Below are positions 1-57,017 of a stretch of 57,017 bases of DNA, piece after piece. A model generated the notes under the pieces. It did not search any database. It was given only the letters and a program-made list of their open reading frames with translations, and had not been told where the DNA came from. The position numbers were made by a program, and so were the translations under genes. Where the stretch lies: contig JAMCVZ010000015.1 of assembly GCA_023476565.1 (NCBI GenBank), forward strand, positions 1-57,017. Reading direction: 5' to 3'. Numbering within the stretch: the stretch's first letter is position 1; each line of letters begins with the position of its first letter. This stretch comes from Nitrospirota bacterium. Its GTDB lineage: Bacteria; Nitrospirota; Thermodesulfovibrionia; Thermodesulfovibrionales; Dissulfurispiraceae.

Positions 1-1433
1 CCAAGCCATCCGGAATCAATATTCTCTTCATCCTGAGCGTCGATTGATTTGTTTTTCGCTATCCAGGCGAAATCAGCTCCGTTTTTTACGCTATTGATCA
101 CCGCATTCGCTTCCTCTTCGGTTTTGAGGACTATCTTCTGAATTTTGTATCGTGTAGGCTTGAGAAAACTCTTCCGGTTGTCAAGATAGTACTTTTTCAG
201 CGCCTTGTCGGAGATCTCGATTTTGGGCGCGATCACTCTCCTGATAAAGGTGTTCTTCAGAAGCTGATCTTTGTAATCGTTAAGCTTTTCTTTCAAAGCA
301 GGCGACATTTCGTAATGACGCCTTAAAGCTTCGTGGTCTACCACTTTATAATCGATCCATGTATTGATAATCCTCTCTTTTATTTTCTCAAAGTCGGGTG
401 CTTGCTTCTCCTGCACCGCTTGCGCCGCTAATTCCCCTGCGGTCAAAACCGAACCATACATTTCAACCAGGGGGGTCTTGTCTTTCAGCCACTTTTCCGT
501 CTCCTCTTTGCTCCCGTCAAGCTTGATCGTTTTAAGGAGAGCGCGATGAATTTTTACATTCGCCTGCTCCCGAAGGACTTTCAGGTACTCATCGCCACGC
601 TCCTTCTCCTTTTGCTTTCTTATCTCGCTTTTAATACTTTCGCTGAGCTTTTCAAATTCCTCATCAGGAGCGGCCTTTTTTTCCAGGAGCTTTATTATTA
701 CGTATTTATTGTTGATCGCGATCACATCGCTGATTTCGCCGGGTTTCATTCCGGTGACCACTTTCTCGATCTGCGGGATTATGGTCCTCCGGATAACGGT
801 TATCTCGTTCCTGTTCTTTTTTGCATCATCCTCAGAACCTGTCGCTTTGCCGGGGTTGTATTTTTTCGCAAGCCCGTTAAAATCCGCACCCTTTTTAAGC
901 TGCTCCAGGGCCTTTTTGCCTTCCTCCTCAGAACCGGTTTCAATAACAGCAAGGGTGAATTTCTCATAATTCTTTTTGTAAAAATCTGAGATTTCCTGAG
1001 CTGTTACGGAAACCTTCTGAACGATTTCCTCATTGTGGAGCTTGACCACCGACTCCCTGATGAGGAATGCATTGATTGCCCGTTGCACTTCAGGGAGTTG
1101 CTCCATGTCCATGCGGCGGGCCTCCTGGATGATCAGCCTGTCAGCTATAAGTTTCTGCATATAATGAGATATGTCCAGCGCTTTTGCGGCGGAGAGATCC
1201 TCCCTGCGGTGCGCGATATTCAACATATAGTTCAGGTCCCCTTCGGTGATACTCTCACCGTTCACCACCGCAAAAACAGCCTCTTTCCTCCCGGTCGTAA
1301 TACAGCCGCTTAAAAATATCAGCAGGGAGCACAGGACTACGGGTAAAAAGCGCAGGACAGAATAGCCGGAGCCCTTGCTCCCGGCTTTTTGTTTTGTCGT
1401 GCACATTCTTTGTCTTTTCCCTTCTAAAACCAT
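1..1433 (-). CDS. PpiC/SurA-type peptidyl-prolyl isomerase lipoprotein (3' end cut by window)
   Basis: Read on the minus strand, the frame is open from position 1433 to the window edge, so the C-terminus is missing. The N-terminus is a basic stretch, a hydrophobic segment and a lipobox ending LSGC, so this is probably an anchored lipoprotein. Next comes a SurA/PrsA-type helical region containing VVNGESITEGDL, then a parvulin-like unit around residues 140-255. A second parvulin-like unit begins near residue 410 (KYYLDNRKSFLKP...GADFAWIAKN) and is cut off. The 1433 start has GGAG eight bases upstream and overlaps the preceding gene. An ATG at 1406 gives a more usual signal-peptide length. Parvulins of this family fold outer-membrane or secreted proteins. 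As last gene of the cytochrome-export run it may help fold the barrel or the cytochromes, which is inference. Confidence 0.88.
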   Translation of the reverse strand, partial: MVLEGKRQRMCTTKQKAGSKGSGYSVLRFLPVVLCSLLIFLSGCITTGRKEAVFAVVNGESITEGDLNYMLNIAHRREDLSAAKALDISHYMQKLIADRLIIQEARRMDMEQLPEVQRAINAFLIRESVVKLHNEEIVQKVSVTAQEISDFYKKNYEKFTLAVIETGSEEEGKKALEQLKKGADFNGLAKKYNPGKATGSEDDAKKNRNEITVIRRTIIPQIEKVVTGMKPGEISDVIAINNKYVIIKLLEKKAAPDEEFEKLSESIKSEIRKQKEKERGDEYLKVLREQANVKIHRALLKTIKLDGSKEETEKWLKDKTPLVEMYGSVLTAGELAAQAVQEKQAPDFEKIKERIINTWIDYKVVDHEALRRHYEMSPALKEKLNDYKDQLLKNTFIRRVIAPKIEISDKALKKYYLDNRKSFLKPTRYKIQKIVLKTEEEANAVINSVKNGADFAWIAKNKSIDAQDEENIDSGWL

Positions 1434-2476
1434 CTCGCGTTCTCCATTTTTTTTATCAGAGTCGATATTACCTTGTAAGCAACCTGGTCGGCGGTCCTCA
1501 TCTTCCCCCAATCAAGGATGAAGATATTATCGTCGCCGTTCAGTTGATGGCTATCATACCATAGAATCTTTTTTTTATGCGCATCTACCAGCCTGATATT
1601 GATTGCGACCTCCGGGGGAGACAGGGGATCATACTTTTCCGGATAGGCTTCGACGGTGCCTATCAGGAATCCGTCCACCCCCAGCGATTTCGACATTTCA
1701 TCCATGCTTTTATAATCTATTTCGCCCCTGCGCCTGATCCTCGCATCGATAATGGACTGTCTGATATCGCCGTATTCCACCGGCATGAATCTTTTATTCC
1801 TTGACAGTTCCGTTAAAGTCATATAGGTCACTATAATGCCTGCTTCCCTGGCTTTGCTTTTGTTCTGGAAAGGCATTACCGCGATCCTGTAAGGCGCCTC
1901 CGTTTCTTTTTGAGGAGGAGCGGTAGTGAAGTCGGCAAGCAACCTGTCAACAACTCTGGGAATTAATTTATCTATGCTGGTTATCTTGCCCAGGTCCAGT
2001 ATTTTCGAAAAGTCCCCTCCTGCGGCAGTTGCCTGATTCGCCCAGAGAATATAGCCGCTGGAGGAGTCGACCAGGCGGGCGGAAAGCCCGATTACCGGAT
2101 CGGCCCCGGCATAAAATGAACTGACGGCGCCTATAAGGATGGCGTTCACATTCAGTTCAGCCCTGATCTTCCGGGCCAGGCCCCTGGGAATATAGCCCCT
2201 ATACCTGATCCTCTCCCTGAGCAGGATCTTGTCTAAGCCGTCCCCATCGATTATCTCTATTCCCTTCTTTTCCAGACGGCTCCTGATAACGGGGATAATC
2301 TTCGGCAGCGCATCCTTGTCATCGCTGAAATTCTCAAAGGGGAAAATTGCGATTCTTACAGCAGGATCATTTTTATTCTCCTGCGAAGGGGGAGGTGCAC
2401 AGCCAGCGCTTACTGCAAAAAGCAGAAAGCAGAAAGATCCGAGCAAAAGGCGGTAATCTCTTCTTTTTCGCGGCAT
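1424..2476 (-). CDS. Two-domain CsgG/GNA1162-like outer-membrane lipoprotein
   Basis: A 350-residue protein with a clear lipoprotein signal (FAVSAGC). It holds two copies of one fold. Repeat 1 runs from VRIAIFPFENFSD to about residue 190, and repeat 2 from YRIAVMPFQNKSK to the end. Each repeat has the pattern 'IAxxPFxN', a helical middle, 'LGVDGFLIGxV' (or NVNAILIGAV), and a strand naming the local substance ('RLVDxxxxxILW'). This is the curli-secretion CsgG / GNA1162 / FlgO type of fold, seen in lipoproteins that often oligomerise in the outer membrane. It follows two single-domain relatives in the same direction (10-base gap from 2486) and overlaps the isomerase gene. A role in export of the neighbouring cytochromes is inferred from position only. 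Confidence 0.8.
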   Translation of the reverse strand: MPRKRRDYRLLLGSFCFLLFAVSAGCAPPPSQENKNDPAVRIAIFPFENFSDDKDALPKIIPVIRSRLEKKGIEIIDGDGLDKILLRERIRYRGYIPRGLARKIRAELNVNAILIGAVSSFYAGADPVIGLSARLVDSSSGYILWANQATAAGGDFSKILDLGKITSIDKLIPRVVDRLLADFTTAPPQKETEAPYRIAVMPFQNKSKAREAGIIVTYMTLTELSRNKRFMPVEYGDIRQSIIDARIRRRGEIDYKSMDEMSKSLGVDGFLIGTVEAYPEKYDPLSPPEVAINIRLVDAHKKKILWYDSHQLNGDDNIFILDWGKMRTADQVAYKVISTLIKKMENARWF

Positions 2477-2485
2477 TGATTATGA

Positions 2486-3070
2486 TCAATACTTCATCAG
2501 AGTGTTGAGAGCTTCCCTTACTACCTTCAGCACGCTCTCGCTCATAGTATCCGACCTGGCGCCGAAATGTCTTGCCATGAAACTGGCGCCGCCGGTTGTC
2601 CTTGTGGCGGACCAGATAATGCTGCCCGAGCTTGCGTCAGCCATCATCAGCGTAATGCTTATTTCAGGAGCGGTAGTATTTCCTATCCTGGTCTCTCCGA
2701 ATTTTTCCACAGAGCCGAGGATAAATGCCTGTACCTTGAGAGTGCTTCCTAAAGATTTAATCTGATCCGCGGTTAAAGATGAAATCGATCTGGTCCCCAG
2801 CTTGTCTACCGCGGCGACCACTTCTCCCGGAACCACCACATCGACAAGGCCGGTGGCCAGCAGTTCGCTGATAACCATCTGTCTCACAATATCACCGGCA
2901 AACCTCTCATTCGTCAGATTGTCCAGAGGCAGCACCGCCACTCTTTTAATGAAGCTGAAATCCATATCCTGACGGACATGGAACGTGGAGACGCCGCCGC
3001 TGCGGCACCCCGAACCCGCAAATACAATAAGTATTGCCCCTAACAGAAAGGAATTCCTTAACAGTTTCAT
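2486..3070 (-). CDS. GNA1162/CsgG-like lipoprotein
   Basis: The start chosen gives a compact lipoprotein signal, MKLLRNSFLLGAILIVF followed by AGSGC, and has AGAGG about nine bases upstream. The frame stays open to a start at 3163, preceded by a G-rich tract, which would add an unlikely 31-residue basic extension. The mature part follows the GNA1162 pattern: IKRVAVLPLDNLTN, a helical stretch ending VVVPGEVVAAV, LKVQAFILGSVEKFGE, then ISITLMMADASSGSIIWS and a C-terminal helix. It is clearly paralogous to the next gene upstream: both share TTGGASFMARHFGA / TSGGANFWTRHFGA. Such lipoproteins are periplasm-facing outer-membrane proteins, and this one probably works with the neighbouring relatives. 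Confidence 0.8.
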   Translation of the reverse strand: MKLLRNSFLLGAILIVFAGSGCRSGGVSTFHVRQDMDFSFIKRVAVLPLDNLTNERFAGDIVRQMVISELLATGLVDVVVPGEVVAAVDKLGTRSISSLTADQIKSLGSTLKVQAFILGSVEKFGETRIGNTTAPEISITLMMADASSGSIIWSATRTTGGASFMARHFGARSDTMSESVLKVVREALNTLMKY

Positions 3071-3204
3071 CCGTAAATACCTCTTATCTGTCATTATATA
3101 GCCGTTATACATTTTCGCCTGCGACAACCGTGACCGTCTTATCTGCCGGATGTTCTCCTTCATTATGCCCCCCCGCCGCAGACAGCAACCCGGATTAGAA
3201 TAAC

Positions 3205-3825
3205 TTAGAATAACGTATCAATGGCCCCTTTTACCACTTTCCTGGCGGTCTCGCTCAACGACGCTCCCTCTGCCCCAAAATGTCTGGTCCAGAAATTGGC
3301 GCCGCCCGATGTGCGCCATACGGACCATAAGATAGTGCCCGAGCCCGCATCGAGCAATACGAGATGGATGGATACCTCGGGATAGGTAGCGGAGATCCCG
3401 GTGCTCATCCCGAAGGACTCCACGGATCCCGTCAATACCGCGTCCACCCCCAGCATTTTCTGCATGCCCTGCAGCTCCTTGACCGACAGGGAGCTGCGGG
3501 ATTGCACTTTTAACTCGTTAAGAGCTCTTGTGATCTCTCCGGGTTCAATGACATCAACCCCTCTTGACAGCATCTCGGTAATTACCGCTTTCCTGATCTT
3601 TTCCCCCGCGTACCCGTCGGTTGAATAGTTCTCTAAAGGCAGTACTGCAATCCGCTTGAGAGAGCTGACGCTGAATTCCGGACGGGTATAGTATTTCATC
3701 GCTCCGGTGCATCCGGAGATGAGGGGTGTCAGGAGCAAAAAAGCTACAAACGTTGAAACGAGCGATAACAGGACATCTCTTGTGCTTTTCGCCTTACTAA
3801 TCATAAGCTTTATTATTATAAACAC
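3205..3825 (-). CDS. GNA1162/CsgG-like lipoprotein
   Basis: A lipoprotein with lipobox LISGC, followed by the GNA1162-like domain: LKRIAVLPLENYSTD, VIEPGEITRALNEL, LGVDAVLTGSVESFG and VSIHLVLLDAGSGTILWS, ending in a helix. It aligns along its whole length with the gene at 2486-3070, so the two are tandem duplicates. The listed start is a GTG 12 bases after the stop of the beta-barrel gene. An ATG at 3804 (MISKAKSTRD...) would also give a good lipoprotein signal. Immediate linkage to the barrel suggests a complex at the outer membrane, perhaps analogous to a CsgG-type ring or an accessory lipoprotein, which is inference. Confidence 0.8.
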   Translation of the reverse strand: MFIIIKLMISKAKSTRDVLLSLVSTFVAFLLLTPLISGCTGAMKYYTRPEFSVSSLKRIAVLPLENYSTDGYAGEKIRKAVITEMLSRGVDVIEPGEITRALNELKVQSRSSLSVKELQGMQKMLGVDAVLTGSVESFGMSTGISATYPEVSIHLVLLDAGSGTILWSVWRTSGGANFWTRHFGAEGASLSETARKVVKGAIDTLF

Positions 3826-3837
3826 TTCTTTTCAAAA

Positions 3838-6264
3838 TTACCAGAACCTGCAATTCAAATTTATACCTATGTTATAGCTTTTTGTATTTTTAACCGCCTC
3901 AGTTTGTGTATAGCTGTATGCCAGTTGCAGGTCTAAAAATTTTGTGATATACCATATCGCATAATTATTGAACGTATCGCTCACCGTCGGTCCCGGTTCA
4001 GAACGGGTATGCTGGTAATTTGTGTTCAGTTTGATCACCGGGAAAGGCAGCCAGTCGAGCAGAACGCCTTCGGATGTGGTAGTATTGCCGCCCGATAACA
4101 ATATCCTGAAGGTGCCTGAGAGATTGACAAGCCTGCTGGGACGATACGAAATGATCGTTCCCCCCTCTTCAGTCAAGGTGGTCACGCCTCCTGACAACGT
4201 CGAGTTGACGCCGTACGTAAGGGTAGTAAACAGCTTCGGAGTAAGGGTGGCATCGATCGATCCCCTGAGATATCGTGAATTAGAGGGTTGAGCATTGACC
4301 AGATAAGATTGTGTCTGCGTATATCCTATATCGGTGATCATATTGACGTTCCTGTATAATTTCGATCCTATATTCAACAGCACCGAGTCGATCGTGGACT
4401 GCTTTGCGCCGAAGCTGTAATTGTCATTCTTGATGAATGTCAGGCTTGTATTGAGTGTCGGCAGCGGAGCGGAGCTGAAGGCCAGCGAATAGATATTCGA
4501 CGCGGTATCCAGTTCCTTCCTGTTGTCATAGGCCTCATTTCTCTGTATGCGCGCGGTGGTGGTGAGCAGTCTGTGCGCCATCCATGTGGTTGTGGCGCCG
4601 TAGGTTTTCGTGATATTGCTTCTCATGCCCGTCCCCGCCCCTTTGGAGGATTTCTTAATAATATCCCCGGCGATATTGCTGATGGAGTCCCAGACCGAGG
4701 CGGGATTCGTATCCGCCCTGTTCAGGAGGTAATTGAGCGCGATGTTCAGCGTCTGCGCAGGCCTCAGGTTCACATTAAAATTCAATCCCTGGTTAAACAA
4801 AGTCGTGGTATCGACGGTCTTTCCCGTTGAGGGGATGATATCTATTCCGAAGGCCTCTATTTCCGTTACAAATACGTCGTTCACATTGGCCGTATCCTGA
4901 TTCACCACCTTAAAAAATGAGGCGTTCTGGGGGGAGAACTTGATATCATAACGGTAAATTCTGTTGAACGGATCGAATACGGACAGGCTCACGCTTGAAA
5001 CAGCGGCCGGTGTCCACTCATTCACTACCGGGGAATTGGTGTTGCTCGTATAAACCCGCCATTTGCTGGGATCATTGCCGACAACGGTATCCAGCGTAAC
5101 ATTGTTCACGGATGTTACATAAATGGAGAGCGTATCTACGCCCTTATCGGAAGAGATAAGCCGGATGCCTATATTATGGTACTTATTCGCGTCAGGGGCA
5201 GCCTCGTTCTGGCCGATATTGATCTTTGGTATCGGTGCAGCATAACCGGCTGTCGGGTTGGGATTGTTGAATGCGTCGGTCAGCGCGCTCTCGGATGAGA
5301 GCTGGTTGATGTTTTTCGGATTGCCCGTTTCGTGGGGGAGGACGCTGCCCGTTTCCGTTGCAGCGCCTTTTGCATAGAGGCCCGACAAAGGAGTCCGCCT
5401 TACCGATACACTGCCGGTTTTTATCGAAAACTGCTCGTTCTTATTCCTTACATAGTTCCCCTGATAGACCGCTGAAATGAAAACCAGGCCGTCCTTGATC
5501 GATCTCGAGTAGCCGACATTGTACAGTCCGGTGAAATTGTCGGATGTCGATTTGAATACAGTGCTGATCGGGGTTTTATTCTCATTGCGCGTGTAGTAAA
5601 GGTTATACGAAAGGTCCAGATTTTTGTAAGGGAATTTATATGCTGAATTCCCTGAATATCTGTTGCTGGTATTGTCCGTCTGCCTCGGAGAAAGATAGTC
5701 GGAATCCACCTGCCTGTCGTATTGAAGCATGAGGGAGGGGAATTCATAGGGAGTAACGTTCAGCCTGGAATAATAGAACTCGGAGGTCTTCCTGCTTTCA
5801 TCCCTGATATGCGTTGTTGACCACTGTTCCAGGCGGCGGTAACCGGTGTCTATGGAGTACATCGGGTTCCGGAGAAAAAAGTCTATTGCCGGTTCCGCGG
5901 CTCTCTGGTAGGCGGTTGTTTTCTTACCCTCTGCATCGGTCGAATGCAGGTTGGTCAGGCTTGTCCTTAAATAAATCTGATAGGAAAGGACAGGCGTGAT
6001 AAATTTATCGAGGCGCAGATAATAGTTCTCGTTGAGATTGTTCTGGGCGGAGATTTTTTTGCCGTCCTCGTACTGTTTTGCGGTAGTGCGGTTCAAGTTC
6101 GCCCATCCGCTGAGCCCTTCGGCTAAAACAGGGGACCAATAAAAAAGCGGCAGGCTGAAAGCGAGGAGGGCTGCGCAAACGGCAAAAAATACAGGACGCA
6201 AAGCATAGATATTTTCTCCCTCCCCTCCATGCTTTATATCCCCGGTTCTATGCCTTTCGCCCAT
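3838..6264 (-). CDS. Large outer-membrane beta-barrel protein (porin-like)
   Basis: An 808-residue protein. A long N-terminal region is followed by a hydrophobic signal segment (VFFAVCAALLAFSLPLF...) ending near AEG. The mature chain is rich in alternating polar/aromatic strands such as NENYYLRLDKFITPVLSYQIYL and LDLSYNLYYTRNE. It ends ...NLNCRFW, with the terminal aromatic residue expected for a BAM-inserted barrel. The middle (about residues 270-520) contains a less barrel-like insert (DTLSIYVTSVNNVTLD, RYDIKFSPQNASFF), perhaps a jelly-roll or Ig-like domain. No TonB box or plug is seen. It lies between the propeller lipoprotein and the CsgG-like lipoproteins, so it is the best candidate for the pore or anchor of the cluster. 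The exact family is not recognised. Confidence 0.8.
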   Translation of the reverse strand: MGERHRTGDIKHGGEGENIYALRPVFFAVCAALLAFSLPLFYWSPVLAEGLSGWANLNRTTAKQYEDGKKISAQNNLNENYYLRLDKFITPVLSYQIYLRTSLTNLHSTDAEGKKTTAYQRAAEPAIDFFLRNPMYSIDTGYRRLEQWSTTHIRDESRKTSEFYYSRLNVTPYEFPSLMLQYDRQVDSDYLSPRQTDNTSNRYSGNSAYKFPYKNLDLSYNLYYTRNENKTPISTVFKSTSDNFTGLYNVGYSRSIKDGLVFISAVYQGNYVRNKNEQFSIKTGSVSVRRTPLSGLYAKGAATETGSVLPHETGNPKNINQLSSESALTDAFNNPNPTAGYAAPIPKINIGQNEAAPDANKYHNIGIRLISSDKGVDTLSIYVTSVNNVTLDTVVGNDPSKWRVYTSNTNSPVVNEWTPAAVSSVSLSVFDPFNRIYRYDIKFSPQNASFFKVVNQDTANVNDVFVTEIEAFGIDIIPSTGKTVDTTTLFNQGLNFNVNLRPAQTLNIALNYLLNRADTNPASVWDSISNIAGDIIKKSSKGAGTGMRSNITKTYGATTTWMAHRLLTTTARIQRNEAYDNRKELDTASNIYSLAFSSAPLPTLNTSLTFIKNDNYSFGAKQSTIDSVLLNIGSKLYRNVNMITDIGYTQTQSYLVNAQPSNSRYLRGSIDATLTPKLFTTLTYGVNSTLSGGVTTLTEEGGTIISYRPSRLVNLSGTFRILLSGGNTTTSEGVLLDWLPFPVIKLNTNYQHTRSEPGPTVSDTFNNYAIWYITKFLDLQLAYSYTQTEAVKNTKSYNIGINLNCRFW

Positions 6265-6305
6265 CGGTCATTTCTCTCTTCTTTTAGTCCGCTGTCCATC
6301 CCCTG

Positions 6306-7905
6306 CTATCGCGGGAACATTGTAATCCCGTAAGGCTTTCTCCCTACGGGGATTATCTGTTCTACATTTCTTGTAGTCTTGTCTATAACCGATACGTCGT
6401 TCGACCCCCTGTTTACTACATAAAGCTTCCGGGATTCAGGGTCCATCAACAACGCTCTCGGGGCTTTTTCTACCGCGATAGCGGCAATGATCGGGGTCAA
6501 TACCGCCCTTATCGTATCAGACCCCTCCGGGAAGGGCCTGATGACCACTACGTCACCGGGGATCTCCCTCAGCAGATACACCCTGTCAAAAGACGGGTCG
6601 GCAACAACTCCTATACCGGAGATCCCGATGTTGTTAATAGTGCTGATGACATTGCTCCTGCTCCCCCTGACAAATTTCAGGATATCCATGACCGAGAGCT
6701 TGTCGGTATCGTAGTTCGTGATATAAACTTTCCCCCTCGGGTAGTCTACGCCGAGCGATATCGGGCTCCATTCGACCCCTAAATTGCTCACATCCACGCT
6801 TTTTAGCGTCGAAAGGTCCATCCTCACAACAGAAATATCCTTGGAGTTTTTGTTTACCACATACACATTGAAAAATTTTTCACGGTAGCTTCTTAAGGTA
6901 TTTACATCATCCGTGCTGAGGGATCTCGCATTCAAAAGGGCATCCACCGGCGGGTCCGCCGCAATAGCCACAGGGCCGCTCCCGACATTTACCTTTTCCA
7001 GTTCCTGATAGGTCGTCCCGTCTATAACGGATATGTTATTGGAACTGTAATTCGTTACGAAAACAAGCTCTTTGTCCGGGTTTATTCTGGCTACCGCAAC
7101 ACCTTCCGCGCCCCACCCGAACCTGATAGGGACCTCGGTATCCACTTTATTCGTAGTCGGGTTAATCACGGAGAGGCTGTGAGAGCCCGAATTCGCCACA
7201 TACACTCTCAATGCATCCCTCCTGACGCCTACTGCAACCCCTCTCGGCCTCTTTCCTACCAGCACCGTGGCAACCACTTCGCCTGTCTGCCTGTTGATCA
7301 CCGAAACGTTGTTCGATTCCTCATTCGTCACATATACAAGCAGGGAGCTCAATTCCGCTGTCGGTCCTTTCACGGTAAATACCGGCCTGAAGAGATATCC
7401 CTCCACAATAGATGCATCCGCATTCCAGCCCACAAACAATGATGTGTTCACATTCCTGTTCATTGTGAATTTTACATCGAGCTCTATTCCTTCGGGAGGA
7501 AGCGCCAGGCGTGCTATCCTGTCTTTTCTCTTTATTGACGCCTCTTTTATCACAAACCGGATTTTCTTGTATGTGCCTTCGGGCAGGTCCCTCTCCCCCA
7601 GGAGTATCTGGCGACCCGCCATGGCAATGGAGTTGACGCTCCGGGGGGGGGGCTGTCAGCACCTCCCTGTAGGTACCGTCCTCAGCCATAACGCTGACTG
7701 CCTGCAGATCAAAGGTAATATCCAGGGCGGCTTTCTCAGGCCCGTTCATAAAAAGGCTGATCTGGCCCTGGTTCGCGTCATGTGACAGGGGTTCGTCCTG
7801 CTCTCTCACCGTTGCACATGCCGCCAGGAGCAGCAAAGAGCAAAAAACAAAAGTCAGAAAAAAAAGAGAACTGTGCCTGCAGAACATATTCCGTTTGCCG
7901 TGCAT
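6306..7905 (-). pseudogene. DUF4382 + YVTN beta-propeller lipoprotein, interrupted by a frameshift at a C10 tract
   Basis: Two overlapping minus-strand frames encode one protein. The first starts near 7905 (MHGKRNMFCRHS, with GGAG upstream) and has a lipobox LLLLAAC. It then enters a DUF4382 domain (GQISLFMNGPEKAALDITFD...REVLTAPPP) and loses frame. The second continues the same domain (SVNSIAMAGRQILLGERD LPEGTYKKIRFVIKEA) and then about eight YVTN-type propeller repeats (VYVTNEESNNVSVINRQTGE, VYVANSGSHSLSVINP and so on). The break lies at ten consecutive C on the coding strand (7643-7652). C9 would restore a continuous reading frame. It may be a sequencing or assembly error, a true pseudogene, or a phase-variable gene. 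The expected intact product is a surface or periplasmic adhesin-like propeller lipoprotein. Confidence 0.8.
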
Positions 7906-8025
7906 GTCATCCGGCTCCGCCGTATTGCCGCCTTGCGCGGCTGTTGCAGACCTTCCGGCCACAACTACAAATGCAGTTGCCTTTGTATCCCGCTGGTTCC
8001 CGATCATTCGATATGCCCCCGCCTT

Positions 8026-9021
8026 TTACATCGATTTAAACACCTGTATCCTGTCATTGAAGGTGTCTGAAACAAACAGCCTTCCCTTTGAATCAATAGT
8101 TATATCCGTCGGATGCTGGAACCACCCTTCCGTCCATCCCATGCCGCCGAATTCGGAGATGTATTTTCCGTCCATGTCATATATGTTTACGGTATGCCGC
8201 ATATAATCGACTACATACATCTTGCCGACATTATAATCCACGGCAATCCCCTTCGGCCGGCTCAGTTTGCCTGCATTCCCTCCCTTTTCACCGAATTTGA
8301 AAAGAAACTTTCTATTCTCGTCGTAAACGTAAATGCGGCTTTCCTCTTCGCTCAGGAGGTATATCTTTCCCTTCCTGTCTATCATTACATTGTTCAACCT
8401 TGCCTTTTTATCTCCCTCTTCGGGCGACATGATATCAAGAAATTTACCGTTTTTGTCCAGCACTATCACCCCGGGAAAATGGAGCCCTGCGACATAGATA
8501 AGGCCGTTTTTATCTATCGCTATGCGATACGGCATGAAGGAGTCCGCCCCCTCAAAACCTTCAAAATATATATTTTGTTCCCAGTTGAGACACGCGTTAA
8601 AAACGGAAATCCGGTTCTTCGGGTCACTTTTTGACAATGCCTGGGCAACGTAAACGTCCCCCTTTTCATCCACAGCCAACCCCTGGGGACTTTCAATGCC
8701 GTTTCTTTTCGAAAGGGTATAAAGAGGAAAGAGATCGGATGAATAGATAATGATCCTCACCATGCTGTCGATCACGTAGATCTCATTCATCACAGGTTCA
8801 GCCAGCACAAAGGACGGATAGGCGAGCTTTCCCCCATCCTCATCGGAATTGATACTGTCCAGATAATTTGATTCCCCTTCTGATTGGGCGCTCAGTTGCC
8901 GGGGAACAAAAAGCTGCAGGCAGAGGGTAAGCAGCAGGAAGGACAGGAGCAAATGCTTCCCATATGTGCTATTCCCCCCGTATAGACCCAAAACACTTCC
9001 TGAAAAAGGATTATTTTTCAC
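8026..9021 (-). CDS. NHL-repeat six-bladed beta-propeller, secreted
   Basis: An N-terminal hydrophobic signal (HLLLSFLLLTLCLQLFV...LSAQ) precedes repeated NHL blades: PQGLAVDEKGDVYVAQ, PYRIAIDKNGLIYVAG, LNNVMIDRKGKIYLLS, PKGIAVDYNVGKMYVVD and PTDITIDSKGRLFVSD. This gives a propeller of about 300 residues. The listed start is GTG with no Shine-Dalgarno. A TTG at 8991, preceded by AGGAAG, fits better with the promoter at 9029-9058. To my recollection an NHL-repeat gene also sits beside omcS/omcT in Geobacter sulfurreducens, which supports a link to the cytochrome next door. NHL propellers bind proteins, so a chaperone or capping role toward the cytochromes is possible but inferred. Confidence 0.85.
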   Translation of the reverse strand: MKNNPFSGSVLGLYGGNSTYGKHLLLSFLLLTLCLQLFVPRQLSAQSEGESNYLDSINSDEDGGKLAYPSFVLAEPVMNEIYVIDSMVRIIIYSSDLFPLYTLSKRNGIESPQGLAVDEKGDVYVAQALSKSDPKNRISVFNACLNWEQNIYFEGFEGADSFMPYRIAIDKNGLIYVAGLHFPGVIVLDKNGKFLDIMSPEEGDKKARLNNVMIDRKGKIYLLSEEESRIYVYDENRKFLFKFGEKGGNAGKLSRPKGIAVDYNVGKMYVVDYMRHTVNIYDMDGKYISEFGGMGWTEGWFQHPTDITIDSKGRLFVSDTFNDRIQVFKSM

Positions 9022-9028
9022 AACTTTA

Positions 9029-9058
9029 ATTTTATTTGGAATCTTATCAATGTGTCAA
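9029..9058 (-). promoter_or_regulatory. Sigma-70-like promoter of the NHL/propeller/barrel run
   Basis: On the minus strand TTGACA (9058-9053), an 18-base spacer and TAAAAT (9034-9029) match the consensus. The start site would fall near 9022, which supports the downstream TTG start of the NHL gene or a leaderless GTG start. Confidence 0.5.
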
Positions 9059-9220
9059 TCAATTTTTCAGCAATTTTTAGTTTTCTGCGCTATCGGCACG
9101 ATATATAATGGGCCATGTCCAGGGAAAAGGCAGGGGAGGCAGAGAGAATCTGGCAGAGCGGGATGCCGCCGTATTAAATAAGGGGATTCCCAATGCGAGG
9201 CCCCCCTGAATTCTTTTTCC

Positions 9221-10381
9221 TCAATTCTTCTGTGTGTGGCAGGTGAAGCAGCCACCGCTTCCGCCTCCACCGGCAACCATCTGCGTATAATCCCATCTGA
9301 GCATAGATGGATATTTTGAAGCATGCGACATATGGCAGGAGAGGCACATGACCACATCCGAGCCTGGATTCACTACACCGCTCGGAGCGCTATAAACCGT
9401 CTGTCTGGCGACAGGAGCTTCTACGCTGTACGAGGTATATGCGGAGTACTCACCGCCGATCGGAATCACCACATCGGTCGGGTGTCTTATAAAAGGAGTT
9501 GAAGAAGGTGAAGAGGGGGGACTCGTAGGCCCTATTCCTGAAGTAAGGCCATAAGTACCCGCACCTGACCCGCTCAAGCTATGAAAATTCCCGTGGCATG
9601 TAGCGCAGAACCCGCTCATTGTGTTTTGCGGCGCTATTACAGGTTGTCCCGTCTGTCCACTCGCGTGACACGCATTGGTACAAGTGCTGTAGTAAAGCAG
9701 GGGAGTATTTGCGCCGAAATACTCATTGTGGTTTGCTGAATCGGTGTTTTGCCAGTTGCTGCTCTCATATCCTTTCACACCCATCAGATATCTGTAACTG
9801 TTATATACGTCGGACGCCGTGTCTTTTACTCCGGCTACGCTCTTGTGATGCGCTCCTTTCAGCGTCTGCAATCCCGATATATCGGTCCCTGCAAGCCTCT
9901 TTCCGTGACACCCGCGCGAGCCTGCGCATGTCAGCAATTTGGTGCTGTTATCAATTATCACATTATGAAATGAGCCTTTAAACGCTCCCGGAATACCGGT
10001 GTTAAGGAGGGGATCCTGGATGCCAAGCTCCTTCACATTATGTCCTCTGTTATTGCCATATGTCTGAATATATTTGAAATTACCTCCCGCAAGATCCGAT
10101 GAATCAGAATGGAACACCTGGGGGAAGTTGCTGCCGCCCACATTTACAATCTTAGTGGGTCCCATGCCGTGGCATCCCATACAGTCGCCGCGCGTGAGCG
10201 ATTCATTCGGCCCCTGGCCCGAACCACCGTAACCGGACATAACAGTCCCGTTCTGGCTGTTATGCATGGTATGGCAGTTCACACAAAGACCGGTTACTTT
10301 TGCATCGGCAAGACCATAAATGAAAAATAGCGAAAAAAATAAAAGCAGTACGATGAAGGGCCTTTTCAAAATAGTAAGCAT
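9221..10381 (-). CDS. OmcS/OmcE-like multiheme c-type cytochrome, paralogue A
   Basis: A 386-residue secreted cytochrome with signal peptide (FIVLLLFFSLFFIYGLADA). Heme motifs in order are CVNCH 33-37, CMGCH 67-71, CAGSRGCH 152-159 (CX5CH), CTNACH 234-239 (CX3CH), CATCH 259-263, CLSCH 346-350 and CFTCH 378-382, so up to seven hemes. Shared landmarks with the other three paralogues are CHTMHNS, LAGGNFKY, RGHNV, SYRYLMGVKG, NHNEY, CHGNFH, IRHP and CLSCHMSHAS. The same landmarks occur at the ends and middle of Geobacter OmcS, as remembered. The family stacks hemes into extracellular filaments for long-range electron transfer. A GG-N10-GC promoter lies 43 bases upstream and GAGGTGAT precedes the ATG. 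Histidines in CHTMH, HHKS and NHNEY are probable distal ligands. Filament formation is inference. Confidence 0.9.
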   Translation of the reverse strand: MLTILKRPFIVLLLFFSLFFIYGLADAKVTGLCVNCHTMHNSQNGTVMSGYGGSGQGPNESLTRGDCMGCHGMGPTKIVNVGGSNFPQVFHSDSSDLAGGNFKYIQTYGNNRGHNVKELGIQDPLLNTGIPGAFKGSFHNVIIDNSTKLLTCAGSRGCHGKRLAGTDISGLQTLKGAHHKSVAGVKDTASDVYNSYRYLMGVKGYESSNWQNTDSANHNEYFGANTPLLYYSTCTNACHASGQTGQPVIAPQNTMSGFCATCHGNFHSLSGSGAGTYGLTSGIGPTSPPSSPSSTPFIRHPTDVVIPIGGEYSAYTSYSVEAPVARQTVYSAPSGVVNPGSDVVMCLSCHMSHASKYPSMLRWDYTQMVAGGGGSGGCFTCHTQKN

Positions 10382-10423
10382 AATTCGAATATCACCTCGT
10401 TTTCCAGCAATTTAAATAACGTA

Positions 10424-10439
10424 AGCAAATATCATGCCT
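10424..10439 (-). promoter_or_regulatory. Sigma-54 promoter for cytA
   Basis: On the minus strand the sequence is AGGCATGATATTTGCT, with GG and GC separated by exactly ten bases (consensus TGGCACG-N4-TTGCA). The predicted start site near 10413 gives a leader of about 32 bases before the cytA ATG. Confidence 0.65.
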
Positions 10440-10560
10440 TGCTTTCGTAAAGGGGCAATGGAATTACTTAAAAGAATTTACAATGATTACCGCGGGTTGC
10501 AGTTAATAGTTGAAGTTAAGATTGAAATTCGAGATCGAATAGCCTCTATCTGGTCCGTTT

Positions 10561-10597
10561 TCACTGAGGGATTTCACTCAAAGTGTGATATCACTCA
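10561..10597. promoter_or_regulatory. Possible activator-binding repeats upstream of the cytA sigma-54 promoter
   Basis: Three near-identical heptamers lie on the plus strand: TCACTGA (10561), TCACTCA (10574) and TCACTCA (10591). The last overlaps the perfect palindrome GTGATATCAC (10585-10594). The group is about 130-165 bases upstream of the sigma-54 promoter, the usual range for NtrC-type enhancer sites. No equivalent was found upstream of cytB. Confidence 0.35.
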
Positions 10598-10631
10598 CAA
10601 AAAAGCGCAAAAGCACTATCTCTTTGTGTCT

Positions 10632-10717
10632 CGGGGACTGTCCCTATTTACCAACAGTAGGTGGTTTACCACGGACGAAGCAGCAGCGGAGTCGTAGACA
10701 TAGGGACTGTCCCCTCG
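10632..10717. repeat. REP/MITE-like palindromic pair
   Basis: The arm CGGGGACTGTCCCTAT (10632-10647) and an inverted copy ATAGGGACTGTCCCC (10700-10714) enclose about 50 bases. Each arm is itself a GGGAC-T-GTCCC palindrome, so the element can fold into paired hairpins. It ends six bases from the stop codon of the GT-C gene. The rest of the 341-base gap 10382-10722 holds the cytA promoter and repeats listed separately. Confidence 0.6.
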
Positions 10718-10722
10718 GGGTG

Positions 10723-11889
10723 CTAGCTCCGGGCTTGTTTTACCTTCTCTCCGGACCGCAGTCCCGATATCTTGCTTATCAGCACCGCGATTATCGCTGC
10801 AAACCCTATCGACGGCAGGTACAGGCGGTGCTCAAATATCATATCGTAGATAACGAGAAAGCTCGATGTTACCGACAAGGTCACGAAGAACCATATGATT
10901 CCGAACGATATGAGCCTCTCTTTGCGGAACAGTTTGACGGCTAAAGCGATTATTGCTGCGAGGAGGAAAAAATAGAGCACTGTGGGGAGGTCTATCTGCC
11001 TTGTGATCGGCCAGTCGTAATCGAGATTCAGGTTTATCGGCAGAAAGAGCAGTTTGATATAATAGGGGATAACATGGAGCTGGGTGAGAAAATACTGGAA
11101 AGATGTAATGGCGTCTCCCTGCGGCATTTTCACTCCTTTTGCAGAATCAAAAGATACGAACTCATTTATCCCATGGAAATTGATATAAAGTACCACGGCA
11201 AGCGTCGCCCACATCGCAAGGTGGGCTTTATAATGCCTTTTGACCGTTTTCAGTTCCCCGTCGGAGATAAAGTAGTAGTCGTAAATTACCAGCATCAGAG
11301 GGAGTGTGGCCGTTTCCTGCTTCGTTCCCATTCCGAGGCACGAGGCCACAAAAGCGCCGGCGAGAAAAGGCAGCGGGCGCGAGTATCTGTAGGCCCCGAT
11401 AAAAAGAAGAAGGGAGAGCAGATAGAAAGTCGTCGCCATGACAGAGGACCGGCTCACGATATAAGTAACGGCCTGAGTCTGCAAAGGGTGTGCAATGAAC
11501 AGCAGGCCGGCATAAAGAGGCACCCTGAAATCTGTTTGACCGTCCCTTTTCCGCCCGTTTTTTGCCGGGTGGAGCGTCCAGAGGAGAATAAAGTACAGCA
11601 AGATGCCGTTGGCTATGTGCAGTATAAGATTTACCAGATGGTAACCGAACACATCGAGCTTGCCGAAGTAATAATTAAGGGCAAACGTCAGGTCAAGCAC
11701 AGGTCTCGGAGAAGCTGACAATATCCCTCTCACATCGAACCTGTGTATGGCGTAATTCTCAATTATGGAATGGACATCATCAAAGTGGAACGTGGTCTGG
11801 AAACTGTTCGAATAGATAAGAGCGGCTACAACGGCTATCAGGCAGAGGTTGAGCACATTTTTATGCGCATCGGAAAGTTTGGTCGGCAT
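10723..11889 (-). CDS. GT-C membrane glycosyltransferase, TMTC/DUF1736-like N-terminal half
   Basis: A 388-residue polytopic membrane protein with about nine hydrophobic segments. After the first TM helix the loop has FHFDDVHSIIENY, the acidic pair used by GT-C enzymes. Next come RPVLDLTFALNYYFG, GYHLVNLILHIANGILLYF and, near the end, FEHRLYLPSIGFAAIIAVL. This is the membrane half of TMTC-type O-mannosyltransferase-like proteins, which in one chain normally continue into a last TM helix and TPR repeats. Here it stops after that signature and the TPR halves are separate, divergent genes (11994-14148). It uses lipid-linked sugar on the periplasmic face. The target may be the neighbouring secreted cytochromes, which is inference. 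Confidence 0.8.
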   Translation of the reverse strand: MPTKLSDAHKNVLNLCLIAVVAALIYSNSFQTTFHFDDVHSIIENYAIHRFDVRGILSASPRPVLDLTFALNYYFGKLDVFGYHLVNLILHIANGILLYFILLWTLHPAKNGRKRDGQTDFRVPLYAGLLFIAHPLQTQAVTYIVSRSSVMATTFYLLSLLLFIGAYRYSRPLPFLAGAFVASCLGMGTKQETATLPLMLVIYDYYFISDGELKTVKRHYKAHLAMWATLAVVLYINFHGINEFVSFDSAKGVKMPQGDAITSFQYFLTQLHVIPYYIKLLFLPINLNLDYDWPITRQIDLPTVLYFFLLAAIIALAVKLFRKERLISFGIIWFFVTLSVTSSFLVIYDMIFEHRLYLPSIGFAAIIAVLISKISGLRSGEKVKQARS

Positions 11890-11895
11890 TTTTTA

Positions 11896-11924
11896 ATTTA
11901 ATGCAGAGCGCGGAAGGTTGTCAA
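11896..11924 (-). promoter_or_regulatory. Possible promoter of the GT-C gene
   Basis: TTGACA (11924-11919), 17 bases, TTAAAT (11901-11896) on the minus strand. The -10 box ends seven bases before the ATG, and no Shine-Dalgarno is seen. If real, the transcript would be leaderless. Confidence 0.35.
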
Positions 11925-11993
11925 CGTATGCCCGCTGCCGCTCTTTCCCCGTCTCCTTGAATTTACAAAATTTCCTGTGCTATTTTAAAACCG

Positions 11994-12476
11994 ATGGACC
12001 CGACAGATACAGACGGCTTGTTGCCCGGGAAAATCTCCCTTTACCGGATTGAATTAATTGTGCTCGTCAGCCTTGTGCTCATATACGGACAGGGCACGTT
12101 TCAGAGGAATTATATCTGGAAAAACAATGTAAGCCTCTGGTCCGATGTGGTGAAGAAATCCCCTTTCAAAGCGAGGGCCTACGAGTATCTCGGGCTCGCA
12201 TACCATCAAAACGGAGACATGGACAGCGCGATTCAACAGTACATAAAGGGCCTCTCGCTGGCCCCCTGCTCTGCGGATCTTCACAACAATATCGGCATCT
12301 CTTATTTTGAAAAAGGGATGACCGACCTGGCTATACGGCATTTTAAAACCGCCGTGGAATTAAATCCCGTTCATGCCGATGCCCATTATAATCTGGGCGT
12401 CGCATACGGTAATAAAGGGCTGTTCGAGCTCGCCAATGAGGAGATGCGCAAGGGCATGGCCCTCGGCAGGCGTTGA
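11994..12476 (+). CDS. Membrane-anchored TPR protein (TMTC C-terminal module 1)
   Basis: A 160-residue protein: one N-terminal TM helix (LYRIELIVLVSLVLIYGQGTF), then RNYIWKNNVSLWSDVVKKSP, then three TPR units (ARAYEYLGLAYHQNGDM..., ADLHNNIGISYFEKGM..., ADAHYNLGVAYGNKGL...). The sequence between helix and TPRs (RNxxWxxxxSLWxDVxxKSPxKAR) is the junction found in one-piece TMTC-like glycosyltransferases, so this is a detached C-terminal module. It is first of three tandem paralogues and is divergent from the GT-C gene. No good Shine-Dalgarno precedes the ATG. Probable role: periplasmic substrate-recognition arm of the glycosyltransferase (inference). Confidence 0.8.
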   Translation: MDPTDTDGLLPGKISLYRIELIVLVSLVLIYGQGTFQRNYIWKNNVSLWSDVVKKSPFKARAYEYLGLAYHQNGDMDSAIQQYIKGLSLAPCSADLHNNIGISYFEKGMTDLAIRHFKTAVELNPVHADAHYNLGVAYGNKGLFELANEEMRKGMALGRR

Positions 12477-12493
12477 TTGCCCGGATATTCAAT

Positions 12494-13435
12494 ATGTCTG
12501 AAACTACTTTACGCCGGATAGAACTGGTTGTACTTGCCACCGTAGTGCTCGTCTGCGGATGGGCCGCGTTTCAGCGGAATCATGTATGGACCGATGAAAT
12601 CAGCATCTGGTCCGACGCGGTCATGAAGTCACCGCAAAAAGCGAGACCCCACCATAATCTCGGTTGGGCCTACTATTCCATGAAACACTACAACGCCGCC
12701 CTGTCCGAATATCAGCAGGCAATAAAGATAAACCCCCGCTCCGTAAGAATATACGTTGACCTCGGAAGGGCTTATGAAGCAAAAGGCCGGTATGATCTTG
12801 CCGAAGGAATATACAGAAAGGGATTGGAACTGGACCCCGCTGATTACAAGGCGCATATCTTTCTCGGTGAGCTCTATCATAAGAAAAGGTACACGGATCT
12901 TGCGGTAACGGAGCTGAAATCCGCTCTGAAAATAAACCCTGGAGCTGTTTCCGCCTACAGCATTCTCGGGAGCATATACGTCGAGAGCGGAATGCCCGAC
13001 GCAGCCATTGAGGAATATAAAAAGGCCCTGCAAATCACTCCTGACGATGCAAAAATTTACTATAATCTCGGTATCGCCTGCGATATAAAAGGGCTTCCCG
13101 AAGAGGCAGTCCTTAATTACCGGAGGGCATTACATATCAAGCCCGATTATCCTGAGGCGCTCTCCAACCTCGGTATCGTTTATGGAAGGGCGGGAAGGCT
13201 CGAAGAGGCGATATCCCTTTTCAATAAGGCCCTGGACCTGGAACCTGAAAGCATCACAACGTTGCTTGACCTCGGATTTGCCTATGAGGAACTGGCAAGA
13301 AGCCCCCGGCGGAAGGAGGAGGCCGGAGAGCTTGCAGCCAGGGCATTTGAGGCGTACAGGAAAGCCCTCACGCTCGATCCCGGTAACGTGACGGCACGGC
13401 AGAGGACGGCGGTGCTGACAAAGGGCGGTTCATAG
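12494..13435 (+). CDS. Membrane-anchored TPR protein (TMTC C-terminal module 2)
   Basis: A 313-residue paralogue of the preceding gene: TM helix (RIELVVLATVVLVCGWAAF), junction RNHVWTDEISIWSDAVMKSP, then about seven TPRs ending in a degenerate copy with basic insert ARSPRRKEEAGEL. A TTG start at 12473 would overlap the upstream gene by four bases. The ATG at 12494 puts the basic TLRRIE right before the helix, as in module 1, and is preferred. The longer solenoid suggests a different partner or target from modules 1 and 3. Tandem duplication is evident from the shared N-terminal 60 residues. Confidence 0.8.
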   Translation: MSETTLRRIELVVLATVVLVCGWAAFQRNHVWTDEISIWSDAVMKSPQKARPHHNLGWAYYSMKHYNAALSEYQQAIKINPRSVRIYVDLGRAYEAKGRYDLAEGIYRKGLELDPADYKAHIFLGELYHKKRYTDLAVTELKSALKINPGAVSAYSILGSIYVESGMPDAAIEEYKKALQITPDDAKIYYNLGIACDIKGLPEEAVLNYRRALHIKPDYPEALSNLGIVYGRAGRLEEAISLFNKALDLEPESITTLLDLGFAYEELARSPRRKEEAGELAARAFEAYRKALTLDPGNVTARQRTAVLTKGGS

Positions 13436-13464
13436 AGCGCCTCTGATATAATATCTCTAATATA

Positions 13465-14148
13465 ATGAAAAGATTCGAGCTTATCTTTATTATCCTTGTA
13501 GTGCTTCTCTACAGCTTGGCCGCCTTTACCCGTAATCTCGTCTGGAAGGACGATCTCACCCTCTGGTCGGATGTTATCAGGAAATCTCCCGGCAAAGCGA
13601 GGGGCTATAATAATATAGGCGTTTTTTATGCCGAAAAAAAAATGCCCGGGAAGGCAATTCCCTTTATAAAAGAGGCCCTGAGATTAAAACCCGACTTTGT
13701 CTTTGCTTATATCGCCCTTGGAAACGCCTATATGAAATCAGGCTATGCAGACCCGGCAATAGAAAGTTACAGGAAAGCCCTGTCCATCGCACCCGGCTTT
13801 GCCGAAATATATACCAATCTCGGGAGCGCATACGTCCAAAAAGGCATGATCGACCAGGCAATCGCAGCATACGAAAAAAGCATCTCCATAAACCCCGGCT
13901 ATGTGCCTGCTCACGTGAATCTTGCCTCTGCATACGGCTCAAAGGGCCTGACACAGAACGCCATAGACGGATTCAAGAGGGCGTTGGCGCTGGAACCGGA
14001 CAACCCGGATATCCTGTATAATCTGGGGATTTCTTACGAGGAGAGCGGCATGGTCCGCGAGGCCGTTACGGCTTTTCAGGAGACACTGAAGCTGCGGCCC
14101 GACGATACTGACGCCCGTGAAAGACTGAAAGAGCTCAGAGGGAATTGA
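13465..14148 (+). CDS. Membrane-anchored TPR protein (TMTC C-terminal module 3)
   Basis: A 227-residue third paralogue: short cytoplasmic MKRF, TM helix (ELIFIILVVLLYSLAAF), TRNLVWKDDLTLWSDVIRKSP, then about five TPRs (ARGYNNIGVFYAEKKM..., VFAYIALGNAYMKSGY..., AEIYTNLGSAYVQKGM..., VPAHVNLASAYGSKGL..., PDILYNLGISYEESGM...). It starts 29 bases after module 2. No Shine-Dalgarno is visible, but TATAAT lies 13 bases before the ATG (13447-13452), so it could have its own promoter. The function is inferred as for module 1. Confidence 0.8.
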   Translation: MKRFELIFIILVVLLYSLAAFTRNLVWKDDLTLWSDVIRKSPGKARGYNNIGVFYAEKKMPGKAIPFIKEALRLKPDFVFAYIALGNAYMKSGYADPAIESYRKALSIAPGFAEIYTNLGSAYVQKGMIDQAIAAYEKSISINPGYVPAHVNLASAYGSKGLTQNAIDGFKRALALEPDNPDILYNLGISYEESGMVREAVTAFQETLKLRPDDTDARERLKELRGN

Positions 14149-14229
14149 CCGCACGCCTCAATGGATTCCTGCTGGAGTTTATCCTCACGAAAGCGGGGAC
14201 AGGAATGACTTAGAGATGGCGCTTCAATT

Positions 14230-14277
14230 ATTTATTTGCGTCCGTGCTTATTGCGCAGCAAATAAATCGACAGATAC
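14230..14277. repeat. Inverted repeat, 10-base arms
   Basis: ATTTATTTGC (14230-14239) and GCAAATAAAT (14268-14277) enclose 28 bases in the gap between the TPR genes and the cytB terminator. The flanking 14160-14210 resembles a degenerate REP-type unit (GGATTCCTG...CAGGAATGAC). No gene is seen here. Confidence 0.45.
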
Positions 14278-14305
14278 AGCCATTGGCATAATGAGGATAG
14301 TATAT

Positions 14306-14339
14306 AAAAAAAGTACCGTGCCCGAAGGCACGGTACTTT
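14306..14339 (-). terminator. Rho-independent terminator of cytB
   Basis: A 13-base-pair stem (14310-14322 with 14327-14339) closes a TTCG loop on the minus strand and is followed by a T run (14310-14306). It lies 25 bases beyond the cytB stop. The A/T flanks on both sides mean it could also stop the TPR transcripts coming the other way. Confidence 0.9.
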
Positions 14340-14363
14340 ATCACGTTATTGCTTTTTTACGGA

Positions 14364-15374
14364 TTATCTCTGGTTGACGTGGCAGTTGAGGCAGCCTGTG
14401 CTTCCGCCGCCGCCTGCAATCTGAGTGCTGTAAGCGAATCTCAGGATATCGTCGTTCGCACTGCCATGTGCGCGATGGCAGGATACACAGACCACGTTGG
14501 CGCCTGAACCGGAGGTAGCGGTATAAGCGCTGGTAGGGGTAACAGTAGCAAAGTCAGCATTCGCAAAGCCGAACGGCGTATTTACATAATCCGCAGCAAT
14601 GCTTGCAGTTCCACCAGTCAGACCTCCGAAGCCCATCTCAACCGGGTGTCTGATCCATGCGCTGCCGTTCCAAATCGCTGTGTCGCCGGTGCCGGTTCCT
14701 GTTCCATGGAAGGCGCCATGACACTGCGCGCAGAGCCTGCTGATACCGTTGTTGGTATCTGCGGAATACACGTTATGGTTGGTTGCGGATACGGTCGCTT
14801 CCCAGTCAGAAGACTTCAAGCCTGTAATAGCGGTTCCTGCAGATGTCTGCAAGTATCTGTAACCTGCGGTCTTGCTGTGATGGAAGCCCTTGATTCCTGC
14901 ATCGCTTGTGGTTTTTCCTGCAGTATGATCGCCGTGGCATCCGGTTGTGCCCGCACAGTTCAACTGGTTAGGGTTAAGGGTAATTAAAGATCCACTATTA
15001 CCCGGGGTGCCGTTTGCACCATAGGTTGTGTCACCGCCGGCAAAGACATCGGTTACATCATGCCTCTTAGCCATCGTAGATGCAGTAGCGGTGTTGAATG
15101 TTCCGCCTGCGGTTATCGTTGCAGTTCCAAAGATATTCGGCGCACCTCCCACGGTTGAGCCTGATGCTCCATGACAGCCGAGACATGACGACAGGGTCAG
15201 ATGACCATTCGGTCCGCCTGAAGCTCCTGCCGGAGTAGTGCCGTTCTGGCTGTAATGCATGGTGTGGCAGTTTGAACATACGCCGCTTACCGTCGCATTT
15301 GCCGCCGGCACAAAACCGTACACCAGAAGGCCTACTACAACTAAGAACAACATTGTTTTTAATACTCTTTTCAT
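14364..15374 (-). CDS. OmcS/OmcE-like hexaheme c-type cytochrome, paralogue B
   Basis: A 336-residue secreted cytochrome. The ATG at 15374 has a strong GGAGG six bases upstream and gives a clean signal peptide (MKRVLKTMLFLVVVGLL...AANA). The frame is open further upstream but that part is leader. Heme motifs are CSNCH 33-37, CLGCH 64-68, CAGTTGCH 140-147 (CX5CH), CAQCH 205-209, CVSCH 296-300 and CLNCH 328-332, six in all, the number known for OmcS. Shared landmarks are CHTMHYS, FHHSKTAGYRYL, NHNVY, CHGAFHG, IRHPVE and CHRAHGS. The body is rich in Gly, Thr and Ser, typical of filament-forming cytochromes and of possible O-glycosylation. It is a single-gene transcript with its own sigma-54 promoter and terminator, and has the best translation signals of the four, so it may be the main subunit. 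Confidence 0.92.
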   Translation of the reverse strand: MKRVLKTMLFLVVVGLLVYGFVPAANATVSGVCSNCHTMHYSQNGTTPAGASGGPNGHLTLSSCLGCHGASGSTVGGAPNIFGTATITAGGTFNTATASTMAKRHDVTDVFAGGDTTYGANGTPGNSGSLITLNPNQLNCAGTTGCHGDHTAGKTTSDAGIKGFHHSKTAGYRYLQTSAGTAITGLKSSDWEATVSATNHNVYSADTNNGISRLCAQCHGAFHGTGTGTGDTAIWNGSAWIRHPVEMGFGGLTGGTASIAADYVNTPFGFANADFATVTPTSAYTATSGSGANVVCVSCHRAHGSANDDILRFAYSTQIAGGGGSTGCLNCHVNQR

Positions 15375-15448
15375 TTTGTCCTCCTTCTCCCTTCTTTTTA
15401 TTTCTGAGTCGTCATCTTTATATGATTTCGCTCTTTGCTTTTTAATAA

Positions 15449-15464
15449 TGCAATTGCCGTACCA
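15449..15464 (-). promoter_or_regulatory. Sigma-54 promoter for cytB
   Basis: On the minus strand TGGTACGGCAATTGCA matches TGGCACG-N4-TTGCA with GG-N10-GC spacing. The predicted start near 15437 gives a leader of about 63 bases with GGAGG before the cytB ATG. The rest of the 383-base gap (15375-15757) holds a CTGTGTG...CACACAG hairpin near 15664-15684 and no recognised gene or riboswitch. Confidence 0.75.
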
Positions 15465-15757
15465 GACTTGCAAAAAAATTTAAAAAAAAGCAAAAAAACA
15501 AATTTTCCAGGCCACAATCTGAGGCCACTGTTAAAAAGTCTTTAAAATTAATGACTATGCAGATCATTAGCTCTTACCAGAATGAAAATTTAAAGCAACT
15601 TTCGCCTAACCGGGGGACACATATACGTGCTTCTGATTTCCGGACCCTGTTTCTTCTCTCTTACCTGTGTGTATTTTCACACAGTTATAGCAAAATTTTA
15701 CGCAACCGCCCCCCTGCTGCTGATCTTTGCCTGAGTTTTGCACATTGTCCATTGAAA

Positions 15758-16783
15758 TCAATTGCTTTTTTGGGAATGGCAGATAATGCAGCCGGTTTTT
15801 GTGCCGCCCGTAGTAGATATCGTCGAGTAGTCCCATTTGAGCATGCTCTGGTACGGGCTGGCATGAGCCCTGTGGCATGAGAGGCACATGACAATACTAT
15901 TCATATCCACTGTCGTTTCCGTTCCCGTCGGATTCGTGAATGCGACGGGAACATCAAGGCTGTAACTCGTATAATTCTGATATTCGGATCCTGCATACCC
16001 GACCTGCACGGTGCTGAAAGAGATATCAACAGGATGCCTGTGCCATACCCTGGAAGAGCTTACATTGGAGTTTCCGCCGAGATTTGAGTGAGGGTGAAAC
16101 TGTCCATGGCACTGGCCGCAGAAATAGCTTATAGTGTCCATTGCGCTGTAACTGCTGTCGCCCCTATACCCGTTATGATTAGAAGGAGTAGCCTGGTACT
16201 CCCAGGTTGGATGCTCTCTTCCTTTAACCCCGTAAAGGAAGCGATAGCTGGTACCTACTGTCAGGCCGTCTATTATGCTGTCGTCGGCATGGTGTGCTCC
16301 GGATATTGCCGTCGACGGGTCCGCTACGGTCCTGTCGCCATGGCATCCCCAGGTGCCCGCACAGGTAAGCTGATTTGTCTGCGACCAGGTCATTGGCCCG
16401 ATACCGCCCGGAATAATAACGCTTCCGATAAAACCCGGGGGTGTATCTTTAGGAGGGAACTCCCTCTGTGAAATGCCGGCGACATTGTGGCCCTTGCTGT
16501 AGTCAGGATTATAGCCGTCCGCTACATAATAGAAGTTTCCACCGGCAAGATCTCCGCCCGACATATGGTGGAGGACTTGAGGGATCCCTCCTCCGTTAGG
16601 GACAGGTATTATATTCTGGGTTCCGCTGGGACTCTGACCATGACAGCCCACACAATCCGCGAGGTTGCGGGAGTGGCAGAATGAACAAGTCCCTGTAGTC
16701 GTTGCGTGCACCGGCTCCTGCATCGCCCAAAGCATAGCCACACATAGAAATACAGTAGAACATAAAATCTTTCTCATTGCCAT
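15758..16783 (-). CDS. OmcS/OmcE-like hexaheme c-type cytochrome, paralogue C
   Basis: A 341-residue secreted cytochrome with signal peptide (ILCSTVFLCVAMLWAMQEPVHA). Motifs are CSFCH 33-37, CVGCH 44-48, CAGTWGCH 141-148 (CX5CH), CGQCH 222-226, CLSCH 300-304 and CIICH 332-336. Motifs 1 and 2 are only eleven residues apart, far closer than in A, B and D. The usual HTMHxS after motif 1 is missing (CHSRNLADCVGCH), so heme 1 or 2 must find a different distal ligand. Other landmarks are LAGGNFYYV, KGHNV, AHHADD, SYRFLYGVKG, NHNGY, CHGQFHP and RHPVD. It is 40 bases downstream of cytD and probably co-transcribed. No convincing Shine-Dalgarno is seen. Confidence 0.9.
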   Translation of the reverse strand: MAMRKILCSTVFLCVAMLWAMQEPVHATTTGTCSFCHSRNLADCVGCHGQSPSGTQNIIPVPNGGGIPQVLHHMSGGDLAGGNFYYVADGYNPDYSKGHNVAGISQREFPPKDTPPGFIGSVIIPGGIGPMTWSQTNQLTCAGTWGCHGDRTVADPSTAISGAHHADDSIIDGLTVGTSYRFLYGVKGREHPTWEYQATPSNHNGYRGDSSYSAMDTISYFCGQCHGQFHPHSNLGGNSNVSSSRVWHRHPVDISFSTVQVGYAGSEYQNYTSYSLDVPVAFTNPTGTETTVDMNSIVMCLSCHRAHASPYQSMLKWDYSTISTTGGTKTGCIICHSQKSN

Positions 16784-16823
16784 ATCGGATTGTTATTGTT
16801 ATTCATAAATTTCCAAAAGCTTT

Positions 16824-17825
16824 TTATTTTTTCGAGTGGCATATAAAACACCCGCTCTTGCCCCTCCTTCCCGCGATCATCGTCTCGAAATTCCACCTCA
16901 GTGAGGAGTTATACGGACTTCCGTGCGCCATATGGCATGTCAGGCAGACAACTACATCCCTGCCGGGCTTTACTTCCTTGCCCGGCAGATTGGGAACATC
17001 AGGCCGTGCTACAGGGGCCTCGGGACTATAAGCCGTATAGCTTTTGTATTCGCCCCTATCGGGCAGTACAACTCCTACCGGGTGCCGGAACCATACCTTG
17101 CTTTTATCTTTGCCGTGGAACTCGCCGTGGCAGCTCTCGCACAGTCTGATGATCGACGGTGAGTATTCATTATGCTCCGTCGGAGAGCTGTTCTGCCCCC
17201 AATCCGGGTCCTCCAGCCCGACCACACCTTTCGATATGCTTGTAATTTTAAGAAAGCGGTAGCTTTTGGCAATGGTGGTCCCATCCACAGGAGTATCTAT
17301 TGCATGATGGGAACCCATAATTGCAGCAAAGGGATCCTCTATGTTTCTATCGCCATGGCAGCCGTTTGAGCCTGCACATGCCAGGGGTTTATGCTCATTA
17401 TACCCGATAGATGAGGGATCCAGCGTCCTTTCATATCCCGGGGGAAGACCGCCGAATTTCATATCTGAGTAAGAAATATTGTTCACATTATGGCCTTTCC
17501 TCTCCCCCATGTGGGCGACATAATAAAAATTGCCTCCCGCCAGGGGCTTATTGGGCTCTTGCGTGTTATATACAATAGGGGTTCTGAAGCTGCCGAGGAT
17601 CTTTATGGTATCTTCCGCAGTGTTTGTGTGGCAATTTACGCACATGGCATCTTTGGTGATTTTATCCTTGCTCTTGTCCTTGCCCTTCTCTTTTCCCATC
17701 ATTCCAGGGTAAAGGACATGGCAAGTTTCGCAATCTTTCAAGGCTACCGAGGCATTGCCGGGTTCCGGAAACTGCAGAATACAGGCTGCCAGAAGCACTG
17801 CTATAAAAGCTATTATACTCCTCAT
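16824..17825 (-). CDS. OmcS/OmcE-like hexaheme c-type cytochrome, paralogue D
   Basis: The preferred start is the ATG at 17825 (MRSIIAFIAVLLAACILQF), giving 333 residues. A start at 17852 adds nine residues without a better ribosome site. Motifs are CETCH 32-36, CVNCH 62-66, CAGSNGCH 140-147 (CX5CH), CESCH 209-213, CLTCH 294-298 and CFICH 326-330. LLAAC within the signal resembles a lipobox, so this member could be lipid-anchored rather than free. A lysine-rich loop (KEKGKDKSKDKITKD) separates hemes 1 and 2. Shared landmarks are LAGGNFYYV, KGHNV, SHHAID, SYRFL, EHNEY, CHGEFHG, FRHPVG and CHMAHGS. A tethered paralogue could be the base or electron entry point of a filament (inference). Confidence 0.9.
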   Translation of the reverse strand: MRSIIAFIAVLLAACILQFPEPGNASVALKDCETCHVLYPGMMGKEKGKDKSKDKITKDAMCVNCHTNTAEDTIKILGSFRTPIVYNTQEPNKPLAGGNFYYVAHMGERKGHNVNNISYSDMKFGGLPPGYERTLDPSSIGYNEHKPLACAGSNGCHGDRNIEDPFAAIMGSHHAIDTPVDGTTIAKSYRFLKITSISKGVVGLEDPDWGQNSSPTEHNEYSPSIIRLCESCHGEFHGKDKSKVWFRHPVGVVLPDRGEYKSYTAYSPEAPVARPDVPNLPGKEVKPGRDVVVCLTCHMAHGSPYNSSLRWNFETMIAGRRGKSGCFICHSKK

Positions 17826-17917
17826 AATTATTACCGTCCGATATATAAGCATAAATAATGCCAGAAAATGCTAAGAATTAATTTTTATGGCTTAAGCAAA
17901 TACACACGGGGGGGATT

Positions 17918-19000
17918 TCATATCCTGAAAAGACGCCGGAATTCTTTAAAAACAACAGCAAACGATACGATCAATGAATTATCAAACAAGTATTCATCAC
18001 TTACTTTTCTCCGCCTTTGAATTTCTTTTCTCCTGGTATTCGCCTCCGGAATAAGTCTGAAAAATGAGATATACGCTTTTATCATGAGCATTGAGAGGTT
18101 TCCCTCAAGCCTGAGTAAAAAATAGAGCGTTTTAAGCAGATGATGGAGAAAAGAGAAAAAGAGAGGAAAGGGGATGCTGCGGGCCTCGTAATTCTTTATG
18201 ATATTCAGGAGGGCATTTCTTGTGCCGTAAAAAACCCTTAAGGGCGCATGGCGAATTTTTCCTGATGTGCCGCCGAATTTATGATAGACCACGGACGCGG
18301 GGACATAGACCACTTTTTTCCCGAAGAGCCAGTACCTCCAGCACAGGTCAACATCCTCAAAATACATAAAATAATTCCCGTCAAAGCCGCCGAAATCCAA
18401 AAATTCATCTCTCCTGACCATCATTGCAGCGCCGCATACGCAGCCCCTTACGCCCGGAATGTTATACCTTTCAGAATCATTATCCATGAACCCGATATCA
18501 TATCCCCCGCCGGAAAAGGTAATGGCGCCGCCAGCGGAGTTTATCTTTCCCGGCTCATGCATTAAAAGAATCTTGCTTCCCGCAACCCCGATCTCCCTGT
18601 CCGCCTCCATCACATTAACGAGTCCGGTCAGCCAGCCGGGGGTAACAGCGGTATCGTTATTCAAAAAAATCACATACTCACCGGAGGCGCTTTGCACACC
18701 CCGGTTGTTCGCCTCAGCGAAGCCGTAATTTTTGTCGAGCGCAAGCAGTTTTACATGCGGGAATTCTTTTCTGATATATGCGCAACTCTCATCAATGGAT
18801 GCGTTGTCAACAATGATAATCTCCTCTTGAGAAGCCTCCGATGCCGTCAGAGAGTCGATGCAGTTTTTGAGAAAGGACTTCCCGTTGTAGTTGACTACCA
18901 CTATAGATGTCCTCACTCTTTTCGGGGGACATCCATTCATTGCAAATAGTCCGCCTTTCAAATCCCGCAGACCTCTTTCATTTTGCTGTGCCATTTCCAT
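17918..19000 (-). CDS. Family 2 glycosyltransferase
   Basis: A 360-residue GT-A enzyme of the rhamnosyltransferase type. Visible motifs are SIVVVNYNGKSFLKNCIDSL at the nucleotide-binding strand, IIIVDNASIDES, VIFLNNDTAV (the DxD-like NNDT), GCVCGAAMMVRRDEF and YFEDVDLCWRYW with the catalytic acidic pair. The C-terminus is a basic, aromatic helical region. It transfers a sugar from a nucleotide sugar to a growing surface glycan at the cytoplasmic face. It is last of the polysaccharide genes and is followed on the same strand by cytD, with no terminator seen between them. The start could be any of three in-frame ATGs within the first 21 residues. Confidence 0.88.
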   Translation of the reverse strand: MEMAQQNERGLRDLKGGLFAMNGCPPKRVRTSIVVVNYNGKSFLKNCIDSLTASEASQEEIIIVDNASIDESCAYIRKEFPHVKLLALDKNYGFAEANNRGVQSASGEYVIFLNNDTAVTPGWLTGLVNVMEADREIGVAGSKILLMHEPGKINSAGGAITFSGGGYDIGFMDNDSERYNIPGVRGCVCGAAMMVRRDEFLDFGGFDGNYFMYFEDVDLCWRYWLFGKKVVYVPASVVYHKFGGTSGKIRHAPLRVFYGTRNALLNIIKNYEARSIPFPLFFSFLHHLLKTLYFLLRLEGNLSMLMIKAYISFFRLIPEANTRRKEIQRRRKVSDEYLFDNSLIVSFAVVFKEFRRLFRI

Positions 19001-19167
19001 ACAGTTTCAATAGCTGCATCTATTTCTGCAATTCAGCCGGCCGGGAATATCTACGGCATTGCCGGCGGCTGACGGGGATTGCGAACCCCTATTATTTTCT
19101 ATTTCGATTGTTTTAAAATTTTTTGCAGCCTGTTTTGCCAAAGCGGTAATTTCGCATCAGATAGGGA

Positions 19168-20553
19168 CTATTGTATCATCCCAAGGGCTTTCGCAATTCT
19201 CTTGACGGCATCCTTAAGACGCGGATATCGCAAAAGGAAAGGCAACAATTCTCTCTCCAATAGCAGCAAGAGGCTATGTTTCCTGAGGGGTAAATCCAAT
19301 CCCATCGACTCCGTGAGCGCTTGATTAAGAAATTTATAGTCAACTCCTTTAATTTTGGCCTCAGTTGCATTCCTCCTATAGCTATCATGGTTTTTGATAA
19401 GGGAGAGCCCGTGGTCCTCGCAATATTTGAAGAGGTCGCTTCCCGGATGCGGAGTGTAAAAGGCTGGGCTGTAATGGTCCGGCTTAATGGTCCGGATCAT
19501 CCGCACGGTATCCATGACCTCCTCTTTTGTTTCGGTAGGGACTCCCAGCATGTAATTTGCCCATACTTTGATGCCATACTTTCTGCAAATCTCCGCTGCT
19601 CTGTAATTATGCTCCACCTTTGTCCCCTTGCGCAGAAAATTCAGGATACGCTGGTTCCCGCTTTCAAATCCTATAAACATCAATTTAAGGCCTACCCCTG
19701 ACATCAATTCAACCATATCCTCATTACGGCAGATAATATCAGCGCGACTTTGGCAGGCAAAAGGCTGATTGAATCCTCTTTCCCTGTACAGCCTGCAAAA
19801 TTCAACTACCCAGTTTTTATCTTCGGTAATACAATCATCGTGGATCATCATGCTCTTAAAGTCATATTTCTCCTTCAGCATACTTAGTTCCTCCATGACA
19901 TTTAAAGGACTTCGCCTTCTGACTTTTTTGCCGAAGATTATTCTCTCTGCAGGCTGGCAATAATTACAGTTGAATCTACAGCCCCTTCCTGCAATTATGG
20001 TAACAAACGGCCTGCCGAATCCTTTAACGGGAAGAGGATATTCAAGATCTCTAAAGAGTTCCCTGTCTGCAAAAGGCAGCCTATCGAGGTCTTCGGGAGC
20101 AACCCCGTTGATTATCCTTGGAGGGCGCCCGCCTTTCTCAAGCTGTTTCAGCAGTTCAGCAAATGATATCTCTCCCTCTCCGGTTATTATGTAGTCGACG
20201 TCTCTTTCTTTCTCGATCTCTCCAAGCATTATTGTCGGGTGCGGGCCGCCCACTACTATAATGGTTTGTGGATACAGCCCTTTGATCATTTCTATGCTTT
20301 CCATGGCAGGATTGTAATCCACACTCATCATTGTTACGCCGACCACATCGGGTTTCTTCTCAAGGACAATATCTTTCAGATGTTTCCAGTTTTTCAAACA
20401 GCGTAGATCAATCAATTCTACTGCGAATCCTTCCTTTTTTGCATAAGCGCTAATGCTGCATAACCCGTGACTTATCCAGGATTCTTCCATCCCCTTGCCA
20501 TAACTGTTGAATCCAATACCTGAAATGCCGGGATACAATAGAATAACTTTCAT
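19168..20553 (-). CDS. B12-binding radical SAM protein
   Basis: A 461-residue protein. The start at 20553 has AAGGAG seven bases upstream and gives MKVILLYPG. The N-terminal cobalamin-binding fold (about 1-140) includes PDVVGVTMMSVDYNP and IIVVGGPHPTIM. The radical SAM TIM barrel follows, with the cluster motif CRFNCNYC (CxxxCxxC) and later GFESGNQRILNFLRKG and ANYMLGVPTET. The C-terminus is short and helical. Such enzymes make methylations or rearrangements of sugars, lipids and peptides. Between two GT2 genes it most likely modifies a glycan component, but the substrate cannot be read from the sequence. The stop of the upstream GT2 is two bases away. Confidence 0.9.
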   Translation of the reverse strand: MKVILLYPGISGIGFNSYGKGMEESWISHGLCSISAYAKKEGFAVELIDLRCLKNWKHLKDIVLEKKPDVVGVTMMSVDYNPAMESIEMIKGLYPQTIIVVGGPHPTIMLGEIEKERDVDYIITGEGEISFAELLKQLEKGGRPPRIINGVAPEDLDRLPFADRELFRDLEYPLPVKGFGRPFVTIIAGRGCRFNCNYCQPAERIIFGKKVRRRSPLNVMEELSMLKEKYDFKSMMIHDDCITEDKNWVVEFCRLYRERGFNQPFACQSRADIICRNEDMVELMSGVGLKLMFIGFESGNQRILNFLRKGTKVEHNYRAAEICRKYGIKVWANYMLGVPTETKEEVMDTVRMIRTIKPDHYSPAFYTPHPGSDLFKYCEDHGLSLIKNHDSYRRNATEAKIKGVDYKFLNQALTESMGLDLPLRKHSLLLLLERELLPFLLRYPRLKDAVKRIAKALGMIQ

Positions 20554-20554
20554 T

Positions 20555-21568
20555 TCAAACTCCTTTGAGCATTCTCTTAAACTTATCTTTGACAAAATTT
20601 TTTATATCACCGAAAAAAAAGCCCTCCATATAAGAGGCTGATACTCTTCTTTTTTTCTGGATTACACTCCGCTTCCTCAACATTCCCGGAGCGCCCTTTA
20701 ACACAATACACGGAACCTTGAGGATGAAAAAATTTCTTCCAAGGAGGTATCCTGCATAAAAGCTTAACTCAACGATTGCAATCCATAGGATGTTCTTGAG
20801 CAAATTCAACATAACTGCGTTTTTCACGATGCTCCAGTATCTGTTTCTGTACCCAATGATAAGGTACTCTCTTTTCATCCCGGAATCACCCTTTCTCGTA
20901 GCGCCCCTGTAATGATAGGCAATTGCCGATGGTGTGTAGATGGTTCTCCAGCCGTATAGCTGGGCACGCCAGCACAAATCTACATCCTCTACATATATAA
21001 AGAAATCCTCATCGAAATATTCTCCATTGAGTTTTATATCCTCAAGCATTTCATGCTTGAAAAGCGGTGCTGCGCCGGAAGCCCCAAAAACATACTCTGC
21101 CTTATCATACTGAGCAGGGTTGTTTTCATTTTGTCCCCTATCGGCAGGAAACATGCCCTGCATGGTGATTCCGGTCGAGTCAATAGTATGCGTCTTTTCC
21201 CCTCCCCTTAAGATGTAGAGTCTTCCTGAGACGATACCGATTTCAGGAGATGCTTCCGCTGCTTTCACCATCTCCTCGACAAAAGTAGAGGTAAGTGTGA
21301 TGTCAAAATTGAGCGGAATGATGTACTCGCCGGAAGATATCCTTATCGCCTGATTATGAGCCCTGCTGAATCCCTCGTTCTTGGCGTTTTTTATAAGATT
21401 CACTCCCGGATACCTTGCAGCAAGGAAGTCTACCGAGCCATCCGAAGAGGCGTTGTCAACAACATTGATTTCTATGTTCTTATACGTTTGTGATTTTACC
21501 GACTCGAGGCAATCGCTCAGGAAATGCAAGCCGTTCCAATTGACTATGTTAATGGAAACGCGTTTCAA
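20555..21568 (-). CDS. Family 2 glycosyltransferase
   Basis: A 337-residue GT-A enzyme: VSINIVNWNGLHFLSDCLES, INVVDNASSDGSVDFL, YIIPLNFDITLT (LNFD replaces the usual LNND), GASGAAPLFKHEML and FIYVEDVDLCWRAQLYG. The C-terminal part has a hydrophobic segment (NLLKNILWIAIVELSFYAGYL) that may associate with the membrane. The start is TTG, overlapping the TGA of a 35-codon ORF upstream (TTGA), which points to translational coupling. It probably acts in the same surface-glycan pathway as the ABC exporter upstream. Confidence 0.88.
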   Translation of the reverse strand: MKRVSINIVNWNGLHFLSDCLESVKSQTYKNIEINVVDNASSDGSVDFLAARYPGVNLIKNAKNEGFSRAHNQAIRISSGEYIIPLNFDITLTSTFVEEMVKAAEASPEIGIVSGRLYILRGGEKTHTIDSTGITMQGMFPADRGQNENNPAQYDKAEYVFGASGAAPLFKHEMLEDIKLNGEYFDEDFFIYVEDVDLCWRAQLYGWRTIYTPSAIAYHYRGATRKGDSGMKREYLIIGYRNRYWSIVKNAVMLNLLKNILWIAIVELSFYAGYLLGRNFFILKVPCIVLKGAPGMLRKRSVIQKKRRVSASYMEGFFFGDIKNFVKDKFKRMLKGV

Positions 21569-21672
21569 CTGTCCGCCTTGGAAACGTAAACATAAGCAGC
21601 ATTTCCACTCCAGGGCATATGAGCAGTATCTAAGAGATTATTCTCCGGGAATTTGACACCTTGGGGGCTCAC
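21565..21672 (-). CDS. Small 35-residue ORF, function unknown
   Basis: Not recognised. A GTG start overlaps the methyltransferase stop (GTGA), and its TGA overlaps the TTG start of the next glycosyltransferase (TTGA), so both junctions are 4-base overlaps of the kind seen between real co-translated genes. The product begins VSPQGVKFPENNLLDTA and ends VYVSKADS. It has no TM segment and no Cys. It could be a small genuine gene, a translational-coupling leader, or the degraded tail of a former larger gene. Confidence 0.4.
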   Translation of the reverse strand: MSPQGVKFPENNLLDTAHMPWSGNAAYVYVSKADS

Positions 21673-22541
21673 TCTGAATTGTCCCATAATTTCCTTCTGA
21701 GCCACCTTAGCGGCGCGGTTATCTTCCAGCTCCAGGAATTAAGAATAGCCTCATAATGTAAAGCCTCCGTGAGCCTATCCGAAAGTCCGGTAAAGTAAGT
21801 GTAGAGTGAATCGTTCCTATCTGTATATAGAGAAGCATTTATCCTATTTTCGTCCTGATTGCCTGCATTACTGCAGATTGCGATGAAAAATAAAGGATCA
21901 AAAGGAGGAGTAGATACGTTTATTCCTGAATAATCACCACTGAAGTGAACAAAACCCGAACTGCCCTTACTTTCTCCTAAATCTAAAGGCCACATATAGG
22001 ATGATAAAGTCAGTCTCTGTCCCATCATATTCACGTATTTAAACCGGGAATGGAGCAGATTGGCAAACTCAGCCAGATAGAGCTCCCTGATATGGAACTC
22101 ATTTCTTAAGCCTGTATTATCTGAATTGGTCTTTTTATTGGGTGAGGATATTATGAGAATGCCGGGCTTCCTTAAAACACGTTTCACCTCGTCGAGCATC
22201 CTTTTCTGCCCGGCTATATGTTCAATTGTCTCGAAGGATACCACTATATCAAATGATTCATCTGCACAGGGCATATCAGTGCATGAACCAACACGAAATT
22301 CGAGGTTTTTTTGATTACCGTATTTTCTTATTGCATGAGAAATTGCCTCATCAGATATATCCACACCGATTACACCCTTTGCTCTCTTGGCGAGCAGGCT
22401 GCTCCCATATCCCTCTCCACATGCGATATCCAGAACTTCTTTTCCAGAAATAAGGCCGCATGCAAATGCATATCTGTGCACGTGCTCATATGCAATGCCA
22501 CCCTCTACGCCGGGAATATATCTTTCTCCTGTATAATCCAT
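21669..22541 (-). CDS. SAM-dependent methyltransferase (class I)
   Basis: A 290-residue protein. The N-terminal MDYTGERYIPG and YEHVHRYAFA are typical of O-antigen-locus methyltransferases. Motif I is VLDIACGEGYGSSLL, then VIGVDISDEAI, and the later motif FDIVVSFETIEHI. The C-terminus (ILNSWSWKITAPLRWL) is the linker often seen in large multidomain polysaccharide enzymes. It probably methylates a sugar of the surface polysaccharide and may cap chain growth, which would fit an ABC-dependent pathway whose Wzt-type ATPase has a C-terminal glycan-recognition domain. The 80 bases to the ATPase gene hold nothing recognised. Confidence 0.85.
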   Translation of the reverse strand: MDYTGERYIPGVEGGIAYEHVHRYAFACGLISGKEVLDIACGEGYGSSLLAKRAKGVIGVDISDEAISHAIRKYGNQKNLEFRVGSCTDMPCADESFDIVVSFETIEHIAGQKRMLDEVKRVLRKPGILIISSPNKKTNSDNTGLRNEFHIRELYLAEFANLLHSRFKYVNMMGQRLTLSSYMWPLDLGESKGSSGFVHFSGDYSGINVSTPPFDPLFFIAICSNAGNQDENRINASLYTDRNDSLYTYFTGLSDRLTEALHYEAILNSWSWKITAPLRWLRRKLWDNSE

Positions 22542-22621
22542 TTTTTATCTGCGGTATGAAAAACTATCATTACGTTGTATTACAACAACTAAAGGTATAA
22601 GGTTTTTTATCACAAACGTTA

Positions 22622-23845
22622 TTAAGCATTTCTCGTTATTGATATTTGGGAATCCAAATTTGCAAAACCCGTGGTTTGAACTGGCAGTTCGACAATAAAC
22701 TCCAAGGCTCTTTCCTGCCAATCATAAAATGTTATGCCATCCGAATAGGCTATTGCTGGATCAACATGATACACCCCCGCCGTAAGCTGCATTTTTTGCT
22801 TAAATATCACCTTTACCTCTTCCCCCACTTCAAAAGTATCAAAATGCATATGCCTCCATCGGGAGTTTGTTCCATACACAACGATTCCGCCTTCACTTTT
22901 GATGAGAATCCCAAAAATTGGATTCTTGACCTGCGTGTTGAATTTTACCCTCATAATAAAAATGGTCTCATCTCCTGAAGTCACTCTATCGGTTCTTTCC
23001 CGGCTTCCGTTGAAGAGTCCGAAGTCGAGAATTTCGGCCTCTCCGGTTCCCCACCTCCTACCGGCGCTTTTCTCACTTTTTTGAAGATCTCTGTCCAGCC
23101 GGGAGAGATATTCATCTATTACTCTCTCTGGAATTCCATTTGTCTTGACCTTCCCCTTATCCAATTCGATAACCTTTGAACAAATACCTTCAACCGTTGT
23201 CAGGGCATGTGATACAAGCATGATCGTCTTTCCGTCCTCCTGCATCTTGCTTATCTTGTTTATGCACCGCCTCTGGAATTGCTCATCACCAACAGCAAGC
23301 ACTTCATCAATTAGTAAAATATCAGGCTCGCTATGAACTGCGACCGCAAACCCCAATCTTACATACATCCCTGAACTGTAGTGCTTCACCGGCACATCCA
23401 GAAACTCGCCGATATCCGCAAAATCCTCAATCTCATCGAATTTCTCATCAATCTCCCTTCTGCTCATGCCGAGAATTGCTCCGTTGACATATATATTCTC
23501 CCGTCCCGTGAGCAGGGGGTGAAAGCCGGCCCCGACTTCAATCAGGGCCCCTACACGGCCTTGAATCTCTATTTTCCCTTTATCGGGCAAAAGGATTCCG
23601 TTGATCAATTTCAGAAGTGTAGTCTTACCAGAACCGTTTGCGCCGATAATACCAAGTGTTTCTCCTCTTTTTACTTCAAAAGACACATCGTCAAGCGCCC
23701 AGAACTCACCTTTGCGGAGTCTTTCTGGATTGGAGGTCAGTCCAGCAGCATTCCTTGCAATATCCTGCACTCCATACAGCATGGTATGCTTGAGACTGCG
23801 GCAATATTTCTTGGAAACGTGTTCAATTCCTATAACCGTATCCAT
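22622..23845 (-). CDS. wzt: Polysaccharide ABC exporter ATP-binding protein (Wzt-like)
   Basis: A 407-residue protein in two parts. Residues 1-250 are an ABC ATPase: Walker A GANGSGKTTLL, signature HYSSGMYVRLGFA, Walker B DILLIDEV, and H-loop SHALTTVEG. Residues 260-400 are a beta-rich domain like the Wzt C-terminal domain (ERTDRVTSGDETIFIMRVKF, FEVGEEVKVIFKQKMQL, YHVDPAIAYSDG), which binds the modified end of the glycan before export. The start overlaps the permease stop by one base (TAATG). It pairs with the permease next door to move undecaprenyl-linked polysaccharide across the inner membrane. Confidence 0.92.
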   Translation of the reverse strand: MDTVIGIEHVSKKYCRSLKHTMLYGVQDIARNAAGLTSNPERLRKGEFWALDDVSFEVKRGETLGIIGANGSGKTTLLKLINGILLPDKGKIEIQGRVGALIEVGAGFHPLLTGRENIYVNGAILGMSRREIDEKFDEIEDFADIGEFLDVPVKHYSSGMYVRLGFAVAVHSEPDILLIDEVLAVGDEQFQRRCINKISKMQEDGKTIMLVSHALTTVEGICSKVIELDKGKVKTNGIPERVIDEYLSRLDRDLQKSEKSAGRRWGTGEAEILDFGLFNGSRERTDRVTSGDETIFIMRVKFNTQVKNPIFGILIKSEGGIVVYGTNSRWRHMHFDTFEVGEEVKVIFKQKMQLTAGVYHVDPAIAYSDGITFYDWQERALEFIVELPVQTTGFANLDSQISITRNA

Positions 23846-24708
23846 TATACCCTCTCAGCAATCCGCGGCTCTGATAAAAAGAAAATTCTCCACGAAACTA
23901 AAAAAACTATAATTGAGAAGATCGTTGCCCATAAAAAACCAGCCGCATCGAATAAATTCCCTGAAATCAAAATATCCCTGCATCCTGCAATTAAGTGGCT
24001 TAAGGGATTCCATCTATTCAGGGTTACAAGTATGCCTGCTTGAGGAGCGGGATAAAGAACAGGAAGCAGAAAAAGAAGCAGCGTTGTAAAGAAAGATACC
24101 AAGTGAATAATATCTCTCAATACCCCTGCCAGCAACGAAAGGAAGAGACCTATGCCCAGGGTCAGCAGGATAAAGGGAAGCAAAGCAACGGGAAGGAGGA
24201 TGGATGACCAGCAGGGTGTAACACCGTATATCGTGAATAAAAAAAATATTAATATCAGCCGTACCAGGAATTCTACAATTGCCTGTCCCATTGCAGCTAT
24301 GACAAGACTTATTTTAGGGAAATTAATTTTTACAACCATAGGGCCTGCTCCGATAATACTGTTTGAGGTTGCAGAAAGACCCGTTGAAAAAATGCTGTAA
24401 ATAGATATGCCTATTAATGCAAAAAGAGGATAAGGAATGTATGTCTCACCTATGTTAAGAATTCCCGACCTGTTGAGAAAAATAAAGATGCCAACGGTGA
24501 TAACAGGGTTTAAGATTGCCCATAGAATACCTAGAAACGATTGCCTATATTTTGCTTTAAAATCACGGAGGAACAATCTCCATATGAGCTCTCTGCTCAT
24601 GAAAAGACTTACAGCCATTGCTTTCCAGCTCGCAAAGAACCCTATTTTTATAAATTTGTCAGGCTCGTAGACGGTAATCTTTTCAGCTTTCATTGCTGAT
24701 TTTCTCAT
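23845..24708 (-). CDS. wzm: Polysaccharide ABC exporter permease (Wzm-like, ABC-2)
   Basis: A 287-residue membrane protein with about six TM helices. The N-terminal amphipathic LIWRLFLRDFKAKYRQSFLG and the ILWAILNPVITVGIFIFL helix are hallmarks of Wzm/TagG permeases. Later LIRLILIFFLFTIYGV and the RWNPLSHLIAGCRDIL loop also match the family. Together with the Wzt-like ATPase, to which it is joined by a one-base overlap, it forms an O-antigen/capsule-type exporter. The N-terminal 25 residues have two possible ATG starts (24708 and 24693). Confidence 0.9.
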   Translation of the reverse strand: MRKSAMKAEKITVYEPDKFIKIGFFASWKAMAVSLFMSRELIWRLFLRDFKAKYRQSFLGILWAILNPVITVGIFIFLNRSGILNIGETYIPYPLFALIGISIYSIFSTGLSATSNSIIGAGPMVVKINFPKISLVIAAMGQAIVEFLVRLILIFFLFTIYGVTPCWSSILLPVALLPFILLTLGIGLFLSLLAGVLRDIIHLVSFFTTLLLFLLPVLYPAPQAGILVTLNRWNPLSHLIAGCRDILISGNLFDAAGFLWATIFSIIVFLVSWRIFFLSEPRIAERV

Positions 24709-24798
24709 CTTCTTTCATAATAAAAAATTATTGTAACATTTCTTACCGCTGCATGAATATGGATATCCCCGGCACGATCGAATGTGATACGGTTGCCC

Positions 24799-25818
24799 TC
24801 AATCCTTCAATGCAAGCTCCCGCGCCGATATTTTAAACCTTTTCATCAATCTGACAAACTCCATCTCCGGGACAACCCTTTTAATAGCCATTCTCTTCTT
24901 CAGCATCAGGGGCAGTTTTTTCAAAGCAGAAATATGTGCTTCAATAACTATAAAAAAAATATTTTTTATCGAGTGGGCTTCTCTAAATCTCGCGGTGCTT
25001 CCGCTGCCGGTAATCCCTCCATAAAGCTGAAAGAGATACCTCAATAAGGCAGCAAATGGAATCATGAGAAGCCAGGAGAGGGGAAAGTTCTTGACGGCAA
25101 CCCATATCCTGTTCCTTTCCACATGCATTGCTTTGAAAGACGAATACTTCCCGGAAGTCCCCGAATACCTGTGCCATACAATGCTGTCCGGAGCCAATAC
25201 CGCCTCCCAGCCGGCGCGCCTGCCCCTCAAGCCGAGGTCCGCATCCTCGCAGTACGCGAAAAACTCCTCGTCGAAAAGGCCGATCTCGTGCAGCATCTCC
25301 ATCCTGTACATCGCCGCGCAGCCGCTCGGGAAAAGTATTTCTCCGCTGTCATCGAACTGACCGCGGTCAATCTCCCCCCGGCCCCTCTGTCGCGCCAACC
25401 CGTCAGGATAAATAAGCATACCTACTGAATCTATTTCGCGGGTTTCCGGGTCAAGGAGAATCTTTGAGGCCGCCATGCCCACCTTTCCGTCCCGCTCAAC
25501 GGCGTTACTGAGCGCTTCTATCCATCGGGGCATAACTACGGTATCGTTATTCAGCAGCGCAATATATTTCCCCGAGGCGGCCCTGATCCCCTCATTGCAC
25601 GCCGCAGCGAACCCCCGGTTTTCCGAAAGCGCGATAAGCCTCACCCACGCATGCGCTTCTTTTATGAATTCGACCGAACCGTCTTCCGAGCCGTTATCGA
25701 CTACAATAACCTCAAACCGCTCGAAGGTCTGCTTTCTTAACGAGGAAAGGCATTCCGGCAGATACGCCATGCCGTTCCAGTTAGGAACGACTACGGACAC
25801 CCCGGTACCGGGGTTCAC
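24799..25818 (-). CDS. Family 2 glycosyltransferase
   Basis: A 339-residue GT-A enzyme: SVVVPNWNGMAYLPECLSSL, VIVVDNGSEDGSVEFI, YIALLNNDTVVM, FPSGCAAMYRMEML and FFAYCEDADLGLRGRRAGW. A basic C-terminal tail (LPLMLKKRMAIKR) follows a hydrophobic segment (WLLMIPFAALLRYLFQLY). It resembles the rhamnosyl or hexosyl transferases of cell-surface glycan loci. It overlaps the preceding DPM1-type gene by four bases. The base composition is slightly richer in GC than the exporter genes. Confidence 0.88.
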   Translation of the reverse strand: MNPGTGVSVVVPNWNGMAYLPECLSSLRKQTFERFEVIVVDNGSEDGSVEFIKEAHAWVRLIALSENRGFAAACNEGIRAASGKYIALLNNDTVVMPRWIEALSNAVERDGKVGMAASKILLDPETREIDSVGMLIYPDGLARQRGRGEIDRGQFDDSGEILFPSGCAAMYRMEMLHEIGLFDEEFFAYCEDADLGLRGRRAGWEAVLAPDSIVWHRYSGTSGKYSSFKAMHVERNRIWVAVKNFPLSWLLMIPFAALLRYLFQLYGGITGSGSTARFREAHSIKNIFFIVIEAHISALKKLPLMLKKRMAIKRVVPEMEFVRLMKRFKISARELALKD

Positions 25819-26775
25819 CTTTCTCTCTTCGGTATCGAGCTTATATCAATACTGACGGCCTGCAACAACAATTGGAATCCCAGAATTATGGATAGGACTG
25901 CTATCATTATCGTTCCCAACGGCCTTGCGATTCCGCTTGCAAGACTCTTCATCCATTCTACAAGCCCGAAAGTCACACCAAACACAAACAATGGCAAGCC
26001 CGTCAGAATATAAACAGATGCCATGTTGAAGTCATACAGAAAATATTTGAGGAATATCCGTCTTGCCAGGCCTTTCATCAACCTTAAAGGGAACTGCAGG
26101 AGAATGCTTCCGACATTGAGGGCGCTCTCTTCATCTCCATATAGTGCGGGTATGCTGATATCCTTGACGACCGCATTCACTATATTGAGATTTATGAGCA
26201 TATCGGATTCAAAAAAATACCTTTTCGACATTTTTTCCAGGTTGAGCTTTTCCAGGACCCTCCTGTGGATTGCAGTATAGCCGTTGGTCGGGTCCATGAT
26301 ATTCCAATACCCGGAGGACACTTTCACAAGGAATGATAATGCGCTGTTGCCGAACAGCCTGGTCCCCGGCATCAACCTCAATGCCTTGAAATCCCTGAAG
26401 CGGTTGCCTTTTGTATAATCCGCCTCATTCCGGATCAGCGGTTCGACGAGGCTGCTTATGTAACGGGGGTCCATCTGGCCGTCCCCGTCAATTTTGATCA
26501 CAATATCGCAACCCAGTTCCAGCGCCCTTCCATACCCGGTGACAACGGCGCCGCCGACACCCTGATTCCGTTCATGGGAAATGACGATGACATTTCCCCT
26601 CCCTGACTTTTCGGCTTCTTTGCCTGAAGAGTGCGGACACCCGTCGTCCACCACTATGATATGGTCCACGGTCGCCGGTATTGACAGGATTACCTCTTTG
26701 ATATGTCCGACGACCTTATAAGCCGGAATAACGGCAGCGACTTTTACTCCGTGTATCGTTTTGCACCTCTTGCAT
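25815..26775 (-). CDS. DPM1-like polyprenol-phosphate glycosyltransferase, 5' end disturbed
   Basis: GT2 protein of the dolichol/undecaprenyl-phosphate sugar synthase type: IIVVDDGCPHSSGK, DIVIKIDGDGQMDP, MDPTNGYTAIHRRVLEKL, YFFESDMLINL, then two C-terminal TM helices. The first start available in frame is a GTG at 26669, but the true N-terminus (VKVAAVIPAYKVVGHIKEV) is encoded upstream of it, to about 26755, with no ATG, GTG or TTG in that frame. Either an ATA codon with AGAGGTG upstream is used, or one base is wrong in the T4 run at 26742-26745. With T3, an ATG at 26775 reads straight into the enzyme. It probably makes a lipid-linked sugar, perhaps the donor for GT-C enzymes such as that at 10723-11889 (inference). 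Confidence 0.75.
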
Positions 26776-26845
26776 CAGCATTTCAGGATATATGCCCGGC
26801 CCTCTCTATCCGGCCTCTCCGGACAAGTCGTCTGCACCACATCCG

Positions 26846-28216
26846 TTACAGCAGCCCGAATTTCTGCATCTTGTATCTCAAGGCATCCCTTGAAATTCCC
26901 AGCAGCTTGGCGGCCCTCGTCTGGTTGCCTTCGACCATTTGCAGGGCCTGCACAATCAATTCCTTTTCCACGTTCTTGAGTGAAAGTCCTTCGGGGGGCA
27001 GGTTGAATGAGGCTTTTTCCTCAGGCGCCGTATCGACCTGGTCGATGATCTCCGAGGGAATGTGTTCAGGATATATGACTTCAGTGTCCTCCAGTATGCA
27101 GATCCTTTCGATCACATTTTTCAGCTCTCTCGCATTACCGTACCAGGGATAACTTATCAAGATCTTTTCCGCTTCAGGGGATATTTCCTTGATGTTCCTC
27201 TTGAACTCCCGGTTGAAAATCTTCACATAGTGCAGAACAAGCGGCATGACGTCCTCGCGCCTGTCCCTCAACGGCGGAATAAAAATAGGAATTACCTTGA
27301 GCCTGTAGTAAAGGTCTGCCCTGAAACTGCCTTCCTTTACTGCATTTTCAAGATTTTTGTTTGTAGCCGCTATCACCCTTACATTAACGTTAATATCTTT
27401 GAGGCCGCCGACTCTTTTAAACGTCCTCTCCTCGATAACCCGCAACAACTTTGCCTGGGTTGCGGGTTTGATATCACCTATTTCATCAAGATATATGCTC
27501 CCGCCGCTCGCAAGTTCGAAAAGTCCCTTCTTGGCCGTTTTGGCATCGGTAAAAGCTCCCTTTTCATAACCGAACAATTCACTCTCGATAAGGGTATCGG
27601 GGATGGCCGTTGCGGTAACTTCAACAAACGGTTCGGATGCCCTTGCACTGTGATAGTGAACCGCCCGCGCTATGAGGTTCTTGCCTGTGCCGCTTTCACC
27701 CTGGATAAGTATTATGTTCGCGTCGCTTTCAGCCACTTTCTTTGCAAGGGAGATAACGTCCCGCATAGGCTTGGACTGGCCTATGATATTGTTAAAGCTG
27801 TATTTGTCATATTGCTCTTCCCTGAGATAACTGACCTCTCTTTTGAGGCTTAAAGTCTCGACGGCCTTCTTGATGAGAACCGATATCCTGTTGAGGTCGA
27901 AAGGCTTTTCCACAAAATCATACGCGCCCAGCTTTATGGCGGAAACGGCAGTCTCTATGTCCCCATGGGCGGTTATGATGATCACAATGGCATCTTTATT
28001 CTGCTTTTTTATCAACTCAAGGGTCTCGAGGCCGCTCATCCCCGTCAGGTGTATATCAAGAATGGTGATATCAGGGACCTCTGCCTTGAATATCTCAATC
28101 CCCTCCTCGCCCGATTCCGAGGTAAAGATTTCGTTGCCCTCCTTCTCAAGGTGCTGCTTGAGAGACCATGTTATGAATTTTTCATCATCAACGACCAGGA
28201 TTTTTGTCTGGGTCAA
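26846..28216 (-). CDS. NtrC-family sigma-54-dependent response regulator
   Basis: A 456-residue protein. The receiver domain has acidic pocket VVDDE, phospho-acceptor D54 in ILDIHL, and KPF near 104. The AAA+ domain has Walker A GESGTGKN (173-180), the sigma-54 contact loop as GAFTDA (220-225; consensus GAFTGA), Walker B IYLDEIGD and arginine fingers. A Fis-type HTH at the end (NQTRAAKLLGISRDALRYKM) binds DNA. The G-to-D change in the loop is tolerated in some family members. It is downstream of the histidine kinase in the cytochrome operon. Good sigma-54 promoters at cytA and cytB make those genes its likely targets (inference). Confidence 0.95.
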   Translation of the reverse strand: MTQTKILVVDDEKFITWSLKQHLEKEGNEIFTSESGEEGIEIFKAEVPDITILDIHLTGMSGLETLELIKKQNKDAIVIIITAHGDIETAVSAIKLGAYDFVEKPFDLNRISVLIKKAVETLSLKREVSYLREEQYDKYSFNNIIGQSKPMRDVISLAKKVAESDANIILIQGESGTGKNLIARAVHYHSARASEPFVEVTATAIPDTLIESELFGYEKGAFTDAKTAKKGLFELASGGSIYLDEIGDIKPATQAKLLRVIEERTFKRVGGLKDINVNVRVIAATNKNLENAVKEGSFRADLYYRLKVIPIFIPPLRDRREDVMPLVLHYVKIFNREFKRNIKEISPEAEKILISYPWYGNARELKNVIERICILEDTEVIYPEHIPSEIIDQVDTAPEEKASFNLPPEGLSLKNVEKELIVQALQMVEGNQTRAAKLLGISRDALRYKMQKFGLL

Positions 28217-28255
28217 AAAGCCTCCCTTTGGAAATTCAAAAATAAAAGAGAAAAA

Positions 28256-29806
28256 TTAAAAATTGTAGAGCTCATTATCTTTGATTTTTTCACTTTGCAT
28301 TTTGCTCTTGACTGGTAAGTATATCGTAAATACGCTCCCCTTGCCAAGTGCGCTTTTTACGGTTATTTCGCCGCCGTGCTCCTGAATAATCTTCCGGCTG
28401 ATGGACAATCCGAGGCCGGTGCCTTTGGACTTTTTCGTAAAGAACGGCTCGAATATACACTCCAGGTCTTCAGGCGCAACGCCCTTGCCTGTATCCTGGA
28501 ACCTGATGATCAGGATCCTCCCGCAGTTCAGGGACCCCCCAATCTCATCTTTAATTTCCTGATAACCTTTTCCTGAGATGGAGATGGAAAGCACCCCGCC
28601 GGCAGGCATCGACTGGATGGCGTTTATTATTATGTTCAGGAAGACCTGCTGTATCTGGTCCGTATCCATCAGTATATCAGGGATGTCTTTTTCAATCCGG
28701 GTCTCTATCGCGATATTCTGCTTTTTCGCTTCGGGGTAAACAAAAAAGAGCGCCTTTTCCATCACATCGTTTATTCCGGACAGCAGGAGTTGCGGCGGTT
28801 TCGGTTTCGCGTAGCTCAACAGGTCCTTAACAGTCCTGTCAAGCCTGTTTACCTGATTAAGGATCTCGTTTATAATCACCTTCTTGCTGTCGTTTTCGTC
28901 CAGCTCGGAGCGGAACACCTGCACAGCGCAGCTTATTCCGGCGAGGGGGTTCTTTATCTCATGGGCAATCCCTGAAACAATCTCCCCGAGCGACGCCAGT
29001 TTTGCCGCCCTTTCCATCTGCTGCCTGTGATAGGAATCTATCTCTCTTGTGGCTGCCTCAAGGGAATCTATCATGTTATTAAAAGCACGTGCGAGATAGC
29101 CGAGTTCATCCCGGTCATCTCCTTTCGCCCTCACCGAGAGATCTCCGGATTCAACGCTCTTCATAACCTCCGTCAATTTCTTGAGGGGATTGTTGATGAG
29201 TCTCTCTCCGCCGATCAGGAAGATTGTGCCGATCCCGATAAAGCCGAGGACAAGACCCATGATGTGCTTGTACGTCAATTCCCTGATGGATTGCCGGGCC
29301 ACGGCAAGAGAGACCTCCACGTCCAGGACCCCCAGGACTTTCTCCCTGGGGGGGTGGCACCGGAAGCATGCGGGTATGTTATGTATCGCCGCCACTCTGG
29401 TCGCAAATATTTCGCCGTCCTTTTTTATAACGAACGGCAGCTCTTCCTTCCTTTTAAATCTGTCCCAGTCCTCAGCGTATATCCTTTTCCCGATATCCCG
29501 GGTATTCCCTGATACGATTATACGCCCGCTGACAGGATGAAAGATCCGCACTTCTTTCAGTTCAGGGTTATTTTTCGCCATATCCTCTATCATGATCTGG
29601 AGGTCCCTCCACCTGTTTTCGATCATAAGGATCATAATGCTCTGCCTGATGATATCCGAAAGCAGAATAGCCTTTTCTTTCTGCACGGCTATCAGACGGT
29701 CTTTTGTATCTTCAATATCGGACCACACGATAAGGGATGTAATAACAAAGACTACAAGAAGCGCCAGGAAAAGGAGTTTAAATTTGATGCTGCCGAATAT
29801 GCTCAT
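28256..29806 (-). CDS. Histidine kinase with CxxCH-containing sensor domain
   Basis: A 516-residue kinase. TM1 is at about 9-28, followed by an extracytoplasmic domain of about 150 residues ending in CFRCH (147-151, NIPACFRCHPP), a c-type heme attachment motif. TM2 is at about 181-200, then HAMP, dimerisation domain with H282 (GIAHEIKNPLAG), and HATPase with N box (NIIINAIQSM), DTGKG and GTGLGLSIS. The family of periplasmic domains with xxCxxCHP is known from heme-based redox or gas sensors. Here it would let the cell read periplasmic redox state. The start overlaps the 8-heme cytochrome gene by four bases, so kinase and cytochromes are made together. The partner is the NtrC-type regulator just downstream. 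Confidence 0.93.
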   Translation of the reverse strand: MSIFGSIKFKLLFLALLVVFVITSLIVWSDIEDTKDRLIAVQKEKAILLSDIIRQSIMILMIENRWRDLQIMIEDMAKNNPELKEVRIFHPVSGRIIVSGNTRDIGKRIYAEDWDRFKRKEELPFVIKKDGEIFATRVAAIHNIPACFRCHPPREKVLGVLDVEVSLAVARQSIRELTYKHIMGLVLGFIGIGTIFLIGGERLINNPLKKLTEVMKSVESGDLSVRAKGDDRDELGYLARAFNNMIDSLEAATREIDSYHRQQMERAAKLASLGEIVSGIAHEIKNPLAGISCAVQVFRSELDENDSKKVIINEILNQVNRLDRTVKDLLSYAKPKPPQLLLSGINDVMEKALFFVYPEAKKQNIAIETRIEKDIPDILMDTDQIQQVFLNIIINAIQSMPAGGVLSISISGKGYQEIKDEIGGSLNCGRILIIRFQDTGKGVAPEDLECIFEPFFTKKSKGTGLGLSISRKIIQEHGGEITVKSALGKGSVFTIYLPVKSKMQSEKIKDNELYNF

Positions 29807-30852
29807 TTATTCTTGTGGCACACCTTGCATAAATCGTAGAGGTCATCAGCGTCATTTATGAAAAGCGATTTTGAATTGGACGCGTGGGGATTATGACAGC
29901 TTGCACAGGAGAGCTCTTTCCCGTACCGGCTGGGGTCCGGCCTGCCTCTTGTGGGGTGCGTGCTGGACCCGAACCCGACAATAACATGCGAGCCGGAGGC
30001 GCGGTCCTCATGGCAGCCGGTGCATAAATCCCATGTGGGCTTCCTGAGCCAGAACTCATTGTCCGAGGCATGGGGGTTGTGGCATATGGTACACTTCCCC
30101 GTTGCAGTGGGACCGTGTACATACTTCTTAGATTTCCACTCCTCTTTTTTTTCCTTGTGGCAGGTAAAGCATAAATCCCTGTCAGGCTTGACCGTAGTAT
30201 ATTTTACAGGCCTCGTGTTTTTGTCATGGCACGTAAGGCAGGCCCAGCGCGCAGCGGGCCCGTGGACATTTCTGTAAGCAGTTATCATCTTATGGCACGG
30301 ATAGCACAGGGAACCTTCGGGCTTTGCCGGTTTCATATCCTCTTCCGATACATCTGTCCTGTGGCACTTCATGCAGCCGACCTCCCTGTCCTCCTTATGA
30401 AAAGGATTCCTCCGGAATTCAGGAGGATTGATACTGAACCTCTTGGATATATCCGACCGGTAAAAAACGGTAAGCTTCTTCGTCTCCACAATGCCGCCTT
30501 TTTCAAGGGCATCTATAACAAATTCATTAGGGCCGAATTCCAGCGAAACCACCTTGCAGAGATAATCCTTCCCCCTGGACAGGGAGCCCAAATGAGTAAA
30601 GCTTGCAATTTCTGTCTTGTTCCTGGTTATTTTAATGGTGTCCGCATTGCTTTTATTCACCTTGATCACGAATGAGATCAAGTCTCCTTCGACCATGCTG
30701 CTGTCCGCGGGCATAATAACGGAAAACTTTTCCGAACTGTCGACTGCAACAACCGGCGCAACAAATTTGAAAAATAAAATTAAAACAACCAGACTGAAAG
30801 ATACGGGTATCTTTTTTTTTCGAGTTATAATTTTCAATGCCCCATTTTTCAT
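29803..30852 (-). CDS. Octaheme c-type cytochrome with N-terminal Ig-like domain
   Basis: A 349-residue secreted or membrane-anchored protein. The N-terminal hydrophobic signal (FSLVVLILFFKFVAPVVAVD) is followed by an all-beta domain (about 40-135). Eight canonical CxxCH follow, at 160, 183, 205, 228, 254, 277, 316 and 342, of the 'doubled CxxCH' type, with histidines between them (NVHGP, YVHGP, NPHAS) as likely distal ligands. The repeat style matches the 15-motif cytochrome first in the operon, not the OmcS-like group. It probably carries electrons in the periplasm or at the outer membrane. Confidence 0.92.
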   Translation of the reverse strand: MKNGALKIITRKKKIPVSFSLVVLILFFKFVAPVVAVDSSEKFSVIMPADSSMVEGDLISFVIKVNKSNADTIKITRNKTEIASFTHLGSLSRGKDYLCKVVSLEFGPNEFVIDALEKGGIVETKKLTVFYRSDISKRFSINPPEFRRNPFHKEDREVGCMKCHRTDVSEEDMKPAKPEGSLCYPCHKMITAYRNVHGPAARWACLTCHDKNTRPVKYTTVKPDRDLCFTCHKEKKEEWKSKKYVHGPTATGKCTICHNPHASDNEFWLRKPTWDLCTGCHEDRASGSHVIVGFGSSTHPTRGRPDPSRYGKELSCASCHNPHASNSKSLFINDADDLYDLCKVCHKNK

Positions 30853-30881
30853 CCTTGATGCCGGAGAGCATAGTAAACGGG

Positions 30882-31994
30882 TCAGCCTTTTATCTTCAAG
30901 ATCAATTCAAGGGCTTTCCTGTAATCGGACGCGGACTCTTTCATCATTTTATGCTTTTCATAAACCTCAGCTCTGAGCATGTACGTTGTCGGTTCGAACG
31001 GATTCAGTGAAAGCGCCTGCTCAAAGGCACTGAGCGATTCCTTCAACCGGCCTCCCATTCCCAGGGCATAAGCGAGATAATAATGAGCCGGCGTATACGA
31101 ATTGACTTTTGCCGCCTTGCCGAGTATCTCGGTCGCCTCCTGCAGCCTCCCTGTCTTTGCAAGCAGATAGCCGAGTTCGCTTGCTGCAACTACATTTTCG
31201 GGCCCGGTGGAGAGCGCCTTTTTCAATATGCCTTCCGCCTCCGCATTCCTGCCTTCGGTTTCGTAGAGCTTTGCCAGCTCTATATAGGGGAGGGTGAATT
31301 GGGGGTCCTTCTCTATAGCCTTCAGGAACAGCGGGTAAGCCATTTCGTATTTCTTCTTCTTTACAAATCCCCTGGCAAGACCCGCATCTGCTATGGCATC
31401 ATGGCGGGGCCTGTATTTAGGCTCAAACTTCTTGCGCGGCGGCTCGCCGGCCATTACGAGAAGAAAGTCGAACATGTCCTCCGTCCCCACAAGGGGCAGT
31501 CCGGCAAGCTCATAAGCTATCTTGCCTTCGGATATTATTACGGTAGACGGCAGGGCTATGGTGCTGTACTCGTGGAATGTTTTTAATCCCCTGTCGAGGA
31601 GGATCGGGAAGGTTAAATCAAGGTCCTTGACAAGCTTCTTTAACTTTTCCACGTCCTCATTGGAAAGCGCCTGGTTATCCGCGTTAATGGCGATAACCTG
31701 AATCCCCCTGTCTTTGTATTTCCTGTAAAAGGCCTCAAATTTCTTGAGGGCTTTCGGTGAGTTGGCGCTCCATGTCGACCAGAATAAAAGTGCGACGCCC
31801 CTGCTTTTGGAATATTGAGACAGGCTTGCTTCTTTCCCTTCAATATCTTTGAGGGAGAATTCGGGGGCCTGCGTTCCTACCTGGAGCAAAGCCTGAGCGG
31901 TTGCAGTGCAGGTGAAAAAAACAACGGTCACTCCAATCAAGATCAGCATAAGCTGTATGACCGCTACTTTCTCCTTGCCGGTAAATCCTCTCAT
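30882..31994 (-). CDS. Thioredoxin-fold (TlpA/AhpC-like) protein lacking CxxC, fused to TPRs
   Basis: A 370-residue exported protein with TM/signal at about 10-33. The TlpA-like domain (APEFSLKDIEGKEASLSQ, ALLFWSTWSANSPKALKKFE, IQVIAINADN) has S76-A-N-S79 where active members have CxxC, so it cannot do disulfide exchange. The cis-Pro loop region (STIALPSTVIISEGKIAYE) is kept. The C-terminal half (about 195-365) has four to five TPRs. It overlaps the upstream TPR gene by four bases. In this cytochrome operon a non-redox scaffold for cytochrome maturation or assembly is plausible, but no function is shown. Confidence 0.85.
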   Translation of the reverse strand: MRGFTGKEKVAVIQLMLILIGVTVVFFTCTATAQALLQVGTQAPEFSLKDIEGKEASLSQYSKSRGVALLFWSTWSANSPKALKKFEAFYRKYKDRGIQVIAINADNQALSNEDVEKLKKLVKDLDLTFPILLDRGLKTFHEYSTIALPSTVIISEGKIAYELAGLPLVGTEDMFDFLLVMAGEPPRKKFEPKYRPRHDAIADAGLARGFVKKKKYEMAYPLFLKAIEKDPQFTLPYIELAKLYETEGRNAEAEGILKKALSTGPENVVAASELGYLLAKTGRLQEATEILGKAAKVNSYTPAHYYLAYALGMGGRLKESLSAFEQALSLNPFEPTTYMLRAEVYEKHKMMKESASDYRKALELILKIKG

Positions 31995-32548
31995 TTTTTA
32001 CCGCTCTTGTATGTTTTTATTCCCTCCTTGAAATGAGCGGCGGCCTTTTCATAATCGTTGAGCTTTTCATACACAAGTCCAAGGGCATAATGTGCCATTG
32101 AGGGATAGGGGTTTAATGTCAGGGCCTCTTTCAAAACTGCTTCCGCGCCGGTTGTGTCGCCTTTCTTCAAAAGGGCAAGCCCCTTCCCTGTCCTGGCGGT
32201 GCGCAATTTAGGGTTTATGTTCAGGGCCGAGTCAAAAGCCTTGACAGCCTCGTCGGTCTTCCCGTCCTTTAAGAGCATCTGCCCGAGCTGATCGTATGCC
32301 TCGGGGGAATTGGGATCTGCTTTAACGGCTTCTCCGGCTACTTCGATCGCTTTATTGATATTACCCTCATCAAAAAGGGCGGCAGCTTCTTTGGAAAGCG
32401 CTTCAGCCTTTTCCCTGCCTTCCTGCTGCGCATAAGCTTCAACGATCATAAGAGCACAAAGGCTCATGAAAAGGGAGGTGATGAAAACTCCCGCTTTCAC
32501 TTTTATCACCTTCGCGCGCACCCTCATCCCTTCATCTCCGGGTTCCAT
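31991..32548 (-). CDS. Secreted TPR protein
   Basis: A 185-residue protein with signal peptide (AGVFITSLFMSLCALMIVEAYA) then four TPR units (AALFDEGNINKAIEVAGEAV, PEAYDQLGQMLLKDGKTDEA, LRTARTGKGLALLKKGDTTGA, SMAHYALGLVYEKLNDYEKA). An internal ATG at 32527 (MRVRAKVIKVK) may be the true start, since it gives the more usual signal length. It lies between the 15-motif cytochrome (nine-base gap) and the TlpA-like gene, so it is probably a periplasmic scaffold for the same complex. Confidence 0.85.
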   Translation of the reverse strand: MEPGDEGMRVRAKVIKVKAGVFITSLFMSLCALMIVEAYAQQEGREKAEALSKEAAALFDEGNINKAIEVAGEAVKADPNSPEAYDQLGQMLLKDGKTDEAVKAFDSALNINPKLRTARTGKGLALLKKGDTTGAEAVLKEALTLNPYPSMAHYALGLVYEKLNDYEKAAAHFKEGIKTYKSGKK

Positions 32549-32556
32549 ACATTATT

Positions 32557-33903
32557 CTACCTGTTCTTAACAGGATTTTGCCTGTTATATTCAAATTTCT
32601 GGTGGCATCCCGGCGAGCAGGAACCGCCGTTTGCAGTCTTCTGGTATCCCACGGGCAGCCCCCATGCGCCGAAGGGAACCGAATCCCTTATGTGCTTGGG
32701 GTTGTTCGTGGCATGCGCCTCATGGCACGCCCTGCAGGTACGGCCTTTAACAGCCTTGTTGACATGTACGAAGTGAAGATTCTGATCGCCGTTCCTGAAG
32801 CCCGTCAACGTCGTTGTCTTCGGTTCGAGCACCAGCGTCTTTTCGTGGCAGCCGAAGCAGAGCTCATAGTTCTTCAGGTCGAAAGGCGCATAAAACACAG
32901 GCGGGAAATACCTCCTCAGTATCCTGAAATAGTCTGACCCGTGGGTATTGTGGCATGCGGAACAGTCTTTCTGCCTTATCGGACCGTGGTGGTCCTTGTT
33001 TTTTTCAAGGTAACTCTTCATATCCTTGATTTTGCCGTCCGGTGTGTCGAGGGACTTATCATGGCACGTGAGACAGGTATCCATCGGCTGTTTTACCAGT
33101 TGTTTCGCATAATCGGATACATGGGGATCATGGCAGGCAAGGCATTTTCTCTCGGTTTCGAGGCCGCCGTGCTTTGTCTTTACTTTCGCTATCCAATCTT
33201 TTTTGTCGGTGTGGCAGGTAAAACACAAATCCCTTGATCCGTCTGCTTTAAGATTGTACCTGTATTCACCTGCATGGGGGCTATGGCAGTTCGTACACTT
33301 CTCTTTCGCGGGCTTATGCATAAATTTTTTCCCTTTAAATGCCTCAGCTTTATCCACGTGGCAGGTGAAACACACATCATTGATGTTTGCACCGAGCATT
33401 TTCGGGTAGTCTGTCTGGTGCGGATTATGGCACATGGTACAGCCGCCGACTGCAACAGGGCCGTGAACGAATTTGCCGGTTGCAATCTTCTTGTCATGGC
33501 ACTTGAAACACAGGTTTATCCCGTCCGCACGGAGCTGGAATTTATAAGGGGACTGGTGCGCGTCATGGCATTTTGTACAGTTGCCTTCTTTAACGGGCTT
33601 GTGAACCCCCTTTTTGGTGTCAAGCCTGTCATGGCATTTATAGCACAGCTCTCCCACTTTCGTTATGGGAGCGAACTTGTGCTTGCCTTCCTGCTTGTGG
33701 CATAAGGTACAATCCCCGACTGCTGCGGGGCCGTGGACGAATTTTTCCTTGCCCATTTTGCTGTGACATTTGTCGGTAACACAGGAATCTTTCGATTCGG
33801 CACTCACCCTATCGTGCTGTTCAGAAAAATAAAAGAAGAAGGCAAAGATCGATATTAAAAAAAGAATTAACGGAACACTTTTGATTCCCCTGTTATGCAT
33901 CAC
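32557..33903 (-). CDS. Large multiheme c-type cytochrome, 13 CxxCH plus CX4CH and CX3CH
   Basis: A 448-residue exported protein with hydrophobic N-terminus (VPLILFLISIFAFFFYF). It has thirteen CxxCH (65, 87, 109, 132, 155, 178, 203, 227, 254, 277, 314, 349, 390), a first motif CVTDKCH at 41 (CX4CH) and a last motif CSPGCH at 429 (CX3CH), so up to fifteen hemes. Heme pairs are spaced 22-26 residues apart with FVHGP, FMHKP and GVHKP between, the tandem 'doubled CxxCH' architecture of long, wire-like cytochromes. It has a good GGGAGG site and a consensus promoter 38 bases upstream. It is first gene of the operon that includes the kinase and regulator. Confidence 0.93.
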   Translation of the reverse strand: MMHNRGIKSVPLILFLISIFAFFFYFSEQHDRVSAESKDSCVTDKCHSKMGKEKFVHGPAAVGDCTLCHKQEGKHKFAPITKVGELCYKCHDRLDTKKGVHKPVKEGNCTKCHDAHQSPYKFQLRADGINLCFKCHDKKIATGKFVHGPVAVGGCTMCHNPHQTDYPKMLGANINDVCFTCHVDKAEAFKGKKFMHKPAKEKCTNCHSPHAGEYRYNLKADGSRDLCFTCHTDKKDWIAKVKTKHGGLETERKCLACHDPHVSDYAKQLVKQPMDTCLTCHDKSLDTPDGKIKDMKSYLEKNKDHHGPIRQKDCSACHNTHGSDYFRILRRYFPPVFYAPFDLKNYELCFGCHEKTLVLEPKTTTLTGFRNGDQNLHFVHVNKAVKGRTCRACHEAHATNNPKHIRDSVPFGAWGLPVGYQKTANGGSCSPGCHQKFEYNRQNPVKNR

Positions 33904-33940
33904 GGCCTCCCGAAGCGATTTTATGCGTAAACGCTTCCAA

Positions 33941-33970
33941 ATTTTAATTATTGGCCTCTTTCTTTGTCAA
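33941..33970 (-). promoter_or_regulatory. Promoter of the cytochrome-kinase-regulator operon
   Basis: TTGACA (33970-33965), 18 bases, TAAAAT (33946-33941) on the minus strand. The start site near 33934 gives a leader of about 31 bases with GGGAGG before the ATG at 33903. Confidence 0.7.
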
Positions 33971-34047
33971 GGATTTTATACCGTTCATAAAGTCTGTTTT
34001 GTAAATATATACGGATACTTGCGGCCCCTGGCGCTGCCGCCGTTTCC

Positions 34048-34076
34048 TTGACAAAATTTCGTTTTAACGATAAAAT
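34048..34076 (+). promoter_or_regulatory. Promoter of yceD-rpmF-plsX-fabH
   Basis: TTGACA (34048-34053), exactly 17 bases, TAAAAT (34071-34076). The start near 34083 gives a leader of about 33 bases before the yceD ATG. It is divergent from the cytochrome operon promoter, 80 bases away. Confidence 0.75.
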
Positions 34077-34115
34077 CAAAGACCTTACGTAATTTATGTA
34101 TGTTACTATAGTCTT

Positions 34116-34625
34116 ATGAAGATCATCGTTTCAGAAATACCCGAAGAGGGAATAGAGCTTGAATTATCGGAGGACATACGGTCTGAATCGGTAAAGCCGG
34201 CAGCTCCTGTTCAGGCATCTCTGAAAATCGAGAAAGCAGCTTCCGAAGTTTTTATCAGGGGCGTTGTCAGCGGGACTATCGAGCTGCAATGCAGCAGGTG
34301 CCTCAAGACCTTCACCATGGACATAAAATCCCGGATAGAGGTCGTTTACCATCCTGCCGAGTCTATCGGCAGGGATGAGCATTACGAATTGAAGAGTGAT
34401 GAGCTTGACATGGGTTTCTATAAAAATGATACTCTTGAGACCGGCGCCCTGCTTGAAGAGCAGTTGCTGCTGCATGTGCCGATGAAGCCCCTGTGTTCGC
34501 CTGAATGCAAAGGCATATGCCCTCAATGCGGTGCAGATTTGAATATAAGCCAGTGCAATTGTGATTTTTCGGAAGTAGATCCGCGACTTAGGGTCCTGGA
34601 ACAATTATTGAAAAGAAAGGAGTAA
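34116..34625 (+). CDS. yceD: YceD/DUF177 family protein
   Basis: A 169-residue protein with the DUF177 pattern: VFIRGVVSGTIELQCSRCLK (first CxxC), ELDMGFYKNDTLETGALLEEQLLLHVPMKPLC, and the end motif CSPECKGICPQCGADLN. The four C-terminal cysteines probably bind zinc. The gene is normally just upstream of rpmF, as here. In other bacteria YceD is linked to 23S rRNA processing or ribosome assembly. It is the first gene of the operon. Confidence 0.93.
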   Translation: MKIIVSEIPEEGIELELSEDIRSESVKPAAPVQASLKIEKAASEVFIRGVVSGTIELQCSRCLKTFTMDIKSRIEVVYHPAESIGRDEHYELKSDELDMGFYKNDTLETGALLEEQLLLHVPMKPLCSPECKGICPQCGADLNISQCNCDFSEVDPRLRVLEQLLKRKE

Positions 34626-34629
34626 GTTC

Positions 34630-34818
34630 ATGGCAAATCCAACACATCGCCATACAAAATCAAGAAGGGATAAGAGGAGGGCAAACTGGAAAGGGAAGCT
34701 CCCCACCCTTGCTGCATGTCCTGATTGCAAGGAATTGAAAGAGCCCCACAGGGCGTGCATCAACTGCGGCTCGTACAACGGCAAAAAGGTACTTGAGGTA
34801 GTCTCCAAAAAATCATGA
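34630..34818 (+). CDS. rpmF: 50S ribosomal protein L32
   Basis: A 62-residue protein with the L32 start MANPTHRHTKSRRDKRRANW and zinc-binding pairs CPDCKE and CINCG. It begins four bases after yceD with GGAG upstream, and its stop overlaps the plsX start (ATGA). This gene order is widely conserved. Confidence 0.97.
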   Translation: MANPTHRHTKSRRDKRRANWKGKLPTLAACPDCKELKEPHRACINCGSYNGKKVLEVVSKKS

Positions 34819-35828
34819 AAATCGCCCTCGACGCTATGGGGGGTGATTTCGCTCCTGAAATGACCATAGCAGGAGCCCTGGAGGCTGTAACCGAGTACGA
34901 CCTCGAAGTTGTTCTTGTGGGGGATAAACAGCGCATAAGCGAGGCGCTCAGGGATAAACGCTATCCCTCCGACAAAATATCCATATTCCATGCAGCCGAA
35001 GTCGTTGAGATGCATGAGTATCCCTCGACGGCCCTCAGGAAAAAGAGGGATTCCTCTATACGCAGGGCCGTAGAGCTTGCAAAAAGCGGCGAGGCTGACG
35101 CCGCCGTCAGCGCAGGCAATTCGGGGGTCGCGATGGCAACAGCCCTTTTTCTGCTGGGCAAATCGCCCAATGTCGACAGACCCGCGATAGCCGCGATAAT
35201 GCCGTCGCTGACAGGATTTTTCGTGCTCATCGACGCAGGGGCCAACGTGGACTGCAAGCCGGAAAACCTCCTCCAGTTCGCCCAGATGGGCGACGCCTAT
35301 TACAAGGCGATATTCGATGTCCCTAACCCCCGGATTGCGCTGCTCAGCATAGGCGAAGAAGACACAAAAGGCAACGAACTCACCAAAGTGGCGTTCAAGT
35401 ATCTCAAGAATGCGGGGATAAATTTCATAGGGAATATCGAGGGGAAAGATATTTTCTCCGGACATGCAGATGTAATCGTTTGTGACGGTTTCATAGGGAA
35501 CATAGTGTTAAAAGTAAGCGAGGGCCTTGCAGAAACCGTCCTCAAAATGCTGAGGAGAGAAATCGTTAATGTAGCGACGGGGAAAATCGGCTATATGATG
35601 ATAAAACCCGCCATCAAAAATTTCAAGAAAAAGACGGATTACTCAGAGTACGGCGGGGCGCCGCTCCTCGGGATAAACGGTACCTGCATAATAAGTCACG
35701 GGCGGTCCTCATCCAAAGCCATAAAGAATGCGATCAAAGTATCATCGGAAATGGCCAGGAAAAAGGTGCATGAAACGATTGCCCATACGCTGGGTGACTT
35801 TGTCATTAAGACAAAGGTTGAAGGCTGA
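34815..35828 (+). CDS. plsX: Phosphate acyltransferase PlsX
   Basis: A 337-residue enzyme converting acyl-ACP to acyl-phosphate for phospholipid synthesis at the membrane. Signature parts are KIALDAMGGDFAPEMTIAGA at the N-terminus, AVSAGNSGVAMATALFLLG, GANVDCKPENLLQFAQMG, IALLSIGEEDTKGNELTK and DVIVCDGFIGNIVLKVSEG. It has the usual family length. Translation is coupled to rpmF by the 4-base overlap, and fabH follows 84 bases later. Confidence 0.97.
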   Translation: MKIALDAMGGDFAPEMTIAGALEAVTEYDLEVVLVGDKQRISEALRDKRYPSDKISIFHAAEVVEMHEYPSTALRKKRDSSIRRAVELAKSGEADAAVSAGNSGVAMATALFLLGKSPNVDRPAIAAIMPSLTGFFVLIDAGANVDCKPENLLQFAQMGDAYYKAIFDVPNPRIALLSIGEEDTKGNELTKVAFKYLKNAGINFIGNIEGKDIFSGHADVIVCDGFIGNIVLKVSEGLAETVLKMLRREIVNVATGKIGYMMIKPAIKNFKKKTDYSEYGGAPLLGINGTCIISHGRSSSKAIKNAIKVSSEMARKKVHETIAHTLGDFVIKTKVEG

Positions 35829-35912
35829 GGGATGAATTAAGAATGAGGGGGAAAAAAATATAATGAGACCATGCCTTTTTTCAACCTTCATCCTTAGAAT
35901 GAGGTTGCCGCT

Positions 35913-36893
35913 ATGCTGAAGGCCGAAATCATTGCTACCGGCTCATATGTGCCTGAAAAAGTCCTGACCAACTTCGACCTGGAGGAAATGGTCGAGACCT
36001 CGGACGAATGGATTACGGAGCGGACAGGAATAAAAGAGAGGAGGGTCTCCGGCAAAGACCAGGCTGTATCGGATCTTGCATACGAAGCTGCAAAAAACGC
36101 GCTGAAACAGTGCGATCTCAAGGCAAAGGAGATAGACCTGATCATTGTCGCTACAGTAACAGGCGACATGCCCTTCCCCTCCACTGCCTGCATCTTGCAG
36201 GACCGCCTCGATGCAAAGAAAGCCGCTGCTTTTGACATAAATGCCGCGTGTTCAGGGTTTCTCTTCGCCCTCTCAACTGCCGAAAGTTTTATAAAATCAG
36301 GAGCACACAAGCGTATTCTCGTCGTTGGCGCGGACGCGCTGTCCAAGTTTGTCGACTGGGCGGACAGGGCAACCTGCGTGCTCTTCGGCGACGGGGCCGG
36401 AGCAGTTATCCTCCAGGCAGCCACAGGGGACAGCGGGATCCTTTCAACACATCTTTACTCTGACGGCAGTTTCGGCGAAATGCTCATGCTTCCTGCCGGC
36501 GGGTCAAGGAACCCCGCATCAAAGGAAACGGTCAGAAAGAGTCTCCACGCCATCAAGATGAAAGGGAACGAAACCTTCAAGATAGCTGTCCGGACACTCG
36601 AAAACCTCGCTGTCGATACGCTGAAAAAGAACAATCTGAAGCCTTCTCAACTTACAGCGCTCATTCCCCACCAGGCAAATCTGAGGATAATCCAGGCAAC
36701 GGCAAACAGGCTCGGACTGCCGATGGATAAGGTAGTCGTCAACATTGACAGGTACGGCAACACTTCCGCCGCATCCATCCCCATTGCACTCGATGAGGCC
36801 GCCAGGACGGGAAGGATCAGAAAAGGCGATTATATACTGCTCGAGGCGTTCGGCGGCGGCCTTACCTGGGCGTCGGCGCTTATTAAATGGTGA
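35913..36893 (+). CDS. fabH: 3-oxoacyl-ACP synthase III (FabH)
   Basis: A 326-residue condensing enzyme that starts fatty acid chains from acetyl-CoA and malonyl-ACP. The catalytic triad is visible: Cys in DINAACSGFLFAL, His in LIPHQANLRI, and Asn in DRYGNTSAASIPIAL. The N-terminal ATGSYVPEKVLTNFDLE and the WITERTGIKERR segment are typical. GAGG lies upstream of the ATG. It follows plsX in the same order seen in many bacteria. Confidence 0.97.
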   Translation: MLKAEIIATGSYVPEKVLTNFDLEEMVETSDEWITERTGIKERRVSGKDQAVSDLAYEAAKNALKQCDLKAKEIDLIIVATVTGDMPFPSTACILQDRLDAKKAAAFDINAACSGFLFALSTAESFIKSGAHKRILVVGADALSKFVDWADRATCVLFGDGAGAVILQAATGDSGILSTHLYSDGSFGEMLMLPAGGSRNPASKETVRKSLHAIKMKGNETFKIAVRTLENLAVDTLKKNNLKPSQLTALIPHQANLRIIQATANRLGLPMDKVVVNIDRYGNTSAASIPIALDEAARTGRIRKGDYILLEAFGGGLTWASALIKW

Positions 36894-36915
36894 TTTCCGG
36901 TAATCCCCCCTCACT

Positions 36916-36932
36916 CCCCTTTAATAAAGGGG
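36916..36932. repeat. CCCCTTT-AAT-AAAGGGG hairpin
   Basis: A perfect 7-base stem with a 3-base loop, preceded by CCCCCCTCACT, just after fabH. There is no T run, so it is not an ordinary terminator. This pattern resembles short dispersed REP-like units common in such genomes. Confidence 0.4.
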
Positions 36933-37011
36933 GAATATCTGAACTTTCTTGCGGAGTCCCGGTCATAATTAAATTACAGCTTACGGATATTTTCATGAGG
37001 TAGAATTACCG

Positions 37012-38271
37012 ATGGATTTATTTGAAGGACAGGAAAAAGCAGCACGCGCTCCCGACAATGCATCCCCCCTCGCCTATCGCATGTCCCCCGGAACCCTTGA
37101 TGAATACGTGGGCCAGGAGCATATACTCGGTGAAGGCAAGCTCCTCAGAAGGGCGATTGAAGCCGACAGGATCACCTCCCTTATCCTGTACGGCCCCCCG
37201 GGCACAGGGAAAACCGCCCTGGCAAGAGTTATCGCTGCAAAAACAAAGGCCCATTTTGAATGGCTCAATGCAGCTACCGCGGGGCTCGATGACCTCAGGA
37301 AAGCGATTCAGGCCGCACGGACAAGAAAGGCGAAAGGCATCCGCACAATCCTTTTTCTCGATGAGATACACAGGTTCAACAAACTCCAGCAGGACGCGCT
37401 CCTGCCCGATGTTGAGGAAGGGAACATCATACTGATAGCCGCTACGGTCGAGAACCCGTTCTTTTACGTGAATTCGGCCCTGCTTTCGAGGAGCCAGGTA
37501 TTTGAGCTCAAACCCCTTACAGAGGAAGAACTTTTGAAGATAGTGGCCCGTGCCCTTGAAGACAAAGGGCGGGGGCTCGGCAATCTCAAGCTGGCTGCCG
37601 AGGAGGCTGCCTTGAAACATATCGCTAAGATGTCCGGAGGAGATGCGCGCAAGGCTTTATCCGCACTCGAGATAGCCGCGCTGACGACAGCCCCCGGTGA
37701 AAACGGCGTTATAACGGTCTCCATAGAAACCGCAGAGGAGTCCATCCAGAAGAAGGCCCTAGTTTACGATAAGTCGGGAGACCAGCACTATGATACTATT
37801 TCGGCCTTTATCAAGAGCATGAGGGGTTCGGACCCCGACGCGGCCCTCTACTATCTCGCCAGGATGCTCTACGCAGGCGAGGACCCGCGTTTTATCGCCC
37901 GGAGAATAGTCATATGCTCATCCGAGGATGTGGGCGATGCCGATCCCATGGCGCTGGTTCTGGCGACGGCGGCGCTGAGGGCGGTGGAATTCATAGGCAT
38001 GCCCGAAGCGAGAATCCCCCTTGCGCAGGCGACTGTATATATTGCAAAGGCGCCCAAGAGCAATGCCTGCTACAAGGCCATAGAGGCGGCGCTGGAGGAT
38101 ATCAAGAATGAAGAGACCATGGAGGTCCCCGAGCATCTGAAAGACAGCAGCTATCCTGGCGCCGAACAATTGGGGCGCGGCAAAGGGTACAAGTATCCCC
38201 ACGACTACGGGGGACATGTCGAACAGGAATACCTGAAAAAGAAAAAGAAGTACTACAACCCCGAACAGTAG
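37012..38271 (+). CDS. rarA: AAA+ ATPase RarA/MgsA (replication-associated recombination)
   Basis: A 419-residue protein with [21 protein letters not shown] at the start, Walker [13 protein letters not shown], Walker [21 protein letters not shown], sensor 1 ATVENPFF and sensor 2 [13 protein letters not shown]. The C-terminal tetramerisation region ([35 protein letters not shown]) is complete. RarA acts at stalled replication forks with the clamp-loader-like fold. It starts 118 bases after fabH. Confidence 0.96.
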
Positions 38272-38279
38272 GAGGCATT

Positions 38280-39008
38280 ATGTTTCGCCTTGTTCTTCTG
38301 AGGCATGGAGAAAGCATCTGGAATAAAGAGAACAGGTTTACCGGGTGGACCGATGTCGATTTGTCCGAAAAGGGAAGAGAGGAGGCAAAGAGAGCGGGCC
38401 TGCTCCTCAAAAACAACGGTTATGTTTTTGATGCAGCTTATACCTCTGTTTTAAAAAGGGCTATAAGGACATTATGGATTGTGCTGGACGAAATGGATAT
38501 GATGTGGCTTCCTGTCCACCGTTCATGGCGTTTAAACGAGCGCCACTACGGCGCTTTGCAGGGATTGAACAAAGCCGAGACAGCCTCCCGTTTCGGTGAG
38601 GAGCAGGTGCACATATGGAGGAGGAGTTTTGACATGCCTCCGCCTCCCCTTGATAAGGACGATGAAAGGTATCCGGGACATGACCCGCGGTACAAAGATT
38701 TGCCTGAGAATGAGCTGCCCGTGACAGAGAGCCTGAAGGATACCATAGCGCGCTTTTTGCCGTACTGGCATGAAGAGATAGCCCCATCCGTCAGATCAGG
38801 GAAACGGGTGCTCGTTGCCGCTCACGGCAATTCCCTGAGGGGGCTGGTAAAATATCTTGACCGGAGATCCGATGAGGAGATCGTAAAGCTGAATATCCCG
38901 ACAGGAACACCGCTCGTTTACGAGCTTGACGATAAGCTGAATCCGGTCAGGCGCTTTTATCTCGACGATAAAGACACTGACACTGTTTACGGAGTGGAAA
39001 ATGTGTGA
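38280..39008 (+). CDS. gpmA: 2,3-bisphosphoglycerate-dependent phosphoglycerate mutase
   Basis: A 242-residue glycolytic enzyme interconverting 3- and 2-phosphoglycerate. It has the phosphohistidine motif [18 protein letters not shown], the [15 protein letters not shown] loop, [18 protein letters not shown] and the second histidine region [18 protein letters not shown]. It has a strong GGAGG site, and its end overlaps the next gene by eight bases. Confidence 0.96.
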
Positions 39009-39810
39009 ATTCTGCACAAAGCACGGGGACGGGAAGATCTGGTACAAGAATGCCGCCAATTACGCGCAGGACCTTGTCTCTGATTTAAACCGCCGGCAGT
39101 ACATCGGGGGCTTTCTTGAATCTACTATCCGGGACGGGTTCACTGCACTCGGGCGCCTTGAGGCCCTCTTCAGGAAGAGAGGAAGACTTCCCGACTCCAT
39201 GGTATCCGCTATGGTAACCCGCGCGAAAAAAGAGCATTTCGGGCAAGTCTTGCCCATAGAGGAAATAAGGGACCTGGTGCTCAGGGCGGAAACCGTCGTC
39301 AGAATGCCGTGCGCCTGCCGTTGGGCTGCGCAAAAAAAGGAGGCCAGATGCTGTTATGGCGTCAGCTACAGCCCTGAGGCCTGGTACAGGAATATAGACA
39401 TGGGCTATTTCGGCAAGCTCCCCGGTGAGGGTCTCGAATCCTTGAGGAGGGAGGACGCGATAAAGCAGATGGAGGAATTGGAAAACAGCGGCGCAATACA
39501 TACCATCTGGACCATGGTTACTCCTTTTATCGGCGCTGTCTGCAATTGTACGGCCCCCGACTGCATCGCCATGAGGACCCTTTCCGGCATACGCGTGGAA
39601 ACCCTGGCCAGGGCTGAGTATGTTGCAACGGCGGCTGAGAAACTGTGCGATGGCTGCGGGCATTGTACGGGGGCGTGCCAGTTCGGCGCGATAGGGAGCA
39701 TGACCGTAAACGGTAAGACCGCAGCTTTAATTGACCCGCACAAATGTTTCGGCTGCGGCTTGTGCCGCACTGCATGTCATGCCAATGCCATTGCGCTTGT
39801 TTTGCGTTAG
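39001..39810 (+). CDS. 4Fe-4S ferredoxin-domain protein
   Basis: A 269-residue cytoplasmic iron-sulfur protein. The C-terminus has two [4Fe-4S] motifs: [12 protein letters not shown] and [12 protein letters not shown]. The N-terminal two thirds has extra conserved cysteines ([39 protein letters not shown]) that could hold further clusters. Proteins of this layout occur in strict anaerobes but have no assigned reaction that I can name. It is translationally coupled to gpmA by an eight-base overlap. Confidence 0.85.
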
Positions 39811-39862
39811 GAATTATATAAGTTTTTGTCTATCCGGCCACTTATTAATTGAATTATATAAG
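39811..39862. repeat. Direct repeat GAATTATATAAG
   Basis: The 12-mer occurs at 39811-39822 and again at 39851-39862, exactly 40 bases apart, in the AT-rich gap before the next operon. It could be a duplicated promoter element or regulator site. No family is recognised. Confidence 0.4.
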
Positions 39863-39975
39863 CAAAACACCGTAATATAAATAAGGACCTTCACTGTATG
39901 CAGTTCTGATAGACTCTGCTATTAAGCTTGTGGAGGAAAACGGCAGCCGGCGCCGGTGCTTTAAGATGCCCGGGG

Positions 39976-40275
39976 ATGATTCCTGTGGAAGAGGTTAATG
40001 AGCTCATAAGGCGTTACGGTCTTGGAGAGGACCCGGAGCATGTGATTATTCCTATTCGCGGTGAGAACGGCAGGGTCAAGCGCTGTTTCCTGCTGAAAAG
40101 AAGATTTCTCCGGGTCGTTTTCCCCGATGGGCATTATGCCGATTATCCTCTTGCAAGCTTAATCGAGGCGACCGTCAGATACCCGGACCTTTTACTGAGT
40201 GAAGCGCTTACTATAATACAGAAAGAGCAGGAGAATGATTCAGATGAAAATACCGATGCACATGAGACACCCTGA
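39976..40275 (+). CDS. Small conserved-looking protein of unknown function
   Basis: Not recognised. From the ATG at 39976 the product is 99 residues (MIPVEEVNELIRRYGLGEDP...), basic in the middle (KRCFLLKRRFLRVVFPDGHY) and acidic at the end (EQENDSDENTDAHE). The frame extends to a TTG at 39928, giving 115 residues. It has no TM segment or cysteine motif. It lies directly before the RNase E/G gene with no gap, so it is probably co-translated with it. Confidence 0.65.
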   Translation: MIPVEEVNELIRRYGLGEDPEHVIIPIRGENGRVKRCFLLKRRFLRVVFPDGHYADYPLASLIEATVRYPDLLLSEALTIIQKEQENDSDENTDAHETP

Positions 40276-41745
40276 ATGATGAAAAAGAAGATATTCATAA
40301 ACGCCCTCTACCCGGAAGAAAAGAGAGTAGCGATCGTCGAAGACGGCAAGCTCGTCGACTTCTATGTTGAAGTGGCCTCGAGAGAACACCTGAAAGGAAA
40401 TATCTATAAGGGTGTCGTTGTCAGGATAGAGCCGGGCCTTCAGGCGGCATTTGTAGACTTCGGGTATAGAAAACAAGGTTTTCTTCAGATGCGGGAAATC
40501 CAGCCCGAATATTTCCAGAACAAGAAACAGGGCAAAAAGGCAAGAATCCAGGATGTCCTGACAAAAGGCCAGGAAGTTATCGTCCAGGTCGAAAAGGATG
40601 AAAGGGACACAAAGGGCGCGAGCTTAACAACCTACATATCCATACCGGGCAGGTATATTGTCATGATGCCCGGCCAGAAGAGGGTCGGCATTTCAAGGAA
40701 GATAGAGAGCAGGGAGGACAGGGACCGTTTGAAGGAGATGTTCAATGCCCTCAAGCTTCCCAATAATATGGGATTTATCCTGAGGACGGCCTGCAGCGAC
40801 AGAATAGGAGAAGAGCTGGAAAATGACTTGAAGTACCTTACCAAGCTCTGGAGCAAAATACAGGCCGAATCAAAAAAGGTTTCCGGTCCTGCGCTCATCT
40901 ATAAGGAACAGGACATTGCGGTAAGGACGGTCAGGGACTACCTGACATCCGATGTGGATGAAGTGCTTGTCGACAGCGGAGAGGCGTTCCGGAACACGAA
41001 AGATTTCCTGAGAAAGACGCTCCCCTGGCGCAAGATCAATATCAAGTATTACAGGGACAAGAGACCCATCTTCTTTAACCACAATATCGAGGAACAAATA
41101 GCAAAAATCAACGACAGGTATGTATCGCTGCCTTCTCACGGATACCTCGTATTCGACAAGGCGGAGGCGCTTACCGCCATAGACGTCAATTCCGGCAAGA
41201 GCAGGAAAGAGGGGGACGTCGAGGCCACGGCGCTGAGGACGAACCTTGAGGCGTCCGAGGAGATTGCGCGGCAGCTCAGGCTCAGAGATATAGGCGGGCT
41301 CATCGTCATCGACTTCATCGATATGGCTTCCTCCAAGAACAGGAGAGAGGTCGAAAACAGCATGAAGAACGCCCTGAGCTCCGACAAGGCGCATACGGAA
41401 ACAGGCGGGATATCGAAGTTCGGCATCCTGGAAATGACCAGGGAGAGATTGAGGACAGCGTATTTTGATTCGATAAACAAGAAATGCACGGTCTGCAGCG
41501 GCGCCGGGATCATGAAGTCAGCGGAGATCGTTGCCGTTTCAGCCCTCAGGGATATCCACACCAGGGTTTCGTCAGGAGAGGTAAAGGGGATAAGCTGCCG
41601 TCTGCCTGTAGAAAGCTCGAATTACCTGATCAATACAAAGAGAGATGAAATCGTGTCCCTCGAAAAAGCATTCAACATCAGGATTGCCATTACCGGCGAT
41701 ACCGGGCTTCTCCCCGGGCAATATTCCATTGATGTGGAAAATTGA
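40276..41745 (+). CDS. rng: Ribonuclease E/G family endoribonuclease
   Basis: A 489-residue enzyme of RNase G size. The N-terminal S1 domain is split in the usual way (KGNIYKGVVVRIEPGLQAAFVDFGYRKQGFL). The DNase-I-like catalytic domain has LTAIDVNSGKS and the second acidic site GGLIVIDFIDM. The zinc-link CTVCSGAG and a short C-terminal region follow. There is no long degradosome-scaffold tail, so rng fits better than rne. It processes rRNA and decays mRNA. It starts directly after the small upstream gene. Confidence 0.94.
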   Translation: MMKKKIFINALYPEEKRVAIVEDGKLVDFYVEVASREHLKGNIYKGVVVRIEPGLQAAFVDFGYRKQGFLQMREIQPEYFQNKKQGKKARIQDVLTKGQEVIVQVEKDERDTKGASLTTYISIPGRYIVMMPGQKRVGISRKIESREDRDRLKEMFNALKLPNNMGFILRTACSDRIGEELENDLKYLTKLWSKIQAESKKVSGPALIYKEQDIAVRTVRDYLTSDVDEVLVDSGEAFRNTKDFLRKTLPWRKINIKYYRDKRPIFFNHNIEEQIAKINDRYVSLPSHGYLVFDKAEALTAIDVNSGKSRKEGDVEATALRTNLEASEEIARQLRLRDIGGLIVIDFIDMASSKNRREVENSMKNALSSDKAHTETGGISKFGILEMTRERLRTAYFDSINKKCTVCSGAGIMKSAEIVAVSALRDIHTRVSSGEVKGISCRLPVESSNYLINTKRDEIVSLEKAFNIRIAITGDTGLLPGQYSIDVEN

Positions 41746-41769
41746 AATGCGGGCAGGCTGTACATAAAC

Positions 41770-41800
41770 GGCCGGGTCATCTTGCCGGCATGACCGGCCT
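41770..41800 (+). terminator. Hairpin after the RNase gene
   Basis: GGCCGG-G-TCAT pairs with ATGACCGGCC (one bulged G) around a ten-base loop, followed by TTTCGAACTTTT. The T run is imperfect. Confidence 0.45.
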
Positions 41801-41877
41801 TTCGAACTTTTCCGCCGGCAGCGCAGGAATACATGTGACACAGACCTTGAAGAGCAGCGCGTCCGGGCGGGAAGCGT

Positions 41878-43377
41878 TCAGTTAATGGAGAATTTCTTTT
41901 CTTCCATCCTGGCCTTCAGTATCTCGCCGAGCCTGCCAAGGCCGTCGGAAGATTTTTCCTCTTTCACGGTCGAATCTTTATAACGCTTGAATTCGTCACG
42001 CTCATCTTTATCCGTTACCCCTCTGCGGCTCAGGCTTATCCTGTTGCGGCCAGCATCCACTTCCAGTACGACCACCTGCATTTCAGTACCTGCAGGAAAC
42101 ATTCTGCTATGGTCCGAGCCAGCCGGGGTCCCCATTTCCGAGTTGGGGATAAGTCCGGTCAATCCGCTGCTCAGCTTTAAAAAAATACCGAACGGCATGA
42201 CTTTTTCGACAACCCCGTCGACGAACTCACCCGCTGCCGGAAAAACTGCCTGCCTGGGTTCGGGCTTCGGCTGCATGGAGAGGGAAAGCTTCCTGTTCCG
42301 GGGATCGGTTGACAGGACATAAGCCTCTACCTGCTGTCCGACCCCGACCACCTCTTTGGGATGATTTATTCTCTTCCCTGTGCCGAAATTGGAAATGTGG
42401 ATCAATCCGTCAATACCGGGCTCGATGTTCACAAAAGCGCCGAAGGGCACCAGCCGCACAACCGTTCCGCTCACCTTGCTCCCGTCGGGAAATTTTTCAG
42501 TTGCGCCGATCCAGGGGTCCGGAATTGTCGCCTTAATGCTCAGGGCAAGACGGTTGTTGTCCCAATCAAGGGACAATATTTTTGCGGTAACTTTCTGTCC
42601 TACGGCTACAATGCCATCGAGGCTCTCAGCCTTGCCCCAGGATATTTCGCTGAGCGGGATCAGGCCGTCAATGCCCCCGAGATCGACGAATGCGCCGAAT
42701 TTCTGTATGGAACGGACTGTGGCGGCAATATCCATTCCCACTTGGAGGGACTCCTTGAGCTTCTCTACGCGGGACTGCCTTTCCTGCTCAAGCAGTGCAC
42801 GCCTCGAAAGGACGATATTGCGGCCGTTGTTTTTGAATTCCAGCACTTTGAACTCGAAGGTCTTGTTTACATGGCCGTCCGCTGCAGTGCCGTTGCTCCT
42901 GAGGTCGATCTGGGAGAACGGGCAAAAACACCTTATCCCGTCTACCGATACCTCGAACCCTCCTTTCACCTCGCTTTTTACAACACCGGTTACAGGGAGG
43001 CCCGCGCTGTGCGCATCGCGGATGCTGTTGAGTTTACCGGACGGACAGCCGTGGACAAGTGTCGTCAATTTCCTGGCGCCGTCCTGCACCCCCGTAAAGA
43101 AGGCTTCGAGTTCATCACCTTCTTTTATCCGGCAGGTTCCGTCCTCTTCGATAAATTCACCCAGGTCTATTATGCCCTCGCTCTTTCCGCCGAGGTCGAC
43201 ATAAACAAGGTCTCCGGAAATATCGACTACCCTGGATTTGACCTTCTGCCCGGGGGTAAGCCGTTCCGGCATATTAATGCTCTTTTCAAATAATGCGGCA
43301 AAACTCTCTTCCTGCTCAACAGGCACGTCACCCTGCCCGGCATTCGAAGAGTTGTCTAAATTTTTTTCGTCAGACAT
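41878..43377 (-). CDS. rpsA: 30S ribosomal protein S1 (multi-S1-domain RNA-binding protein)
   Basis: From the ATG at 43377 (GAGAGG nine bases upstream) the product is 499 residues with about five S1 folds. Examples are VKSRVVDISGDLVYVDLGGKSEG, GMDIAATVRSIQKFGAFVDL, GSKVSGTVVRLVPFGAFVNI and VDGVVEKVMPFGIFLKLSSG, each with a GLIPxSE or GLIHISN loop. It brings mRNA to the ribosome. The frame runs on to 43410, but that start is less likely. The window shows no second rpsA, and the domain count is within the family range. The final 45 residues are charged and disordered-looking. Confidence 0.9.
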   Translation of the reverse strand: MSDEKNLDNSSNAGQGDVPVEQEESFAALFEKSINMPERLTPGQKVKSRVVDISGDLVYVDLGGKSEGIIDLGEFIEEDGTCRIKEGDELEAFFTGVQDGARKLTTLVHGCPSGKLNSIRDAHSAGLPVTGVVKSEVKGGFEVSVDGIRCFCPFSQIDLRSNGTAADGHVNKTFEFKVLEFKNNGRNIVLSRRALLEQERQSRVEKLKESLQVGMDIAATVRSIQKFGAFVDLGGIDGLIPLSEISWGKAESLDGIVAVGQKVTAKILSLDWDNNRLALSIKATIPDPWIGATEKFPDGSKVSGTVVRLVPFGAFVNIEPGIDGLIHISNFGTGKRINHPKEVVGVGQQVEAYVLSTDPRNRKLSLSMQPKPEPRQAVFPAAGEFVDGVVEKVMPFGIFLKLSSGLTGLIPNSEMGTPAGSDHSRMFPAGTEMQVVVLEVDAGRNRISLSRRGVTDKDERDEFKRYKDSTVKEEKSSDGLGRLGEILKARMEEKKFSIN

Positions 43378-43556
43378 GATATTTAACCTCTCACTTTTTT
43401 TTAAGCGCAATCCCCTGGTTGTGCCGATAGTTACTACAATGCAGGGTAGTGCACAATGATTAAGAACTTTAAGTTTAATGAATTCAGGAGAAAAGAGTCA
43501 ATTTTTTTAAGAGAATCAGGGAGACAGGAATGAAAGAATACGCAAGGGCGCACATC

Positions 43557-43592
43557 AAAAAAAGCGGGGACCGGCATAAGGGCCGGATCCCG
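43557..43592 (-). terminator. Rho-independent terminator of the universal stress gene
   Basis: On the minus strand GGGATCCGGC pairs with GCCGGTCCC (one bulge) around CCTTAT, followed by seven T (43563-43557). It lies six bases after the stop. Confidence 0.75.
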
Positions 43593-43597
43593 AAGCT

Positions 43598-44077
43598 CTA
43601 TTCAACCACACAAACGGCAATCCCCGTACCGTGGCCGATTACCTTGCCAGTAACGCTCCCCATGATGAGCCGCTCGGTTTGCGAGCGGCCGCAGCGCCCG
43701 ATTACAATGGTCTGGTAGCCCCCTGTTCTTGCCTCCTCCAGGATGCTCCCGGCCGTATCGTAGGAGTCGGAAACCGACCTGACCGCTATCTGCTGCTGGT
43801 CTATTCCCCTTTTGAGCAATATCTCTATTGCGTCACGAAAGATGGGCTCAAGCCTTGAGGTCTGGGCTGAAAGCCATTTGTCTACGATCTTTTCCCTGAC
43901 TTCTTTCTCCTCTTCGGAGAGGACATGCCCGTCATCCCAGAACGCGGCCGGCACATACGGCAGAACATGGAAAAGGGTTATCTGTACATCGCTTACACCG
44001 GCAAACTGCCGTGCGGTATAAGCCACGGCCTTCAATGCACAGGGTGAGCCGTCGATTGCTACAAGGATCTTTCTCAT
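43598..44077 (-). CDS. Universal stress protein, UspA family
   Basis: From the ATG at 44077 (AAGGAGAGG upstream) the product is 159 residues. It begins MRKILVAIDGSPCALKAVAYTA and ends with the nucleotide-binding loop IVIGRCGRSQTERLIMGSVTGKVIGHG, close to the G-x2-G-x9-G-[ST] signature of ATP-binding members. It has the usual single-domain length. It is monocistronic with its own terminator. Its exact stress role is unknown. Confidence 0.92.
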   Translation of the reverse strand: MRKILVAIDGSPCALKAVAYTARQFAGVSDVQITLFHVLPYVPAAFWDDGHVLSEEEKEVREKIVDKWLSAQTSRLEPIFRDAIEILLKRGIDQQQIAVRSVSDSYDTAGSILEEARTGGYQTIVIGRCGRSQTERLIMGSVTGKVIGHGTGIAVCVVE

Positions 44078-44191
44078 CTTCCTCTCCTTAAGAGTTGATG
44101 CGTTCATAATTTTCAAAACAACACCATGCCTTGCCCCCTTTATTAAATTCTACTATTGAATCAGCTTGATATCCTAACATTTACGGCAGGA

Positions 44192-44427
44192 TCAGTCCGC
44201 CCTCCGGATCAGCAGTCCCCGTGTCTGGTTCTGCACCAGGGAGGAATAGTAGCCGCCGAGCTTCAGCAGAGAATCGTGAGTTCCGGTCTCGGCTATCTGT
44301 CCATCCTTAAGCACCAGTATCCTGTCCGCCCCCACAACAGTGGAAAGCCGGTGGGCTATAATAAATGTGGTACGTCCCTTCATGAGGTGGGATAAAGCCT
44401 CCTGAACCAGCTCCCTTTCTGCTGCTT
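44192..44427 (-). pseudogene. C-terminal remnant of an ABC exporter ATPase
   Basis: The frame reads [31 protein letters not shown] and ends [21 protein letters not shown]...LLIRRAD. This is the D-loop, H-loop (IAHRLST) and tail of an MsbA-type permease-ATPase. Walker A, signature and membrane domain are absent. Only about 78 codons remain, with no ribosome site. It is a truncated fossil, probably left by deletion. Confidence 0.8.
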
Positions 44428-44537
44428 CCCGGAAATAAATTCAACAAAGCCTGAAAAAGCAAATCTCAATCTTCATTGCCGCTCCTGCCGCTGTGGACTT
44501 TATTTGTACCTTTTGCATATCATTATCACACAGAGCA

Positions 44538-45299
44538 ATGATAGCGTTTTCACTTCAATCAGGCAGCAACGGGAACTGCATCTATGTCGAGAGCTGCGGC
44601 GTAAAACTGCTTTTCGACGCCGGGATCAGCGGCATTGATGCAGAGCGCAGACTTGCAACTCACGGGCGAAACATACGGGAAATAGATGCCGTAATTCTGT
44701 CCCATGATCACGCCGACCACACCCGTTTTGCAGGCGTGTACCAGAGAAAATACGGCCTGCCTCTTTATGTCACGCCGAAGACCTTGGATATTGCGGTCAT
44801 GCGCCACAGGATCGGGCGCTTAAGCGACGTCCATCATTTCCGCGCAGGCGAAGCGCTCAGATTCGGCAGGGTGGCGGTCCAGACAATCCCCACCCCGCAC
44901 GACGGCGCCGACGGATCGGCATTCGTCATAACCGCCAATGAAAAGCGCCTCGGCATCATGACCGACCTCGGGCACGCGTTTGAAGATTTATTCCCTGCAA
45001 TCGCTTCGCTCGACGCGGTTTTTATCGAAAGCAACTACGACCCCGAAATGCTCGAACGCGGGTCTTATCCGTATTACCTTAAACGCCGCATACAGGGCCC
45101 CGGAGGACACCTCTCCAACAGGGAGGCCGCGGAACTGATCAAAGCCGGCAAGGGCCTGAAATGGGCCTGCCTGGCGCACCTCTCAGAGCAGAACAACAGC
45201 CCGCACATAGCCCTCAGAACACATCGGGAGATTGTGCCGGAAAACCTCACCCTGTACACCGCCGGCCGCTACAGGCAAACAGAAATATTATCCGTATAA
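44538..45299 (+). CDS. MBL-fold metallohydrolase (YycJ/WalJ-like)
   Basis: From the ATG at 44538 the product is 253 residues. (A GTG at 44493 would add 15 unlikely residues.) It has the start AFSLQSGSNGNCIYVESCG, the metal motif LSHDHADH, TPHDGADG and MTDLGH, then the ESNYDPEML loop and CLAHLSEQNN. These match the YycJ branch of metallo-beta-lactamase-fold proteins, thought to be nucleases or DNA-associated hydrolases. It lies just upstream of tRNA-Ser. Confidence 0.9.
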   Translation: MIAFSLQSGSNGNCIYVESCGVKLLFDAGISGIDAERRLATHGRNIREIDAVILSHDHADHTRFAGVYQRKYGLPLYVTPKTLDIAVMRHRIGRLSDVHHFRAGEALRFGRVAVQTIPTPHDGADGSAFVITANEKRLGIMTDLGHAFEDLFPAIASLDAVFIESNYDPEMLERGSYPYYLKRRIQGPGGHLSNREAAELIKAGKGLKWACLAHLSEQNNSPHIALRTHREIVPENLTLYTAGRYRQTEILSV

Positions 45300-45405
45300 G
45301 CCGATACTATCGGCATCCTGATATAAGCAATCAGGAAGCTGCTGCCCGTAGATGTTGATTTTATATGCCGTTTTGAATTAACTTAAACAGTTGTAGTAGA
45401 GTTAA

Positions 45406-45497
<92 letters not shown>

Positions 45498-45508
45498 ACG
45501 TTTTCTAC

Positions 45509-45608
45509 AGCCGGGGGCTGGCCCTGCGCAGCAGGCAAGTGTGAACCCCGCCAGGGCCGGAAGGAAGCAACGGTAAGCATTTTGTCTGGGTGCCGCAGCA
45601 AGCCGGCT
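45509..45608 (+). ncRNA. ffs: Signal recognition particle RNA (4.5S, small type)
   Basis: The core GCCAGGGCCGGAAGGAAGCA (SRP domain IV, GGAA tetraloop) lies within a long hairpin whose ends pair (AGCCGG at 45509 with CCGGCT at 45603). It is about 100 bases long, the usual small bacterial form. It sits between tRNA-Ser and dnaX, a common arrangement. Confidence 0.93.
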
Positions 45609-45730
45609 CCATAAATGACATCTCACGGTTTATTGTTCATAGTTGAAGGCGAGGACATTATTCTTGCTTGAACCGAACCTGAAAACGGTAAACTGATGTA
45701 GAGCCAGTCCCCGGGTGTAGAAAACGGAAT

Positions 45731-45802
45731 TCAAAGTTCAAGGGTCAAAGTCCAAAGACCAATGCCTCAGCCGGCGTTTAAACCTTGAACCTTGAACTTT
45801 GA
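45731..45802. repeat. Inverted repeat upstream of dnaX
   Basis: Arms TCAAAGTTCAAGG (45731-45743) and CCTTGAACTTTGA (45790-45802) are perfect complements around 46 bases. It resembles the short AAGTTCAAGG-type dispersed repeats of environmental genomes and stops 22 bases before the dnaX ATG. Confidence 0.6.
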
Positions 45803-45824
45803 GTTTATTATTTGAAGAGGTTTT

Positions 45825-47519
45825 ATGTCCTATCTGGTTTTAGCGAGAAAGTGGAGACCGCGGACCTTTGAAGATCTTATAGGCCAGGAGCATGTGGCGC
45901 GTATCTTGAAAAACGCCATTACGCAGAACAAGGTTGCCCATGCCTATATATTTTCAGGCCCGAGGGGCGTGGGCAAAACATCAACGGCAAGGATACTCGC
46001 CAAGGCCCTGAATTGCGTTAACGGTCCGACGCCCGAGCCGTGCGGCACGTGCCACTCATGTACAGCAATCTCGGACGGCTCGTCAATAGATGTTCTGGAA
46101 ATCGACGGCGCATCCAATACAGGGGTCGATAACATCCGCGATCTGAGGGAGCGGGTGATATACGGGCCATCCGGGGGCCGCTACAAGGTGTATATCATTG
46201 ATGAGGTCCATATGTTGTCTACCTCGGCATTCAACGCCCTTTTAAAAACCCTTGAAGAGCCCCCCCCTCACGTGATCTTCGTACTGGCAACCACTGAGCC
46301 GAAAAAAATACCTCCCACGGTCCTCTCAAGATGCCAGCATCTGCCGTTCAGAAGGATACCGGGACAAAAGATCAAAGAGAGGCTGGGCTCCATTTCCGGC
46401 TCCGAGGGGATAAAGATCACAGGTGCCGCGCTCGACATGATAGCACGGGCGGCGGACGGGAGTATGAGGGATTCACTGACCATTCTGGACCAGATAGCGT
46501 CATTTTCAGAGGACATAACAGCCGACGAGGTCAAGGACCTGCTCGGGATTACAGACGTGGAGACCCTTTCAAGGCTTTCGGCAGCGGTTATCGAAGGCAG
46601 GAGAAAAGACTTAATCAGCATTATCTCGGAGCTCACCAATACGGGTACTGATCTGAAAGCGTTTACAAGAGACCTGCTGCAATTCATCAGGAATCTCCTG
46701 ATCGCAAAGATTGCCGGCAACACCGAAGAGATAATCGACCTGGGCGAGGAAGAATCGGCCTCGTTAAACAGCATAAAAGACACGGCCGCTGAAGAGCATA
46801 TAGCCATTCTGCTGTCGGAACTCATAAAAGCGGAACCCGGCATCAGGAATGCCTACTACCCGAGGATATCTCTTGAGATGACCCTTATCAGACTGAGCAT
46901 GCTGAGCCATCTCAAATCGGTAAACGAGGCGATACGGATCATTCAGGGCGCTGGGCCTGCAGGCGGGCAGGAATCACCGCCTGTAAAGCCCCTTCAAACG
47001 CACCGGCCTGCTGTTCAGCCTTCCGGCGGCAGGCAGGAGACCGGGAAAGCGCATGAAAGTCAAAAAACGGATATGGAAGAACGGGCGGCTGGCGATACGG
47101 CGGCGGCAGCTTCCGGGGCCCGGGCGCTCCGGTGCAAAGAGGACGCCCCGGTACCGGACATCTGGAATGCCGCCATCGAGAGGATTGACAGCACAAATCA
47201 TCCGCTTGCGAGCAAAATCAGAGAGGGGTCCCTTTCCTTCGATAATGACGAAATCAGGATAGTGTTTAACGGCGGCCTGTCCATACATGCCGAATCCGTG
47301 AAAGAAAACCTCCCCACAATCAGAAAAACAATCGTGGAGGTATCGGGAAGGGATATACCTTTAAAAATAGAGACCGCCAAAACATCGGCGGGGCCCAGCA
47401 GAAAGGATTTGAAAGAGAAGGCGCTGCAGAATCCCCTGGTAAAAGAGGCCCTCGAACTCTTTGAAGGGAGAATAGTCGATGTGATTCCGATAACCAAAAA
47501 AGGAGGAGATAATGTCTAA
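45825..47519 (+). CDS. dnaX: DNA polymerase III subunit gamma/tau
   Basis: A 564-residue clamp-loader ATPase. It starts MSYLVLARKWRPRTFEDLIG. Walker A is GPRGVGKTSTARILAKALNC, the zinc site is C-x8-CxxC (CVNGPTPEPCGTCHSC), and Walker B is KVYIIDEVHMLS, with the SRC motif LSRCQHLPFRRI. A variable Pro/Gln-rich linker (about 380-450) precedes a C-terminal domain. No obvious programmed frameshift slippery run was noticed. It overlaps ybaB by eight bases. Confidence 0.97.
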   Translation: MSYLVLARKWRPRTFEDLIGQEHVARILKNAITQNKVAHAYIFSGPRGVGKTSTARILAKALNCVNGPTPEPCGTCHSCTAISDGSSIDVLEIDGASNTGVDNIRDLRERVIYGPSGGRYKVYIIDEVHMLSTSAFNALLKTLEEPPPHVIFVLATTEPKKIPPTVLSRCQHLPFRRIPGQKIKERLGSISGSEGIKITGAALDMIARAADGSMRDSLTILDQIASFSEDITADEVKDLLGITDVETLSRLSAAVIEGRRKDLISIISELTNTGTDLKAFTRDLLQFIRNLLIAKIAGNTEEIIDLGEEESASLNSIKDTAAEEHIAILLSELIKAEPGIRNAYYPRISLEMTLIRLSMLSHLKSVNEAIRIIQGAGPAGGQESPPVKPLQTHRPAVQPSGGRQETGKAHESQKTDMEERAAGDTAAAASGARALRCKEDAPVPDIWNAAIERIDSTNHPLASKIREGSLSFDNDEIRIVFNGGLSIHAESVKENLPTIRKTIVEVSGRDIPLKIETAKTSAGPSRKDLKEKALQNPLVKEALELFEGRIVDVIPITKKGGDNV

Positions 47520-47853
47520 AAAGATGCTCGGAGATATGATGCGCCAGGCACAAAAGCTTCAGGCCGAAATGCAGAAAATGCAGGAGGAGGCGAAGACGAA
47601 GACCGTAGAAGCAAGCGCCGGCGGAGGAATGGTCACCGTAGTGGCGAACGGCGGCGGTGAGTTGATCTCAATAAAGATAGAAAAGGATGTGGTCAACCCC
47701 GATGACGTCGATATGCTCCAGGACCTCATACTCGCCGCGGCAAACGAGGCTTTAAGGAGGGCCCAGCAAATGGTCAATGATGAAATGTCCAAGCTCACCA
47801 TGGGCTTACAGATACCGGGCATGGGCGGACTGGGCAACCTTTTCGGAAAATAA
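47512..47853 (+). CDS. ybaB: YbaB/EbfC nucleoid-associated protein
   Basis: A 113-residue protein with the DMMRQAQKLQAEMQKMQEE helix, VEASAGGGMVTVVANGGGEL strand region and VNPDDVDMLQDLILAAANEA, ending in a glycine-rich tail. It binds DNA as a dimer. The dnaX-ybaB-recR order is the conserved bacterial arrangement. Confidence 0.96.
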   Translation: MSKKMLGDMMRQAQKLQAEMQKMQEEAKTKTVEASAGGGMVTVVANGGGELISIKIEKDVVNPDDVDMLQDLILAAANEALRRAQQMVNDEMSKLTMGLQIPGMGGLGNLFGK

Positions 47854-47873
47854 TAATCGTTTATAGTATTTTT

Positions 47874-48467
47874 ATGACACAGGGGATAATAGAGAATCTT
47901 ATAACACAATTCACCAAACTGCCCGGTATCGGCAGGAAGACCGCTCAGAGACTCGCCTTTTTTGTCCTGGCCATGCCTCCGGAGGAGGCAAAGGGAATAG
48001 CCCGCGCTATTATCGATGTCAAAGACAAGGGCAGGTTCTGCTCCGTGTGCTTCAACATCACCGATACCGATCCGTGCGGGATTTGCAGCGACCAGTCAAG
48101 GGACAGGAGTGCGATATGCGTCGTCGAAGAGCCGAGCAATATCGTTGCGGTGGAAAAAACACGGAGTTTTCGCGGGACCTACCATGTGCTTCTGGGTGCA
48201 CTCTCCCCCGTTGACGGCGTAACGCCCGACAGGTTGAAAATAACCGAGCTCATCAGGAGGGTGCAGTCGGATAATGTCCGGGAGATAATACTGGCGACCA
48301 ACCCCAATACAAAGGGGGAAATTACCGCCCGGTATATTACAGAGGTGCTCAAACCGCTCAACGTGAAAATTACGAGGATCGCCTACGGCCTGCCGATCGG
48401 AAGCGATATCGAGTTTGCAGATGAAGTAACCCTCACCAAATCCATCGAGGGGAGAAGGGAGATGTAG
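47874..48467 (+). CDS. recR: Recombination protein RecR
   Basis: A 197-residue protein with the HhH region FTKLPGIGRKTAQRLAFFVL, the zinc finger CSVCFNITDTDPCGIC, the Toprim segment ICVVEEPSNIVAVE and the C-terminal Walker B-like IAYGLPIGSDIEFADEVTL. It works with RecF/RecO in gap repair. It converges on the phosphohexomutase gene with only 14 bases between. Confidence 0.97.
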   Translation: MTQGIIENLITQFTKLPGIGRKTAQRLAFFVLAMPPEEAKGIARAIIDVKDKGRFCSVCFNITDTDPCGICSDQSRDRSAICVVEEPSNIVAVEKTRSFRGTYHVLLGALSPVDGVTPDRLKITELIRRVQSDNVREIILATNPNTKGEITARYITEVLKPLNVKITRIAYGLPIGSDIEFADEVTLTKSIEGRREM

Positions 48468-48481
48468 GATAACGTCTCCCT

Positions 48482-50110
48482 CTACATTCCCAGAGCTTCT
48501 CTCGTCATCCTCTCCGCTGCTTCAAAAATCGCCCTTTTACCCTCCTCTGTTCTCGATTCTATGTAAAACCTGACCTTCGGCTCAGTGCCGGACGGCCTTA
48601 TCATAAGCCATGAGCCATCGTCAAACACCACTTTTGTGCCGTCAACGGTTATAACTTCCTCAACCGTCCTTTTCTCGCCGCCAATGTGAGTAACCGTCCC
48701 CTTCTTGTAATGCTCCCTTATAACCGAGAGCTTTTTGATCAGGGGCTCTCCCACAAGGGAGCGGTCCACCGTAATCCCCGAGCGGTCAGGATAATAATGG
48801 CCGAATTCGTCCATCAGGGAATTAAGGTATTCGCCCAGGTTTTTACCGGTGGTGGCGACCATCTCAACTGCCAGGAGTAAACCGAACAATGCGTCCTTTT
48901 CAAGCGTATTGTTGAACCCGGAAATGCCGTCGGACTCCTCGAAGGCGACAATCGCCCTTTCACTCGATGACCTCAATAAATAAGGCCTGAAATTCTTAAA
49001 TCCGACTTTTGTCTCTTTTACCGGCACGCCGAGCCGCTCTGCCATAGCGTTCACAAAATTGCTCGTGCCCACCGATTTCGCGACAACCCCGTTAATCCCC
49101 TTATATACATGCAGGAAATGAAACGCCATGGCGCCGAAATAATTCATGGGTATCTGCATAGTGCCGTCGCCATGCCGTATACGGTCCCCGTCCGGGTCCA
49201 TAACGGCGCCGAGCTTGAACTTCGCACTGCTTTCCTTTAAAATCCTTCCCACCCCCTCCATATTCTTCCCGGAAGGCTCGGGCGCTATGCCGTCGAAAAG
49301 GTAATCGTCATTCGTCCTCAGATATATTATCCTGTCACCGGCTCCGAGTATTCTCTCTATCCTTCCTCTTGTAGCTCCGTGCACATTATCGATACATATG
49401 ATGCAATCCTCCCTGCTCACAAAGTCGCATATTCTTTTAATATCCAGGGTCTTCCTTTCGGTTATGAACTGAAGATAGCTCCCGGTCAGATCGATCATCT
49501 CAATACATTCGGGCTTTATCGGCTGTAATACCGTTGACCCCTCCATCATCCCGTTGGCTATTTCCTCGATCTTCGACGTTATTTCAGTACCTGCGGGCCC
49601 GCCGTCGGACGGATTGAATTTGAACCCGGCATAGTTGGCGGGGTTATGCGAGGGCGTAAGGTTTATGGAACACGCTGCATGCAGCATTTCGATGCCCGCT
49701 GAGAATTCCGGGGTGGTTGCTTCACCGGCGTACCAGGTTTTTATGCCCTCTCCCTGAAGTCTTCCGATAACTTCCATGGCAAAATCACGGCCGAGGAACC
49801 TGTTATCATGGCCCACAATGACTCCGCGCCTTCTCATCTCCTCAAAACCGGCTACTCCCATAGCCTGCATGGTGGAGCGATCATTGCTTCTGAACATCTC
49901 GATAATCGCCGCTGTCACAATCCTCACGTTATTGAAGGTATAATCGCTCCCGATCTCCCCTCTCCAGCCCGAGGTACCGAACACCACTTTTGCAGGCGTT
50001 GTATTTTCACGCGCGAATTCCTCAATTACCGCGAGTAACTCCCTGTTTTTTGAAACATCGGACAGTATCGCCTTCCAGCATGAGGCGGCGTTTTCGAATG
50101 TTTTAACCAT
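48482..50110 (-). CDS. Phosphoglucomutase/phosphomannomutase family protein
   Basis: The ATG at 50110 (GGAGG six bases upstream) gives MVKTFENAASCW, 542 residues. It has the phosphoserine loop LTPSHNPANYAGFKFN, metal-binding DPDGDRIRHG, sugar-binding EESDGISGFNN and the phosphate-binding tail RPSGTEPKVRFYIES. It interconverts hexose 1- and 6-phosphates, feeding nucleotide-sugar synthesis and perhaps the surface glycan at 17918-26775. Substrate preference cannot be decided here. VFGTSGWRGEIG at the start is typical. Confidence 0.93.
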   Translation of the reverse strand: MVKTFENAASCWKAILSDVSKNRELLAVIEEFARENTTPAKVVFGTSGWRGEIGSDYTFNNVRIVTAAIIEMFRSNDRSTMQAMGVAGFEEMRRRGVIVGHDNRFLGRDFAMEVIGRLQGEGIKTWYAGEATTPEFSAGIEMLHAACSINLTPSHNPANYAGFKFNPSDGGPAGTEITSKIEEIANGMMEGSTVLQPIKPECIEMIDLTGSYLQFITERKTLDIKRICDFVSREDCIICIDNVHGATRGRIERILGAGDRIIYLRTNDDYLFDGIAPEPSGKNMEGVGRILKESSAKFKLGAVMDPDGDRIRHGDGTMQIPMNYFGAMAFHFLHVYKGINGVVAKSVGTSNFVNAMAERLGVPVKETKVGFKNFRPYLLRSSSERAIVAFEESDGISGFNNTLEKDALFGLLLAVEMVATTGKNLGEYLNSLMDEFGHYYPDRSGITVDRSLVGEPLIKKLSVIREHYKKGTVTHIGGEKRTVEEVITVDGTKVVFDDGSWLMIRPSGTEPKVRFYIESRTEEGKRAIFEAAERMTREALGM

Positions 50111-50251
50111 CAATCCTCCAGGTTATCAAATTTACGGACACAGGCAAACCGGGTGTTGCACGGCAATTTTGTCGACAGCGGCAGTTGCAGGTGCGCAACA
50201 GTGCAGTTTTATTTTATCATAACAAACCTGTTCAATCGAGATGGAATCCGA

Positions 50252-51355
50252 TCACCTCATGATAAAAAAGAGGAAGATCTCGAGTATAATCAGTATAACT
50301 ATCGTCAGTTCAAGCAGCTCGGTCCGCTTATTGGCGATCTCCCTGTAAAGCATGTCATAGACATTGGAGGCTATATCAAGTTTTCTTCTTATGCTGCTTT
50401 CCCATTCCTTCACCTTGAGCAGCCTTAACGCCGCCATATAAATCCTTGCGTAATACACATCCTCTGTCACTTTAAGCGAATTGTCTATCTTTTCGGTTAT
50501 ATCGGTCAACTCGGTAATGGTCTTCATAACCTTGGCGGCAAGTTCTTCATATTTCTTGATCTTCCATATGGAAAGAGCACCCTTGGAGGAGATACTGTCG
50601 TATATGGCTCCCAACTCTTTGCTCATAATATGGTCATAATATCTGAGCTCAAGGAGTTGGGCATTGGCAAACTCGAGGATATCGGGGATTTCCATACTCC
50701 CCGAAGGTTCTATTATAAGGGCATTGTCCCAGTTTAATACAACGCAGTCGTTTCTGTAATATGAGAACCGCGCCGACATGAGCTCGTTCCTGATACGGTT
50801 CGACAGCGCCTTTTCCTCGTAAAGCATCAGCTTCGAAATGTCATAATTATCGAGGAAGTCGTCTATATCGATTTCGGCATTGAAAAACTCTATAAAGAAG
50901 ATCATGTAATCCTCTTCGAAGCTGCTCACCGTGGGCATAACCAGCGAGTCACCCAGGATCAGGAGCACCTGATTGAGCTGCCTTTTGCATTCCTCATCGA
51001 TATCCCTGCTGTCTTCCAGAGACAATGCAAGCCTTTCAAAAGACGGCAGATCGATGTCCGCGACGGAGATTTCCAGTATGATGCTCACAACACCGTAATC
51101 GTAAGCCTTGCTGTAGACGTTGATCCTGAGCCTTCTGCCGCTGATTTCCTTTTCGGCGCCTCTGAGCTGAAAACCGACAGGCGGGTTGGCAAACTCAAAG
51201 GCCTTGCTGAAGGGCCTCCTCTCGATCCTGAGTCTTCTGGCAGCTTCCTTGAGCTTATCTTCAACTTTCAAGAGGTTGATTTCGTTGGCAACGTCGTAAA
51301 GCCTGTAGATGAGAATCCTTGATGATTTTATCATTGCAGTGGTGTTCTTGTTCAT
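50252..51355 (-). CDS. RMD1/YagE (DUF155) family protein with C-terminal membrane anchor
   Basis: A 367-residue protein whose central and C-terminal part matches the RMD1/DUF155 layout. It has VVLNWDNALIIEPSG, then a long coiled-coil region (LAAKVMKTITELTDITEKID, REIANKRTELLEL) and a single C-terminal TM helix (TIVILIILEIFLFFIMR), so it is tail-anchored. Family members are known from mitochondria and bacteria without a clear biochemical role. It is first from the right of a group with the HAMP-GAF and FapA genes, but gaps of about 100-180 bases separate them. Confidence 0.75.
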   Translation of the reverse strand: MNKNTTAMIKSSRILIYRLYDVANEINLLKVEDKLKEAARRLRIERRPFSKAFEFANPPVGFQLRGAEKEISGRRLRINVYSKAYDYGVVSIILEISVADIDLPSFERLALSLEDSRDIDEECKRQLNQVLLILGDSLVMPTVSSFEEDYMIFFIEFFNAEIDIDDFLDNYDISKLMLYEEKALSNRIRNELMSARFSYYRNDCVVLNWDNALIIEPSGSMEIPDILEFANAQLLELRYYDHIMSKELGAIYDSISSKGALSIWKIKKYEELAAKVMKTITELTDITEKIDNSLKVTEDVYYARIYMAALRLLKVKEWESSIRRKLDIASNVYDMLYREIANKRTELLELTIVILIILEIFLFFIMR

Positions 51356-51481
51356 AGGTGTTCTTCAGGCCGTTCCGGGAAAATACAGGTGAATATCTGA
51401 ACCAGTCCGTTTTCCCTGCACCTGTGCCGGTGCGCTTAAGCAGGGTGCAAAGTTCATCCTTTTAGAAATAGTACCATAATA

Positions 51482-51516
51482 ACGGGCCGGGGGATAGGTT
51501 CTCCCCTCCTGCCCGT
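51482..51516 (-). terminator. Hairpin between the HAMP-GAF and DUF155 genes
   Basis: ACGGGC (51482-51487) pairs with GCCCGT (51511-51516), with an inner GGGGGA/TCTCCCC stem. It is followed by TTATTATGG on the minus strand, so the T run is poor. Confidence 0.4.
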
Positions 51517-51540
51517 CATGTCATCAACCGGCATGAGCCG

Positions 51541-52890
51541 TTACACATAAGCCAGGAACATAAGCTGCGCCGGGGTTTCGCCGTCTTCCGGATAAGAGAC
51601 GACCTTGTATTTAAGAATAAGATCGCTTCCAGCTCCCGCTATCGCCCTGTCGATAATTTCGGCCGCCTCCATCTTGTCTATCATCGGCAGGATAACCACG
51701 AGCTTTATCTCCGTAATCCTTGTGGCATCGTGGACCTTTTCTATCGCCGAGGATATGGCGGCCCCCGCTTCCTGCACCCTGAGAGACGCATTGTCGACGC
51801 CCATCGATGTGCAAAGGTCGTTATAGTTCTCGACTTTGATAACAGCCAGAGAGACGACCCCGTAATACTCCCTCACCTTCTCGAAGTGTCCTTTGATCAG
51901 TTCCAGGAAACAACTGAACGGGCTTACCTTCATAGTCCGTTTCTCATCGAGACTGATGCCTATGAAGAAATAAGGAGATACCTGCATCGCAACTACCATG
52001 AAAAGCCTCTTTATTTCATCGATATGCCCGATATCCCTGATGTGTTTCCCCTTGATCCTGTGTATGGTGATTACCCCGAGCAGTTTCTTAGCCGATTTGA
52101 GAGGAACGACTATGAAATCGTCCAGTGAGCCCCTGCTTCCGGGGACGATGAGGATTTCGCCATTTTCGATCCGTGCGCCGACGGATGTCATATCACCGGC
52201 TTTCTCCCCGGATTTTTCCGGCTCGATCATCTGCAAAGAGCTCATAACCGATATGCCCTCCATATATCCCCTGACCGCTTCCGCTTTGCCTTCGTCCATG
52301 CCGATGAAACTCTTCATCTGCACTCTTCCGGCCCCATCAATAACCATAATCGCGCATTCCTCCGCACCGAACCCGATGCTGACGGCGTCAAGGACGAGGT
52401 TGGACGCCTCATCGATGGAATCGCTCCTGTTGAGTATCTCGCCTACGTTGAAGAGCGTCAAAAACTCGTCCATCTGCTCTTTTATCTTCAGGTTGCTTTT
52501 CTTTACAGCGGCAACCATCGTGCCGAACCTCTCGTTAAGCCGTGCGATCTCATCCTCTCCCTTGACGCCGGTCAATGCGTCGAGGTCTCCTTTTTCAACT
52601 TTATCCATATTGACAAGCAACCGGTTGATCGGCCTCTTCACAAATCTTGTAAAAAGCGCGCTGCTGATGAGAATCGCCGCCAGGAGCGTAGCCGCTGCAG
52701 ATACCACCAATATCCGCCTGTTCTCGGATACCACCCTGTCGGCGTCTTTGGCTGTCTCGATTTTCGCCATTTTTAAAAGCTCTCTCTCCGACAGCCTCAC
52801 GCTCAGATGAGAAAATACACTGATAACGGCGAAAAGCCCCACGGTCATGGCCATTGCCATCTTGAACCCTATGCTTTTTGTAAATTTCAT
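51541..52890 (-). CDS. Membrane signalling protein: HAMP-GAF with degenerate GGDEF
   Basis: A 449-residue protein. TM1 is at about 10-28, and the short periplasmic loop is only some 28 residues. TM2 is at about 60-82, then HAMP (PINRLLVNMDKVEKGDLDAL), a linker helix and a GAF domain (LFNVGEILNRSDSIDEASNL...). The last 130 residues have the shape of a GGDEF domain (FLELIKGHFEKVREYYGVVSLAVIKVENY...), but the GGDEF loop reads RITEIKLVVILP, so cyclase activity is not expected. It may bind a nucleotide or partner. GGAGG lies nine bases before the ATG. Confidence 0.8.
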   Translation of the reverse strand: MKFTKSIGFKMAMAMTVGLFAVISVFSHLSVRLSERELLKMAKIETAKDADRVVSENRRILVVSAAATLLAAILISSALFTRFVKRPINRLLVNMDKVEKGDLDALTGVKGEDEIARLNERFGTMVAAVKKSNLKIKEQMDEFLTLFNVGEILNRSDSIDEASNLVLDAVSIGFGAEECAIMVIDGAGRVQMKSFIGMDEGKAEAVRGYMEGISVMSSLQMIEPEKSGEKAGDMTSVGARIENGEILIVPGSRGSLDDFIVVPLKSAKKLLGVITIHRIKGKHIRDIGHIDEIKRLFMVVAMQVSPYFFIGISLDEKRTMKVSPFSCFLELIKGHFEKVREYYGVVSLAVIKVENYNDLCTSMGVDNASLRVQEAGAAISSAIEKVHDATRITEIKLVVILPMIDKMEAAEIIDRAIAGAGSDLILKYKVVSYPEDGETPAQLMFLAYV

Positions 52891-52984
52891 CTTTCAGGCC
52901 TCCATCCCGGTTTATATACGGTGCAAAATTATTTTCATATATCCTCTTCCGGAAAGGTACGGCAAACGCTTAATCCCCATGCCC

Positions 52985-54043
52985 CTACAAGCCTCCGGAA
53001 TACGGTGACGATATGACTTTAAAGTCCTTCACGTAAAACGCAATCCCCAACTCCTTGCTTGCCATTTCCACGCTGCTGTTTTCTATGGTTATCTTTGTAC
53101 GCGGGTATATGCTGCCGGCAACCATAATTCTCTTTATGCCCAGGTGTTGCTCCATTTCCCTCTTGACCTCCGCCTTTTTCGATTGGAAGGACACTATCTC
53201 TCCTTCTATCTCCCTGAACCTCTTCACCCCCGCAGCAAGCTCGATCCTTTTTTCCTGGGTAAGCTGCTCGATGTCCCTCCCCAGTTTTTTGATCAGGTCG
53301 ATTACATTCTGAAGTCTCTCCCTTTCCTTGAGGAGCTCCGATAATCCTGAATCCAGCTTGAGGATCTCCTGCGAGAGCTCGCGGCACTCGAACGGCTTGA
53401 CCATAAGCACACATGGCTCCAGGTTTTTATCACCGCAATCCCTTATTTTTATCCTGACCTGCGAGAGCACCTGCGAGCGCATGACAGCGCCGTCTACCAC
53501 TATCCCGCCCCGTGCCGAGACCGAGCTGTCGCCGATATTTCCCGAGATGCTTATGTCTCCGCCCGCCTTGATATCGGCAAAGTTCACGGAGCTTCCAGCG
53601 GGATCGTGTATGAGGATATTCTGGGACACATCGATTCTCACAGGCTCCTCCCTGGTCCCGTATACTGACCCTTTTATCATAATTCCGCCCTTGGCGCTGA
53701 GGAATATGCAGCCTTCGCCGACATCCCCCTCAATGACGATTCTTTCGCCGGCCTCTATTTTCACCTGGGACGAGACCTTCCCGTTTATCTGGACCTTGCC
53801 GTCGAAAAGAATATCCTCATGAACGGCGTCCAGGGTCAAGACCTCACCCGGCGCTCCCCTGTATCCCTGCGGCGTCTCAATGAGAACATAACCTATCCCC
53901 CGGCCTTTCAGCCTGGATATATAGTTATTGTTAAGCGCCACCCCCTTTCTTATAAAAGGGATTCTCACACCGGAACCTGCCTCAAAGACATCAGCGGCAA
54001 TGACCATGCCTTCCTGAAGGTCCCCAACCCTGATTTTTTTCAT
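52985..54043 (-). CDS. FapA/DUF342 polymer-like beta-helix protein
   Basis: A 352-residue protein. Residues 1-90 form a small beta domain, then the right-handed helix repeats (DILFDGKVQINGKVSSQVKI, VIEGDVGEGCIFLSAKGGIM, IKGSVYGTREEPVRI, DISISGNIGDSSVSARGGIV). A coiled coil of about 70 residues (LLKERERLQNVIDLIKKLGR...KAEVKREMEQHLG) follows, then a short C-terminal strand domain. This is the DUF342/FapA plan, linked to cell-envelope or flagellar regulation in other bacteria. Its role here is unknown. It lies 94 bases upstream of the HAMP-GAF gene. Confidence 0.82.
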   Translation of the reverse strand: MKKIRVGDLQEGMVIAADVFEAGSGVRIPFIRKGVALNNNYISRLKGRGIGYVLIETPQGYRGAPGEVLTLDAVHEDILFDGKVQINGKVSSQVKIEAGERIVIEGDVGEGCIFLSAKGGIMIKGSVYGTREEPVRIDVSQNILIHDPAGSSVNFADIKAGGDISISGNIGDSSVSARGGIVVDGAVMRSQVLSQVRIKIRDCGDKNLEPCVLMVKPFECRELSQEILKLDSGLSELLKERERLQNVIDLIKKLGRDIEQLTQEKRIELAAGVKRFREIEGEIVSFQSKKAEVKREMEQHLGIKRIMVAGSIYPRTKITIENSSVEMASKELGIAFYVKDFKVISSPYSGGL

Positions 54044-54219
54044 AGACAGAAATAGAATCGGGCAAAACCCGCCCGCCCCCTTAGCAGGCTATTCTACCAT
54101 AATCTTATGTGGACAAATACAGCGGGCAAGCTTATTGAAAAACATGGGACAAAGAGAATTGCAGGGCCTGATAAAAAAATTAAGAAGTTCCTCTATTTTA
54201 AATTTTTCTTTTTGATTTT

Positions 54220-55560
54220 TTAATTTACCTGCCGGGGCCCTGAATTATATACGGCTATCTTTTTCCCCCATTCAGAGGCTTTCTGCATTATCTTCTCTTC
54301 ATCGCAGGTGACAGGCCTTCTGCTGTCGACAACCAGCCTGCCGTTTATCATCACAGTATCTATATCGGATGCCGCTGCAGCGTAAACCATATGAGAGTAC
54401 ATGTCGTACACCGGGGTGAGGTGCGGCTTCTTCAAATCGACGGTTATCATATCGGCCAGCTTGCCCTTTTCGAGACTGCCGGCCCTGTCACCGATGCCCA
54501 GGACCTCAGCCCCCCACCGTGTCGCCATCAGAAGCGCTGTCTTTGAGTCGAGAGTTGCAGGGTCCTTTGCAACCGCCTTATGCACCTTTGCGGCGGTAGA
54601 CATCTCGCCGAGCACATTCAGGTCGTTGTTGCTCGCGGCGCCGTCGGTGCCGAAGGTAACTTTTATTCCCGCTCTCAGCATTTCAGGGACAGGCGCAATT
54701 CCCGATGCAAGCTTAAGATTGCTTTCAATGCAATGAGAGACCCCTACTCCCCTCCGGGCGAGCACAGCTATCTCACTATCACTAAGCCATACGCAATGCG
54801 CAGCCAGGACCCTCTGGTTCAGAAAGCCGATTGCGTCAAGGTGCTCAACGGGTCTCCTGCCGTACCGGGAGAGGATTTCCCCTACTTCCCATTCGGTTTC
54901 AGACAAATGTATGCTGACCAGCGCACCAAGCCGCTCAGCCAGCTCCGTTATCCTCTTCAAAGTCCCGGGTCCGCATGCATATGCTGAATGAGGCGCCAGG
55001 CAGGGCGTAATCAAATCCTCTCCTCTCCAGTCGAGGATGAATTTTTCGGCATTGCCGAGGTATTCGTCCGGGGTCTGTGCGGTCTTGCCCGGGAAATCGA
55101 GAATGCCGGCCCCCAGGAATGCCCTGATGCCGATTTCCTTTGCGGCCGCTGCGGAGCTCCCTCCGAAAAAGTACATATCGTTGTACGTGGTGATGCCCGC
55201 TTTTATCATTTCAAGACAGGCAAGCTTTGTCGCATCATAGACGAAACCAGGATTGAGCAGGCTGTCCTCTGCCGGCCAGATATGCTTCTCGAGCCAATCT
55301 TTAAGAGGAAGGTCATCCGCCAGACCCCTGAAAAAGACCATCGGGGCGTGTGTATGGGTATTTACAAGCCCGGGGAGCACCGCCCTCCCCTTGCCTTCGA
55401 TGGTCCTCCCAGCGGAAAAATTCTTCAAGACAGCTTCTGCGCTGCCCACATCAACTATCCTTGTGCCTTTAACAGCCACTGCTCCGTCATGAAAGGCATC
55501 CAGCCTCTCATTCATTGTCAAAACATAATCGCCGCAGATAATGTAATCGACTTTTTTCAT
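54220..55560 (-). CDS. Amidohydrolase, 5'-methylthioadenosine/S-adenosylhomocysteine deaminase family (possible aminofutalosine deaminase)
   Basis: A 446-residue metal-dependent deaminase. The metal-binding pair is LPGLVNTHTHAPMVFFRGLA, with later His in HSAYACGPGTLKR, SIHLSETEWE, LAAHCVWLSD and the Asp in FGTDGAASNNDLNV. Family members deaminate adenosine-type compounds. The next gene upstream is a UbiA prenyltransferase of the menaquinone type. In some bacteria a relative of this enzyme deaminates aminofutalosine in the futalosine pathway, so that is the likelier job here (inference). The alternative is SAH or MTA salvage. Confidence 0.88.
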   Translation of the reverse strand: MKKVDYIICGDYVLTMNERLDAFHDGAVAVKGTRIVDVGSAEAVLKNFSAGRTIEGKGRAVLPGLVNTHTHAPMVFFRGLADDLPLKDWLEKHIWPAEDSLLNPGFVYDATKLACLEMIKAGITTYNDMYFFGGSSAAAAKEIGIRAFLGAGILDFPGKTAQTPDEYLGNAEKFILDWRGEDLITPCLAPHSAYACGPGTLKRITELAERLGALVSIHLSETEWEVGEILSRYGRRPVEHLDAIGFLNQRVLAAHCVWLSDSEIAVLARRGVGVSHCIESNLKLASGIAPVPEMLRAGIKVTFGTDGAASNNDLNVLGEMSTAAKVHKAVAKDPATLDSKTALLMATRWGAEVLGIGDRAGSLEKGKLADMITVDLKKPHLTPVYDMYSHMVYAAAASDIDTVMINGRLVVDSRRPVTCDEEKIMQKASEWGKKIAVYNSGPRQVN

Positions 55561-55571
55561 AATATTCCGTT

Positions 55572-55692
55572 TTAAATCCTAAATCCTAATATCGAAGTCC
55601 TAAACAATTTCGAATGATCAAAACTCAAAACGGTTTAGAATATTTGAATTTTGAATTTGTTTAGAATTTAGTGTTTGGGATTTCGAATTTCG
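55572..55692. repeat. AT-rich inverted-repeat element (MITE/REP-like)
   Basis: Left part AAATCCTAA...GAAGTCCTAAACAA and right part TTTGTTTAGAA...TTTGGGATTTCGAATTTCG are imperfect complements enclosing CAAAACTCAAAACGGTTTAGAA. It is much richer in AT than its surroundings. It sits between the prenyltransferase and deaminase genes, so it would be transcribed with them. Confidence 0.55.
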
Positions 55693-55730
55693 TCAACCTC
55701 CCCTTTATCGGCATCTTAATTATGTGCAAC

Positions 55731-56588
55731 TTAAATTAATGAGACCAGCGTAAACAAAAACACGGTAATGCCTATATATCCGTTCATGTTGAAAAACGCT
55801 ATATCCAGCTTGCTCAGGTCATCGGGTTTTACAAGGGAATGCTCATAAATGAGCAGCCCGGCAATAAGCGCCATCCCCAGCCAGTAGGCAAAGCCCAGAT
55901 GAAAAAGGATGCCGGTCAGGATTAACAACAGCCATGTCATGGAATGGCATACCCGTGAAAGAAACAGCGCATTTCGCGCGCCGAACCTCTGGGGAATGGA
56001 ATGAAGCCCGTGGCTCCTGTCGAACTCCATATCCTGTAAAGCGTAAAGGACATCAAAACCGGCCAGCCAGAATATCACCGCAAGACTCAAAGGAAGTATC
56101 CCGGCATCAAACGTGCCCCTTACCGCAATCCATGACCCCAGGGGCGCTGCAGAGATGGAGAGGCCGAGGACAAAATGGGACATCCAGGTGAACCTTTTTG
56201 TATAGGAATAAAGTCCCAGAACGAAGAGCGCCAGCGGGGAAAGCTTCAGGCAGAGCGGGTTGAGCCTGTATGCTGCAAGGATCAGCACGGCAAATGATAC
56301 AACGGTGAAAGCCGCGGCATCCCTGACCTTTATCTTTCCCGACGGAATCTCCCTGCCCCCGGTCCTCGGGTTCTCAGCATCGATCTTCCGGTCTATTATC
56401 CTGTTCAATCCCATCGCACCGGAACGCGCGCTGACCATTGCAACGATTATCCAGAATAACTTCCCGGCAGGCGGCACGCCCGAAGCGGCCAGAAGCGCGC
56501 CGGTGAACGCAAAGGGCAGGGCGAAAACAGAGTGTGAGAATTTTATCATCTTCAGATAAAGGACCACTTTATTCTTGGCTATTTCCAT
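55731..56588 (-). CDS. UbiA-family prenyltransferase (menaquinone, MqnP-like)
   Basis: From the ATG at 56588 the product is 285 residues with about eight TM helices. The two Asp-rich motifs are visible: NRIIDRKIDAENPRT (NDxxDxxxD-type) and DMEFDRSHGLHSIPQRFG. MIKFSHSVFALPFAF at the start is typical of the bacterial 4-hydroxybenzoate or futalosine-branch enzymes. It attaches the prenyl tail to the quinone head group in the inner membrane. The neighbouring deaminase supports menaquinone rather than ubiquinone. A start at 56618 is open but less likely. Confidence 0.9.
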   Translation of the reverse strand: MEIAKNKVVLYLKMIKFSHSVFALPFAFTGALLAASGVPPAGKLFWIIVAMVSARSGAMGLNRIIDRKIDAENPRTGGREIPSGKIKVRDAAAFTVVSFAVLILAAYRLNPLCLKLSPLALFVLGLYSYTKRFTWMSHFVLGLSISAAPLGSWIAVRGTFDAGILPLSLAVIFWLAGFDVLYALQDMEFDRSHGLHSIPQRFGARNALFLSRVCHSMTWLLLILTGILFHLGFAYWLGMALIAGLLIYEHSLVKPDDLSKLDIAFFNMNGYIGITVFLFTLVSLI

Positions 56589-56834
56589 ATTTTTTATGAT
56601 AACATACCGACTGAACACGGTGGAAACTTACCCCTGCCGAAGAGAGATAAAGCACCGGGATGCAGTACCGAAGTAAGGTATTACACGGAGGGACCTGCAG
56701 CGGGCCGAAATTTTTTTCAGTAAACCATATTCATCACACCATATAAGCAAAAGGACTGTGTTTACAGGGATCAACCCGACTCTGCAAACGGATATCCCGG
56801 CTCCGGTATCTGTCTCCCGGTATATTCATTTTCC

Positions 56835-56863
56835 TTGACAAAGCATGAAAACTATGTTAAGAA
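56835..56863 (+). promoter_or_regulatory. Possible gcvH promoter
   Basis: TTGACA (56835-56840), 17 bases, TAAGAA (56858-56863). The -10 box is weak. The rest of the 315-base gap 56589-56903 shows no recognised gene, and no convincing glycine riboswitch was found. Confidence 0.4.
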
Positions 56864-56903
56864 ATTCTAAAATTGTTATAAATAATTGTTAGGGAGGAAA
56901 GCT

Positions 56904-57017
56904 ATGAATCCTGAAGAACTCAGATATCACAAAGAACACACATGGGTCAAAGTATCAGGCAAGAAAGCGACAATAGGGATAACCGATCATGCACAGGACG
57001 CCCTGGGCGATATAGTC
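56904..57017 (+). CDS. gcvH: Glycine cleavage system H protein (5' part, cut by window end)
   Basis: The first 38 codons read [20 protein letters not shown] and continue with [15 protein letters not shown], the start of the lipoyl-carrier H protein. AGGGAGG lies seven bases before the ATG. The lipoyl lysine is beyond the window. The protein shuttles the aminomethyl group in glycine cleavage, or in the reverse reductive glycine pathway. Confidence 0.95.

Follow-up and report, generated by a model that had tools for sequence, protein, structure and literature searches.

The DNA analyzed here, referred to as the window, is a 57,017-nucleotide stretch from a contig of a Nitrospirota bacterium (Thermodesulfovibrionia). 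It contains four cytochrome paralogues, named A, B, C, and D (Table 1). Their open reading frames lie where the original prediction had placed them, all on the minus strand; position 17852 is a possible alternative to 17825 as the start of D. The description of the four genes as tandem holds for D, C, and B, which are contiguous, but not for A, which is separated from them by 3.9 kb encoding one membrane protein and three TPR proteins. The similarity is far above chance in alignment and profile comparisons, and D has a distinct charge make-up, being more charged than A, B, or C.

Table 1. Features at the cytochrome locus, with positions in the window.
Feature	Position	Strand	Remarks
SurA/PpiC-type peptidyl-prolyl isomerase (PPIase) lipoprotein	3..1433	-	Cut by contig end
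GNA1162/CsgG-like lipoprotein	1424..2476	-
LpoB/GNA1162-like lipoprotein	2486..3163	-
GNA1162-like lipoprotein	3205..3825	-
Putative outer-membrane beta-barrel	3838..6264	-	No Pfam match; barrel suggested by sequence character; homologue in OmcS loci
YVTN-type beta-propeller	6306..7622	-	True OmcS genes are directly followed by a homologue; probably equivalent to GSU2500
NHL-repeat six-bladed beta-propeller	8026..9021	-	Kept beside family cytochromes and beside true OmcS
Cytochrome A	9221..10381	-	OmcS family; seven heme motifs (five CxxCH, one CX5CH, one CX3CH); H40 present
Intrinsic-terminator-like hairpin	14310..14339	-	25 bases after B, at the end of the D-C-B unit; pattern match only
Cytochrome B	14364..15374	-	OmcS family; six heme motifs including CX5CH; H40 present
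Cytochrome C	15758..16783	-	OmcS family; six heme motifs including CX5CH; no His between motifs 1 and 2 (CHSRNLADCVGCH)
Cytochrome D	16824..17825	-	OmcS family; six heme motifs including CX5CH; CHVLY replaces CHTMH
NtrC-type sigma-54 response regulator	26846..28216	-	In sister species directly upstream of D
Partner histidine kinase	28256..29806	-	Homologues near several true OmcS loci
Multiheme cytochrome	29803..30852	-	About nine motifs; syntenic in sister species

The predicted totals of seven heme motifs in A and six in each of B, C, and D stand once non-canonical sites are counted; canonical CxxCH motifs number five in every protein. The CX5CH site reads CAGxxGCHG, invariant in all four paralogues, and the CX3CH site of A is CTNACH. 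Other landmarks were CxxCH...FH, RHP, C[LV][ST]CHxxH[AG]S, and a C-terminal CxxCH in A to D, CHTMHxS in A and B only, and a gap between motifs 1 and 2 that is shorter by about 25 residues in C. The LAGGNF sequence occurs in A, C, and D, whereas B carries the variant TAGGTF.

Relationship to OmcS and the CX5CH heme site

A search of the PDB with a profile of A to D identified OmcS at E=1.9e-12, with the next match at 0.008, and a second profile search of the PDB gave OmcS at E 1e-21 and the next match at 0.004. OmcS was reached by profiles only, as a phmmer search of the PDB with A alone returned no match up to E 1. Pfam and NCBIfam models covered only the short doubled-CXXCH motif and left OmcS itself unnamed. 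Template-free AF2 models of A (pLDDT 82.5, pTM 0.86) and D (pLDDT 85.9, pTM 0.85) superimpose on OmcS (PDB 6EF8) with Z 15.4 and rmsd 3.9 over 251 residues for A, and Z 16.8 and rmsd 3.8 over 260 residues for D; in the structure search with both models, no chain other than 6EF8 scored a Z of at least 2. The predicted likeness to OmcS is thus borne out by profile homology, the modeled folds of A and D, and a gene order in common with true OmcS loci (see below). By sequence and predicted fold, A to D belong to the OmcS family.

Judged by sequence, they are not OmcS proper but stand next to its clade as a diverged subfamily, because B, C, and D combine five CxxCH with one CX5CH and A carries seven sites, compared with six CxxCH in OmcS. 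They share with OmcS (PDB 6EF8, 6NEF) the order of heme sites, the GHN, RHP, and CxSCHxxH motifs, and, in A and B, CHTMH at heme 1. By contrast, site 3 is CxSCHDPH in OmcS and CX5CH (CAGxxGCHG) in A to D, the proteins are shorter (about 305-358 residues vs 407), the additional heme site of A has no OmcS counterpart, and several diverged types occur within one array.

The likeness to OmcE that had also been proposed did not hold up: OmcE was absent among the sequence matches to E 10, and it is an unrelated tetraheme protein (PMC9473688, PMC12203936), whereas A to D carry six or seven sites. OmcE and the octaheme OmcZ resemble A to D only by analogy, as polymeric multiheme cytochromes, and neither has a sequence match to them. 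OmcZ has no inter-subunit ligand and contains an unusual heme site with a 14-residue loop (PMC9473688).

In the phylogenetic tree, B, C, and D each form a separate clade at 100/100 that is common to several genera, and the OmcS clade is recovered at 100/100 in the same tree. This bears out the original view of the paralogues as distinct types; B, C, and D are not recent copies, and A to D are ancient, distinct relatives of OmcS. D is followed by C in four genomes from three genera. The order past this pair varies; the gene in the third slot of the sister species (G001) is no orthologue of B. A lipid anchor had been considered for D, but the LAAC sequence at residues 12-15 is missing from four orthologues, and an ordinary signal peptide is likelier. 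The family of A to D was found in Nitrospirota, in Thermodesulfobacteriota (including Desulfobulbaceae, Thermosulfurimonas, and Pelovirga), and in metagenome-assembled genomes labeled Deferribacteres.

Both Cys and the His of CX5CH are invariant across 72 aligned members, most of which were picked for having the site, and the site is present in 97 of the 112 family members from named genomes. Heme binding is supported by paralogues in which a canonical C[QR]GCH aligns to the same position. It is improbable that CX5CH carries no heme, which would leave one heme fewer per protein and break the chain at position 3; the site is non-canonical and no mention of it was found in the literature searched, but such a reading sits poorly with the invariant residues and with the CxxCH of the paralogues.

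OmcS homologues outside Geobacter have been published (PMC10954620, PMC10553843, PMC7911101), so that their occurrence there, which the original prediction had emphasized, is not novel. By their published descriptions, CwcA of Thermincola (PMC7911101) and the Apc2a/OmcS-like proteins of syntrophic sulfate reducers (PMC10553843) are likewise hexaheme OmcS-type or proposed wire cytochromes. OmcX, with 11-12 heme motifs (PMC5539420), is a different protein from A to D. Within the literature searched, three points are new: the subfamily with CX5CH, the array in Nitrospirota, and a ligand split that makes a base, shaft, and tip arrangement testable.

Gene order shared with OmcS and Oet loci

Homologues of the propellers, barrel, lipoproteins, and PPIase occur in the same order in the window and in true OmcS loci of Desulfuromonadales, where genes for 26-heme and 16-heme cytochromes come next. 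GSU2501/OmcT with the GSU2500-2493 'nanowire secretion' block and the Oet or 26-heme-16-heme operon also contain a YVTN propeller, a barrel, lipoproteins, and a PPIase (PMC12977616, PMC10553843, PMC5539420). The order in the window fits GSU2500-2493, in which GSU2495 is a 26-heme protein (PMC12977616). In the sister species G001 and the relatives G036, G058, and G040, 26-heme and 16-heme cytochromes follow the PPIase. These two genes were thus seen only in relatives of the window; its contig stops inside the PPIase gene, and a full-length 26-heme gene was not found in the draft assembly of the host. Overall, the cassette appears to match the Geobacter OmcS nanowire/Oet cluster in gene order. 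The accessible parts of the three papers on the block and the operon do not name Nitrospirota. Matches to sigma-54 -24/-12 promoters were no commoner than in shuffled sequences, although the linked regulator is of the NtrC type, and sigma-70 matches were at chance level.

The signal peptides of such proteins cannot by themselves separate periplasm from surface, and multiheme c-type motifs are common in the host genome. Nevertheless, A to D are very unlikely to be soluble periplasmic carriers with a function unrelated to filaments, since the evidence from sequence, predicted fold, and neighboring genes consistently indicates OmcS.

Ligand histidines and the proposed roles of A to D

We take H16 of OmcS to be the inter-subunit ligand, by deduction from PMC6584659 and PMC7096707. 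Its equivalent, H40 in A and B, is present in 124 of 133 family members. In all five D orthologues, the stretch from heme motif 1 to heme motif 2 is devoid of His, and C lacks the H16 equivalent in both sequences of the host genus but retains it in two other genera. Two OmcS-clade paralogues examined as possibly lacking H16 (L168 and L169) carry a His two residues further on and are not counted as lacking it. The other OmcS ligands H110, H257, and H335 are kept, whereas H2 is missing in A to D and H147 is either replaced or has become the His of CX5CH. Ligation thus differs from OmcS, as two of the six invariant non-CxxCH His are not kept as such and four new invariant His appear. The conserved His just before heme 1 of OmcS is missing in A to D; if the inter-subunit ligand were H2 rather than H16, the family would have no donor.

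We consider it probable that A to D are extracellular OmcS-family multiheme cytochromes in a nanowire-type cassette, with A and B as the likeliest polymerizing (shaft) subunits because they keep the heme-1 His taken as the ligand to heme 5 of a neighbor. We infer heme loading at CX5CH, polymerization, subunit positions, accessory-gene roles, and the direction of electron flow as follows. After export, each protein would receive its hemes in sequence order and fold around a linear heme chain like that of OmcS; folding and export may be assisted by the propellers, barrel, lipoproteins, and PPIase encoded downstream. In A and B, the His after the heme-1 CxxCH would coordinate heme 5 of the neighboring subunit, as in the OmcS model. 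D, and C in the host genus, could accept a neighbor but could not donate a ligand, and without the linking His they are probably located at the heme-1 end or are non-polymerizing partners. The hemes would give electrons a hopping path that links the outer membrane to an acceptor, donor, or partner cell outside.

An appreciable, though minor, possibility is that all or most of A to D are outer-surface OmcS homologues that relay electrons as monomers or small complexes, as OmcT, OmcJ, or GSU2501 may. Only OmcS among the four Geobacter sulfurreducens paralogues is known to polymerize (PMC12977616); moreover, the ligand set is unlike that of OmcS, the candidate donor His is missing from C and D, and the charge of D is unusual. 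This reading has to contend with a cassette matching a block tied to nanowire maturation and secretion, and with a heme-1 His that would hardly be retained in nearly all members if it had no role.

The 'division of labor' originally suggested for the paralogues gains a testable basis from the missing His next to heme 1 in D and, in the host genus, C. As a special case of the nanowire reading, fixed roles in a hetero-filament, with A and B as the shaft and, at its heme-1 end, D serving as base or cap with C beside it, are possible but unlikely. The maintenance of D, C, and B as separate clades across genera, the recurrent D-C order, and the His-less, distinctively charged D argue for such roles; against them, loss of the His is not constant for C, the lipobox of D is not conserved, and gene order beyond D-C is variable. 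The fullest version, a polar hetero-polymeric nanowire whose shaft consists of A and B as donors of the linking His, whose heme-1 end is closed off at the cell by the His-less D with C, and in which every subunit holds a covalently bound heme at CX5CH, is doubtful.

Because one of the subunit types is missing precisely the residue through which subunits are proposed to connect, a single substitution could serve to test whether there is a dedicated end subunit. The CX5CH site would widen the known range of spacings for c-type heme attachment. Finally, wire-type electron export may be commoner in subsurface and vent bacteria than work on Geobacter implies.

Relation of the four cytochromes to OmcS

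Cytochromes A to D are encoded on one contig of a 2.67-Mb draft genome most closely related, among named genomes, to Nitrospirota MAGs. By eye, all four proteins begin with a hydrophobic export signal, and A is separated from B by 3.9 kb holding one membrane protein and three TPR genes.

Features of the window
Feature	Position	Strand	Content
Downstream of A			NHL propeller, YVTN propeller, large barrel-like protein, two lipoproteins, GNA1162/CsgG-like lipoprotein, PpiC-type PPIase
Cytochrome A	9221-10381	minus	multiheme cytochrome gene
Between A and B	10723-14148	minus, plus	membrane protein (minus), three TPR genes (plus)
Cytochrome B	14364-15374	minus	multiheme cytochrome gene
Cytochrome C	15758-16783	minus	multiheme cytochrome gene
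Cytochrome D	16824-17825	minus	multiheme cytochrome gene
Polysaccharide locus	17918-26669		glycosyltransferases and Wzm/Wzt-type polysaccharide ABC exporter, between two-component system and D
Large cytochromes	29803-33903		two multiheme cytochromes of about 9 and about 15 motifs, on either side of a TlpA-like TPR protein and another TPR protein

In a PDB search with a profile of A-D, OmcS (6EF8/6NEF) was the top match (E 1.9e-12), followed by a nitrite reductase (E 0.008); a 36-member family profile gave E 1e-21 for OmcS and 0.004 for the next match. AF2 models were built without templates for mature A (72-row alignment; pLDDT 82.5, pTM 0.86) and mature D (54 rows; pLDDT 85.9, pTM 0.85), with confidence lowest over the N-terminal 30-40 residues near hemes 1 and 2. 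Structure comparison of both models returned 6EF8 as the sole match (A: Foldseek E 4e-4, VIA-align Z 15.4, rmsd 3.9 A over 251 residues; D: VIA-align Z 16.8, rmsd 3.8 A over 260 residues). The training cut-off of the AF2 network (2018) presumably precedes the release of 6EF8. The original prediction of likeness to OmcS is thus borne out, and that to OmcE is not, as OmcE was absent from the PDB matches of both profiles.

In a family tree (IQ-TREE, 51 rows), the OmcS clade, B, C and D were each recovered at 100/100, and A grouped with other A-like proteins of its genus (95/94). Orthologues of D are present in the sister species G001, in G002 (same family), in G040 (same order) and in BMS3Bbin07. 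The clade support of B, C and D, together with orthologues across genera, argues that the array consists of old, distinct types. The order D then C is shared by the source genome, G001, G002 and G040, and the third slot is variable, holding B in the window and G002 and a different type in G001.

Heme sites and ligand histidines

Each protein contains five CxxCH motifs and one CX5CH (CAGxxGCHG, invariant across the four), and A alone among them has an additional site, CTNACH. The earlier counts of seven motifs in A and six in B, C and D therefore hold with non-canonical sites included, and fall to five each with CxxCH alone. At site 3 the OmcS clade has CxSCHDPH, whereas the window family has CX5CH (97 of 112 members from named genomes). 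One paralogue group carries a canonical C[QR]GCH aligned with this position, and the strongest reason to regard CX5CH as a probable heme-binding site is this exchange of motifs. No paper in the open-access literature searched names CX5CH, which is weak evidence of novelty.

The source genome also encodes a further A-like cytochrome (L042, G000:C20:31536-32609) with CAESGGCH as its CX5CH, and two fragments (L043, G000:C60) of the C[QR]GCH group. Six family cytochromes are clustered in the unclassified bacterial MAG Zod_Metabat.896 (L105:8706-17628), in a stretch that also holds a cytochrome of at least 20 hemes. Four CcsA/CcmF-family (PF01578) proteins in the source genome (G000 contigs C57, C2, C15 and C46; L183-L186) may point to two or more systems for cytochrome c maturation, which could have a bearing on the non-canonical heme sites.

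OmcS hemes are ordered as in the sequence, and heme 5 takes one ligand from the neighbor subunit (PMC6584659, PMC7096707). Six non-CxxCH histidines are conserved among 35 OmcS-clade sequences (H2, H16, H110, H147, H257 and H335, mature numbering), as many as the distal ligands that six bis-His hemes would need. Because heme 6 of one subunit abuts heme 1 of the next, the inter-subunit donor should lie near heme 1 and be either H2 or H16, probably H16, which the original structure paper reportedly gives. In the window family H2 is missing, an H16 equivalent is present in 124 of 133 members, H110, H257 and H335 are retained, and four new histidines are invariant or nearly so (H178, H179, H218 and H267, A numbering). 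A histidine between heme motifs 1 and 2 occurs in none of five D orthologues; in C it is missing in the window's genus (two species) and present in two other genera. Charged residues (K/R/D/E) make up 24% of D versus 8-12% of A-C. The G001 orthologue of C (L044:6151-7288), also without the heme-1 histidine (CHTQDLSNCIGCH), is split after heme motif 2 by an apparent frameshift, either a sequencing error or a sign of a pseudogene.

Gene neighborhood

The PPIase gene downstream of A is cut by the contig end. In Desulfuromonadales genomes, the genes after true OmcS encode homologues of the YVTN protein, the barrel, the lipoprotein, the GNA1162-like protein and the PPIase; in stretches that extend far enough, cytochromes with 26 and 16 hemes and an NHL propeller come next. 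This OmcS-linked block comprises eight genes, the 26-heme gene being sixth. This layout fits GSU2500-GSU2493, with GSU2495 as the 26-heme protein, a block that has been linked to OmcS maturation and secretion (PMC12977616); we infer that the two correspond gene by gene. In G001, the genes after the PPIase encode the 26-heme and 16-heme proteins and one more cytochrome of the family. The 26-heme/16-heme/PPIase/propeller core is an operon known in syntrophic sulfate reducers (PMC5539420), and an Oet cassette with OmcS-like genes has been reported (PMC10553843). Within the flank covered, the barrel or a lipoprotein is present in 30 of 80 related loci. An NtrC-type regulator pair immediately precedes D in G001 and also occurs close to several OmcS loci; in the window, the 9-kb polysaccharide locus stands between this pair and D.

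The three TPR proteins between A and B begin with a similar transmembrane stretch, and the membrane protein beside them has no Pfam match. About 6-10 other loci carry homologues of these genes close to cytochromes of the family. The proteins resemble pieces of TMTC-like O-mannosyltransferases and might glycosylate the filaments. Homologues of the large-cytochrome region are grouped in G002, and some of this grouping is also seen in G001.

Proposed assembly

Earlier papers describe homologues of OmcS in organisms other than Geobacter and propose that these form wires (PMC10954620, PMC10553843, PMC7911101). In the literature searched, we found neither the CX5CH subfamily, nor its four-type Nitrospirota array, nor the absence of the candidate linking histidine from one conserved type. 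The analysis shows the homology to OmcS, the predicted fold, the shared gene order, the conservation of the types and the ligand pattern, whereas heme binding at CX5CH, polymerization, the subunit positions and the direction of electron flow are inferred. In the best-supported reading, A and B would be exported in the manner of OmcS and polymerize into a wire, and D, perhaps together with C, would lie at one end of the wire or outside it. The main rival explanation takes the four for non-polymerizing cytochromes of the cell surface, since of the four paralogues in Geobacter sulfurreducens polymerization is proven for OmcS only.
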